From the IMG/VR virus record IMGVR_UViG_3300021964_000146, positions 1-43,542 of that record: a DNA stretch of 43,542 nt; one strand, given 5' to 3'. The notes under the pieces were generated by a model. It searched no databases. It saw nothing but the letters and a program-made list of their open reading frames with translations, and was not told where the DNA came from. Below are positions 1 to 43,542 of the stretch, one piece after another. Within the stretch, counting starts at the first letter, position 1. Every line of letters starts with the position of its first letter. The position numbers were made by a program, and so were the translations under genes. Origin of the DNA: a virus.

Positions 1-105
1 AGTTGAGTTTGCACCATCAGCTGAATCAGGATATGTGTCTGATACCGTAGCTGCGTTATCATACTCCCAAACATTATCTGAACCTGGTACTGTTACCCAT
101 GCCAT
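1..105 (-). CDS. Small phage protein, N-terminal fragment (cut by window edge)
   Basis: Reading leftward from an ATG at 103-105, the frame stays open to base 1, giving 35 residues that begin MAWVTVPGSDNVWEYDNAAT. The rest lies outside the window. It starts one base after the stop of the next gene upstream, so it is co-transcribed with portal and prohead core genes. The Ser/Thr/Asp/Gly-rich, hydrophilic start resembles small virion-associated proteins of marine T4-like phages, but I recognise no named family. In T4 this locus would lead on to the prohead protease gp21 and major capsid gp23. Function unknown; the frame itself is well supported by its tight spacing and ATG. Confidence 0.6.
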   Translation of the reverse strand, partial: MAWVTVPGSDNVWEYDNAATVSDTYPDSADGANST

Positions 106-106
106 T

Positions 107-346
107 TTATTTTTCTCCTAAATGTGCTTCAACTTCTTTATCAATGTAGTTGTATAACACATTTGTATTTACATTGTGGTGGTCTGAAACAACATCAATA
201 GCTGCTTCAACCCTATCTACCATATTGCCTTCTTCTTTATCTAAAACTTTGAAGAAGTCATTAACCACCTCTTTATGTAAAGGTGGCAAACTATTAAAAG
301 TCTGTGTATCAACAGAAGTTGAAATTAAATTACTCAACTTCTGCAT
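107..346 (-). CDS. Hypothetical protein at the gp68 position
   Basis: This gene encodes 79 residues, acidic and probably mainly alpha-helical, with a central stretch DKEEGNMVDRVEAAIDVVSD and a C-terminus rich in Glu/Lys. It overlaps the end of the upstream gp67-like gene by 17 bases, a translational-coupling arrangement. In T4 the gene after 67 is 68, another prohead core protein (141 residues), so position suggests a capsid-assembly role. The sequence is too short and too generic for me to claim gp68 homology. No signal peptide, membrane segment or cysteine is present. Confidence 0.6.
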   Translation of the reverse strand: MQKLSNLISTSVDTQTFNSLPPLHKEVVNDFFKVLDKEEGNMVDRVEAAIDVVSDHHNVNTNVLYNYIDKEVEAHLGEK

Positions 347-629
347 TTTGAGTTAAGTCAATTTCTGCTTGACCATCTTTTGCATCACCAGTAGTTGTAA
401 TAGTACCGTCTTGTGCAAAAGTACCTACATCAGCAATTTCTGGTTTTGGGTCACTAAAAGATTCAGCTTCTTTTGGTACGCCATTAAACATATTAGTTGC
501 CATCTCTTTTCTTTTAATTTCTAATGCGTCACCCATTTTATCTCTTAATGCGTTTTTAAAAGCTTCACCAGCTTCTACATTATCGCCAGTTTGTAAGTTG
601 TCAATAAACGCTTTTGTATGTTCACTCAT
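330..629 (-). CDS. 67: Prohead core (scaffold) protein, gp67-like
   Basis: The 99-residue product has an N-terminal helical segment (about residues 8-47) of the form FIDNLQTGDNVEAGEAF...ALRDKMGDALEIKRKEMA, followed by a low-complexity acidic tail. T4 gp67 has the same plan: a 'gd.v.A...F..am..k....le..K..iA' helix and an acidic tail. In T4 this protein is an internal component of the prohead core that is later cleaved by the gp21 protease. The gene lies 12 bases downstream of portal gene 20, exactly where T4 gene 67 lies. Assignment rests on motif plus synteny; gp68 is the main alternative. Confidence 0.65.
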   Translation of the reverse strand: MSEHTKAFIDNLQTGDNVEAGEAFKNALRDKMGDALEIKRKEMATNMFNGVPKEAESFSDPKPEIADVGTFAQDGTITTTGDAKDGQAEIDLTQNAEVE

Positions 630-641
630 AATTATCTCCTA

Positions 642-2153
642 TTAAATAGTGTCGGAAACATCCTGCTGTGGAGCAGAAATAATACCGTCATCAATTTCTT
701 TCTTAATTTGATTATCAATGTCCTCAATATCTCTTGCGTTTTGTTTAAGAACATTCTTTCTAACATATTCTACTGAATAAAACTTACCAATGTAATCACG
801 CATTTCATTAGCGAGTTGTAATCTCTCTCTCATCATTTCTGTTTGTTTTAATTCAGCAAAATGTCCGTCTTGTAGGAAGTCGTAGTTGATACTATCTCTT
901 ACTTCTATCCAATCTTCTTCATTTATGATACCTTTAATGATTAATTGTGTTCTTAATAAATCATTAAATAGTTCAGTAAATTTCTTTCTTAATCTTTGAA
1001 CAAACTTAGTAAATTTAAGTTCATCTCTTGTAATTTCAGATGCACGGCCTAAGTTAAAACCTTGTGAGCCTTCTAATCTACTTACAGGTACATTCAAAGA
1101 ACGATATAGTTTACTTCTAAAGTATTCAATATCTGAGATTTCACCTAAGTTTTGGCCGCCTGGTAATGTAGAAATATCTGTACCTCTACCACCTTCTCTA
1201 CTTGGTAACCAAAAATCTTCAAGCATTGACATATAGTTTCTGTCATCTCTAACTTCACCAGTTGATGCGTCATAGACAAGTTTGTTTCTGTATCTTGCCA
1301 TAACATCTCTTAGATATTGTTCTGCTTTAACTTTAGGTAAATTACCTACATCAATTTTGAAAATTCTTCTTTCAGGCGCCCTTGCAATTCTGTAAATAAC
1401 AGTTGCGTCTTCAATCATTCTTAACTGATTGACAGGTTTAATTGCCTTATGTAAATAAGACAAGACCATATTTTTATTTTGGTCAATTAATCCTGACGGA
1501 CAAAATGCGATAGTATCTGGTGCAATCTTAATACCACCAGATGTTGAATTCTGTACACCTTTTTCATTAAACAAATAGTATTCTACAAATTCATCTACTA
1601 CTTGTAACATATTAGGACCTGTTACGCCTTCAGGTCTTTTCTTTCTGACTTCTCGTATTCTTTTAATCTTACGAGGGTCAATGTATTTTAATTCTGTGAT
1701 ACCTTTTTTAGGTGAGTTTCTATCAATAACTTTTTGATAGAAAATACGGCCATCAATGTACCATCTTCTAAAGATGTCGTGGCCTTTTGTGTTAAACTGC
1801 ATAAGTCTTAACACTTCATCAAATTCATCTTCAATTTTCTTTCTAACTTCTTTGCCGTACGGTAAATTTTCTACATTTACACGAACAGCTTTGTTCATTT
1901 CATTTGCAACGATAGCTTCATTGACAATATCTTCGATTGCCAAGTCGCACTCTGGATGTAATGAAATTTCTCTATATCTTCGGATTAAATCAGCTTCAGT
2001 CTTAGCCGTACCTTCCATGTCTAGGTACTGACCAAAATAGCCGCCAGCGGCGACGGTTTGTGTACCGTCATCCGCTGGTGCTGTTGTGAAGCTTTGTTTT
2101 GGATCCGACTGTTTTTTCAGTCTTGTGATAGAAAATCCAAATAGTTCAGCCAT
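642..2153 (-). CDS. 20: Portal vertex protein gp20
   Basis: The 503-residue product matches T4 gp20 (524 residues). Near residues 55-85 it carries the family hallmark LIRRYREISLHPECDLAIEDIVNEAIV, followed by the portal core with WYIDGRIFYQKVID and the KYIDPRKIKRIREV segment. The portal is the dodecameric ring at one capsid vertex through which DNA is packaged by gp16/gp17 and ejected. It also initiates prohead assembly. A GAGG Shine-Dalgarno lies just upstream of the ATG, and a late-promoter-like GATAAATA lies 31 bases upstream of the start. It is followed directly by the gp67-like core gene. Confidence 0.96.
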   Translation of the reverse strand: MAELFGFSITRLKKQSDPKQSFTTAPADDGTQTVAAGGYFGQYLDMEGTAKTEADLIRRYREISLHPECDLAIEDIVNEAIVANEMNKAVRVNVENLPYGKEVRKKIEDEFDEVLRLMQFNTKGHDIFRRWYIDGRIFYQKVIDRNSPKKGITELKYIDPRKIKRIREVRKKRPEGVTGPNMLQVVDEFVEYYLFNEKGVQNSTSGGIKIAPDTIAFCPSGLIDQNKNMVLSYLHKAIKPVNQLRMIEDATVIYRIARAPERRIFKIDVGNLPKVKAEQYLRDVMARYRNKLVYDASTGEVRDDRNYMSMLEDFWLPSREGGRGTDISTLPGGQNLGEISDIEYFRSKLYRSLNVPVSRLEGSQGFNLGRASEITRDELKFTKFVQRLRKKFTELFNDLLRTQLIIKGIINEEDWIEVRDSINYDFLQDGHFAELKQTEMMRERLQLANEMRDYIGKFYSVEYVRKNVLKQNARDIEDIDNQIKKEIDDGIISAPQQDVSDTI

Positions 2154-2183
2154 TATATTACCTCTTTAATTATATTGTAGTAA

Positions 2184-2191
2184 TATTTATC
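2184..2191 (-). promoter_or_regulatory. Probable late promoter (GATAAATA) for gp20
   Basis: On the minus strand the bases read GATAAATA, one mismatch from the T4 late -10 element TATAAATA. The site is in the 47-base gap between genes 19 and 20. It would start transcription about 25 bases before the gp20 ATG, leaving the GAGG ribosome site intact. The same variant also occurs inside coding sequence elsewhere in the window (for example 16443-16450), so position is what favours it here. Confidence 0.45.
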
Positions 2192-2200
2192 TACTTAAAA

Positions 2201-2728
2201 TTAAGTAGTTGTATTACTTTCAAAGTATTGATACGAGAATGTTACTTGGAATTCTTCCATAGCATCATTCGTTTCGTAGTTCAAATCAATAGCAGCGATA
2301 TTCACAGGATACAAACCTCTTAATGTGTAAGATTTGATTGTGTTACCGTTTCTATCCAAATGGTCAACAAATGCGTCAACTTGATAATCTACTGGATTAG
2401 TCAAGCCTTCACCATCTGTCATATTGTTAATACCATTTTGCCATCTTTCAAAAGCATTTCTTAACTTAAAGTTAGTATCATTAATAACAGTTACAGACCA
2501 GTCTTCGAAAGTTCTGTCACCTGCTATTTTGATTTGTCTGCCTCTAAAAGGTACATTGACATTACCAATAACCATCGCTGGGATAGTCGTTGCTCTACAT
2601 AAAAAAGCTAAGTCTTCTATTTCTCCGCCAACTTGTGCATAACCAGGAAAAGGCATTGTTACCTTAAACTGATTGGCTCTAGCGCCACCGCCAGCAAGTT
2701 TAGCTTTGAAGTCGTTAATGTTAGGCAT
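2201..2728 (-). CDS. 19: Tail tube protein gp19
   Basis: The 175-residue product (T4 gp19 has 163) begins MPNINDFKAKLAGGGARANQFKV, the typical start of marine T4-like tube proteins. It continues with the FLCRATTIPA and PFRGRQIKIAGDRTF motifs and ends with MEEFQVTFSYQYFES, the conserved last strand of the tube beta-barrel. Hexamers of gp19 stack on the baseplate hub to form the inner tail tube, around which gp18 contracts. It lies 21 bases after the sheath gene, in the canonical 18-19-20 order. Confidence 0.95.
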   Translation of the reverse strand: MPNINDFKAKLAGGGARANQFKVTMPFPGYAQVGGEIEDLAFLCRATTIPAMVIGNVNVPFRGRQIKIAGDRTFEDWSVTVINDTNFKLRNAFERWQNGINNMTDGEGLTNPVDYQVDAFVDHLDRNGNTIKSYTLRGLYPVNIAAIDLNYETNDAMEEFQVTFSYQYFESNTTT

Positions 2729-2749
2729 TGTTTTTCTCCTTCTCTACTT

Positions 2750-4678
2750 TTAACCTGCTACTTCGTCAAACGAAACGCCAGTTCTTGTTGCTACAAATTG
2801 AAGTGTGATAAAGTTGATGCTTCTTGCAGGTTTCACAAAGATTTCTGCAACAAACTCATTTCTATCAATGACTTCGCCTGTATTGTTAGTTTCATCACAC
2901 ACTACTAAGAAGTCTGTGATACCTCTACGACCTTGTACTTCTCTTAGGAAAGGTTCTACAATGTTTCTAAAGTTAGCTCTTGTAAACTCATCATTGAATT
3001 CAAAGAGTTGGAATTTAGAAGCAGTTGCAATCGCCTTTTCTAAAGTGATGAACAATCTTCTTACATTGATTCTATCAAATGCACTTGGTGAAGATAAACC
3101 AGTTTTATCACCGAATAATACAGTACCTTGACCTGGGAAGGTTGCTACTGGATTAACTCTCTTAGGATATAATTGGTCTCTTTGTGCTTTTGTAGGATTG
3201 TATGCAAGTTTAACTGCACCTCTAATAGTACCTCTATTGAAGCCTGCTGGTGAATACCAAGCATCTGCAATAAGGTCTGTTCTAGCCGCTAGTCCTGCCA
3301 TGTCACCGTTTAGTGGTACATATCTGTAAACATCATTGTATCTGTCGTACATATATTTGTAACCACTGTCAAACACAACATAACTTGAAGAACGAATGCT
3401 ATCAAAGAAATCAATAACATTTGTTGTTTGTGTATTTGAGTTAGTAACATTGACAACATCAGCTCTTTGAGGAGAAGCAAAGACAATAGCGTCTTTTCTT
3501 TCTTCTGCAATTGTGATTAGATTGTCAACATGAGTTGTACTACCTGAAGGACCTGCAATGATTAAACCTACATCTACAGTTTCAGCATCTTGGAATTTCT
3601 CGTATGCTGTTTTTAATTGACCTGTAGTTACAGTTGAACCATTAGAACCACCTGATAACGATTGATTAGTTGGTGTATCTACAGCTGTGTATGTTGTACC
3701 TGAAGCTGCTGTACCCCAATTTGAACCGCTTGAGTTGTGGTCAGTCCACCAAATGTATTTCGATTTGCTTTGAAGAACATTTGGATAGTAGTTGTCATCT
3801 CCTTGAGGAGTTTTTGCATCAGAAGCTTTAGATACTTTTGAAAAAGTTTCTAATACTGTACCTGGAACACCAGAAATGCCACCATCTTCGTCAACGACTA
3901 CAATGTGCATCTCATCGCCACTACCGTTTCTCGTAGAAACATAGTCAGAAGTTCCTGGAGCACCATCTACTGAGTCGTAGTATCTCCATCTTCTTTTGAT
4001 TGAAGCATCATCAACAAAAGCAGTTTTAAGACCGCCAGCACCTCTTGGATGTTGAACGATTGTTAAATCATTTGTTGAAATTGCTGTTACTCTATATTTT
4101 TCGCCTGAGTCAAAGTCTGAACCAGAAGCAGTAGTTGAAAATTCAATGATGTCGCCAACATTGAAATCTGTACCGTCATCAACGGTTACAGTTGTATCTC
4201 CAACTGCTAATGTGTCATCTACTTTACTTGTTGCTGTTGCTTCATAAGCGGTAGCTGTTGGACAAGTAGAAACAAGTAAATTGTTTCCGTATGTACCTGC
4301 CGTTCTAGCAGCAAAAATTGCTGAGCCAGCTGAGCCACCTGAAGCATAGTTGTTTTCATAATCATCGCTGTTTTTAATCAACACACCAGTAGATGATGTT
4401 GTTGCATTTACAGCTGATGTTTGGGTAGCTCGTACTATTCTCAGAGCGTTAGAATATTGTAAGAAATTGGCAGCGCTGAAAAAATACTCAAAAGTATTTG
4501 TATCAGGTTTACCAAATGTATCTACTAATTCTTGTTCACTAGAAATCGCCACTATTTCATCTAACGGACCTTGATTGGCTGCAATAGCAATAGCTCCAAT
4601 AGATGTAGAAACGGCAGGAATGATTCTAGTTAAATCTCTTTCCTGTACGAGAACACCTGGTGATACTTGAAATGCCAT
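2750..4678 (-). CDS. 18: Contractile tail sheath protein gp18
   Basis: The 642-residue product (T4 gp18 has 659) starts with the sheath N-terminus AFQVSPGVLVQERDLTRIIP...GAIAI. It ends with the conserved C-terminal domain, including RRGITDFLVVCDETNNT and ARSINFITLQFVATRTGV, which forms the inter-subunit mesh in contractile sheaths. The middle (about residues 130-330) is Thr/Ser/Gly-rich and is probably the variable surface-exposed domain. It includes a 'VGDTTVTVDDGTDFNVGDIIEF' type beta module also seen in other virion genes here. It has its own perfect late promoter at 4783-4790 and an AAAGGAG ribosome site. Confidence 0.95.
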   Translation of the reverse strand: MAFQVSPGVLVQERDLTRIIPAVSTSIGAIAIAANQGPLDEIVAISSEQELVDTFGKPDTNTFEYFFSAANFLQYSNALRIVRATQTSAVNATTSSTGVLIKNSDDYENNYASGGSAGSAIFAARTAGTYGNNLLVSTCPTATAYEATATSKVDDTLAVGDTTVTVDDGTDFNVGDIIEFSTTASGSDFDSGEKYRVTAISTNDLTIVQHPRGAGGLKTAFVDDASIKRRWRYYDSVDGAPGTSDYVSTRNGSGDEMHIVVVDEDGGISGVPGTVLETFSKVSKASDAKTPQGDDNYYPNVLQSKSKYIWWTDHNSSGSNWGTAASGTTYTAVDTPTNQSLSGGSNGSTVTTGQLKTAYEKFQDAETVDVGLIIAGPSGSTTHVDNLITIAEERKDAIVFASPQRADVVNVTNSNTQTTNVIDFFDSIRSSSYVVFDSGYKYMYDRYNDVYRYVPLNGDMAGLAARTDLIADAWYSPAGFNRGTIRGAVKLAYNPTKAQRDQLYPKRVNPVATFPGQGTVLFGDKTGLSSPSAFDRINVRRLFITLEKAIATASKFQLFEFNDEFTRANFRNIVEPFLREVQGRRGITDFLVVCDETNNTGEVIDRNEFVAEIFVKPARSINFITLQFVATRTGVSFDEVAG

Positions 4679-4782
4679 AGGTTAATTCTCCTTTAATTAG
4701 CTAATTATTATCTTGTTACACATTTTATATCTTTCAATATTCGTATTATTCATACGCCCATATTCAAACTGTTTCATACTGA

Positions 4783-4790
4783 TATTTATA
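4783..4790 (-). promoter_or_regulatory. Late promoter TATAAATA for gp18
   Basis: A perfect T4-type late -10 element on the minus strand lies in the 134-base gap between gp17 and gp18. Transcription would start near 4777, giving a leader of about 100 bases, much longer than the leaders at the other late promoters here. The leader contains a perfect palindrome (4694-4707) next to the gp18 ribosome site. Confidence 0.75.
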
Positions 4791-4812
4791 AGATACGCAA
4801 ACTAGAGATAAT

Positions 4813-6444
4813 TTAATACCCTTTTCGTATATCTACAGGATGCCAAACAGTACCATATTCATCAACGGTTTCGCCTTCTTCCTCACCAAAACCGTCATCT
4901 ACGAATCCAAAAGGCGCCATATCTTGTTCTATTAGAGCCGCTTGTTCTTCGTATAGTTGATTTCTTATATTAGAATTCGATAATTCTTTGAAATATTGTT
5001 GGTTTGATAACCAGCCAAATATGACTAAACACATCATTAAATCATCATTACAACCTTCTTCGGCCATCCAACTATTACCTCTACGAGCAAAAGTGGACAT
5101 CTCCTCAATCAACTGAAAGTCATTGATAATCATTTTATCTGATTCAATCAATGTTTTAATACTACTACAACCTAGTGCTTTGACTTGTTTAGTCATACGA
5201 ACACCAATAGATGTACCTCTACCACTAAACATTGCACCTAATATTTGACCTGCACGGCCTCTTTGAGTAGTCATCATCATATTATCATACTCTAATTCCA
5301 TGTGCATGATTTCAGACACCTGACTGCCTATATCGTTAACTTCCACTAGCACATGGGCATGGTTATATCCCTTTGCTACTTGCTCTACAATACTAGGAAA
5401 GATGTGAGGTTTGACTTCATTGTTCTTATATGTTGCAACTACTTCATATGGTATTTTAGTTACATCAAATACAACAAAGGCAGAATAGTCTTTTCCTGTA
5501 CCTCGTGCCACATCAACGGTGATTTGATACAAGCGACCTTTTTCAGGCCGCTTGAACATTTGAAGTCCGTTTTTAGTTTCAATTGAGGGAATGTGTGGGG
5601 TCGCTTTGATTTTAGCCGGTGATATTAAAGTATCTACCGAACCTAAAAACTCACATTCAAACTCTTGTTGAAACTGCTCTGGTGAGGTGTTTCGAATGGT
5701 CATCTCTTTCCATTTTTCATCTCTGCCAGGAACTTCTGACCAATGTACTTCTATGGGAATATAATCATTGTTTTTATTTTCTGCATCTGTCCAAATCTTG
5801 TAAAACATATTCATACCCATTGGTGTGGACACAATAATCATTTTTGTATTTTTACCAGATGAGATTGTAGGATAAACTGAACTAAAAAACATTTCGGCAA
5901 TATTAGCCGGTACGAAAGCAAACTCGTCTAAGAAAATAATATTAAATGAACCACCTCGAATTGCACTTGAAGAAGTTGCAGCTGCGACAATGGTTGATTT
6001 ATTTTCTAACTCAATATTACCTTTGTTCCAGTTAATTACTCCTTGTTGCAACCACTTAGGAAGATTTTCGTATGCGAGTTGCAATCTTCCGAGTATGTCA
6101 CGAGCTGTAGATGATTTGTTTGCAAGAATAGCAATATTAGAATTAGGATTAAAAAGCGCATAGTGTAATAGATATGAAATAGTTGTTGTTGATTTACCTG
6201 ATTGTCTAGGTAGTTTACAAATTGTAAATCTGTTATCGTGTATGGTTCTTACAATATGTTTTTGAAAGTCATACATTTTAAAAGGTACGAGACCTTCATC
6301 AAGTGATACAATCTGTATGTATTTCTCCATAAAATAAAGAGGGTCTTTTTCACACTTTTGAAATTCTACAATTTGTTCTTTTGTAAATTCCTGAGGTGTA
6401 TTGACCTTCTTTAAATTTGGGTTACCTAAGTATGCGTCACTCAT
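4813..6444 (-). CDS. 17: Terminase large subunit gp17 (packaging ATPase and nuclease)
   Basis: This 543-residue protein (T4 gp17: 610) is the DNA-packaging motor and headful nuclease. The ATPase domain has Walker A PRQSGKST (about residues 79-86), Walker B IIFLDE (169-174) and the coupling motif IVSTPMG (204-210). The nuclease domain has TVDVARGTGKDYS with catalytic Asp near 311, HVLVEVNDIG with Glu near 368, and GCNDDLMM with Asp near 467. These match the three acidic residues of the T4 nuclease site. It overlaps the small ParB-like gene by 8 bases instead of overlapping gp16 directly as in T4. All key residues are intact. Confidence 0.97.
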   Translation of the reverse strand: MSDAYLGNPNLKKVNTPQEFTKEQIVEFQKCEKDPLYFMEKYIQIVSLDEGLVPFKMYDFQKHIVRTIHDNRFTICKLPRQSGKSTTTISYLLHYALFNPNSNIAILANKSSTARDILGRLQLAYENLPKWLQQGVINWNKGNIELENKSTIVAAATSSSAIRGGSFNIIFLDEFAFVPANIAEMFFSSVYPTISSGKNTKMIIVSTPMGMNMFYKIWTDAENKNNDYIPIEVHWSEVPGRDEKWKEMTIRNTSPEQFQQEFECEFLGSVDTLISPAKIKATPHIPSIETKNGLQMFKRPEKGRLYQITVDVARGTGKDYSAFVVFDVTKIPYEVVATYKNNEVKPHIFPSIVEQVAKGYNHAHVLVEVNDIGSQVSEIMHMELEYDNMMMTTQRGRAGQILGAMFSGRGTSIGVRMTKQVKALGCSSIKTLIESDKMIINDFQLIEEMSTFARRGNSWMAEEGCNDDLMMCLVIFGWLSNQQYFKELSNSNIRNQLYEEQAALIEQDMAPFGFVDDGFGEEEGETVDEYGTVWHPVDIRKGY

Positions 6445-6733
6445 TTATTATTATGCCTTCTATATGTGTATAACCTAGTTTTACGGCCGCCTGAATACGA
6501 CTACTGCCTTTGTGTACGGCATATTGATGTTCGTTATATGGTTTGCCAGCCGCACCTTTTCTAGGAGTATCACTAATAATTCTTTTTTCTATCTCAATAG
6601 GATTTATCATTTCTTCGCCTTGTAAAAGATTGGTTAATAATAACCCATTCTCAACATAGTTTAAATCACTTATCTGAAATATCTGTTTCTTCGGGTGTTG
6701 TAACTTTGCCTTCAATAACTTCATCTTTATCAT
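6437..6733 (-). CDS. ParB/sulfiredoxin-fold-like small protein between the terminase genes
   Basis: The 98-residue frame has a C-terminal half NPIEIEKRI...YNEHQYAVHKGSSRIQAAVKLGYTHIEGIIIN. It resembles the ParB N-terminal (ParB/Srx) fold pattern 'PI.v...y.v..G..R..Aa..lGy..i..ii'. The start is debatable. The first ATG makes it overlap gp16 by 68 bases. An internal ATG at 6610 (57 residues) has a better AAGG ribosome site. The upstream segment LLLTNLLQGEEMINPI continues the ParB pattern ('l..sl...G...PI'), so I prefer the long form. It also overlaps gp17 by 8 bases. In the family such domains bind nucleotide or DNA; a role in packaging is only inferred from position. Confidence 0.6.
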   Translation of the reverse strand: MIKMKLLKAKLQHPKKQIFQISDLNYVENGLLLTNLLQGEEMINPIEIEKRIISDTPRKGAAGKPYNEHQYAVHKGSSRIQAAVKLGYTHIEGIIINE

Positions 6734-7130
6734 CTTTTAACATTTTTTGTAATTCGGCAGTAGAACCTACAAACAAGGCATTTTTAATATTATTGTTTGC
6801 TGTTTTAGGTAACTCTTTTAAATCTTTTAATTTCTTTTGTAAGTCTTGTAGTTTATCTACAGTATCAGCCACATTCTTAATTAATGCACCTGCAACTTCA
6901 TAGGCTCTTGGATGTTGGCCTTCTTTTGCAACATCTAATATGCCTTCGATAGCTTCCTGTCCTCTTTCAATAAGATTATAATAGTTTTCTCTACTATACT
7001 TATAATCATTATCTACATCAGGATTTTGTTTATCTTCTTTTCTAGGAACTGGTGGTTTGAATTCTTTTTTTTCGGCAGGTAGTTTTGATTCAATACCTAA
7101 TATTTCATTAACTTTGTCTTCTAATGCCAT
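6666..7130 (-). CDS. 16: Terminase small subunit gp16
   Basis: The 154-residue product (T4 gp16: 164) has a charged N-terminus and a long central coiled coil around residues 50-125 (QEAIEGILDVAKEGQHPRAYEVAGALIKNVADTVDKLQDLQKKLKDLK). It ends in an acidic tail. 'HPRAYEVAGALIK' is typical of T4-type small terminases. The small subunit forms rings that recognise concatemeric DNA and regulate gp17. It sits 11 bases after gp15, matching the T4 order 15-16-17, although another gene intervenes before gp17. Confidence 0.9.
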   Translation of the reverse strand: MALEDKVNEILGIESKLPAEKKEFKPPVPRKEDKQNPDVDNDYKYSRENYYNLIERGQEAIEGILDVAKEGQHPRAYEVAGALIKNVADTVDKLQDLQKKLKDLKELPKTANNNIKNALFVGSTAELQKMLKDDKDEVIEGKVTTPEETDISDK

Positions 7131-7141
7131 AATTATTCATC

Positions 7142-7939
7142 CTATACATCTTCATCTCTAGTTGCATCATAGTTTTTACTATCACTAAAATTTGTAATAG
7201 TTGTTGTAAATCCAAAGTCATCATCTGCCTCCGCTGATGTAGGGTTTGGAACTACAACAATTCTTTCTTCTCTCGTAGCGTCTGGTGTATCTGTATATAT
7301 GTCAGCTTGCGTTTGTTTAATAACTTTTTGTGTCTGCGCTGGTCCGAACAGATATGTTTTTGCTGTAAAACTTAATGTATAAATTACAGCTCTACGAGAA
7401 TTAAAATCTCCGTCATAACTATCTTCATAGTTAACACTATTTAGTACAATAGGAATATCTCTTTTTAAACTCAACTCTGGTATTACATTGACTGTTACTG
7501 TGTAATCAGGTTGAAAATATGGTAAAATTTGTTCTATAATTTGAAGACCGCCTTCAGCAGTTGCTGTAAAACAATATAGATTATAACTAATATTGTAAGG
7601 AACTGGTGTGTAATTATAATTCATTACTTTACCATCAGCACTTGATTTTACAGTTTTATATTTTTGTACTTTTGTTAATTTACGGCTGCCATCATAAGAA
7701 ATACCTGTAATTTCAAAACCCATTCTAGGTAATGTAATTGCAAATTCTCTTTCATCTAAACTGGCTTGTTGGTCAAGTCTAACTAAAAACTTTTCTTTAG
7801 GTGCATATGCAAGAGGTACACGAATAGATTGAACAACATTACCTGAACTATCTTTTCTTCTAATTTGTATGTTATTAAAAATCTGACCAAATGCAATGGT
7901 CATCTTTCTCATACTTTCGTTATAAAAATATCCAAACAT
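7142..7939 (-). CDS. 15: Tail terminator / sheath stabiliser gp15
   Basis: The 265-residue product (T4 gp15: 272) starts MFGYFYNESMRKMTIAFGQIFNNIQIRR, the conserved beginning of the family, and contains PRMGFEITGISYDGSRK and the YNISYNLYCFTATAEGGLQIIEQILPYFQPDYTV core. gp15 caps the finished tail as a hexameric ring and makes the head-tail joint with gp13/gp14. Its start overlaps the stop of gp14 by one base (TAATG), indicating coupled translation. The C-terminal 40 residues are acidic and poorly conserved. Confidence 0.95.
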   Translation of the reverse strand: MFGYFYNESMRKMTIAFGQIFNNIQIRRKDSSGNVVQSIRVPLAYAPKEKFLVRLDQQASLDEREFAITLPRMGFEITGISYDGSRKLTKVQKYKTVKSSADGKVMNYNYTPVPYNISYNLYCFTATAEGGLQIIEQILPYFQPDYTVTVNVIPELSLKRDIPIVLNSVNYEDSYDGDFNSRRAVIYTLSFTAKTYLFGPAQTQKVIKQTQADIYTDTPDATREERIVVVPNPTSAEADDDFGFTTTITNFSDSKNYDATRDEDV

Positions 7940-8724
7940 TAAAAGTCTACCTCACCAAATGGATTTCTTTCTGTGAAATCTAATATATCGTCTGCAACTG
8001 TAGCTGTATCAAAACCTGCCTCAGTATCTAAATCTAAATTATCTGCATATGGCGATTGTGTTTGTAAAGCATATGTTTCTAATAAGAAGTAATTACTATC
8101 ATCACTCGCACTATCATTTTCTAATTGTAATGCACCTGAACCATCTTCAAGTGAAACTTGATGACCTAATTGGTCTAATGTATATTGGTCTTCAGCACTA
8201 TCAATATCTGTAACGCCAGTATCCAATCTTTCTGAATTGTATTCCCAACGAGTTGCTTGTAGTTTATAAACTGGTAAGTTTCCTAATTGAAAGAATGGCT
8301 CTTGGTCTTCTACAAATTTAATTTCAAAAAATGAATTCATTAATGGGTAGTAAATAATATCACCTTCGTTAGGTCTACCCTCTTTAATCATTGTATGCTG
8401 ACTATCAACGGCATCATTCCATCTTCTTTTCGCCAACATAAATGTTGTATCATCTCTAATTTCTAAACCAAACTTGTTAATTAATTCTTGTTGACCTGCA
8501 AAACCCTCAGTTGTTTCAATATACATTTCAATTAAATATGAATCATCAAACTTAGATAAACTATCTTCACCTAAGATTAAATCTCTATTGACAAGGGTAC
8601 GAGGTAGGTAATAGACATCATGGCCATATATTTTTAGGCCTTCAATGATTAAATCTTCGTATAATCTTTTTTCATTGGTATTGCCAATGCCGTTTCCGTT
8701 TTGAAAGAAGTGATTAACGGCCAT
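7939..8724 (-). CDS. 14: Neck protein gp14
   Basis: The 261-residue product (T4 gp14: 256) contains the family signature near its N-terminus: NEKRLYEDLIIEGLKIYGHDVYYLPR followed by DLILGEDSLSKFDDSY. Further on are GDIIYYPLMNSFFEIKFVEDQEPFFQLGNLPVYKL and WEYNSERLDTG. gp14 binds gp13 and forms the neck ring linking the portal to the tail. It is separated from gp13 by 4 bases and overlaps gp15 by one base, so 13-14-15 form a tightly coupled set. Confidence 0.95.
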   Translation of the reverse strand: MAVNHFFQNGNGIGNTNEKRLYEDLIIEGLKIYGHDVYYLPRTLVNRDLILGEDSLSKFDDSYLIEMYIETTEGFAGQQELINKFGLEIRDDTTFMLAKRRWNDAVDSQHTMIKEGRPNEGDIIYYPLMNSFFEIKFVEDQEPFFQLGNLPVYKLQATRWEYNSERLDTGVTDIDSAEDQYTLDQLGHQVSLEDGSGALQLENDSASDDSNYFLLETYALQTQSPYADNLDLDTEAGFDTATVADDILDFTERNPFGEVDF

Positions 8725-8728
8725 GGCA

Positions 8729-9541
8729 TTATCCTATCATCATTGCTGGATTTAATTCGTATGTGCTTCTAATCTCTTGTTCAAGTTTATTAATATCTTC
8801 TTGTGCTTCAGAATAGATTTGTTGGCCGTTTAAAGTTACACCACCAATCATTGCAACACCACCGAATTTAGATAAGTTCGCTCCCCATTGTTTTTTAAAT
8901 AAAGCAGTTGTATATCTTTTTAGATAAATGTCATTCCATACATCTGTATAAGTTGAGGGGTCTAATTTACGATAACATTCAATTACTAAGTATTCATCTG
9001 TAGTTAAATCATTTGTCCAATCCATATCAATGTATAATCTATTATCATGTTGATTAAATCTAATTGGTTTCTCACCTACTAAAACATGGTCTAAGAAATC
9101 TAAATGTCTTAAAACTAAATCGTAATTAATAATAGATGTAGATGAAAAGTCATAAAGGTCATTTAATCTTAGTTGGTATCTTACATCAAATAAGTTTAAA
9201 TTACCTTTATCTGAAAATGGAAAAATATTAATTACAGAAATAATTGATTCTGGAACTACTAGAAAATTATTATCTTCGTACCATGTAGTTGAAACTGAAT
9301 TTTTTGTGGCTGTTTCTGAACTAGGATTAATAGCAGATAAACGAGTTTTATCAGCAGCAGTCAACTTATATTTTAAGTATGTTCTTCTGATACCGTCATA
9401 GTGATATTGCTGAAAATATTGTATAGCCTCGTCAATTCTGTCTTCTAATTGGTCATCACTAGCGTTGACCTCAATGACAGGTTTTCCTAAGCTTCTTAAG
9501 CAATACTGTTTTAATGTTTCTCTTGTTGTTGGATTCGCCAT
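8729..9541 (-). CDS. 13: Neck protein gp13
   Basis: The 270-residue product (T4 gp13: 309) begins MANPTTRETLKQYCLRSLGKPVIEVNASDDQLEDRIDEAIQYFQQYHYDG, the canonical N-terminal helix region of gp13. It ends KLEQEIRSTYELNPAMMIG, also family-typical. gp13 is the neck/connector protein directly below the portal that seals packaged DNA. It is the first gene after a perfect late promoter at 9572-9579, so transcription of the 13-14-15-16-17 block can begin here. Confidence 0.95.
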   Translation of the reverse strand: MANPTTRETLKQYCLRSLGKPVIEVNASDDQLEDRIDEAIQYFQQYHYDGIRRTYLKYKLTAADKTRLSAINPSSETATKNSVSTTWYEDNNFLVVPESIISVINIFPFSDKGNLNLFDVRYQLRLNDLYDFSSTSIINYDLVLRHLDFLDHVLVGEKPIRFNQHDNRLYIDMDWTNDLTTDEYLVIECYRKLDPSTYTDVWNDIYLKRYTTALFKKQWGANLSKFGGVAMIGGVTLNGQQIYSEAQEDINKLEQEIRSTYELNPAMMIG

Positions 9542-9571
9542 TCTATAACCCTTGTTTTACCTTTTCAGGTA

Positions 9572-9579
9572 TATTTATA
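9572..9579 (-). promoter_or_regulatory. Late promoter TATAAATA for the gp13-gp17 block
   Basis: A perfect TATAAATA on the minus strand in the 52-base gap upstream of gp13. The predicted start of transcription is about 25 bases before the ATG. It separates the fibre region from the conserved neck/terminase module. Confidence 0.8.
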
Positions 9580-9593
9580 ATAAAAAATTAGTC

Positions 9594-10475
9594 TTATCCT
9601 AATGCAACAGCTTGGGCAATAGCAAATGGTCTTGTAGCGACTGATACACTATTTACTTGAACATCTGTAGTAAAATTAGCTGTACCTGAACCTGTAACAT
9701 TTACAACACTTGTTAAAGAACCACTTGACATTGATGCTGTTCCGTCAGTTATCGTACCACCAGTAATTGTACCTGAACCTGTGATACTACCAGCACCTGT
9801 AATATTACCACCTGTAACTGTCAATGTGCCGTCTGTAAGTGTGGTTGATGTTAAACTTGTTAAACCTGCAATTGTTGTTGATGTAGCACCTAATGAAATA
9901 GATGTACTACCAATTGTTACATCTGAATTTGATAAAGACGCATTAGCAATATTTGTTAATGTATTATCTGGACCATTGATAGTTTTGTTTGTAAATGTGT
10001 CTGTAGTATCTTTTAGTACAACTGTGCCTGTAGCATTAGGTAGTGTAATTGTTCTATCTGCTGTTGGGTCAACAACTGTTAATGTAGTTTCATAATCATC
10101 AGCTGTTGCACCTTCAAATCTAAATGCGTTTTGTACATCAACTGTTGTAGAATTTACTGTAGTTGTTGTACCGTTTACTGTTAAATTTCCTGTGATAGTT
10201 GCACTACCACCTACTGTTAAAGCCCCTGTTATATCTACAGCTTCATTTAATTGAATTGAAGTTGAGTCGCTTGATGAAATTGAAGTACCGCTAATTTGCA
10301 AAGCAGTCGCTTGAATACCACTTGTTCCATTACCGGTTAAGATTGAGTCTGCTGTTAGTGATGCAACACCAGTACCACCAAAGGCAACACCAATTGTTTC
10401 ACCAGTTTGATATTCAGCAATACCTGTGGGTGTACCACTTGTAAAGACTAATCTAATCGGTGTTTTATCTGCCAT
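9594..10475 (-). CDS. Repeat-type tail fibre protein (ATRPFAIAQ C-terminus)
   Basis: The 293-residue protein is almost entirely Thr/Ser/Gly/Ile beta-repeat sequence typical of trimeric phage fibres. The N-terminus has TGIAEYQTGETIGVAFGGTGVASL. The centre has 'ITLPNATGTVVLKDTTDTFTNKTI', a module repeated in several fibres here. The rest is made of short 'GTITGGTITDG' rungs. The last residues, VATRPFAIAQAVALG, recur almost unchanged at the end of the fibre gene at 24351-24947. It probably decorates the baseplate or tail; receptor specificity is unknown. A perfect TATAAATA (10598-10605) lies 123 bases upstream, inside the preceding gene. Confidence 0.75.
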   Translation of the reverse strand: MADKTPIRLVFTSGTPTGIAEYQTGETIGVAFGGTGVASLTADSILTGNGTSGIQATALQISGTSISSSDSTSIQLNEAVDITGALTVGGSATITGNLTVNGTTTTVNSTTVDVQNAFRFEGATADDYETTLTVVDPTADRTITLPNATGTVVLKDTTDTFTNKTINGPDNTLTNIANASLSNSDVTIGSTSISLGATSTTIAGLTSLTSTTLTDGTLTVTGGNITGAGSITGSGTITGGTITDGTASMSSGSLTSVVNVTGSGTANFTTDVQVNSVSVATRPFAIAQAVALG

Positions 10476-10484
10476 TCATTCCCC

Positions 10485-11405
10485 CTAAAACAAAAATGCC
10501 GGATTGTTATCGTCAAAGGTTGCACTTCCGCCACCTAAAACAGGACTGTCCAATCCGCCAGCATTTGTGTAAACTTGTGTAAAGTTAGCTGCGCTAGTAT
10601 TTATATTAAATCCTAAATTTGTTGCCACTGTGCCTAAACCTAAAGTGTTTGTAAATATTTCAACATTCTTTTGTATTTTTCTGACAAAAGTAACATCTCT
10701 AAATGCTGAACCTAATTGACCTACATCATATTCATTGTGTGTGTCTGGTGTTAAGTCAGTTGAAATAGATGTTAAATCAACATTACTTACTGATTCTTCA
10801 ATAATCTCTTTTATTGTAATTACATCTCCATTAACAGGAGCTGTATTAAAAGTTAATGTTGTACTTGAAACTGAATAGTCTGTAGTCGGTCTTTGATACA
10901 CACCATTCAAAAATACCATTACATTATCATCATCTGCACCGCTCGTTACAGTGAAAGCTGTTGTTGAACCATCACCTGTATAATCTCTTACTGCTCCTGT
11001 AACTGCAAGTCCGCCAGAACCACCAGAAATTGTAATTGTTTTTGTCGCACCTGTACCTGAAGCAGTTACACCAGAACCAACAAAGTTTAATGTTGTAGCC
11101 GCTGTCGAAAGACTTGAACCTTCATCTTGTACAGTTAAAGAACTTCCGCCACCACCACTTTGGTCTACCCAAGCATAATCACTTCCATCATAACTTAATA
11201 CTTGATTTGAAGAGGCACTTGATGTATTTAAATGAGTATCGACATCACTATTAGCGTAAGATGAAGAATTACCAATTTCTTTAATAGTGCCACTATCATT
11301 AATATAAATTTTCTGAGCGGAAGTATCTACGGCAACTTCACCGGTTACAATATCACTTGTAGTAGGTGTTGCTGTTCCTCTTTTGAGTTTAATTACCGTA
11401 GTCAC
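10485..11405 (-). CDS. Tail fibre protein with TGDGSTT beta module
   Basis: The 306 residues begin TTVIKLKRGTATPTTSDIVTGEVAVDTSAQKIYIND, a phage-fibre N-terminal domain resembling the major tropism determinant N-terminal type. Around residues 140-205 there is a module of the form YTGDGSTTAFTVT...VMVFLNGVYQRPTTDYSVSSTTLTF...VITIKEI, which recurs in the genes at 19317, 21921 and 35318. The C-terminus ends in the hydrophobic ...NNPAFLF. It lies between two other fibre genes with 9- and 25-base gaps. Most likely a virion fibre or decoration subunit; partner and receptor are not deducible. Confidence 0.75.
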   Translation of the reverse strand: MTTVIKLKRGTATPTTSDIVTGEVAVDTSAQKIYINDSGTIKEIGNSSSYANSDVDTHLNTSSASSNQVLSYDGSDYAWVDQSGGGGSSLTVQDEGSSLSTAATTLNFVGSGVTASGTGATKTITISGGSGGLAVTGAVRDYTGDGSTTAFTVTSGADDDNVMVFLNGVYQRPTTDYSVSSTTLTFNTAPVNGDVITIKEIIEESVSNVDLTSISTDLTPDTHNEYDVGQLGSAFRDVTFVRKIQKNVEIFTNTLGLGTVATNLGFNINTSAANFTQVYTNAGGLDSPVLGGGSATFDDNNPAFLF

Positions 11406-11430
11406 AAAAATCTCCTAATTATATCAATTA

Positions 11431-13875
11431 TTAAAATGTGCCGCCATCAATTGCTGTAACTGTAACATTACCCGAAGATACTGCAAAGTTATCAGAACTG
11501 AATGAAGCAGAACCAATATTTGATGTAGATGCTAATTCACCTGCGATTGTTAAAGTATCGCCTGAGAATGTTGCGTCAACACCTTCACCACCTAAAATTG
11601 TCATAACACCACCAAGTGAGATTGTTGATGTTGTTGAACTATCATCTGCAAAAGTTATTGTAGAGTTAGATAGTTTAGCATTTGGTATTGAACCTGCTAA
11701 TTTAGCTGCCTCAATCGAACCTGCTAACATAGCATTTGTAATACCTAAAGCTTTAACTTGTAAAGCATCACTTGATACTTCGATAGAACTATCATCTACT
11801 GCAACATCTAATTGGTTACCTGTTTTAGTTAAAGCATCACCAGCACTAATCTGACCTGCACCAGAGAATTGTGAGAATGTGATGTTTGTTGTACCAAAAG
11901 TAGGAACTCCATTATGTGTTGCAACATAACCGTTATCTGCATTACTTGTACCTTGTTCTACAAAGAAGAAAGTACCGCCAGTTAACTCAGCAGCTGTGTC
12001 TGCATCTGGAGCTCTCGTTAATACGAAAGCAGTAGAACCATCACCTACTGTAGTTACTGTGTAAATACCGTTTTGTGTTTGTGTTGTTTGGTCTTTAACA
12101 AGAACTCTATCACTTGCACTTGGTGTAACACCGTCTATTGATAATGCACCGTTTGATGAAGCGGTTAAAGTACCTGCGCCGTTATCGTATGTCGCTGATA
12201 AGTTACCTGTTGTAGCAACTGCAACTGATTCTTTAACATCTAAACCGTTTACAACACCGTCAACATATGCTTTGTTAGCTGCGTCATTATCAGCAGTTGG
12301 TGTTGATACATTAATAATTTTACTGTTATTAACATCAACATCACCTGTACCGTTAGGGTCTAATACTAAATCGCCATTAGCGTCTGTAGATGAAATTGTG
12401 TTGCCATTAACTCGTATATTATCAACATCTAATTGAGTTACGCCTGCGATAGATGTACTTGAAGCTCCAAGAGCAACTTCAGTTGAACCGAAAGTAACTG
12501 AACTATTTGTTAACGAACTATTGCCAATATTTGATAATGTGTTTGAACCACCACTAATTGTTTTGTTTGTTAATGTTTGTGCATCATCTAAATCTACTAA
12601 TGTTGCATCAGAAACAGCTGTATTGAACTCAGCAAATGTTCCTGTTACAGTAGCTTCAGATAAATCAACTGTTAATGTATTACTTGCACTATCAATTGTT
12701 TTATTAGTAAGTGTTGCTGTTGAAGAAGTTGAAACTAATCGAGCATCACCACCAGTTCCTGGTAATGTTAAGGTGTTAGAAGCAGCTTCTGAATGAGGAG
12801 CACCAATAACTGTTTGTGCATGAGCATTACTTGATTCACAATACAATAATATTTTTGAAACAGTTGAACCATCATTTTTAAGGTCTAAAACACCTGGTGT
12901 TACTGTTAGAATATCATTACCACCAATTCTTACATCAATTTGGTCATCTGTATCTGCTGTGATTGAAGTATCGCCGTCCGCATCTAACTTCAATTCTGTG
13001 CCATTCATGTCTAGGCCATTAAATACAGCATTGTCGTCAAAGTCAATACTAATAGTATCACCTGTAACAGCAGTATTAATACCTGTACCACCTGTAATTT
13101 TTAATGTATCGTTTAATAAATTAATAGTAGCTGATGTAGAACTTTCATCAACGATAGTTAATGTAGTTGCAACATTGACTGTACTTGCAGCTGTTAAACG
13201 ACCTTGTTGGTCAACTGTAAATGTAGGGATAGCAGTAGTAGAACCATAAGAACCTGGTGTTACTGCCGTGTCATCTAAGTCAATTGAAATATCATTATTA
13301 GAAACAGTTGTAGTGATACCTGTATCACCTGTGAAATTAATCGTTTCACCTGTACTTACAGAGTCATTTGTACCTACATCAGCACCTATAGAGAGAGTTT
13401 GTGTGACTGTGCCGAATGAAAGGTTACCAGAACCGTCTGTTTGTAAGAATTGACCAGAAGAACCATCGCCATCTGGAAGAACAAAAGTGGTTGTACTTGT
13501 TACTGCGTTAGGAGCTTTTAACGCAATATAATTTGTGCCGTTATTTGTTCCTTCATTTAATTTTAATGAACCGCCTACAGTTGTAGAATTACCTATGTTT
13601 AGCGTATCAATTGCTAAATTTGAATCTACTGTTAAAGCTGAACTTGCTGTTAGTGTACCATCTACATGGTCTAATTTATCTACGAAATATTGGCCACCTA
13701 TTACAGTGACATTGTTTGCATAACCATCACCGCCGACACCACCTTCACCAATAAACAGTCTATCACCGTTATTGCCTTGGGTACCTGTTCCATAAGTATA
13801 TGCTAATTCACCGAGGTATAAGTCCGACGGAGCTGAAGTATTTGCACTTCTTTTAATTTGAATAATTGTTGACAT
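11431..13875 (-). CDS. Large modular tail fibre protein
   Basis: This 814-residue fibre protein begins STIIQIKRSANTSAPSDLYLGELAYTYGTG, the same kind of N-terminal domain as its downstream neighbour. A long Thr/Ser/Asp/Gly beta region has two 'LTNKTI' modules. It is followed by AANKAYVDGVVNGLDVKESVAVATTGNL and DRVLVKDQTTQTQNGIYTVT (roughly residues 530-620), a domain widespread in phage fibres. Next come 'NAMLAGSIEAAKLAGSIPNAKL' repeats and a final ...AIDGGTF. The C-terminal 'GG(T/N)F' is shared with the small gene just upstream. It is the largest repeat-type fibre of this block and probably a main side- or long-fibre component. Confidence 0.8.
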   Translation of the reverse strand: MSTIIQIKRSANTSAPSDLYLGELAYTYGTGTQGNNGDRLFIGEGGVGGDGYANNVTVIGGQYFVDKLDHVDGTLTASSALTVDSNLAIDTLNIGNSTTVGGSLKLNEGTNNGTNYIALKAPNAVTSTTTFVLPDGDGSSGQFLQTDGSGNLSFGTVTQTLSIGADVGTNDSVSTGETINFTGDTGITTTVSNNDISIDLDDTAVTPGSYGSTTAIPTFTVDQQGRLTAASTVNVATTLTIVDESSTSATINLLNDTLKITGGTGINTAVTGDTISIDFDDNAVFNGLDMNGTELKLDADGDTSITADTDDQIDVRIGGNDILTVTPGVLDLKNDGSTVSKILLYCESSNAHAQTVIGAPHSEAASNTLTLPGTGGDARLVSTSSTATLTNKTIDSASNTLTVDLSEATVTGTFAEFNTAVSDATLVDLDDAQTLTNKTISGGSNTLSNIGNSSLTNSSVTFGSTEVALGASSTSIAGVTQLDVDNIRVNGNTISSTDANGDLVLDPNGTGDVDVNNSKIINVSTPTADNDAANKAYVDGVVNGLDVKESVAVATTGNLSATYDNGAGTLTASSNGALSIDGVTPSASDRVLVKDQTTQTQNGIYTVTTVGDGSTAFVLTRAPDADTAAELTGGTFFFVEQGTSNADNGYVATHNGVPTFGTTNITFSQFSGAGQISAGDALTKTGNQLDVAVDDSSIEVSSDALQVKALGITNAMLAGSIEAAKLAGSIPNAKLSNSTITFADDSSTTSTISLGGVMTILGGEGVDATFSGDTLTIAGELASTSNIGSASFSSDNFAVSSGNVTVTAIDGGTF

Positions 13876-13887
13876 TTATCTTAGCTC

Positions 13888-14160
13888 CTAAAAGTTTCCG
13901 CCATTGAATATAATTGTACCTGTATTGGTTTCAATGGTCGTTTTTGTTACAAATTTATCACTTGGGGCATCATATTGTAATAAGGCGCCATCGGTAAGTG
14001 TACTAGAATCAACATCTGTTAAACTTCTAAGTCTGTTAACATTCTGTACAGACAAATTTGTACTAGGGACTTGTACGGATACTTGTTGTGGTCCCGCTGA
14101 AGTTGAGGAGTTAATATTTGCTCTAACTCCGCCAGTTTGATTAATAACTGCTTTAACCAT
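13888..14160 (-). CDS. Small fibre-associated structural protein
   Basis: The 90-residue product contains RLRSLTDVDSSTLTDGALLQYDAPSDKFVTKT, a 'L.DVD...L.dG..LqYD...dKfv' module found throughout marine phage fibre proteins. It ends IIFNGGNF, echoing the ...DGGTF terminus of the 814-residue fibre encoded immediately downstream (12-base gap). It is the first gene after the late promoter at 14185-14192 and probably leads a fibre operon. It could be a fibre tip, a chaperone or a short decoration protein; the sequence does not decide. Confidence 0.65.
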   Translation of the reverse strand: MVKAVINQTGGVRANINSSTSAGPQQVSVQVPSTNLSVQNVNRLRSLTDVDSSTLTDGALLQYDAPSDKFVTKTTIETNTGTIIFNGGNF

Positions 14161-14184
14161 TAATGGTTCCTCTCTCTTTTGTAA

Positions 14185-14192
14185 TATTTATA
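14185..14192 (-). promoter_or_regulatory. Late promoter TATAAATA for the 14.2-9.6 kb fibre block
   Basis: A perfect TATAAATA on the minus strand in the 59-base gap between 14160 and 14220, with a predicted leader of about 19 bases. It would drive the four fibre genes down to 9594. Confidence 0.8.
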
Positions 14193-14219
14193 AAGAAAAA
14201 ATACTGAGGAAAAGATTTA

Positions 14220-14555
14220 TTATACTTTAGGATTGACAGTTATAATGCCTTCAATCACTCTTGTGACTGTACTATCTGAGGTTTTTGTGATATAAACATC
14301 ATAGACATATCTGGATGGCGCATCTAGGGCTGCGGTTTGTGTGTCTGTTAATGATAAAGAAATGACACCTGTGGTGGTGTCACTAGCAATTGTAGTTGTA
14401 ATAGTTGTGTATGTTGAAGACCCATAAGCATTGGCCATTTTGGCCTCTGCTGTGTAACCGTCTAAATCAACTGCATCTCCAGATGAGTTGGTAACTGTTA
14501 CATCTGAGGTAAAAGTTGCCCCTTGGTCTATTCTAAGATTCGCTACTGCTGCCAT
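14220..14555 (-). CDS. Ig-like/BppU-N-like virion protein
   Basis: The 111 residues follow the pattern of N-terminal beta-sandwich domains of phage baseplate/fibre proteins (BppU-N-like): DQGATFTSDVTVTNSSGDAVDLDGYTAEAKM, then ISLSLTDTQTAALDAPSRYVYDVYIT, then RVIEGIITVNP. The arrangement 'GatF...vt...G..vDL.Gyta' and 'l...Yvydv...' is well preserved. Here it is a stand-alone domain, so it is probably a small virion decoration or adaptor. It overlaps the upstream gene by 23 bases, and a GAAGG ribosome site lies inside that gene. Confidence 0.7.
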   Translation of the reverse strand: MAAVANLRIDQGATFTSDVTVTNSSGDAVDLDGYTAEAKMANAYGSSTYTTITTTIASDTTTGVISLSLTDTQTAALDAPSRYVYDVYITKTSDSTVTRVIEGIITVNPKV

Positions 14556-14757
14556 TGAATTGTTTTATACCTTCTCCGATTTTTTCATTGTAGTATTTTG
14601 TCAATACATCAATCTTTTCCAATTCAATTTCATGTCGCACTTTAGAAGTTTGTAACTCTTGTCTAGCTGCTATCGTGTTTCTTAACTCTAACGGCAACAC
14701 CTCTAAATCATAATCTTTGCCGTCTATTGATATAACATTCTTTGGTTGTTCACTCAT
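14533..14757 (-). CDS. Small DUF6447-like protein
   Basis: The 74-residue product begins MSEQPKNVISIDGKDYDLEVLPLELRNTIAARQEL and continues as a charged helix. The pattern '(I)DGk.Y.le.L..e.r......' followed by a coiled helix resembles the DUF6447 family of small phage proteins of unknown function. This is motif resemblance only. It lies 2 bases after the gene at 14760 and overlaps the following Ig-like gene by 23 bases, so all three are probably translated from one late transcript. Confidence 0.6.
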   Translation of the reverse strand: MSEQPKNVISIDGKDYDLEVLPLELRNTIAARQELQTSKVRHEIELEKIDVLTKYYNEKIGEGIKQFNGSSSES

Positions 14758-14759
14758 AA

Positions 14760-14969
14760 TTATAACTTTTTGTTTTCTCTTTTTAATTGTTGAATTAATT
14801 TATCTTTTGTCAATCTTTTATCTAATTCAACACCAATTTTTCTGCCAAGTTTTTCAATCTCAGCTTTTGTTTTTTTCTCTAAGCCTTTTAAGTCTAATTT
14901 TTCTGCCTTTTTAGTCAAAACTAATGGCTTAGGAAAAATAAAATTTTTAATTTTTTTAAAGATATTCAT
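14760..14969 (-). CDS. Small Lys-rich protein with SAP/LEM-like helix-turn-helix segment
   Basis: The 69-residue, strongly basic protein has about 19 Lys. Residues 1-22 are hydrophobic/basic (MNIFKKIKNFIFPKPLVLTK). Residues 33-66 (KTKAEIEKLGRKIGVELDKRLTKDKLIQQLK) look like the short two-helix fold of SAP/HeH/LEM-type DNA-binding domains ('tk.eL...lg...Gi.ld...tK..Li..l'). It could bind DNA or serve as a virion-internal basic protein. It is the first gene after a perfect late promoter (14987-14994), with GAGGAC as its ribosome site. Confidence 0.6.
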   Translation of the reverse strand: MNIFKKIKNFIFPKPLVLTKKAEKLDLKGLEKKTKAEIEKLGRKIGVELDKRLTKDKLIQQLKRENKKL

Positions 14970-14986
14970 AATTTGTCCTCTATGGT

Positions 14987-14994
14987 TATTTATA
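14987..14994 (-). promoter_or_regulatory. Late promoter TATAAATA
   Basis: A perfect TATAAATA on the minus strand in the 40-base gap downstream of the dioxygenase genes. The predicted start leaves a leader of about 12 bases that just retains the GAGGAC ribosome site of the gene at 14760. It restarts late transcription after the dioxygenase cluster. Confidence 0.75.
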
Positions 14995-15009
14995 ATAGAT
15001 TATCTGTAA

Positions 15010-15708
15010 TTATTTCATTTCTTCAAATGTTAATGGTTTTGCATCATGTATAGTAGTTTTTTTAACAGCTGTAGGTTTCCAAATTTGTTTAAAATTGAAA
15101 GATACTGATATTCTCCATGATTTTTGACCTTTTTCTTTACTTGCATTAACATCTACTTCATGCGTTAACCAACCTGGAAACATTATTAATCTACCAGGTA
15201 TAGATTTGTAATGTACTTGGCTCAAATGTTTTTGCCATTGTTCTGGTTTTTCTTTTATAATTGGTTGGTCCATAATTTTTTGAGGAGCTGGGTCGCTAAA
15301 CCAAATATTACCTGAATTTTCAGGAACTTGGATATAATATACGCCTGACCAGAGAGCGCCAGGATGTACATGATTTTTATTATGAGAACCTTTATAGTTT
15401 ACATTTGCCCACATATTATCTATCATAGGAATTGTATCAGTATTATATTCTTCATGTTTAAAAATATCATTTTGCATTTTAAACAATTCACTTACAAGGT
15501 CTTTAAATTCTTTTTTTTGGTGCATTGTAACTGCACTATGCCAACCTGTTGTATTTGACCTGAATATTCCTTTTTCATCTTCTTTTTTCCATTTTAAAAT
15601 ATTTTTAATTAATTCTTTGTTTAATGCTTCAGAATTTTCAACATCTTTAAAATATATTCTTGTTGGAAACCAAAACTCAGGAGTTGTGTTAAAATTTTTA
15701 TCAGACAT
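15010..15708 (-). CDS. 2OG-Fe(II) oxygenase, TIGR02466-like
   Basis: I place the start at the ATG at 15708 (232 residues, MSDKNFNTTPEFWFPTRIYF), because an AGG ribosome site precedes it and the longer frame runs into the upstream gene. The protein has HVHPGALWSGVYYIQVP (His near 113 and 115), SGNIWFSDP, GRLIMFPGWLTHEVDVN (His near 183) and SWRISVSFNF (Arg near 199). These match the 'H.HP...lSGvyY ... fP.wl.H.V ... RiSisfN' signature of the TIGR02466 putative 2-oxoglutarate/Fe(II) oxygenases. The metal site reads HxH at the usual HxD position, as I recall is normal in this family. The substrate is unknown. It forms a pair with the PKHD-type gene 8 bases upstream. Confidence 0.8.
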   Translation of the reverse strand: MSDKNFNTTPEFWFPTRIYFKDVENSEALNKELIKNILKWKKEDEKGIFRSNTTGWHSAVTMHQKKEFKDLVSELFKMQNDIFKHEEYNTDTIPMIDNMWANVNYKGSHNKNHVHPGALWSGVYYIQVPENSGNIWFSDPAPQKIMDQPIIKEKPEQWQKHLSQVHYKSIPGRLIMFPGWLTHEVDVNASKEKGQKSWRISVSFNFKQIWKPTAVKKTTIHDAKPLTFEEMK

Positions 15709-15716
15709 TATAAAAC

Positions 15717-16325
15717 CTATACAAATGTAGGACCGTGAATCCAACCAACAATAGCCAGTCTTTCACCTTTTGTAACTTTAGTAATTTTATGTGGAATAAA
15801 AGAAGGATAAATGATACAAGTTCCTTTTTGACGCAAAGCCATTTTATCTACCTTAGAACCTATAAATTCAATATCACCACCCTCATAGTCATCACTATCA
15901 CTTAACTGAATTGTAAAACTTAATTTTCTGTGACAAACTTTATTTCCCAAATCAGTGTGCCAATCGTAATGTCCGCCCTTTTTGTATCTCATAATCATAG
16001 GGGTATCATTATCTAAAAACCCAGCTAGATTAAACTTAAATCTAGCGCCATTAGCTTGTTGAGCTAATTCTAAAACTTTAGTAATTGGCCAACCTTGTTG
16101 GTTAATTGGACAAGTTTGTTGTTCAACAAACCTTACTTTTTTATTTACACCACCGCCAATTGTTTCACCAGCTAACCACAATTCTTCTACTAATTTATCT
16201 TTAATAGCATTGCATTGCTCTTCATTAAAAAACTGTGTATGTAAAATTGAACAAAATTGATTATTTGATTTTATTTCTACCTGCTGTTCTTTCTTTTCCT
16301 GAACATCATCATCTTTTTTTGTCAT
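15717..16325 (-). CDS. 2OG-Fe(II) oxygenase, PKHD-type
   Basis: The 202-residue protein has the full double-stranded beta-helix iron site: HYDWHTD (His near 123, Asp near 125), LSFTIQLSDSDDYEGGDIEF, IIYPSFIPHKITKVTKGERLAIVGWIHG (His near 179, Arg near 189 for 2-oxoglutarate). This is the arrangement of PKHD-type (PiuC/prolyl-hydroxylase-like) dioxygenases, which hydroxylate protein side chains or small molecules. A GAGGAG ribosome site precedes the ATG. A consensus-like sigma70 promoter lies 33-61 bases upstream. The first 22 residues are charged and non-homologous. The substrate cannot be inferred from sequence. Confidence 0.85.
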   Translation of the reverse strand: MTKKDDDVQEKKEQQVEIKSNNQFCSILHTQFFNEEQCNAIKDKLVEELWLAGETIGGGVNKKVRFVEQQTCPINQQGWPITKVLELAQQANGARFKFNLAGFLDNDTPMIMRYKKGGHYDWHTDLGNKVCHRKLSFTIQLSDSDDYEGGDIEFIGSKVDKMALRQKGTCIIYPSFIPHKITKVTKGERLAIVGWIHGPTFV

Positions 16326-16357
16326 AATTATCTCCTCAAAATAATATTATTTTCTAT

Positions 16358-16386
16358 ATAATATCACAATTATTAGTTATTGTCAA
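16358..16386 (-). promoter_or_regulatory. Sigma70-type promoter in front of the dioxygenase pair
   Basis: On the minus strand TTGACA (16381-16386) is followed by exactly 17 bases and TATTAT (16358-16363). The -35 is a perfect match and the -10 matches at 5 of 6 positions. Transcription would start near 16351, about 26 bases before the PKHD-type ATG at 16325. It overlaps the last codons of the DUF6445 gene. No TATAAATA is present here, unlike at the other operon heads on this strand. Confidence 0.7.
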
Positions 16387-16957
16387 TGGTTTCCTGTCTT
16401 CTATATAAATCAAAAAATATAGTTAAAACCAATCTACCACTATATTTATCGTCTTCATTTCCAAAGTTTCCTTGTGGTTGATGTGGTAACTGAGAGTTGT
16501 ATAATACAAATCTATTGTATTTGTTTGACACTGTTTCAAAATGATTTCTTTCCTTATCGTATATCAATGTACCTGTATCATTTTCAGGATTAGGATGTAA
16601 ATAAATTACACCTGCATATCTGATATCCGAACCGGTTGTATCATCTTTGTGTAAAAAAGTTTGTGTGTTTTTGTATGTTAGAGAAAAACTAAATTGAGCC
16701 GTGTGTTTTAAATATGAATCATCCATTGTATCAAGGCCTTGCATTTTCATAACAGCCTTGTCTACCTGTTTGACCATATAGTCATACATTGATTTTGTAA
16801 AATCTAAATTGTGAAAATAGTCTGTACGAATACCAGGAAATCCACCAACACCTTCTGTATGTTCGTGTGGTTCATAGAATTTGAATTTAGTTAAAGCTAA
16901 ATCTCTAACTTCATCTGGATTTTCAAAAAAATCATCTAATATAATATAATCACTCAT
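16373..16957 (-). CDS. DUF6445-like putative 2OG-Fe(II) oxygenase-fold protein
   Basis: The 194-residue product has the DUF6445 look: MSDYIILDDFFENPDEVRDLAL, then GGFPGIRTDYF, then FLHKDDTTGSDIRYAGVIYLHPNP, and RFVLYNSQLPHQPQGNFG followed by RLVLTIFFD. Candidate iron/cosubstrate residues in cupin order are His 103 and Asp 105 (HKDD), His 159 (LPH) and Arg 175. This suggests a third dioxygenase fold next to the two above. The family is uncharacterised, so enzymatic activity is inferred. It follows the hypothetical gene at 16968 by 10 bases and probably shares its late promoter. Confidence 0.7.
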   Translation of the reverse strand: MSDYIILDDFFENPDEVRDLALTKFKFYEPHEHTEGVGGFPGIRTDYFHNLDFTKSMYDYMVKQVDKAVMKMQGLDTMDDSYLKHTAQFSFSLTYKNTQTFLHKDDTTGSDIRYAGVIYLHPNPENDTGTLIYDKERNHFETVSNKYNRFVLYNSQLPHQPQGNFGNEDDKYSGRLVLTIFFDLYRRQETIDNN

Positions 16958-16967
16958 TCTTAAATTG

Positions 16968-17612
16968 TCACTTCTGTCCAGGTACTTTTTTACTTACTCC
17001 GCTACCCCAACCTCTACCAAAATTATTAGTTTCTTTCACCAACCAATCCAATACTTTCTTAGACCTTTGTTGTTTATTATATTTAGATTCTTCAATTTCT
17101 TCTTGTGTAGGAACTCTATTTAATTTAACACCTTTTGGATTCAAATGTGGCATAGCATGGCCATTTTCGGCAGCCTCTAACCATTTCCTCATGTTCATAC
17201 TGCGATTGGGTTTATATTCTTGTTGCCAATTGCCGGTAAATTTATTTTGTACCATACGGCCTTTTCCTGCTGGAGGTTTCGGTTTACGAAACCACCACTG
17301 AGAAATTCCTTTTCTCATATCCATGGCTTTTTTGAAAAATGCTTTAGGGTTTTCTTTAAATTCTTTATAATCTTCCATAGACTGTTTTTGTAATTCAGCC
17401 ATGATATTTTCTCTACGCCAACGCCACTCTCTTTGGTCTTCTTTTTCTCTATACATTTCCTCAAACTCTCTAAGGTCGTGTATGGTTTTTTCACCTCTAG
17501 CAACAGCTTCTTTTAATTCAGCATATGCGTGAAGATTATGAACTTCCCATTCAAAGTTTTTTGGAATTTTATATTTAAATTGTGTTGGTATGTCTTTAGA
17601 ATTTTTACTCAT
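16968..17612 (-). CDS. Hypothetical highly charged protein
   Basis: The 214-residue, Lys/Arg/Glu-rich protein is not a family I recognise. An N-terminal helical region (about residues 20-95) is dense in Glu/Arg/Trp (DQREWRWRREN). A basic, aromatic middle includes QWWFRKPKPPAGKG and NKFTGNWQQEYKPNRSMNMRKW. The end is glycine/lysine-rich (GRGWGSGVSKKVPGQK). There is no signal peptide, transmembrane segment or cysteine. The basic character would suit nucleic-acid or virion-internal binding, but that is a guess. It heads a transcription unit with a perfect late promoter 25 bases upstream and an AAAGGA ribosome site. Confidence 0.6.
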   Translation of the reverse strand: MSKNSKDIPTQFKYKIPKNFEWEVHNLHAYAELKEAVARGEKTIHDLREFEEMYREKEDQREWRWRRENIMAELQKQSMEDYKEFKENPKAFFKKAMDMRKGISQWWFRKPKPPAGKGRMVQNKFTGNWQQEYKPNRSMNMRKWLEAAENGHAMPHLNPKGVKLNRVPTQEEIEESKYNKQQRSKKVLDWLVKETNNFGRGWGSGVSKKVPGQK

Positions 17613-17636
17613 TTCAATCCTTTTAATTACAAAAAA

Positions 17637-17644
17637 TATTTATA
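17637..17644 (-). promoter_or_regulatory. Late promoter TATAAATA
   Basis: A perfect TATAAATA on the minus strand in the 50-base gap upstream of the hypothetical gene at 16968-17612. The predicted leader is about 18 bases. It divides the glycine-rich fibre region from the dioxygenase region. Confidence 0.8.
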
Positions 17645-17662
17645 TAGTTTGTAAAACTTATA

Positions 17663-19300
17663 TTATGACCACTGAAGTGATACGCCGTGTATTTTTACTG
17701 TATTATTTGCCAATGCTAATTTCCATCTCATAGACTGACCTGTAGGTTGTCCTGAAATGTCTGCTTGACCAGTAAGAATTCTTTGTCCACTAGAACCTGT
17801 TATATAACCACTATCTGAAAGAGTAGCGTTTGTAAAAGTTGTACCACCATCTCTACTTATACTAGCTATAATATCTGTATTTAAAGTTGGTGTATCTACA
17901 TTTTCTTCAAAAACAACTATTCTAGCATTTGTAGCTTCAGATGCAGCTGTAAATGATGTAGAAACAATTGTAGTAGCTAATGTTGTTGCTCCTGCTTCTG
18001 GTCCATTAAATGATGAATATAAAAACACATAACCGTCAGCGTCTGCCCATTGGTTTCCTCCACCACTCAAAGAGGTAAAAGAACCTGGATTACCTGAACC
18101 TTCTCCGTATTCACTAAACAATGGAATACCAACAGGACCACCTGCTTTTGCTGAAATTGTTGGTTGATTAGGATTAGATGGTTCTACAGATGATGTGTTA
18201 TCAGTATCATTTGTTGCCCCTGCGCCACCTTGAATTGTTACTCCGCCTGAAACGGCTGGATTACCAATGTAAGATGAACCTCCGCCGCCGCTAGCTGCGT
18301 GACCAGCGGGACCAGGACCTGTACCACCGCCGCCATAAAAACCTGCACCGCCAGCTGCTGATGAGTGAGTATTAGTGCTACCTAAACCTCCGTTCAGATA
18401 TGAACCGTTTGTTGCTGTACCTTCATCACCGCCAGCTTGACCACCACTTGACTGGCCGCCACCTCCAGCAGCTGTTCCAGTATAAGGAGTGCTGCCTGCT
18501 TCTGATTGAGATGCTGTTTGAGAATCTCCTCTTAAACCTGTTAATCCGCCTCCATTACCGCCATAACCAGGATTTGGACCTAAAGCGCCGGCGCCGCCAC
18601 CGCCGCCTGCAATTAATAACATTTCTGGAGTAGGTTCATTAACACCTGTTGTATTTCCATTTACAATAGCAGATAAACCTCCTGCACCACCAGCCCCCCA
18701 TGAATCTTGGCCTCTCGCATAACCGCCATTACCTAATGACCTCACACCACCATTCGGTCCTCCTGGAGCTGGGTCTGAACCATGAGAATTTGAAAGTCCG
18801 CCTTCACCTACTACAATTGATAAAACTTGTCCGCCTGTAACTGCTAATTCTCCGTAAGCAAAACCACCTGAGCCACCTGAGTCGAACTGACCTGCACCTG
18901 AAGGCGTTGAACCGCCTCCAGCACCTATCACAAAAGCATTTAAAGCTGTAACGCCTGTTGGTACAGTATAAGTTCCGTAAGTACCTGAACCATAAGCTGG
19001 GTTAGTACCTGCTGTTGATGTATCTGGTTCTGTTACAGATGATGTAGTAAAACCTGCTGATGCTATTATAGTTGTATCTGCATTTAAATAATAATCGTTT
19101 GATGCGTTATAAGTATCGTTTGAACCTTCAGCTTCGTCTGTACCTGATTCATCATTAAATTCATCTACAACACCATCAACAAGATTAAATACAGTTAATC
19201 CCTCATTAACGGCCATTTTGAAACCTAAAAGAGAGATGTTATAATTAGCATTATCTAATTCTGTAGAATTTATGTTAGCGTCTGTAATTTTAGTTGTCAT
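17663..19300 (-). CDS. Glycine-rich tail fibre/adhesin paralogue A
   Basis: This is the shortest (545 residues) of three paralogues. About residues 22-65 carry NISLLGFKMAVNEGLTVFNLVDGVVDEFNDESGTDEAEGSND. About 85-120 carry VTEPDTSTAGTNPAYGSGT...VPTGVT. Residues about 125-435 are glycine-rich with repeated GGGG, GAGG and GGSG runs, as in polyglycine-II or glycine-rich adhesin tips. The last 105 residues (FEENVDTPTLNTDIIAS to KIHGVSLQWS) are nearly identical to the other two copies. Such glycine-rich domains bind receptors in some T4-like adhesins; that role is inferred here. A GGAG ribosome site precedes the ATG. It lacks the N-terminal attachment modules of paralogues B and C. Confidence 0.8.
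   Translation of the reverse strand: MTTKITDANINSTELDNANYNISLLGFKMAVNEGLTVFNLVDGVVDEFNDESGTDEAEGSNDTYNASNDYYLNADTTIIASAGFTTSSVTEPDTSTAGTNPAYGSGTYGTYTVPTGVTALNAFVIGAGGGSTPSGAGQFDSGGSGGFAYGELAVTGGQVLSIVVGEGGLSNSHGSDPAPGGPNGGVRSLGNGGYARGQDSWGAGGAGGLSAIVNGNTTGVNEPTPEMLLIAGGGGGAGALGPNPGYGGNGGGLTGLRGDSQTASQSEAGSTPYTGTAAGGGGQSSGGQAGGDEGTATNGSYLNGGLGSTNTHSSAAGGAGFYGGGGTGPGPAGHAASGGGGSSYIGNPAVSGGVTIQGGAGATNDTDNTSSVEPSNPNQPTISAKAGGPVGIPLFSEYGEGSGNPGSFTSLSGGGNQWADADGYVFLYSSFNGPEAGATTLATTIVSTSFTAASEATNARIVVFEENVDTPTLNTDIIASISRDGGTTFTNATLSDSGYITGSSGQRILTGQADISGQPTGQSMRWKLALANNTVKIHGVSLQWS
17702..17770. repeat. Direct repeat in fibre C-termini (copy 1; copy 2 at 20172-20240)
   Basis: The 69 bases 17702-17770 are identical to 20172-20240. 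A further 60-base identical block is 17864-17923 versus 20334-20393. Both encode the C-terminal domain of glycine-rich paralogues A and B, in the same orientation and about 2.47 kb apart. The third paralogue (around 21960-22140) encodes nearly the same protein with many synonymous changes. The pattern suggests recent duplication or gene conversion between A and B. Confidence 0.9.
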
Positions 19301-19316
19301 ACTTCTATTTATCTCC

Positions 19317-19913
19317 CTATGCCGGCAACTCTCTAATTTGTATTGCTACTCCAGATGCCGGAGCAGTTGTAAAGGTTAAAGTTGTTCCAGAAATAGTGTA
19401 ATCGTTAGTTGGTTTTTGACAAACACCGTTTTCAAATACTAAAACCGAATCAACCGTGACACCACTTGTTACTGTAAAATCTGTTGTTGTTCCGTCACCT
19501 GTTGCATTTCTTGTAACAGATGCTTTTACAATATTACTTGTTTGAATCCATTTAACTTGTGTAGCTGAATTATCATAAACTAAAAATCTGTCATTCGTAG
19601 CAGCTCTTTCTGCCAATTCGTTTAATGATGTGAATGAAGCATCACCTACAATAGCGCCGTCATATGCAATACCTAAGTAAATTACAAAAACAATTTCGCC
19701 ACTTGCTGGGGCTTCTGTAAATGTGATTTGAGTACCGCCATTTGCTAAATTATAGGCAGATGATGGTTCTTGTACCACACCTGAAACGGAAACTAAAATT
19801 GAACTTGTAGAAGCAACTGTATAATCTAAAGTGAAAGTAACTGTGCTACCATCAGCTGTTAGACTTTGCCTTTCAAATGCTCCGTATTGTGGTTCTCTAC
19901 CTATATAAGCCAT
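19317..19913 (-). CDS. Fibre protein built of two TGDGSTT-type modules
   Basis: The 198-residue protein is essentially two copies of one beta module joined by a linker. Copy one (about residues 14-80) runs SLTADGSTVTFTLDYTV...VVQEPSSAYNL...ITFTEAPASGEIVFVIYLG. Copy two (about 132-198) runs NATGDGTTTDFTVTSG...VLVFENGVCQKPTNDYTISGTTLTFTTAPASGVAIQI. The linker FTSLNELAERAATNDRFLVYDNSATQVKWI resembles fibre junctions. The first residues MAYIGREP match the MPYIGKNP start of paralogue C, suggesting a shared attachment motif. Probably a fibre adaptor or short fibre co-assembled with the glycine-rich proteins. Confidence 0.75.
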   Translation of the reverse strand: MAYIGREPQYGAFERQSLTADGSTVTFTLDYTVASTSSILVSVSGVVQEPSSAYNLANGGTQITFTEAPASGEIVFVIYLGIAYDGAIVGDASFTSLNELAERAATNDRFLVYDNSATQVKWIQTSNIVKASVTRNATGDGTTTDFTVTSGVTVDSVLVFENGVCQKPTNDYTISGTTLTFTTAPASGVAIQIRELPA

Positions 19914-19925
19914 TTAATTACCTTA

Positions 19926-20129
19926 CTATTCGTTTACCTGTGCAACTGTTTTACCAAAGTATCCAGTTGTTTCGTCAATTTTTCTTGTTTCGCCCTCAGC
20001 AGTTGCATCATATACACCGTCAGCAGGTAATTGTACAATTACTGTGCCATCAGGTTTTTTTAATTTTGCACCTGTTTGAGGAGAAGCATTAACTTTTGCT
20101 TTTGTTTCTGATAATCTTTCAACTGCCAT
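19926..20129 (-). CDS. Small hypothetical protein in the fibre block
   Basis: The 67 residues include LKKPDGTVIVQLPADGVYDATAEGETRKIDETTGYFGKTVAQVNE, a short beta-rich chain with no recognised domain. It lies 3 bases after glycine-rich paralogue B and 12 bases before the two-module fibre protein. It is therefore translated from the same late transcript and is probably a minor virion component or fibre accessory. A small fibre chaperone is another possibility. Confidence 0.55.
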   Translation of the reverse strand: MAVERLSETKAKVNASPQTGAKLKKPDGTVIVQLPADGVYDATAEGETRKIDETTGYFGKTVAQVNE

Positions 20130-20132
20130 TTT

Positions 20133-21896
20133 TTAACTCCATTGTAAAGATACACCATGTATCTTAACCTGATTATTTGCCAATGCTAATTTCCATCTCA
20201 TAGACTGACCTGTAGGTTGTCCTGAAATGTCTGCTTGACCTGTTAGAATTCTTTGTCCTGAACTACCGGTAACATAACCACTATCACTTAAAGTAGCAGT
20301 TGAGAAAGTTGTACCACCATCTCTACTAACTGAAGCTATAATATCTGTATTTAAAGTTGGTGTATCTACATTTTCTTCAAAAACAACTATTCTTGCTGTT
20401 GAAGCTTCTGCTGAAGATGTAAAGGCTGAAGATACAATTGTTGTTGAAGTTGCTGAGGATGTTACAGGAGATGATGTTAATAAAACATAACCGTCTTCAC
20501 CATTTTGTGATGGTTGAGGGTCAGCTACAGATGTTGTACCTTCACCAATATTTCCTAAAGGACTAAAAGGACCATCTGCTAAGCCATTTACACTTGGACT
20601 ATTACCACCTTGTATTGCGCCTTCACCAAATCCATCTGCAAAAGGACCTGAGTTTCCACCTTCACCTGCATATGTGCCTCCACTTGAAACAAGTGGGTTG
20701 CCGTGATATGATGAACCGCCGCCACCACTGCCGTGACTTGATGTTGAACCGTTTGAAGGTCCAGGCGTATATGAGCCTCCGCCGCCGCCATAAAATCCAG
20801 AACCCCCACCACCGCCAGTGTGATTTGAACCTGAATCGCCGCCTATAAATAAATTTCCTGGATTTGCATTACCTTGTTGACTTCCTTGACCAGAAAGGTC
20901 GCCGTCAGCGCCTTGTCCGCCAGCTGTCTGTGAACCTCCACCACCAGTTGTTTCTCCGACCATAGCCGTTTGTGCTAGATAATCTTCTCCGCCACCATAA
21001 CCATGTAAACCTCCGCCGGCACCACCAAAACTTTTTTCCAGGTCACCACCTTGAGCGCCTGCACCGGCTCCGCCAGCACCCACAAGATAAACTTGAGGAG
21101 CAGCTGCGTTTGCTGTTTCAGAACCTGTAATAGTTGATGGTACAGGTGAAGTGAAAATTGCCGAAGCTCCTCCGCCGGAACCTCCATAACCATCTCCATT
21201 TGGACCTGAACCGCCGCCGCCTAATGAACGACCTGATTCATAACCACCTGGTGAACTACCTGCTCTGCCACCTTCACCCACCATAATTCTTAATACATCT
21301 CCTCCTGTTACAGGAAAAGAACCGTATGCCATACCGCCGCCTGCGCCGCCACCATAACTTGCAACTGGACCAGCACTACCACCACCAGCACCAAAAACAT
21401 AACCCGTAAGTGTTGTAACGCCTGTTGGTACAGTAAATGCACCTAAAGTACCTGAACCATAAGCTGGATTAGTACCTGCTGTTGATGTATCTGGTTCTGT
21501 TACGGATGTTGTTGTAAAGCCTGCTGAACCACCACTTATATTTACGCCGTCATCTGTATTAGAGTTAATGTAATAATCAGAAGCTGCTACATATTTGTCG
21601 TTTGAACCTTCTGCCTCGTCTGTACCAGATTCGTCATTGAATTCATCCACAACACCATCTACTAAATTAAATACAGTTAAACCTTCGTTAACTGCCATTT
21701 TGAAACCTAATAAAGAAATATTAAAAGCATTTTTCTGTACATCAGATTCAATAACTGAAGTATCGACTGTAAGTTTACCAGAAGCTATAGCTGCACTAGG
21801 AGAAACATCAGCGTTAACAATAGAACCGTCTTCAATTTTAGAACTATCTACTGCGCCGTCTGCTATTGCACCTTTTGTTACTTTTGTTAATGCCAT
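20133..21896 (-). CDS. Glycine-rich tail fibre/adhesin paralogue B
   Basis: The 587-residue protein begins with an 'AKL-type' repeat head (MALTKVTKGAIADGAVDSSKIEDGSIVNADVSPSAAIASGKL). The shared LLGFKMAVNEGLTVFNLVDGVVDEF segment follows (about residues 58-95), then PDTSTAGTNPAYGSGTLGAFTVPTGVT. A glycine-rich body (about 150-465) is dense in GGGGS, GGAGG and GSGGG. The last 105 residues are shared with A and C and end KIHGVSLQWS. The different head suggests that heads are exchanged independently of the body. The inferred role is a distal, host-contacting fibre. An AAGG ribosome site is present. Confidence 0.8.
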   Translation of the reverse strand: MALTKVTKGAIADGAVDSSKIEDGSIVNADVSPSAAIASGKLTVDTSVIESDVQKNAFNISLLGFKMAVNEGLTVFNLVDGVVDEFNDESGTDEAEGSNDKYVAASDYYINSNTDDGVNISGGSAGFTTTSVTEPDTSTAGTNPAYGSGTLGAFTVPTGVTTLTGYVFGAGGGSAGPVASYGGGAGGGMAYGSFPVTGGDVLRIMVGEGGRAGSSPGGYESGRSLGGGGSGPNGDGYGGSGGGASAIFTSPVPSTITGSETANAAAPQVYLVGAGGAGAGAQGGDLEKSFGGAGGGLHGYGGGEDYLAQTAMVGETTGGGGSQTAGGQGADGDLSGQGSQQGNANPGNLFIGGDSGSNHTGGGGGSGFYGGGGGSYTPGPSNGSTSSHGSGGGGSSYHGNPLVSSGGTYAGEGGNSGPFADGFGEGAIQGGNSPSVNGLADGPFSPLGNIGEGTTSVADPQPSQNGEDGYVLLTSSPVTSSATSTTIVSSAFTSSAEASTARIVVFEENVDTPTLNTDIIASVSRDGGTTFSTATLSDSGYVTGSSGQRILTGQADISGQPTGQSMRWKLALANNQVKIHGVSLQWS

Positions 21897-21920
21897 TTTA
21901 TTTTACCTTACTATTATTTA

Positions 21921-23915
21921 TTAAGCCCATTGTAAAGAAACACCGTGAATTTTTACTGTATTATTAGCTAACGCCAACTTCCATCTCATTGATTGGCCTG
22001 TAGGTTGACCACTTATATCGGCCTGACCTGTTAAAATTCTTTGTCCACTTGAACCTGTTACATATCCTGAGTCAGATAATGTCGCTGTGCTAAATGTTGT
22101 ACCACCATCTCTACTAACTGAAGCTATAATATCTGTATTTAAAGTTGGCGTATCTATATTTTCTTCGAACACTACGATACGAGCACTTGAAGCTTCAGAT
22201 GCGGCTGTAAAGGCTGAAGATACAATTGTTGTTGAAGTTGTACTAGCAGTAGCAGATGTGGGTGCATTATCAAATAATACATAACCGTCTTCACCTGACC
22301 CCTGAGGGCTTGGATCAACACCCCCCTCATTTGTACCTGCAACATAAAAAGGACTTGATACACCGCCACCTTGAGAGGTGCTACCGTCTTCAGTTGTACC
22401 AGAAGTTATTTGAGGATGTCCGTAATATGATGAACCTCCACCTGCGCCGCCGTGAGGTGCGTTGTAGTGCCAACCGCCTCCTCCGCCGCCCCAATAACCG
22501 GCACCGCCACCCATACCGTAAGTATTTCCCGGTCCTGGTTCGACATATGTTGTACCTACACCACCTTGTAAAAATCTTCCTGATTGAGCGTTAGTTGCTC
22601 CTTGGCCGCCAGCTGACTGTGAGCCGCCACCGCCAGCGTCACTACTGTTTGTTCTACCTGTTTGTGCTACATCACCACCAGCATAACCTTGTAAACCTCC
22701 GCCGGCGCCGCCAGGCACACTATTATTTGCCCCACCGCCAGCAGCAACTAGATAAACTCCTGGAGCATAAGGTGAATTATTTTGCATTGTTGAAAATGAA
22801 GCTACAGCTGGATTAAAAATACCTGAAAGACCTCCGCCAGACGCCCTTACATTATTAGTACCTGGACTATTTGGTTCAGCAGACGAACCAGCGCCACCTG
22901 TATAACTATATCCATCAAATCCACCTTGTGGGTCTGATTCACCCCCCACACCACCTTCTCCTACCACAACTTCAATTGTTTGGCCAGGAGATACTGCAAG
23001 CGTTCCAGATGAAAAGCCGCCGCCACCAGATGTTGTATCAGTTTGATGGTGTCCTCCACCAGCACCCCAAGTATAAACATTCACTTCTGTTACACCAGTG
23101 GGCACAGTAAATGAGCCAAAAGTACCTGAACCGTAAGCTGGATTAGTACCTGCTGTAGATGTGTCTGGTTCTGTTACGGATGTTGTTGTAAATCCAGCAG
23201 AAACAGTTGGTATTGAAATACCAGAGTCAGTAGTATTGTTAATATAATAATCGGAAGCTGCTACATATCTGTCGTTTGAACCTTCTGCCTCGTCTGTACC
23301 AGATTCGTCATTAAATTCATCCACAACTCCATCAATTAAATTAAAAACTGTAAGGCCTTCATTTACGGCCATTTTGAAACCTAATAAAGAAATATTAAAT
23401 GCGTTTGTATCTTGTTGTGAAGTATCAATTGCTCCCCAACTACCATCACCAGCAAGATATACACTTGAAGAACCTGGTTGTGAAATTGAAGATGTAGCAA
23501 CTTTACTTGCTGTTGTAATTTGGGCTAATTTTGTATCTGCAATAGCAGCTGATGAATTAATATCTGCATTTACTATTGAACCATCGGCAATTTTTGCTGA
23601 GGTTACAGCACTATCTGAAACTGTTGTGATTTGTGAATCGAAAACACCAGGATTTAAAACTACAATTGTATGTCCGTTTGTGGGTGCTGAAGTAAAAGTA
23701 ATTCTTCTTAATCTATTTGCGCCGTCTAAACCTACTGTATAATCTGTTGTATCAAATTTTCTTACATCATTTACAAATACTTGAAGGTCATTGCCTGAAC
23801 CGGCAGGAATATTACTACTAACATCAAAAGTAGTAGTTGAGCCATCACCTGTGAATGTATCTTTTTCTGTAATACTCCTTCTTATATTTGAAGGATTTTT
23901 TCCAATATAAGGCAT
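21921..23915 (-). CDS. Glycine-rich tail fibre/adhesin paralogue C
   Basis: This is the largest paralogue (664 residues). Residues 1-100 contain a TGDGSTT-type module (FTGDGSTTTFDVSSN...LQVFVNDVRKFDTTDYTVG). Residues about 100-165 have 'SAKIADGSIVNADINSSAAIADTKLAQI' repeats, and LLGFKMAVNEG follows near 180. The glycine-rich body is about 245-545. The conserved end (FEENIDTPTLNTDIIASVSRDGGTTF to KIHGVSLQWA) closes it. The N-terminal MPYIGKNPS resembles MAYIGREP of the gene at 19317. It appears to combine the modules that A and B lack. A baseplate-attached adhesin role is inferred. Confidence 0.8.
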   Translation of the reverse strand: MPYIGKNPSNIRRSITEKDTFTGDGSTTTFDVSSNIPAGSGNDLQVFVNDVRKFDTTDYTVGLDGANRLRRITFTSAPTNGHTIVVLNPGVFDSQITTVSDSAVTSAKIADGSIVNADINSSAAIADTKLAQITTASKVATSSISQPGSSSVYLAGDGSWGAIDTSQQDTNAFNISLLGFKMAVNEGLTVFNLIDGVVDEFNDESGTDEAEGSNDRYVAASDYYINNTTDSGISIPTVSAGFTTTSVTEPDTSTAGTNPAYGSGTFGSFTVPTGVTEVNVYTWGAGGGHHQTDTTSGGGGFSSGTLAVSPGQTIEVVVGEGGVGGESDPQGGFDGYSYTGGAGSSAEPNSPGTNNVRASGGGLSGIFNPAVASFSTMQNNSPYAPGVYLVAAGGGANNSVPGGAGGGLQGYAGGDVAQTGRTNSSDAGGGGSQSAGGQGATNAQSGRFLQGGVGTTYVEPGPGNTYGMGGGAGYWGGGGGGWHYNAPHGGAGGGSSYYGHPQITSGTTEDGSTSQGGGVSSPFYVAGTNEGGVDPSPQGSGEDGYVLFDNAPTSATASTTSTTIVSSAFTAASEASSARIVVFEENIDTPTLNTDIIASVSRDGGTTFSTATLSDSGYVTGSSGQRILTGQADISGQPTGQSMRWKLALANNTVKIHGVSLQWA

Positions 23916-23939
23916 TAATATTCCCTCTCTTAATTCTTA

Positions 23940-24305
23940 TTAAACATCTTCAAGTACAGATAGTACAGCATCTACTGTAGATGTTGAACTCGCTGAAACT
24001 CTAATTACATCTCCAGCCGTACCATTATTTTGTAACACAATTTTATTTCCCGCCATAATTTCCAATGAGGATCCGGCAGGAATTGTTGCATCTTTAATAA
24101 TGTGAGCGTCTGTTCCATCATAACCATCTAAGAAAACACTAGCGGTACAACCAGTATTAGTTGTATTTGATAAAGTGATACCGATAACGATACTTTCTAA
24201 GGCAGATGAACCAGAACCAGCAGGAGTAGTATATAATGCGTCTGCACTAGCTCCTGTGCTAGTACCTGCGCCGTTTACTACATTTCTTTTAAAATCGTTT
24301 GCCAT
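23940..24305 (-). CDS. Small beta-rich virion protein
   Basis: The 121 residues run MANDFKRNVVNGAGTSTGASADALYTTPAGSGSSALESIVIGITLSNTT and later IPAGSSLEIMAGNKIVLQNNGTAGDVIRVSASS. This is the profile of a small beta-sandwich protein common in marine phages next to fibre genes ('vY.tP.g..s.i.sI..sNtt...v.v.v.l'), usually annotated only as a structural protein. It heads the glycine-rich fibre block directly after three tandem late promoters, so high-level late expression is expected, which fits a multi-copy decoration protein. Confidence 0.65.
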   Translation of the reverse strand: MANDFKRNVVNGAGTSTGASADALYTTPAGSGSSALESIVIGITLSNTTNTGCTASVFLDGYDGTDAHIIKDATIPAGSSLEIMAGNKIVLQNNGTAGDVIRVSASSTSTVDAVLSVLEDV

Positions 24306-24318
24306 GGTTTCTTCCTAT

Positions 24319-24347
24319 TATTTATACTTCTATTTATACTATTTATA
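24319..24347 (-). promoter_or_regulatory. Three tandem late promoter elements TATAAATA
   Basis: Three perfect TATAAATA copies lie on the minus strand at 24319-24326, 24331-24338 and 24340-24347 in a 45-base gap. The two distal copies would give transcripts retaining the AGGAAG ribosome site of the gene at 23940. The nearest copy would start transcription within or just after that site. They probably drive the whole 24.3-17.7 kb fibre block. Confidence 0.8.
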
Positions 24348-24350
24348 AAG

Positions 24351-24947
24351 TTATCCTAAAGCAATTGACTGTGCAATAGCAAAAGGTCTAGTTGCAACTC
24401 TAACAGAATCCTCAGTTATTGTTGCAGCTTCAACTGAGCCTGTTGTGGTTATATTATCATTGTCAAAATTTACTGTTCCAGATGTACTGGTAATTGAAGT
24501 TGTTGATATATCACCAGTTATAGTTCCAGTCGTTGTAATATTATCATCACCAAAACTAACTGTACCACCTGTGTCTGTAATCGAACCTGAACCTAAAACT
24601 AAAGTTGTTCCGATTGTTGCAGCTGTTGATGCAATACTTGTTAGTCCTGATACTGTACTATTTAGTGCTACTGTTAAAGTATCAGTTGATGATACTGTAG
24701 CAGTAATATTACTGCCAGATGAAATTCTAAAAACATCACCAGAATTAACTTGTTGAGTTGTTGAACTATCATCAGCAATAGTAAATGCTGTTGTAACGGC
24801 AGAATTAACTTCATTAATAGCCGCAACAATAGATGAGGTATCTGTAGTACCTAGTAAACCTAAGTCACCTACATCTGTACCTAAACTATTGAAGGTGGTT
24901 CTAAAACCTTCTAGTGTATCGGATGTTGCTACGCTTCTAACTGCCAT
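24351..24947 (-). CDS. Repeat-type tail fibre protein (second ATRPFAIAQ protein)
   Basis: The 198-residue protein has an N-terminal helix-like start (AVRSVATSDTLEGFRTTFNSLGTDVGDLG). It continues with FTIADDSSTTQQVNSGDVFRISSGSNITATVSSTDTLTVALNSTVSGLTS, a module also in the gene at 35318. It then has 'GTVSFGDDNITTTGTI' rungs and ends VRVATRPFAIAQSIALG, matching the end of the fibre at 9594. Its start shares one base with the stop of the upstream gene. Fibre or fibre-tip subunit; the shared end may be a trimerisation or docking element. Confidence 0.7.
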   Translation of the reverse strand: MAVRSVATSDTLEGFRTTFNSLGTDVGDLGLLGTTDTSSIVAAINEVNSAVTTAFTIADDSSTTQQVNSGDVFRISSGSNITATVSSTDTLTVALNSTVSGLTSIASTAATIGTTLVLGSGSITDTGGTVSFGDDNITTTGTITGDISTTSITSTSGTVNFDNDNITTTGSVEAATITEDSVRVATRPFAIAQSIALG

Positions 24948-25177
24948 TATTTGTTACCTAAATTTTTAATTAATTCTTTAATTTCGTACAATTCTTTCTT
25001 TAAATTATTTATCTCTTTACAAGCATTTCTAATTTGGTCACCTTGTTCTTCTCTGGATTTTATTCTATTTCTAATCATTTTATATTCCTCATAGGCTGTT
25101 CTATTAGTGTTAACAATACCGTTAGAGTTTTTATCTCTTTTTAATCCAGGATATTCTTGTATTTTTACTAAACTCAT
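24947..25177 (-). CDS. Small coiled-coil protein after the DUF4815 gene
   Basis: The 76-residue, charged, mostly helical protein runs MSLVKIQEYPGLKRDKNSNGIVNTNRTAYEEYKMIRNRIKSREEQ and then a Leu/Lys/Glu coiled coil to the end. It starts one base after the stop of the 2421-residue gene and shares one base with the next start, so translation is coupled on both sides. 'Y.GL.RD..sgaivntn..ay..y...r' is seen in small phage proteins near baseplate genes. It may be a trimerising clamp or chaperone for the neighbouring fibres; no named family is claimed. Confidence 0.6.
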   Translation of the reverse strand: MSLVKIQEYPGLKRDKNSNGIVNTNRTAYEEYKMIRNRIKSREEQGDQIRNACKEINNLKKELYEIKELIKNLGNK

Positions 25178-25178
25178 C

Positions 25179-28100
25179 TTAACTGTACGCTATAACTCTT
25201 AAATCTTTAATTTTTGGAATGAATACCGTATTAGACGATTTCATAACAATTTTTAATTGTAAATTTTTAAAGTCAGCAATATTATTTACATTAATGGTTC
25301 TTTCAGTAAATATATTAATTGCATCTTTAGTAGTTATTGCAAAATTTGTATTTGTATATTTTAATTTATTTAAATCAGCATCATCATCCCACGCTCTATA
25401 GTAAACTTTAACATCTGAATTTTGTGGAATATTTGCATCAAATAAAATTCTTAAATTTTCAGCAGATGTATCTAAAACAAGTGTTCTTGTAATATAGTTT
25501 GCTAAGTTAGTTGAACCTGTAGGTGCATAATCATCTACGAAACTGTCAAATTGTTTGATTGCCCAATTTAAACTGTCTTTTCTAACACCCATAACACCAG
25601 ATGAAACTGTTTCTGTAGCGTTTGCGTCAAGTGTAATAGAACTAGCACCTACAGCTGATACTGTACCTATAACTTTTTTCTCTAACCTTTCAGCAGTACC
25701 GCCATCAGGAGTTACAACTTCGTAAACAGTTGTAGAAATAATTTTATCGCCTACATCTATTCTGCTTGTATTATCAGCTGAACTATTAATTGTTACACTG
25801 CCTGTGCTTGATGTGTGAGTACCATTTAAGTTAAACTCATACCAATCATTTACAACATCTAGGTAAACTGTATTTGTAGTAGGTAAATCTGCAAAGGCAC
25901 TGCCTAATGTAATTGTTACTTTATTGCCGTCAGAAGATTCAGCATAATGTGTATTATCAGAAACTTCTTGTACATCATCAATTGCATATGTGCCGTTAAT
26001 TTTACTTGCTAAGACACCTTCAATTTTTAGATTTGCACCAATTTGAGCATTTGCTAAAATGTTATCAGCTGCATCAATCCAAGTAACTAATTGTCCGTTA
26101 CCATCTGAATTTTCTGAAATTTCAATAACACTTCTACCAACAATCTTAAATGCAACACCTGTTTGAGCAGATAATCCATTAGCTGTTAATTCTAATGATG
26201 TGTTGTTTGTAATTGAATCTACAACACCGATTGCTGTATCACCAACTCTAATTGTATCACCAACTTTAACTTCGGTTTCAAAAGATGTTCCCGAACCTGT
26301 TATGGTCGTTGTACCTGTTCCAGATGTAATTGTACCTGTACCTGTAATGAAACTATCAGCATCAGCCACCGTACCATCTTCTAATAAAACTCTTTCATCC
26401 ACTGTATCTACATTTAAGTCACTAGCAGATTTATTATCAATTAAGTTAGATATTGCGTAAACAGATTTTTTCTGTAAGTCAATTACTGGCGAAACATTTG
26501 TATTTGTTGATGTCATTTGTACACTAAAAGTAAGCGTTGGAGTTTTTACTTGTGGTGTTGAACTTAATAGAGTTTCGTTTTCATAACTCTTAATAACTTT
26601 TCTATTTTTAAAATCGTAATTTTGATTTGGAACAAATGGTAAATTGCCAGAAGCTGTACCTGTTGTATCAGTAGCATTTACAACATAAGATAAAGAAGTG
26701 TCTGCTAATACAACATCACTACATTTATAATACATTGTATCCATGTTTAATTGTCTTGTACATCTTACAGCACTTCCGCCATAAAAACCTTTAACAAAAT
26801 TAGCAGTAGTACCTTCTAATAAAGAATCACCATTTGCGTCTGTTGTTTGTAATGTAATTAAGAATGAATCTTTAGTTATACCTGTACCTGATACTGTATG
26901 TGAACCATTTAACAATGTTTCTGGTGCACCTGTTGTTGAACTGCCTGTACCATACAATCCTTTAGCCACGCCAGAAATAACTACTATATCACCTGAAGTA
27001 AATCCGTGATTTCTAGCTTTTACTCTAACAGTTGTAGAACTTGTTGTAAATTCAAAAGGATTTGAACCTAAAGTAAATGTTTCAGGTGGTAATGCTTTTA
27101 AAGGAACACTAGCTGTTTGTGAAATGTTAAATGTACATTGATTTAATTTAAATTTCATATCCAATAATGGACTTTGTACAAACTCTTGTGTATTTTGAGA
27201 AGCATATAAAGCACCTGTCAAAGGCTGTTTAGCAATAACATTTGTAGTTATAATATCCGTTTGACCTAATTCTGATACAAACATTTGACAACCTGGTTCA
27301 TCAACTTTAGCTACAATTGCATATGTTTCACCATCTCTTAAATAAACAGGAGAATGAAACTTGAAATTAGTTGCTGTTGCGCCATTTGTTGATGTATTAA
27401 TCTCATCAATTCTTTTTACAACAGTTGTAAATGGAATAATTCTACTTGTAGGCACACCATTGTCACACACTCTTAATTCTACAATAACAGGTCTACTACC
27501 CGCTTCTGAGAAATATAAATCAACAGATGACACAAATACACCACCTGGTGATTCTACAGTAAATGTTTGTGCTAGAGGGTCATGGCCGCCTCCGCCTCCG
27601 CCGCCGCCTCCACCGTTATTTGGTGGTGGTAAACTTCTGACAAATCTTGAGCCGTTTGATGTTCTTCTAATTGAACGCTCTGCAAAAACTCTATCTTGTG
27701 CAAATCGAATGCTACGAGAATTTACAACAGTAGCTTCTTTTTCTAATGTTAATCCTACTGCATTATAAATTGCTGTACCTTTACTGTCAAATAAATCATC
27801 ACTATTAGATAAATTATCTGTTAGTGTTATTGTTCTTTCACCTGTTCTAAAAGTATTTGCTGGTATATTGAATACACCTACAACTTGACCTGCTGTATCT
27901 GTTCTTAGAGTATCACTTGTGGATTTCATAGTAGGCGCTGTTGTTGTGCTTGTGCCATCATTTATACTTGTAAGTGTAGCTGTATTAAAATTATTTCCAC
28001 CTGTGTCAATTGTACCTGTAACTGTTTCACCGATTGCAAAACCATTTTTGATGTTTACAATAAATGTATCAACATTGTCTGAAACTACAGCATTTGCAGC

Positions 28101-31100
28101 TGCAACAACACCACTAGCTTGTAATCTTAATAATTTTCCTCCATCATTTGATGGATAAGCTGATGTTGAATAAGCATCAAATTTATCTATTGTAGAACCA
28201 TCTACATTAGCTAATGTTAAAGTTGTGCCACTTACACCTGTTACTTTAAATGTTTTTAAGTTTAATTGTTTTGAGTGATTACTACCCAAAGATGTAATAG
28301 TTGTTGTTACATTATTAGGCAACTGATTTAAGTTTGATACAATGCTAGGATTAGCTCTGTTTGCATCAAAGTTATACAAATAAACATGGTGACCGGGTAA
28401 AATACCAGAAGCACTATTTACTGTTAATGTAAAACTAGAAGCGCCTGCATCTGAGGTAATATTAGTAATTGCTGATACAGTTGTTGCTGTATGTGTATCA
28501 TTTTTAATTACATCACCAATTGAGAATGCTTGTTGTACAATACCATTTGCATCTGTTCTTGCTGGGTCATCAGCTAGAATTGTACCCTCAGCAGTTTCTA
28601 ATGTAAAGTTTAATGAAGCTGCACCTGCAATTTTTGTTAAATTAAATTTGTCCGCTGGTGTAATATTATTATTAACATCATCTTTATCAAAGAAACCATA
28701 AAACTTAGTATCAGGTTTTAAATTTCTTGCAATGAATGTTACAGGTTTTTGTCTTATATATGGAATGTATGATACATCTACAACTCTATCTCCGTAATTA
28801 ATAGAATTAGTTGAAGTTACAGCTGATGTTCTAATACCGTTTCTAGTTGCTGTACCTGTAAATGTTGTAATTGTGTTTTGAAAAATAGCTCTTCCAGCCT
28901 GAAACTGTCCACCAACATCTCTTGTAGATGAACCTGTCCAGTTATTTTGCCATTCATTCCATTGTGTTCCTGTTACACCTAATTCATCAGCAATAAATCT
29001 AATTGCATCTAAATTATTATCGTCTGTAACTGTTAAATCAGGTCTTCTATCTGTTTCTTTCCAATTATCTCCTTCAGGAAATAGTGAAACTTCTCCTCTA
29101 AATGCACCAATTTTATATGGATTGACATCAATAGCTCTTGTAGCATAAGGATTAAAGATAAATGATGTTTCAGAATAAGGTAATGTAATAACATCACCTG
29201 TTCTTTGATAATTTTGTGTTGCTCTTTGAGTACCTGATTGTAGGTTTTCAGCAATCTCTAACGCATCTGTAAAGTGCATTGGTCTCAATTCTCTATTTTG
29301 ACTGTCAATAGCAATTTTATAGTCTGTATTTTTTACATCACCTACATTGTGACCAGTAAATTGGTCAACAATAAATCCGTTTTTGAATTTATCTAAACCT
29401 GTAACGGCATCTTTGATAGATAATTGTTCAGTTTCTTTTTCTAATAAACTTAAACTAGAATAATATTCTAAGTTTGATATTCTTCTTTCTAAACTGCCAA
29501 TATCTCTCATAGTATATCTTCTATTATCTCTTTGTTTAATAGAAACATCACTAGCTTGTTTTGTATAAGCAGGTAAGAATAAAGTAGCAATTACCATACC
29601 TGATTTTGGATCCGAAGGTTCTTTAGGGTCTTCAGCAGGTGTGCCACCTAATACATTAATTTGTCCTGTACTATCAACAAATACTTTATCAGCTCTTGGT
29701 AAATAATTTGCTAACGGAGTATTGAAATCGGACCCAATTTTTGGAATTTGTGGTGAAAATGTGTTGAGTCCTTCTACAACTGGTCTGTAATCAATAACAT
29801 CATGTAAGAAAATTTCTTGTGTTGTGCCGTCTGTTTGCGAAACTTTAAATGATGGAATATCTTCGTAGTTAAGACTGCCATAACTATCAACACTAAAGTA
29901 ATTACCTGAACCACTGTAAGAAAAATATTTGTAAGTTACACTTAGAGCACCTGTAATTGCACCTGCGCCCTCTTTTAGTGTCAAAGCACCTTTTTGATAA
30001 TGAGTTGGTCTTTGACCTGTATCTAAGTTGAATCTATCTGTTACATCAACTGAATTTGATGATGAATAAGCTGAGAAATTACCAGGCGTCATTGCCACAG
30101 AAGTAATGCTATAAACATCAGCATGATTTAATAAAACATTTTTAGCCGTTACATTTTTAGCACCAGTAATTGTAATTGTGGCTGTTGTTAGTGTTTTTGT
30201 TTTTTCTCTTGCAGCTAAATTAATTTGTAATACAGTTGTTATAAGTGTATAACTTCTGGATGCTGAAAGGCCTGTAATTGTTACAGTTTTTCTATTTGAA
30301 TCATCATCAAAAGAAATATCTGAGGCTGTTAAGTTAACAACTTCATTTGTAACATTATCAAATAATGTGTAGTTATTTAAATCTGAGTCTGATAAGAAAG
30401 ATTCATTTGTGTTAGTTAATGTAGATGACCAATCGCCTGAACCATCAGCTGTGTTTGTAATTACTCTACGAATTTGATGTTGGCTTGAAAAGTTTACATC
30501 TTGTCCTGATGCACTATCAAAACCTCTTAAAGATTTTGTGTTATTTAAACCTGTTCTGAAAAGTAAGTCTGTATTGTCAGGTTCATAAACTCTTGTATTA
30601 CCTCTTTCAATGGTTAATGTGCCAGTTGATGTAATAAGGTCACTTGTCAATTCTCTATCTAAAGTTAATGTATTGTTATCTGTAATTGATGCAACATAAC
30701 CTACAAAGTTATCACCTAAGACTACTGCATCACCAACTTTAAAATCTAGTGTAAATGTTGTACCTGTACCTGTAATCGGGTCGCCACCTGAACTTGTAAT
30801 TGAACCGTTTGCCGAACCAGCGACCACAATTTTATCGCTTGTTTGTTCTGCATTTGCATAAAAATTAATTACACCTGTTTGACCTGCGTCTGTAACCCAC
30901 TTTACATCTCTCTCAACACTTTTACCACTATTTAATTTAATATCAAATAATGATAATCTATATAAAGAAAATGATGAGTAACTTGAACTGTGTAATTGAA
31001 ATGAACGAACTTTAGCCGTACCAATTAAACCTGATTTATTAATATTTGTATCAGTACCTATTGTTGGTGGTGTATCATAAACATCTGAACCGTCCCATAA

Positions 31101-32444
31101 ATAAACTTCTTCAAAAGTATCAATACCTGGAACACCTCTAACTGTATCAACTAAAATATAATTACCAATAGTAGTACCAACAGGTTGGTCATCTAATCTT
31201 GCAACATGGCCATTTTCTACGCCATCAATTGGTCTAGCTCTGTTTAACGAAATATATTGAGAAATAGTATTTTCAATTTCATATCCTTCAATGTACGCTT
31301 TACCTGGATCCACAACCATAGCAACTTTGTCTGCACTACCATAAGTAACGCCTGCAACTGGTGTTGCTGGTTCAACAGGAAATACACCATTGTTATTACC
31401 TTCTTTTAAATGTTCTCTAACGGAAACTAAAAATTTATTAACTTCGTAGTTACCTGATTCGTCAAATGTTCTTCTAGCAAATACTTTTTCTAATTCATTG
31501 TAATCTGTTTTTGTAATCTTTCTTTGTACAATACCATTTTTGACTCTTAGTAATTCAACAAATCTAATTTCGTCTTCTGTTTCTAAAGCTAATCTTTTTA
31601 AAGATAAATTCTTTTTATATCTGTGAGCGCCAGGAGCATTAACATTTGAACTACCTTGTGCATTATCATTTAAAGATGTGTCTTCACCCGGAGTTACAAT
31701 TTCATCTGTAATTTGAAAACCAACTCTATAAGATGGAGTATTATCGAAACGAGAAATGTATAAGTGTAATTCATCACACTTTACAAATGCGCCATCTACA
31801 AAGAAAACACCTTCTTTAACTTCTACTACATAAGCTAAACCAATAACATCTCTAACTGCGTTTTGTGTATAAGTTGTACCTGAAGAACCGTCATCACCTA
31901 GTGATTTAATTGTAACTGAAATATCACTTGATTGATTTTCTGTTAAACGATAGTTGTTTGAAGTTGTATTATCAACCGCTAATGCTGTAATAGTTTCTCC
32001 TGGTAAAAATCTTTTTGTTTCACCGTCTGAAGCGGTATCTGTGTATTTAAAAAATAGTGTTGGAATATCACTATCACCTTCAACCATACAAGTACATTCT
32101 GAAGTGTCATTAACAACAGCTTTTACACCTGATGTTGCACCAGTTATAATTTTATTTCTAAATTGTGATAGATAAGTTGTAACACTGACCTCATTAAAAG
32201 TATTTTCTAATTTAATGAAGTTGATTTGATTATCGACATTAATATCGCCGGGGATAACCATGGATCCTTCTTTAAATATATGACGACCAAATCTTTCAAT
32301 TTGGTTTTGAAGAATCGTTTGTAGTTGTGTTAATTCTCTCGCTTGAACTGCGAAACCTGGTCTAAAAAGAATTCTATGAAACTTTTTGGCTTCATCAAAA
32401 TCATCAAAGTAAGGCGAGAGGTTAAAGTCTGTTGGACTTGGCAT
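25179..32444 (-). CDS. Giant DUF4815 virion protein (baseplate/fibre network)
   Basis: The 2421-residue protein begins MPSPTDFNLSPYFDDFDEAKKFHRILFRPGFAVQARELTQLQTILQNQIERFG, the N-terminal DUF4815 signature of large T4-like marine phage structural proteins. A beta module ITSSGGDPITGTGTTF...KVGDAVVLG...SITDNNTLTL (about residues 544-600) recurs near 2030-2090. Ten consecutive glycines (residues 1611-1620; bases 27585-27614) form a hinge before DPLAQTFTVESPGGVFVSSVDLYFSEAGSRP, another conserved phage domain. It lies between gp8 and the fibres, where cyanophages have gp9/gp10-type genes, so it probably links the baseplate rim to fibres. That role is inference. No frameshift was seen. Confidence 0.85.
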   Translation of the reverse strand: MPSPTDFNLSPYFDDFDEAKKFHRILFRPGFAVQARELTQLQTILQNQIERFGRHIFKEGSMVIPGDINVDNQINFIKLENTFNEVSVTTYLSQFRNKIITGATSGVKAVVNDTSECTCMVEGDSDIPTLFFKYTDTASDGETKRFLPGETITALAVDNTTSNNYRLTENQSSDISVTIKSLGDDGSSGTTYTQNAVRDVIGLAYVVEVKEGVFFVDGAFVKCDELHLYISRFDNTPSYRVGFQITDEIVTPGEDTSLNDNAQGSSNVNAPGAHRYKKNLSLKRLALETEDEIRFVELLRVKNGIVQRKITKTDYNELEKVFARRTFDESGNYEVNKFLVSVREHLKEGNNNGVFPVEPATPVAGVTYGSADKVAMVVDPGKAYIEGYEIENTISQYISLNRARPIDGVENGHVARLDDQPVGTTIGNYILVDTVRGVPGIDTFEEVYLWDGSDVYDTPPTIGTDTNINKSGLIGTAKVRSFQLHSSSYSSFSLYRLSLFDIKLNSGKSVERDVKWVTDAGQTGVINFYANAEQTSDKIVVAGSANGSITSSGGDPITGTGTTFTLDFKVGDAVVLGDNFVGYVASITDNNTLTLDRELTSDLITSTGTLTIERGNTRVYEPDNTDLLFRTGLNNTKSLRGFDSASGQDVNFSSQHQIRRVITNTADGSGDWSSTLTNTNESFLSDSDLNNYTLFDNVTNEVVNLTASDISFDDDSNRKTVTITGLSASRSYTLITTVLQINLAAREKTKTLTTATITITGAKNVTAKNVLLNHADVYSITSVAMTPGNFSAYSSSNSVDVTDRFNLDTGQRPTHYQKGALTLKEGAGAITGALSVTYKYFSYSGSGNYFSVDSYGSLNYEDIPSFKVSQTDGTTQEIFLHDVIDYRPVVEGLNTFSPQIPKIGSDFNTPLANYLPRADKVFVDSTGQINVLGGTPAEDPKEPSDPKSGMVIATLFLPAYTKQASDVSIKQRDNRRYTMRDIGSLERRISNLEYYSSLSLLEKETEQLSIKDAVTGLDKFKNGFIVDQFTGHNVGDVKNTDYKIAIDSQNRELRPMHFTDALEIAENLQSGTQRATQNYQRTGDVITLPYSETSFIFNPYATRAIDVNPYKIGAFRGEVSLFPEGDNWKETDRRPDLTVTDDNNLDAIRFIADELGVTGTQWNEWQNNWTGSSTRDVGGQFQAGRAIFQNTITTFTGTATRNGIRTSAVTSTNSINYGDRVVDVSYIPYIRQKPVTFIARNLKPDTKFYGFFDKDDVNNNITPADKFNLTKIAGAASLNFTLETAEGTILADDPARTDANGIVQQAFSIGDVIKNDTHTATTVSAITNITSDAGASSFTLTVNSASGILPGHHVYLYNFDANRANPSIVSNLNQLPNNVTTTITSLGSNHSKQLNLKTFKVTGVSGTTLTLANVDGSTIDKFDAYSTSAYPSNDGGKLLRLQASGVVAAANAVVSDNVDTFIVNIKNGFAIGETVTGTIDTGGNNFNTATLTSINDGTSTTTAPTMKSTSDTLRTDTAGQVVGVFNIPANTFRTGERTITLTDNLSNSDDLFDSKGTAIYNAVGLTLEKEATVVNSRSIRFAQDRVFAERSIRRTSNGSRFVRSLPPPNNGGGGGGGGGGHDPLAQTFTVESPGGVFVSSVDLYFSEAGSRPVIVELRVCDNGVPTSRIIPFTTVVKRIDEINTSTNGATATNFKFHSPVYLRDGETYAIVAKVDEPGCQMFVSELGQTDIITTNVIAKQPLTGALYASQNTQEFVQSPLLDMKFKLNQCTFNISQTASVPLKALPPETFTLGSNPFEFTTSSTTVRVKARNHGFTSGDIVVISGVAKGLYGTGSSTTGAPETLLNGSHTVSGTGITKDSFLITLQTTDANGDSLLEGTTANFVKGFYGGSAVRCTRQLNMDTMYYKCSDVVLADTSLSYVVNATDTTGTASGNLPFVPNQNYDFKNRKVIKSYENETLLSSTPQVKTPTLTFSVQMTSTNTNVSPVIDLQKKSVYAISNLIDNKSASDLNVDTVDERVLLEDGTVADADSFITGTGTITSGTGTTTITGSGTSFETEVKVGDTIRVGDTAIGVVDSITNNTSLELTANGLSAQTGVAFKIVGRSVIEISENSDGNGQLVTWIDAADNILANAQIGANLKIEGVLASKINGTYAIDDVQEVSDNTHYAESSDGNKVTITLGSAFADLPTTNTVYLDVVNDWYEFNLNGTHTSSTGSVTINSSADNTSRIDVGDKIISTTVYEVVTPDGGTAERLEKKVIGTVSAVGASSITLDANATETVSSGVMGVRKDSLNWAIKQFDSFVDDYAPTGSTNLANYITRTLVLDTSAENLRILFDANIPQNSDVKVYYRAWDDDADLNKLKYTNTNFAITTKDAINIFTERTINVNNIADFKNLQLKIVMKSSNTVFIPKIKDLRVIAYS

Positions 32445-32454
32445 TTAGTTCCCC

Positions 32455-33930
32455 TTAAAACTCAATTACTAATTTAACATTTTCTGTTTGGTCGGATGCT
32501 CTTGTGATTGGTGACCTATTTTCTATATATATGACATCTCCATCATCTGGTTCTATTTCTGGATTTGCATATCCGCTTGTGAAAGTAACATTGTTTGCTG
32601 TTTCACTTGCTGTTGAACTTGGTGTACCAGTTGCACTAGAACTTTGACCTGTAATTACATTCGCTCCTGAGAACGCTGTTAAATTACCATTACTGTCAGC
32701 TCCTTCATCATTGAATCTGGTTTGAATATAATATAAAATTCTATTTGTAGCGTCCCATTCAACAACTTTACCTACTGCGCCAGTTGTTGCTTGGTTAATT
32801 TCTTCATCTACTGTAAATGTGCCTGGTGTAGGTGATGATGCAAAAATTACTGCTTTTGTTCCTCTTAATGTTGCTGAAGTAGCAGCTGAACCGCCACCAA
32901 AATTATTTGGGTCTTTAATTAAGGCAATTCTTCTAAAATCATTTGCAACTGTAAAGTCGCCTGTATTTGAAGTTTCACTTCCTTCAAAGTTTACATTTAA
33001 CATTACATAAAAACCACCTAATTCTGTTACAGCGTCTTCGCCGTGGCCGCCTTTTGGTTCAATTATACAATCTAATTCCGCACCTGTTAAATCTGTAGCG
33101 CCAGCAGATACAATATCTGCGTTTCGTACATATGCGTAAGTATAACCTGAACCTGGATTTGTAACAGTCACAGCAGTAACAATACCGCCAGCTGTTGTCA
33201 CTGAAACTGTACCGCCTGAACCATCACCTCTAATTGCAATACCTGTAAATGTAGTATTTACTGAAGCACCTGAACCAGCAGTTTTAATTTTTACGATATT
33301 AACTTCGCCATCTGTGTTAGCCCCTTGAACTGTTGTGTTTGTTGCAACGGCCATAAAATCTGTAGATAAAAAATTTACTTGTTGAGAAGCAGACAATTCA
33401 TACATAAATTTCCACTTATAGTCATCAGCTGTTGTAATAATATTATTACTATCGCCTGTAGGCTCTGTAGTTGAAGATGCACCACCATTATTATCTAAAC
33501 ACTTGTAAACTCTATTTTCACTATTTAAAACATAGAAAGTTGAATCAAATAGAGAAGTTGCGCCACTATCGGCTGATTGTACTGTAGTTGTGCCTGTAAT
33601 TCTATTACCATAATCGTGTCTATAATAATCATAAACTGTACCAGAAGTCCAGTTTCTTCTTGGAATTACAAAACTAATATCGGAAGTACCTAATTTTTTA
33701 GCTGCAATTAAATCATCAAATGTATAAAATTCTTCTTGTACTGAATCAACAGGAGTTAAAGGAGATACATCAGAACCTTCATTTTCAGTACGAGTATCTG
33801 GTCTTGTTGAAGTGGCATAAGCCTGTGGTCTACCTATTCCTAGATAAAACACATTTGAAGCACCGGTCAAAGCAGTTGAAAATTTTTCTGCATTGTGTCT
33901 TCTAAATTTGTTTGTAATAATTGCTGGCAT
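32455..33930 (-). CDS. 8: Baseplate wedge protein gp8
   Basis: The 491-residue protein (T4 gp8: 334) begins MPAIITNKFRRHNAEKFSTALTGASNVFYLGIGRPQAY. Further on are FVIPRRNWTSGTVYDYYRHDYGN, FYVLNSENRVYKCLDNNGGASSTTEPTGD and YKWKFMYELSASQQVNFLSTDFMAV. These blocks match cyanophage/pelagiphage gp8. The extra length is mostly beta-rich sequence in the C-terminal half, including GSGGTVSVTTAGGIVTAVTVTNPGSGYTYA. gp8 dimers form part of the baseplate wedge with gp6, gp7 and gp25. It has its own late promoter (33954-33961) and an AAGGAAG ribosome site. Confidence 0.88.
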   Translation of the reverse strand: MPAIITNKFRRHNAEKFSTALTGASNVFYLGIGRPQAYATSTRPDTRTENEGSDVSPLTPVDSVQEEFYTFDDLIAAKKLGTSDISFVIPRRNWTSGTVYDYYRHDYGNRITGTTTVQSADSGATSLFDSTFYVLNSENRVYKCLDNNGGASSTTEPTGDSNNIITTADDYKWKFMYELSASQQVNFLSTDFMAVATNTTVQGANTDGEVNIVKIKTAGSGASVNTTFTGIAIRGDGSGGTVSVTTAGGIVTAVTVTNPGSGYTYAYVRNADIVSAGATDLTGAELDCIIEPKGGHGEDAVTELGGFYVMLNVNFEGSETSNTGDFTVANDFRRIALIKDPNNFGGGSAATSATLRGTKAVIFASSPTPGTFTVDEEINQATTGAVGKVVEWDATNRILYYIQTRFNDEGADSNGNLTAFSGANVITGQSSSATGTPSSTASETANNVTFTSGYANPEIEPDDGDVIYIENRSPITRASDQTENVKLVIEF

Positions 33931-33953
33931 ATTATTCTATCTTCCTTTTATAC

Positions 33954-33961
33954 TATTTATA
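33954..33961 (-). promoter_or_regulatory. Late promoter TATAAATA for gp8 and the DUF4815 protein
   Basis: A perfect TATAAATA on the minus strand in the 46-base gap between the small gene at 33977 and gp8. The predicted leader of about 18 bases contains the gp8 ribosome site. Confidence 0.8.
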
Positions 33962-33976
33962 CTACTTTTCATAATG

Positions 33977-34156
33977 TTATTCAGGTGGATTATCAATAAT
34001 CGTATTGCCTTCGTCCACCCATTCTTGTATAGATTTATATTCTGGACTTGTGGTGTCAGGCGTTACTGCCATTTTTCTTCCATCTGTCAATACACATTCA
34101 TAATAAACAAATTGATTATCAATTGGACTATAAACTTTTTTAATACTTGTAAACAT
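33977..34156 (-). CDS. 59-residue hypothetical protein
   Basis: Translation from the ATG at 34154-34156 gives 59 residues, starting MFTSIKKVYSPIDNQFVYYE and including CVLTDGRKMAVTPDTTSPEYKSIQEWVDEGNTIIDNPPE. The ATG overlaps the TAA of the receptor-binding-type gene (TAATG), a strong sign of coupled translation. The sequence is protein-like, with a 'Y.siqeWvdeGNtI' motif seen in small proteins near marine phage fibre genes. No family name or function can be given. It fills what would otherwise be a 225-base gap. Confidence 0.65.
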   Translation of the reverse strand: MFTSIKKVYSPIDNQFVYYECVLTDGRKMAVTPDTTSPEYKSIQEWVDEGNTIIDNPPE

Positions 34157-35310
34157 TATAACTCCGCACTAAATTCTAATTGATGACTTGCGTCACTATA
34201 TTTAATTAAATAATCAGCATTTGTACCTAAACCGTGTGAGGCTTTATTTGCTGAAAAATAAACATTACTTGTTGTATTTTGGCCTAATATGAAACCAAAT
34301 GTCCAACCTGTATATCCTGTGTTTGCTCTCCAAACTTCAACATCTCCTGTTTCAGTCACAGATGTTGGTGGAACTCTAAAAGGAACTGGTGGAACCAATC
34401 TAAAGGCAATATAGTTTGCGTCATTATAACCAGCAAAAGCACTTCCGTATCCACTAGAACCACTTTGTAATTTTTCTACATAACAATATCTATGACATCT
34501 TGCTAAATTTACATCATGTGGTAAGAACTCAAAATCACTAGCAGTTGTTCCAGCTTCCAATTGAACGCCTGTAATGTACCATTCGTTTGATGTGCTATCT
34601 CCTAAATTTACTGTTAAACCAGCAGCTCTATCTGTTGCACTTTCAGCTTCCCAAGATGTAGGAACAGAACCACTTGTATAGTTTGTTCCAGCGCCTAAAA
34701 ACCATTCACATTCTAAACTATTTCCATTATCATTATCAAATGTACCAGTAGTATCTCCAGCAAAAGTTAAAGTTTTCTTTTCCCAAGTATCTGCTGATGA
34801 AACTGTATAAGTTTGTCCAATAATTCTTGTATTATCTTTATCTCTTAAATTTACTTGATAAGTTCCAGTTTTATTTGTTTTAACCCAAAAACTTAAAGTT
34901 AAACTTTCTGCATTAGAAGTTCCTTTTTTAAGATATTGTAAATTTTGTCCCTCAATTCTTTGTGAAAAATGTAATTGGTCACCAGTACCTGGCGATGCCT
35001 CAGCAGTAGTACAATCATATTTTAATGATTTTGCAAAACCTTGACCAGCTGGAACATCTGTGCTTTGAGATATTGTCCAAGTTCCAATAGTCATGCCAAC
35101 ATTAAACCATCTATCAGTACAATGATATGCTTGTGTATTTGCACTTGATTTCGAAGTTGACCTTTGAGCAATACTCATATCTCCATTGATAAGAATGTTT
35201 TTGAAGTTTACATTGCCAGTTATTTTTGCGTTAGTAACAGCACTATCGGCCAATTTAGCCGTGGTTACGGCACTATCTGTAATATTTGATTCTTTAATTT
35301 TGTTTGTCAT
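34156..35310 (-). CDS. Putative receptor-binding/tail fibre protein with carbohydrate-binding-like domain
   Basis: The 384-residue protein has a repeat head (ITDSAVTTAKLADSAVTNAKITGNVNFKN, about residues 10-38). NILINGDMSIAQRS and YHCTDRWFNVG follow. The region about 75-250 (LHFSQRIEGQNLQYLKKG...LTLSFWVKTNKTGTYQVNLRD...WEKKTLTFAGDTTG...VQLEAGTTASDFEF) has the jelly-roll pattern of CBM4/9-like domains in phage fibres. The end holds DVNLARCHRYCYVEKL and a variable C-terminal domain. This plan is common in receptor-binding tail proteins of marine phages. Direct glycan binding is inferred. It lies in the insertion between gp7 and gp8. Confidence 0.75.
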   Translation of the reverse strand: MTNKIKESNITDSAVTTAKLADSAVTNAKITGNVNFKNILINGDMSIAQRSTSKSSANTQAYHCTDRWFNVGMTIGTWTISQSTDVPAGQGFAKSLKYDCTTAEASPGTGDQLHFSQRIEGQNLQYLKKGTSNAESLTLSFWVKTNKTGTYQVNLRDKDNTRIIGQTYTVSSADTWEKKTLTFAGDTTGTFDNDNGNSLECEWFLGAGTNYTSGSVPTSWEAESATDRAAGLTVNLGDSTSNEWYITGVQLEAGTTASDFEFLPHDVNLARCHRYCYVEKLQSGSSGYGSAFAGYNDANYIAFRLVPPVPFRVPPTSVTETGDVEVWRANTGYTGWTFGFILGQNTTSNVYFSANKASHGLGTNADYLIKYSDASHQLEFSAEL

Positions 35311-35317
35311 ATTACTC

Positions 35318-36262
35318 TTATAACTCCTTAATTGTTATTACATCCGCTGATACAGGAGCCGTACCAAAGGTTAATGTAGTTCCTGATACAGTATAATCCG
35401 TAGTTGGCCTTTGGAAAACACCATTTAAAAATACTAAAACATTATCCACAGTTTGTCCGTCTGTCACTGTAAAACCTGTTGTTGAGCCATCACCAGTGTA
35501 TGCTCGTGTGTTACAAGTTAATTGACCCACACCGATTGTTTTGTTCGTAAGTGTTTGTGTGTCAATCGTACCTACTAATTCTTGGTCTGCACCAGCAGGT
35601 AATGTTAATGTATTTGTAACACCTTCACTATGAGGTTGAGGTACAATTTTTTGACCGTGTGTATTAACTTCACAGTTTAATTGTATTTGACCTCTAGTTG
35701 TTGAACCATCACCTCTAAATTCTGTAATATATGTGGCACTATCTACTAATAAGTTTCCAGAAGCGTTTGTTAAAGTTTCAGTCTGTAAACTTGTTAAACC
35801 TGTTACGGTACTATTTAGTGCTAAACTAACAGTATCACCTGACACCGTTGATGATAAATTTGAACCGCCTAAAATTCCTAAAGTATCAGAACCAGATGTA
35901 ATTGTTGCACTCGTTGAACTATCATCTACAATTGTTATACTTGTAGCAATTGTTGTGCTTCCACCTAAACTTACGGATGAACCGTTGATAGTAATTGCAC
36001 TATTTGTTAATGCTGAATTTCCAATATTACTTAAAGTATTATTAGAAGCATCTATAGTCTTATTTGTAAGAGTATCAGTTGTAGCACGGCCTACAACAGT
36101 ATCCGTGGCATTTGGAAAAGTTAAACTATATAATGTGCCAGCAGCACCTAATTTGTTATATAATTCAGTAAAGTTATCATTAATAAGGTCACCACCAGCT
36201 CGTATGGTAGTACCTGTTCCGTCATCTGCTACTGTACCAATGTTAATTGTTTGTTTTGCCAT
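35318..36262 (-). CDS. Repeat-type tail fibre protein
   Basis: The 314 residues begin AKQTINIGTVADDGTGTTIRAGGDLINDNFTELYNKLG, a conserved phage fibre head ('g...nDgtGd.lR.g...iN.NF.Ely..lg'). 'DTLTNKTIDASNNTLSNIGNSALTNSAITI' and 'DTQTLTNKTI' modules follow. The C-terminal TGDGSTTGFTVTDGQTVDNVLVFLNGVFQRPTTDYTVSGTTLTF...VITIKEL is closely similar to the modules at 10485 and 19317. It heads the inserted fibre unit behind a perfect late promoter. Fibre attachment through the N-terminal head is likely; receptor unknown. Confidence 0.75.
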   Translation of the reverse strand: MAKQTINIGTVADDGTGTTIRAGGDLINDNFTELYNKLGAAGTLYSLTFPNATDTVVGRATTDTLTNKTIDASNNTLSNIGNSALTNSAITINGSSVSLGGSTTIATSITIVDDSSTSATITSGSDTLGILGGSNLSSTVSGDTVSLALNSTVTGLTSLQTETLTNASGNLLVDSATYITEFRGDGSTTRGQIQLNCEVNTHGQKIVPQPHSEGVTNTLTLPAGADQELVGTIDTQTLTNKTIGVGQLTCNTRAYTGDGSTTGFTVTDGQTVDNVLVFLNGVFQRPTTDYTVSGTTLTFGTAPVSADVITIKEL

Positions 36263-36286
36263 TCGTTACTCTCTAAATTTCTCTAA

Positions 36287-36294
36287 TATTTATA
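36287..36294 (-). promoter_or_regulatory. Late promoter TATAAATA for the gp7-gp8 fibre insertion
   Basis: A perfect TATAAATA on the minus strand in the 41-base gap between gp7 and the fibre gene at 35318. The predicted leader is about 18 bases. Confidence 0.8.
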
Positions 36295-36303
36295 CAAGTT
36301 TTA

Positions 36304-39171
36304 TTAAAGTGTTGCGTCAAATGTTTCGTCTGTTGCGTCAAATGTTATATCTGTTGCGTCAAATTGTGAACCACTATAGACTACTTTAACCTCAGTAGGG
36401 TAAGCAATATATGTTTTGAAATTATCTATAGCATAATCTCTAATTTGAACACCCGTACCATTGATTGAAGTGTCATTAAAACCTTGTACTGTATGATTTG
36501 CCCATGCTGATAGTGTCATAGGTGTTATATAGTAATATGCTCCTGGAACACCCCCAGCTGATGTTGTTTGTGCATATGTGTGATTGCCACCAAACATATT
36601 TGATGTTGAAAATGGGTTATTATAAATGTCTAAATTACCCATTTTAGGTCCGCCATAAGCATAGCCTCTAATATAATCAGTATCTCTAACTGTAATATTG
36701 TATAAACTTCTTTGGTTTGTAATAATAATAGTGTAATCTTTTTTCAAAGTTACATCTCTTGTATTTGGTGTAAAGTGTTCACTTGTACTATCATCAAAAT
36801 CAGGATTTACACCTAATTCTGGATTAGCTCTTAAAGTTGTACCATCATCTTCTGTTCCTAATCTTCTACCAAAGATTGTAGAGAATAGTGTTGAAATAAC
36901 TCCGTAAATTGGACTTTCTTCAACACCTGAAATGATACCTTCAACTGGTGAAGTTATCTGAGCACTAATCTGTGATTGAATATTAACTTGACCTGTAAAG
37001 TAGAAACCAGATGTGTGCATAGTCTTTTTGAAACTATTTCTCCAGTCATTAATAGATTGACCAACTCTAATTACATATGAGAAGTCCTGATAATATAAAC
37101 TATCTTGTATTCTCATAGTGTTTTCAGAAACATGGCCGTCTTGGTTTACAAATGCGCCTGAAGTTACTGCAACTGCACCGACTGTTGTTGTAGCTGTAGC
37201 TTGGTCAGAATTTTTAACTGTACCTGTTGTTAAAAGTAAGTCATCAGTAATTGTTGTTTCATTAGCAAAAGTGCCTGTTGCATCAGTTAAAGTTAAGATG
37301 CCTCTATTAGAGTCAAAAGATACAACGGTACCTGTTACCACATTACCGTCACTATCTTCACCTGTTACTGTTCCATCAGTTGTAAAATCTCCAGTAACTC
37401 CTGTTACAATTACTTTTTTTCTTAAAGTTAAAATAGGAGAAGGTGACAATTCATATTGAGCTCCTGCTTCAACAACTTTTGATGTAATAATTCTACCTAT
37501 TTCACCACCATAACATAATATTTTTCCGTCATTCGTTTCACTTTCACTGTCAATTGTAATAACAGGAAGTTTATCGTAGTTATTTCCAGGATTTGTTAAA
37601 TAAACATCTGTAATATCTCCTGAACCAGTGCCTGCTTCTTGCACTAATTTATTGCCTGCGTAAGCATCACCTCTAATAGTTTCAGTTTCTAAAACTATAT
37701 GGTCAGTAATTGTAGATGTATCTGCTGTATCTTGTAATAGATATTCTAAATTGGCAAACTCTTGTGTTTCGCCTTCTTCCATAACAAGCTTAAATCCATC
37801 TTCTAATAAAAGAGTTCCCGGTTCATCTGTTTCTAATTCAATTGTATTGATACCTTCTTCAGCAGATTCTAATAATACAGAACCACTTCCATCTTCAAAT
37901 AATATTTGTAAATCTGTTCCGTCTTCAGGTGTAAATCCACCGTTAACGACAGAAACAAAACCAGCTGCACCAGAACCTGTAGTTCCTGTATTGTTAAATA
38001 TTAAATTATCACCAATCGAATAATCTGAACCTGAGTTACTAATATATAAATCTGTAATACCTCCACGACCAATATCATTAATTTGAATAATTGCACCTGT
38101 ACCACCAGCCGTTATTGAAATTGTTTCGTCTGTTTCATATAAAGTGCCGTCATTTGTAAAAGTAACTGCATCTGGAATACCTGTAATGTTAGCTTTAATA
38201 AATGTATCATCTTGGTCTGTAGCTGTTCCTCTAATTTCTTCACTTACAACAAATGTACCTACAATAGTTTCTCTATTTAAAATAAATTCAGATACTTCAT
38301 TAGTACCTATTCTGAATTTAAAAACATTTTCTACAATAGCTGTTGCGCCTGAAGTTAGACCGGTAATTTGTCTACCGATTAAATTTAATGGATTACCTAC
38401 AGAAGAAATAACTCTTAGAATTGTTTTAGCGTCCCATTTACCATCCGACACCCTTAACATCTGTTCTCTAGGATAAATTGTTTCAGAATTTAATCCGAAA
38501 AGTAATCTAAAAAATAGTTGATGTCCATTATCTGTACCTTTAGACAGATAGAGTGATTTGATATTTTTAATTAATTTTCTTTTATCAATACCGTCATCTA
38601 AAGTTTCAGGTAATGTATTTAAAAATTCATTTCTAAACTTAGTTAAAAAGTTTGAAATAACTTTATCAGGATCCCTAAAGTTTAATAACTCTTGTATGTT
38701 TGTTACAGGATTTGGTAGATAGTTGTTGACTATAGCTTTAGCATTAGATGATGAACCTGTTACAGATTCACCTATAATAAATTTATCTTGAGCTGCAATG
38801 TAAAGCTTGCCATTATCTAAATCTTCGGTTAGAATAGTGGATGTTGCTCCAGATGATTCACCTGTTATGGTTTCTCCTCTATTAAATTTTCCAAAGGTAG
38901 TATCTTCTAAAAGAATTTTATCACCACTATCTAATTGTGTTCTATCAGAATCTATACGAGAAGCATTTAATAATAAATTAGATACCGTGGTTGTTTCTGT
39001 TTCTAATCTTAGACCATCTGTATTTTCTACTTGTGTAACGGCCAATTCTGCCGATTCCATAAAAGTATAGTAAGCTTTTACAAACTCTAAAAATTTAGGA
39101 TGTTCTGAAACTACAAACTCTGGAGCTTGACTGTTTATGAGATTGGATATTTTATCAGTAAACTTTGCCAT
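36304..39171 (-). CDS. 7: Baseplate wedge protein gp7
   Basis: The 955-residue protein (T4 gp7: 1032) starts MAKFTDKISNLINSQAPEFVVSEHPKFLEFVKAYYTFME, the conserved N-terminus of marine T4-like gp7. Repeated 'F.rGEtItGe.SGAtstI' modules occur near residues 95-160. A core with FLTKFRNEFLNTLPETLDDGIDKRKLIKNIKSLYLSKGTDNGHQLFFRLLFG is very characteristic. The C-terminal third contains YQDFSYVIRVGQSINDWRNSFKKTMHTSGFYFTGQV. gp7 with gp6, gp8 and gp25 forms the wedge that drives baseplate rearrangement. It ends with three 'D(A/I)T..FDAT' repeats (DATDITFDATDETFDATL). Confidence 0.92.
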   Translation of the reverse strand: MAKFTDKISNLINSQAPEFVVSEHPKFLEFVKAYYTFMESAELAVTQVENTDGLRLETETTTVSNLLLNASRIDSDRTQLDSGDKILLEDTTFGKFNRGETITGESSGATSTILTEDLDNGKLYIAAQDKFIIGESVTGSSSNAKAIVNNYLPNPVTNIQELLNFRDPDKVISNFLTKFRNEFLNTLPETLDDGIDKRKLIKNIKSLYLSKGTDNGHQLFFRLLFGLNSETIYPREQMLRVSDGKWDAKTILRVISSVGNPLNLIGRQITGLTSGATAIVENVFKFRIGTNEVSEFILNRETIVGTFVVSEEIRGTATDQDDTFIKANITGIPDAVTFTNDGTLYETDETISITAGGTGAIIQINDIGRGGITDLYISNSGSDYSIGDNLIFNNTGTTGSGAAGFVSVVNGGFTPEDGTDLQILFEDGSGSVLLESAEEGINTIELETDEPGTLLLEDGFKLVMEEGETQEFANLEYLLQDTADTSTITDHIVLETETIRGDAYAGNKLVQEAGTGSGDITDVYLTNPGNNYDKLPVITIDSESETNDGKILCYGGEIGRIITSKVVEAGAQYELSPSPILTLRKKVIVTGVTGDFTTDGTVTGEDSDGNVVTGTVVSFDSNRGILTLTDATGTFANETTITDDLLLTTGTVKNSDQATATTTVGAVAVTSGAFVNQDGHVSENTMRIQDSLYYQDFSYVIRVGQSINDWRNSFKKTMHTSGFYFTGQVNIQSQISAQITSPVEGIISGVEESPIYGVISTLFSTIFGRRLGTEDDGTTLRANPELGVNPDFDDSTSEHFTPNTRDVTLKKDYTIIITNQRSLYNITVRDTDYIRGYAYGGPKMGNLDIYNNPFSTSNMFGGNHTYAQTTSAGGVPGAYYYITPMTLSAWANHTVQGFNDTSINGTGVQIRDYAIDNFKTYIAYPTEVKVVYSGSQFDATDITFDATDETFDATL

Positions 39172-39184
39172 CTGATATTACCCT

Positions 39185-41056
39185 TTATGTGTTGTAACTA
39201 GAAACTGTTGTATAACCTACACCTGCATCAGCAGAGCCGCCTACAAATGTATCCACTTCTACTGTGATTGTTGAGTTTGCTATGTCTATATTTAAAATTT
39301 GGTCTCTTACTGGTATAATATCGTTTGAATTTGGTTGAGTAGTAATTTCTAAAACTGAAGTGGTTGAACCTCTTACATTCTCTAAACTAGAAATACTTAA
39401 AGATGATATTGTAATTTGGCCTGTGTCATAATTTACTGTACCTTGTGTATTATTTACATAGTTTCTGGTAGAACCTGTTAAATAATATCTTCTAATATTT
39501 CCTAATCCATCATCATCAAGGAAATAAATTCTATCGTTTGTGTCACCAGAAACTTTAAAACCAGATGTTTCAATTACTCCACCTTGTGCTGATTTGTGTT
39601 CAGGATGTGGATTGTAAATGCCATTTCTAAAATAAATGTTATATCTAGCTGATGTATTTAATTGTGGAGATAATGTTTTTCTCATTCTTAAAGTTGTAAT
39701 ATTAGAAATAATACTAGCATCTGTATTATCAATTAAACCTGTAATTTTTGAATATCTAAAAACACCATCAAATTGATTTAAAGTATCTGTATTATAATTT
39801 GTCAATGTTGTTATGATATTTGATTTTAAAGTGTCAGCTGTTTTTGTTGTAGTATTTTGATTATATCTAACATTTGAATTTAAAAGAATAGTAGTTGTTT
39901 CGGGGTCAACAATTTCTGGTCTTACAGAAGCAACATTATATCTTTTTAATTGTGTAATAATACTTTGTTTAGTAGTATTAGTTAAGGTCGAACCTGAAGC
40001 AGCCTTTATTGCAATTTTAATTGCACCATAAACCGGAGTTTCATCATCTTCTCCGCCCCATGCACTCACTGATTGTGCATTTGGATATAATTGTTTTACC
40101 AAGGTTTCGTAATCAGTTGTTGTTACCGCTCTATCTTGTCTAGCGTATTGAAGTGGAGCATTATATCTAATAGATTCTTTTGATTGAGCAGCTGCGCCGC
40201 CTTGAGAATTTGATATTGTTGTAATTGATACATTTGAAAAACCATCAATATTACCAGATAATGTAAACACACTAGAACCGTTTGAGTCTGCTTGATTACT
40301 AACAATATATTCTAAAATTACAATATTGCCATCCGATAATGATTTTCCTAAAACACCATCTCCAAAATAAACTTCAAATCTATTGTTTTCTGTTTCTTGT
40401 AAAAAATAAACTTTTGATTCATTATTTAATTCTGAAAAACCAGAGGCTAATGAATAAACGGATGTTGTGGTATCTGAAACAGAATTTTGTATTGTTACTT
40501 TTAGTGTTGTTGTGTCTGCGTTTGCGCTTGGAATAATAAATCTCTGGTCAGCATCACTTGTATCTACAGTATATTTAAATGTTACCAGTGTACCTTCGTA
40601 AATGTTAACATTAGAAAAATTATAAACACCAGCAGTTGGTTGAATAGTGTAACTTTGATTTGTCACATATTCGTAAGATGTTCCATCAACTGTTGTTGTA
40701 AAAACTGTACCCTTATCCATCGTCAATGAAGCTGTGCCTGCTGTTACATTGTTAACTCTAATTGATATATTAGCAATAGGCGATTTTGGTGATGTTGGTG
40801 TATAACCTAACATCTTCGCTAAAGATACAATATTTTTTCTAATGTCAGCACTATCTAAGTACATTTCATTCGCCAACATATTAGCGTTGAATCCTAGGTA
40901 GTGGGTATTATAGGCAAGTAAATCTAAAAGAACGGCAAAACCAGAACCTTCAAAATCATAATCTTGGAATTCTGATTGGCCTTGTAAAAAGGTTTTTAAA
41001 TTCGCTTTGATATTGTCAAAGTCTAATTCTGATACTGATAATTTGTTGGATGCCAT
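39185..41056 (-). CDS. 6: Baseplate wedge protein gp6
   Basis: The 623-residue protein (T4 gp6: 660) has the classical start LSVSELDFDNIKANLKTFLQGQSEFQDYDFEGSGFAVLLDLLAYNTHYLGFNANMLANEMYLDSADIRKNIVSLAKMLGYTP, present in all T4-like gp6 and related to baseplate J proteins. Later motifs include FEVYFGDGVLGKSL and ESIRYNAPLQYARQDRAVTTTDYETLVKQLYPNAQSVSAWGGEDD. gp6 forms the iris-like ring of the inner baseplate. It lies 4 bases after gp25 and 13 bases before gp7, the conserved 25-6-7 order. Confidence 0.96.
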   Translation of the reverse strand: MASNKLSVSELDFDNIKANLKTFLQGQSEFQDYDFEGSGFAVLLDLLAYNTHYLGFNANMLANEMYLDSADIRKNIVSLAKMLGYTPTSPKSPIANISIRVNNVTAGTASLTMDKGTVFTTTVDGTSYEYVTNQSYTIQPTAGVYNFSNVNIYEGTLVTFKYTVDTSDADQRFIIPSANADTTTLKVTIQNSVSDTTTSVYSLASGFSELNNESKVYFLQETENNRFEVYFGDGVLGKSLSDGNIVILEYIVSNQADSNGSSVFTLSGNIDGFSNVSITTISNSQGGAAAQSKESIRYNAPLQYARQDRAVTTTDYETLVKQLYPNAQSVSAWGGEDDETPVYGAIKIAIKAASGSTLTNTTKQSIITQLKRYNVASVRPEIVDPETTTILLNSNVRYNQNTTTKTADTLKSNIITTLTNYNTDTLNQFDGVFRYSKITGLIDNTDASIISNITTLRMRKTLSPQLNTSARYNIYFRNGIYNPHPEHKSAQGGVIETSGFKVSGDTNDRIYFLDDDGLGNIRRYYLTGSTRNYVNNTQGTVNYDTGQITISSLSISSLENVRGSTTSVLEITTQPNSNDIIPVRDQILNIDIANSTITVEVDTFVGGSADAGVGYTTVSSYNT

Positions 41057-41060
41057 TTAC

Positions 41061-41486
41061 TTACCTAATTCTTTGTAGTGTTGTCGTAACAGAAACGGGA
41101 TTTGGTAAATTTAAAACATAAAAATTTACTTGTACATCAATTGCGTTTCTGTCAGGTTGTTCATTAACTGCGATACCAGAAACTCTTGCTCTTGGTTCAT
41201 AGTTGTCTAAAACTTCTTGTACTTTTCTTCTAATAAAAATACCAGTCAATGGTGTAAAGTTTTCAAATAATAATTCTCTTACACCACAACCTAATTCAGG
41301 ATGAAAAGGTCTTTCGTAAAAATTTGTTTGAACTAAGTTTTTAACACTTCGTTTTACAGCCTCAACATCTTCAATTTTAACCACATCATTAGTAACTGGA
41401 TGTCGTGTGAAATCAAGGTCAAGGTCTTTATAAGTCCTAACCGATTTTTTACTTTTATTTGTGCTTGAAGCATCATAACTTGCCAT
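41061..41486 (-). CDS. 25: Baseplate wedge protein gp25 (gpW/gp25 family)
   Basis: The 141-residue protein (T4 gp25: 132) contains LDLDFTRHPVTNDVVKIEDVEAVKRSVKNLVQTNFYERPFHPELGCGVRELLFE and the core EPR motif at about residues 97-99 (LDNYEPRARVSGIAV), the defining feature of gp25-like proteins in contractile systems. gp25 binds gp6 at the inner baseplate and couples to sheath initiation. The ATG has no visible Shine-Dalgarno. The perfect TATAAATA just upstream (41495-41502) would leave only about 3 untranslated bases, so this mRNA may be nearly leaderless. Confidence 0.94.
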   Translation of the reverse strand: MASYDASSTNKSKKSVRTYKDLDLDFTRHPVTNDVVKIEDVEAVKRSVKNLVQTNFYERPFHPELGCGVRELLFENFTPLTGIFIRRKVQEVLDNYEPRARVSGIAVNEQPDRNAIDVQVNFYVLNLPNPVSVTTTLQRIR

Positions 41487-41494
41487 AACGGTAA

Positions 41495-41502
41495 TATTTA
41501 TA
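41495..41502 (-). promoter_or_regulatory. Late promoter TATAAATA for gp25-gp6-gp7
   Basis: A perfect TATAAATA on the minus strand in the 30-base gap between the PAAR gene and gp25. Counting T4-style, transcription would begin near 41489, only 3 bases before the gp25 ATG. Confidence 0.7.
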
Positions 41503-41516
41503 CACCTTTTTAGAAA

Positions 41517-41819
41517 TTATCCTGCAAAAACATTGCCAGAACCAGAAGTCATAGCTCCTGCATCTGCACTATCACTTATTCGGCCTACAGGTATACTATT
41601 AATACGAACTGTACTAGAACCTGCATTTAAAAATTGTACATGAGGTGGGCAAGGTGGTATAGGTGGTGCTGGGTGTGATACTGTTGGCGCACCTACAACA
41701 ATTGCATTGATACCATTAACCTTAACAGTGCCGTCTGTATTAGATGATGCAATAGTAGTAGTACCTACACAAGCATGACCTGTTGATAATGAATCTCCTA
41801 CTCTACAAACTGCTGGCAT
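41517..41819 (-). CDS. 5.4: PAAR-repeat spike tip protein (gp5.4-like)
   Basis: The 100-residue protein has the PAAR layout. It begins AVCRVGDSLSTGHACVG, with SHPAPPIPPCPPHVQFLNAGSSTVRINSIPVGRISD in the middle, and closes with a glycine/serine end GSGNVFAG. His 15, Cys 17, His 49, Cys 57 and His 60 are candidate metal ligands at the cone apex. T4 gp5.4 (97 residues) is the PAAR tip of the central spike and contacts the outer membrane first during infection. It lies upstream of gp25. The hub lysozyme gp5 is not in this window. Confidence 0.88.
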   Translation of the reverse strand: MPAVCRVGDSLSTGHACVGTTTIASSNTDGTVKVNGINAIVVGAPTVSHPAPPIPPCPPHVQFLNAGSSTVRINSIPVGRISDSADAGAMTSGSGNVFAG

Positions 41820-42080
41820 CTAAGCCCTCGCTGCTTCTAATTTTGCCTTTTTAGCTAATCTTCTTTTTTCTGTTATAATCGCTTGTCTAATTTTTCTACC
41901 GATTGGTATTAATACATAGTGGCACATTTCTTGTCCCTTTTTACTAATATATTGAACTGCAATCTGAGTATCTTTATATTCTGATTGAACTGACCTAACA
42001 GCCTTCTTTAAACTTATTGCTTCTCTCTCATTTTCAACACCCTCATCATTCCAAAACTTAAATATTCTCATTTTTGACAT
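41820..42080 (-). CDS. Small basic hypothetical protein
   Basis: The 86-residue product (MSKMRIFKFWNDEGVENEREAISLKKAVRSVQSEYKDTQIAVQYISKKGQEMCHYVLIPIGRKIRQAIITEKRRLAKKAKLEAARA) has an N-terminal alpha/beta part and a strongly basic helical tail of alternating Lys/Arg and Ala. It directly abuts the PAAR gene and starts one base after the Cys-rich mini-gene. I recognise no family. The basic tail could bind nucleic acid or the inner membrane surface, but nothing in the sequence settles this. Confidence 0.6.
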   Translation of the reverse strand: MSKMRIFKFWNDEGVENEREAISLKKAVRSVQSEYKDTQIAVQYISKKGQEMCHYVLIPIGRKIRQAIITEKRRLAKKAKLEAARA

Positions 42081-42081
42081 T

Positions 42082-42243
42082 TTATGCTCCGTTAAATCCA
42101 GCTTCTCGCTCGGATTTGATTACTTGGTCACAACGGCAATGTTTACAACACTCGATTTCGTATTTTTCGCCGAATTCGCTTACTACTTCTTGTTTACAAG
42201 TGTTTCCACAGTGACAATCATGTCCACAATTATTACAACTCAT
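42082..42243 (-). CDS. 53-residue Cys/His-rich metal-binding (metallothionein-like) protein
   Basis: An ATG at 42241-42243 preceded by a GAGG ribosome site opens a 53-residue frame ending at TAA 42082-42084. It starts MSCNNCGHDCHCGNTCKQEV, has a charged spacer (VSEFGEKYEIE) and then CCKHCRCDQVIKSEREAGFNGA. It has nine Cys (3, 6, 10, 12, 16, 32, 33, 36, 38) and three His (8, 11, 35), grouped in two clusters. This is the composition of small bacterial metallothioneins and of treble-clef zinc knuckles, though no exact family match is claimed. It lies one base before the next gene. The likely role is Zn/Cu/Fe binding or a structural zinc protein. Confidence 0.7.
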   Translation of the reverse strand: MSCNNCGHDCHCGNTCKQEVVSEFGEKYEIECCKHCRCDQVIKSEREAGFNGA

Positions 42244-42268
42244 TTTTTACCTCTTTTACACTATTTAG

Positions 42269-42439
42269 TTAGAAATCACAGGCGATTTTTCCACTTCTCA
42301 ACTCAGTTTCAGCTAAATTATCTTTATTTTCTAACGCTGATTCGCCGATTCGCTCTAAATCTGGCGCAATTTTGCAATTTTTCACTGTTTCAGAGCAGGA
42401 AATCAGTAAAAAGAACATAAGTAGAACAAAATATTTCAT
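42269..42439 (-). CDS. 56-residue lipoprotein
   Basis: An ATG at 42437-42439 begins MKYFVLLMFFLLISCSETVK, a textbook lipoprotein signal: one Lys, a hydrophobic core of about 12 residues and the lipobox L-I-S-C with the lipidated Cys at 15. The mature part is only 42 residues, acidic, with Cys 22 and Cys 54. It could be an outer-membrane-anchored superinfection-exclusion or lysis (o-spanin-like) protein, but o-spanins are usually proline-rich and this one is not. No clear Shine-Dalgarno is visible. It is the first minus-strand gene left of the strand switch. Confidence 0.6.
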   Translation of the reverse strand: MKYFVLLMFFLLISCSETVKNCKIAPDLERIGESALENKDNLAETELRSGKIACDF

Positions 42440-42489
42440 AAATTGTTGATTTTACTTGCTTTTTTTCTTAATTTTTTTGTAAATAGTGC

Positions 42490-42518
42490 TTGACAAGGGT
42501 ATTTATCTAGTGTAGGAT
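42490..42518 (+). promoter_or_regulatory. Sigma70-type early promoter for the membrane-protein gene
   Basis: TTGACA (42490-42495), a 17-base spacer and TAGGAT (42513-42518) point rightward. The -35 is perfect and the -10 matches at 4 of 6 positions. The predicted start is near 42525, about 26 bases before the ATG at 42551. The spacer contains GATAAATA on the opposite strand. Confidence 0.7.
42500..42507 (-). promoter_or_regulatory. Possible late promoter (GATAAATA) for the leftward lipoprotein gene
   Basis: On the minus strand the bases read GATAAATA, one mismatch from TATAAATA and the same variant as upstream of gp20. It is 61 bases upstream of the lipoprotein ATG and lies wholly inside the spacer of the rightward sigma70 promoter. 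The variant also occurs inside genes, so evidence is moderate. Confidence 0.4.
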
Positions 42519-42550
42519 GTAAGTATAGTTAATAAAGAAAGGAAAACACT

Positions 42551-42739
42551 ATGAAAACACTAATTTCTTCAATTTTAATCGTTACAGGTATCATTATGAT
42601 GGCCGGTTCTGCTGGTGATTGTGATGGTAAATGTATGGAAAACGCAAATACCATCGGAGAGATGATTATGTACGCTTCGGCGGGTCTTGCAATGATGGCT
42701 TTTGGTGCTGTAATCGCAATTTCTGAAAAAAATTCATAA
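42551..42739 (+). CDS. Small two-helix membrane protein
   Basis: The 62-residue protein has two hydrophobic segments: residues 4-20 (LISSILIVTGIIMMAGS) and about 36-57 (GEMIMYASAGLAMMAFGAVIAI). A short loop with two Cys (DCDGKC, residues 23-28) separates them. It is a predicted inner-membrane hairpin. Early small membrane proteins of phages often modify host transport or block superinfection, but no family is recognised. A sigma70-type promoter (42490-42518) and an AAGGA ribosome site precede it. It is the first plus-strand gene after the switch. Confidence 0.7.
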   Translation: MKTLISSILIVTGIIMMAGSAGDCDGKCMENANTIGEMIMYASAGLAMMAFGAVIAISEKNS

Positions 42740-42756
42740 AAAAGTGAAAAAAGCTG

Positions 42757-42785
42757 TTGCCAAAGCTAAAATCATTTGATACAAT
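42757..42785 (+). promoter_or_regulatory. Sigma70-type early promoter for the gene at 42817
   Basis: TTGCCA (42757-42762), a 17-base spacer and TACAAT (42780-42785) point rightward, each hexamer matching the consensus at 5 of 6 positions. The predicted start is near 42792, with an AAAAGGA ribosome site just after. Confidence 0.7.
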
Positions 42786-42816
42786 ATACACATAAACTAG
42801 AAAAGGACAAAACACT

Positions 42817-43209
42817 ATGACCGTTAAATGTGAAAAAGTTGCTACCTCACTTGAAGAAGGTATTAAGAACATCATTGAAACTTCTAAACTTGACTATGCC
42901 AAGTGGACTGGCGCTTGTTCTGAGAAAGCTGGTAAAGAAGAACGCTCAGATTACTTTCAGCGTACACTTGATGAATTTGAAAAAAAGTGTGAAGTACGAG
43001 AAGGACAAAATTACATCAAAGTAATCCGTGACAATTCTGTTCACTGCTTTGTAATCAAAAAACTAACTGCAAAAACTGAAGCAAAAGGTTTTAAAGTTGG
43101 TGATATTTTGAAGCCTGCCGGATGGCAAGCACCTGCTTTGAATAAACCTCGAGGAAATGTCTTCGAAGGATTTTTTATGAACTGGACAGGTCCTTTGTAC
43201 CTGTCTTAA
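42817..43209 (+). CDS. Hypothetical early protein
   Basis: The 130-residue protein starts MTVKCEKVATSLEEGIKNIIETSKLDYAKWTGACSEKAGKEERSDYFQRTLDEFEKKCEV, a charged helical half. The second half is beta-rich: GQNYIKVIRDNSVHCFVIKK, then KGFKVGDILKPAGWQAPALNKPRGNVFEGFFMNWTGPLYLS. The 'GDILKPA.W.APALN.PRGNVF' block looks conserved and functional, but I cannot name a family. It has its own sigma70-type promoter and strong ribosome site, typical of an early, host-interacting gene. Four cysteines are scattered and not clustered. Confidence 0.75.
   Translation: MTVKCEKVATSLEEGIKNIIETSKLDYAKWTGACSEKAGKEERSDYFQRTLDEFEKKCEVREGQNYIKVIRDNSVHCFVIKKLTAKTEAKGFKVGDILKPAGWQAPALNKPRGNVFEGFFMNWTGPLYLS
43185..43205 (+). 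other. Stem-loop at the end of the 130-residue gene
   Basis: GACAGGT (43185-43191) and ACCTGTC (43199-43205) can pair in a 7-bp perfect stem with a 7-base loop, spanning the last codons of the gene. The bases that follow (TTAATTG) are not a U-run, so this is at best a weak terminator or an mRNA-processing/stability element between two early genes. Confidence 0.35.
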
Positions 43210-43227
43210 TTGAGAAAGGACTATATT

Positions 43228-43542
43228 ATGAAATATGAAGTTTATCACAATGCGTTTGGCGACAAAGATATTCATGTCGCTAATGTTGAAATCGCTGGTT
43301 ATGTTCCTGTGATGAAAGCACTAGAGGAATGTTTCCGTAAAACTAACAACATTGAAGGCTCTTGGTCAAAAGGTCCTACTTTTGATTTCAAAGGAGAAAC
43401 ATTTGATAATTCTGATTATTCAGAAAATGTTGAAGTTGTAAAACCTCTTGTTGTTAAAGACGGCGTTGAATGGGGTCACCGTTCAACAAGTGTCGGCGAC
43501 TATGTTGTTGTTGATGGTACAAAATACATTTGTGATATGGTT
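43228..43542 (+). CDS. Hypothetical early protein (cut by window edge)
   Basis: An ATG at 43228 with an AAAGGA ribosome site opens a frame that runs 105 codons to the end of the window without a stop. It begins MKYEVYHNAFGDKDIHVANV and continues with EIAGYVPVMKALEECFRKTNNIEGSWSKGP, then VKDGVEWGHRSTSVGDYVVVDGTKYICDMV. It is predicted soluble, alpha/beta, with no motif I recognise. 'R.tSvGD.vv.dg..y.c' resembles the end of small phage proteins of unknown function, so the true end is probably close. It lies 18 bases after the preceding gene and may share its transcript. Confidence 0.75.
   Translation, partial: MKYEVYHNAFGDKDIHVANVEIAGYVPVMKALEECFRKTNNIEGSWSKGPTFDFKGETFDNSDYSENVEVVKPLVVKDGVEWGHRSTSVGDYVVVDGTKYICDMV

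Follow-up and report, generated by a model that had tools for sequence, protein, structure and literature searches.

The window, that is, the whole 43.5-kb virus record analysed here, carries homologues of the T4-like genes gp13 to gp20 together with baseplate genes, and its gp8 is 65.9% identical to gp8 of Pelagibacter phage Mosig and 49.5% identical to that of HTVC008M. By the similarity of these structural genes (gp8 and the gp13 to gp20 homologues), the virus fits the pelagimyophage-type T4-like class, and the phage carrying the locus is marine, T4-like and probably SAR11-infecting. An array of three putative adhesin genes, A, B and C, lies between the gene for a giant, VrlC-like DUF4815 protein and gp13-gp14; in Mosig, the gene adjoining gp8 is annotated as VrlC. 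PMC7029224 describes the host recognition cluster of pelagimyophages as a hypervariable island that extends from VrlC to gp14 and contains tail fibre genes. The A-B-C locus is likewise a variable fibre island located between VrlC and the neck genes and, judged by gene content and position, is this host recognition cluster. The 3 adhesin ORFs are intact and lie on the minus strand, with the order of transcription being C, B, the 67-aa ORF, the 198-aa ORF and A. The following features make up the locus and its surroundings:

7939-9541, gp13/gp14
17663..19300, minus strand, adhesin paralogue A, 545 aa: 18-aa head, N-core, glycine-rich body, C-domain
19317..19913, minus strand, 198-aa ORF between B and A (PF03906, E 1.1e-08; phrog_18673, E 6.7e-27)
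19926..20129, minus strand, 67-aa ORF with a putative product, after a 3-nt gap following B
20133..21896, minus strand, adhesin paralogue B, 587 aa: 56-aa head, N-core, glycine-rich body, C-domain
21921..23915, minus strand, adhesin paralogue C, 664 aa: 171-aa head, N-core (LLGFK), glycine-rich body, C-domain
25179-32444, giant DUF4815/phrog_358 protein, 2,421 residues

The 198-aa ORF has a domain similar to the N-terminal part of the T7 tail fibre and resembles the adhesin heads. Consistent with the original prediction that the 3 proteins have in common the segment LLGFKMAVNEG, bodies rich in glycine and a C-terminal region that is almost the same in all of them, this motif is present in all 3 ORFs within an N-core of approximately 55 residues, the bodies contain 28% to 32% glycine, and each gene ends in a C-domain of approximately 103 codons:

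17666..17974, minus strand, C-domain of A, 103 codons, making up the latter half of the scaffold predicted as a beta-sandwich
20136..20444, minus strand, C-domain of B, 103 codons, carrying exact runs of 69 and 60 bases in common with A
21924..22232, minus strand, C-domain of C, with the protein almost unchanged and numerous synonymous changes

The C-domain proteins are 88% (A-B), 90% (A-C) and 93% (B-C) identical. Exact DNA runs of 69, 60 and 35 bases are common to A and B, the 2 longest having been reported beforehand; B and C have runs of 53, 43, 35, 32 and 29 bases in common, and the longest between A and C is 27 bases. The C-domains of A and B differ synonymously in 20 codons, as against 41 for both A-C and B-C, bearing out the earlier statement that C encodes the same C-terminal protein with many synonymous changes. 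Between A and B, 14 consecutive variable synonymous codons are identical (permutation P = 0.0019 for the C-domain and 0.0009 for both conserved blocks); the corresponding permutations for A-C and B-C yielded no significant clustering of synonymous identity. Given this clustering, divergence is not uniform across the copies; uniform divergence had been named in advance as the outcome that would speak against duplication followed by gene conversion. The mosaic also ties B to C, with the N-cores of these 2 genes being 90% identical at the nucleotide level versus 78% to 79% for the other pairs, and the bodies are approximately 44% to 46% identical among themselves. Mosaic divergence of this kind is the pattern predicted by gene conversion, so that the proposed history is backed by both paralogy and the clustered A-B identity: by their sequences, A, B and C are paralogues bearing a signal of gene conversion. 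In the C-domain tree, enforced orthologue pairs were disfavoured with AU p values of 0.067, 0.075 and 0.103, the alignment being short and mosaic and orthology standing unrejected.

Comparison with the near-identical contig L008 revealed 16 differences across 18,664 bases, more than half of which are confined to a single short segment:

22203..22260, minus strand, difference cluster relative to L008, located where the body of gene C meets its C-domain; 9 of the 16 differences fall in these 58 bp

None of 20,000 simulated random position sets was as tight. At 6 consecutive differing sites (22236-22217), the C allele of the window is that of paralogue B and the L008 allele differs; over the cluster, the latter matches neither A nor B, and a search of viral contigs with 29 bases from the L008 patch gave no exact match elsewhere. 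The cluster is consistent with recent gene conversion at the body/C-domain junction of C, the simplest reading being a short B-to-C conversion in the lineage of the window; alternatively, an outside donor may have contributed to L008. When searched in viral contigs, each of the 3 bodies of the window matched only 1 near-identical contig, and the case for their transfer therefore comes from relatives.

A scan of viral contigs for members of the family identified 68 loci, in which N-core and C-domain profiles located 1 to 6 copies each, all relatives being metagenomic contigs. From related marine phages, 90 distinct complete body-bearing copies were obtained, which single linkage at chosen thresholds grouped into 33 clusters by head and 38 by body. 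Of the latter, 7 are paired with at least 2 head clusters, at least 2 bodies are carried by 9 of the 13 multi-member head clusters, and the rank correlation between head and body similarity across the 90 copies is 0.06. The original prediction held that the N-terminal heads of A, B and C are different and had been exchanged. The heads do differ, but the reading of exchanged heads is rejected by the head and body clustering, with each head being specific to its position and conserved there in other phages. Between the window and L009, heads at the same positions are 74% to 95% identical at the amino acid level, the highest value being that of the B head, and bodies are approximately 41% to 46% identical; heads related to that of C occur at the same position in L009-L012.

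Nearly identical bodies are found behind unrelated heads. In L048_4 and L060_518, the body is 98% identical at the amino acid level and mostly 95% to 100% at the nucleotide level, with the head, N-core and C-domain being 20%, 76% and 81% identical, respectively, and in L040_2865 and L068_10446 the body is 96% and the head 13% identical. L026 and L032 are 93% to 96% identical at the nucleotide level across approximately 15 kb, yet the body of copy 1 has been replaced and copy 3 is bodyless; closely related flanks with swapped or absent bodies were also found in L063/L067, L025/L040 and L073/L068. Bodyless copies, of approximately 214 to 240 residues, belong to several contig groups and the form recurs in 7 contigs; neither the N-core nor the whole bodyless protein had a match among cultured phages. 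Unrelated heads on near-identical bodies, together with replaced or missing bodies in near-identical phages, thus indicate exchange of the bodies and retention of the heads. A total of 46 pairs with a replaced body, not independent of each other, were compared: the right breakpoint lies at positions −2 to +3 aa relative to the beginning of the C-domain in 33 and the left breakpoint at 41 to 57 aa into the N-core in 30, the sharpness of both being partly definitional because breakpoints coincide with the onset of conservation. At the level of contigs, these comparisons show body exchange among related phages, naturally bodyless forms and the positions of the breakpoints.

The AlphaFold2 model of the bodyless L032 protein, guided by 64 sequences, contains a long helix (residues 72-96) followed by a single beta-sandwich whose strands come from the N-core (102-133) and the C-domain (138-238); its pLDDT is mostly between 80 and 93, and close to 90 over the greater part. 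The body insertion point corresponds to the loop 133-138, and both the left and right breakpoints fall near this loop. Thus modelled, the N-core and the C-domain are predicted to form jointly one beta-sandwich scaffold, with the body accommodated in a single loop. The model of body-bearing A is of moderate quality (mean pLDDT 72, pTM 0.64). All of its top 20 PDB matches in Foldseek are TNF-like plus glycine-rich regions of ALK/LTK (best E 2.7e-6, probability approximately 1), with low TM-scores of 0.20 to 0.32 over the query, and part of the match may come from the common glycine richness; viral matches of this model include cyanophage and Caulobacter phage proteins. An ALK/LTK-type fold is indicated for A by this match, at low TM, and for C by a score above the PF12810 cut-off (28.4 vs 24.5 bits), and B had no Pfam match. 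Among the relatives, Pfam Gly_rich_2 was detected in 34 of 70 and ALK_LTK_GRD in 13.

The arrangement of the genes bears on whether the adhesins are produced together. Little space separates C, B and the 67-aa and 198-aa ORFs, most of these genes being preceded by ribosome-site-like sequences, and adhesin copies are co-directional in all loci. Candidate promoters precede the unit:

24319..24347, minus strand, three TATAAATA boxes (T4-like late promoter), upstream of the unit

The window contains 13 such boxes versus 6.7 expected, 12 of the 13 being on the minus strand; none lies on the coding strand between C, B and A, and the next one is at 17637, after A. In L026, overlapping stop and start codons link 3 adjacent copies and the terminase gene. 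The original prediction allowed for either simultaneous or switchable tips. A locus in which repeat recombination or an inversion system turns on 1 adhesin at a time could draw on the long direct repeats that A and B share (69 and 60 bases). It is opposed by the co-directional copies, all of them intact ORFs with a ribosome-site-like sequence of their own, the overlapping L026 genes and the lack of a late promoter box between copies. Furthermore, inverted repeats in the window amount to short, weak pairs, none of them notable, and the flanking inverted repeats with a recombinase that characterize invertible or phase-variable loci were not found within the window, which covers part of the genome only, and a recombinase may lie elsewhere. 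No reverse transcriptase (RVT_1), as would be expected of a diversity-generating retroelement, is present in the window record or in the L008 and L026 records. Given the tight co-directional genes, the promoter placement, the L026 overlaps and the lack of notable inverted repeats and reverse transcriptase, joint expression of A, B and C is more likely than switching, which we regard as most improbable; simultaneous tips are what we infer, and the switchable alternative is set aside.

Taken together, the observations suggest that A, B and C are 3 co-expressed tail adhesins of the host recognition cluster. Each position-specific head would probably dock its protein to a different baseplate or fibre partner and would be followed by the helix and then by the beta-sandwich formed by the N-core and C-domain. 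The body, putatively a TNF-like plus glycine-rich domain of approximately 260 to 420 residues inserted in one scaffold loop, would be the likely receptor-binding tip. Because conservation of the flanking scaffold halves extends to all copies and to many phages, whole-body replacement is possible: homologous recombination between the halves would replace, delete or move an entire body, leaving the head and scaffold unchanged, and the same process would homogenise the scaffold halves, which amounts to gene conversion. The recombination enzyme, like receptor binding, virion position and co-display, is a presumed component; a search for UvsX/RecA with Pfam PF00154 gave no match in Mosig or in the L008 and L026 records. 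We consider this proposal as a whole, with co-expressed adhesins, a conserved head and scaffold, and an exchangeable body serving as the receptor-binding tip, to be likely. A further-reaching version casts the scaffold halves as a landing site for recombination that gene conversion keeps similar among the tandem copies; tips drawn from a pool common to the whole population would thereby be loaded, unloaded and moved among co-displayed adhesins. This version is put forward tentatively and appears rather doubtful.

An ancient tandem duplication, after which the bodies diverged rapidly under selection, with structurally conserved ends and no exchange of modules, would equally produce window bodies as dissimilar from each other, and from their positional counterparts in L009, as observed. 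Divergence alone yields neither unrelated heads on bodies whose proteins are 90% to 98% identical nor closely related flanks enclosing unrelated or missing bodies, and this contradiction at the level of the family renders it quite unlikely. These family data come entirely from metagenomic contigs, in which assemblers might have fused unrelated phages through their conserved flanks or confused the paralogues, and the C allele of the window indeed has a 35-base run in common with B at the difference cluster. However, the flanks of body-sharing pairs are only approximately 65% to 75% identical, offering few common words for joining, the bodyless form is seen repeatedly in 7 contigs, and the L008 allele at the cluster is unlike both A and B, making an assembly artefact very unlikely.

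The roles of body and scaffold might also be reversed, with the body being a spacer or shield and the scaffold, a jelly roll similar to carbohydrate-binding modules, being the ligand binder. The bodyless model does resemble carbohydrate-binding modules, its best match being the mannan-binding CBM27 (E 8e-4), and relatives of the C-domain occur in Rhizobium phage proteins annotated as ConA-like lectins. Nevertheless, a conserved scaffold with an exchanged body is the opposite of what selection by a changing receptor would produce, and gp38 of S16 and PP01 as well as gp24 of Pam3 use a glycine-rich tip, according to PMC12892980 and PMC9608196. A binding scaffold is thus unlikely, and the exchangeable body is retained as the putative tip.

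Phages of SAR11-type bacteria are abundant, and little has been described of how they follow changes of the host surface. Body exchange probably lets these phages alter the recognition of bacteria without rebuilding the tail: one predicted loop accepts whole putative binding domains, and its occupied, swapped and empty forms are seen in natural relatives. Through this scaffold, tip exchange can be read directly from metagenomes, and the bodyless protein provides a natural scaffold for binding tests of isolated tip domains.

Several known systems resemble parts of this arrangement. The gp38 adhesins of T-even phages (S16, PP01 and T2) are described in PMC12892980 as a polyglycine II sandwich in which hypervariable loops separate the glycine-rich motifs. 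As far as that description goes, the likeness consists in glycine-rich motifs with variable segments, recognition of the receptor at the tail tip (presumed for A, B and C) and specificity varied on a conserved frame. Unlike the body of A, B and C, which is internal, between the protein's own head/N-core and C-domain, gp38 is encoded separately, in a single copy, and caps gp37; in the present family, the domain is predicted to lie inside a beta-sandwich loop, occurs in arrays of up to 6 copies and moves as a whole. Glycine-rich motifs are present in A, B and C, and the A model gives matches of ALK type, with no gp38 entry among the 50 matches listed. Recombination at conserved motifs reportedly swaps adhesin specificity in T-even phages, according to work on distal tail fibres from 1998. 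ALK and LTK (PF12810), which the family approaches in the fold matches of A and the Pfam score of C, are eukaryotic receptor kinases, and the low TM-scores and glycine-rich composition point to a common fold type at most. A further phage analogue is gp24 of the myocyanophage Pam3 (PDB 7YPX), for which the available part of PMC9608196 describes an alpha-helical docking part, a TNF-like domain and a glycine-rich tip proposed to bind the receptor, although its profile match is weak (E 0.36) and, in that account, it is a single fibre gene with a separate chaperone and no beta-sandwich scaffold around the tip. The pelagimyophage host recognition cluster occupies the identical place as a hypervariable tail-fibre island from VrlC to gp14; what PMC7029224 describes, in the part available, is plasticity at the level of genes, and a scaffold-plus-cassette structure, body exchange and bodyless forms do not figure in it. 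The literature searched, with subscription papers largely outside its scope and some sources available in part, yielded no description of the scaffold-plus-insert arrangement. Exchange of tail tips and glycine-rich tips are thus already known and, as far as this literature shows, tandem scaffolds in which a whole domain is swapped in one loop are new.

The glycine-rich bodies of the three adhesin paralogues (A, B, and C) have a GC content of 48-49%, against 33-36% elsewhere in the same genes (window 18000-23100). The gap between body and remainder is far smaller in third-position GC, indicating that the excess comes mostly from glycine codons. Further features of the window, all on the minus strand, are as follows:

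10485-11405, 19317-19913, and 35318-36262: tail genes with the phrog_18673 tail-fibre domain
14220-14555: 111-aa protein
15010-15744, 15717-16325, and 16373-16957: 2OG-Fe(II) oxygenase-type genes 1, 2, and 3 (family matches; gene 3 chiefly DUF6445)
17666-17974, 20136-20444, and 21924-22232: C-domains of A, B, and C

Three separate tail genes share the phrog_18673 domain, so re-use extends to head-like modules. The 111-aa protein, a possible fibre chaperone, has a match at E 2e-18 to a PHROG annotated as L-shaped tail fibre assembly.

The oxygenase-type genes form a row immediately downstream of the adhesins, and their products may modify tail proteins. Similar oxygenases lie near adhesin copies in the metagenomic viral contigs L026 and L060.

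The L026 phage group represents a second location of the adhesin array, before the large terminase gene: in L026 (7938-15047), 3 adhesin copies immediately precede that gene, with stop and start codons overlapping throughout.

Weak relatives (29-40%) of the C-domain alone occur in the Pelagibacter phages HTVC011P, HTVC028P, and HTVC201P and also in Rhizobium phages.
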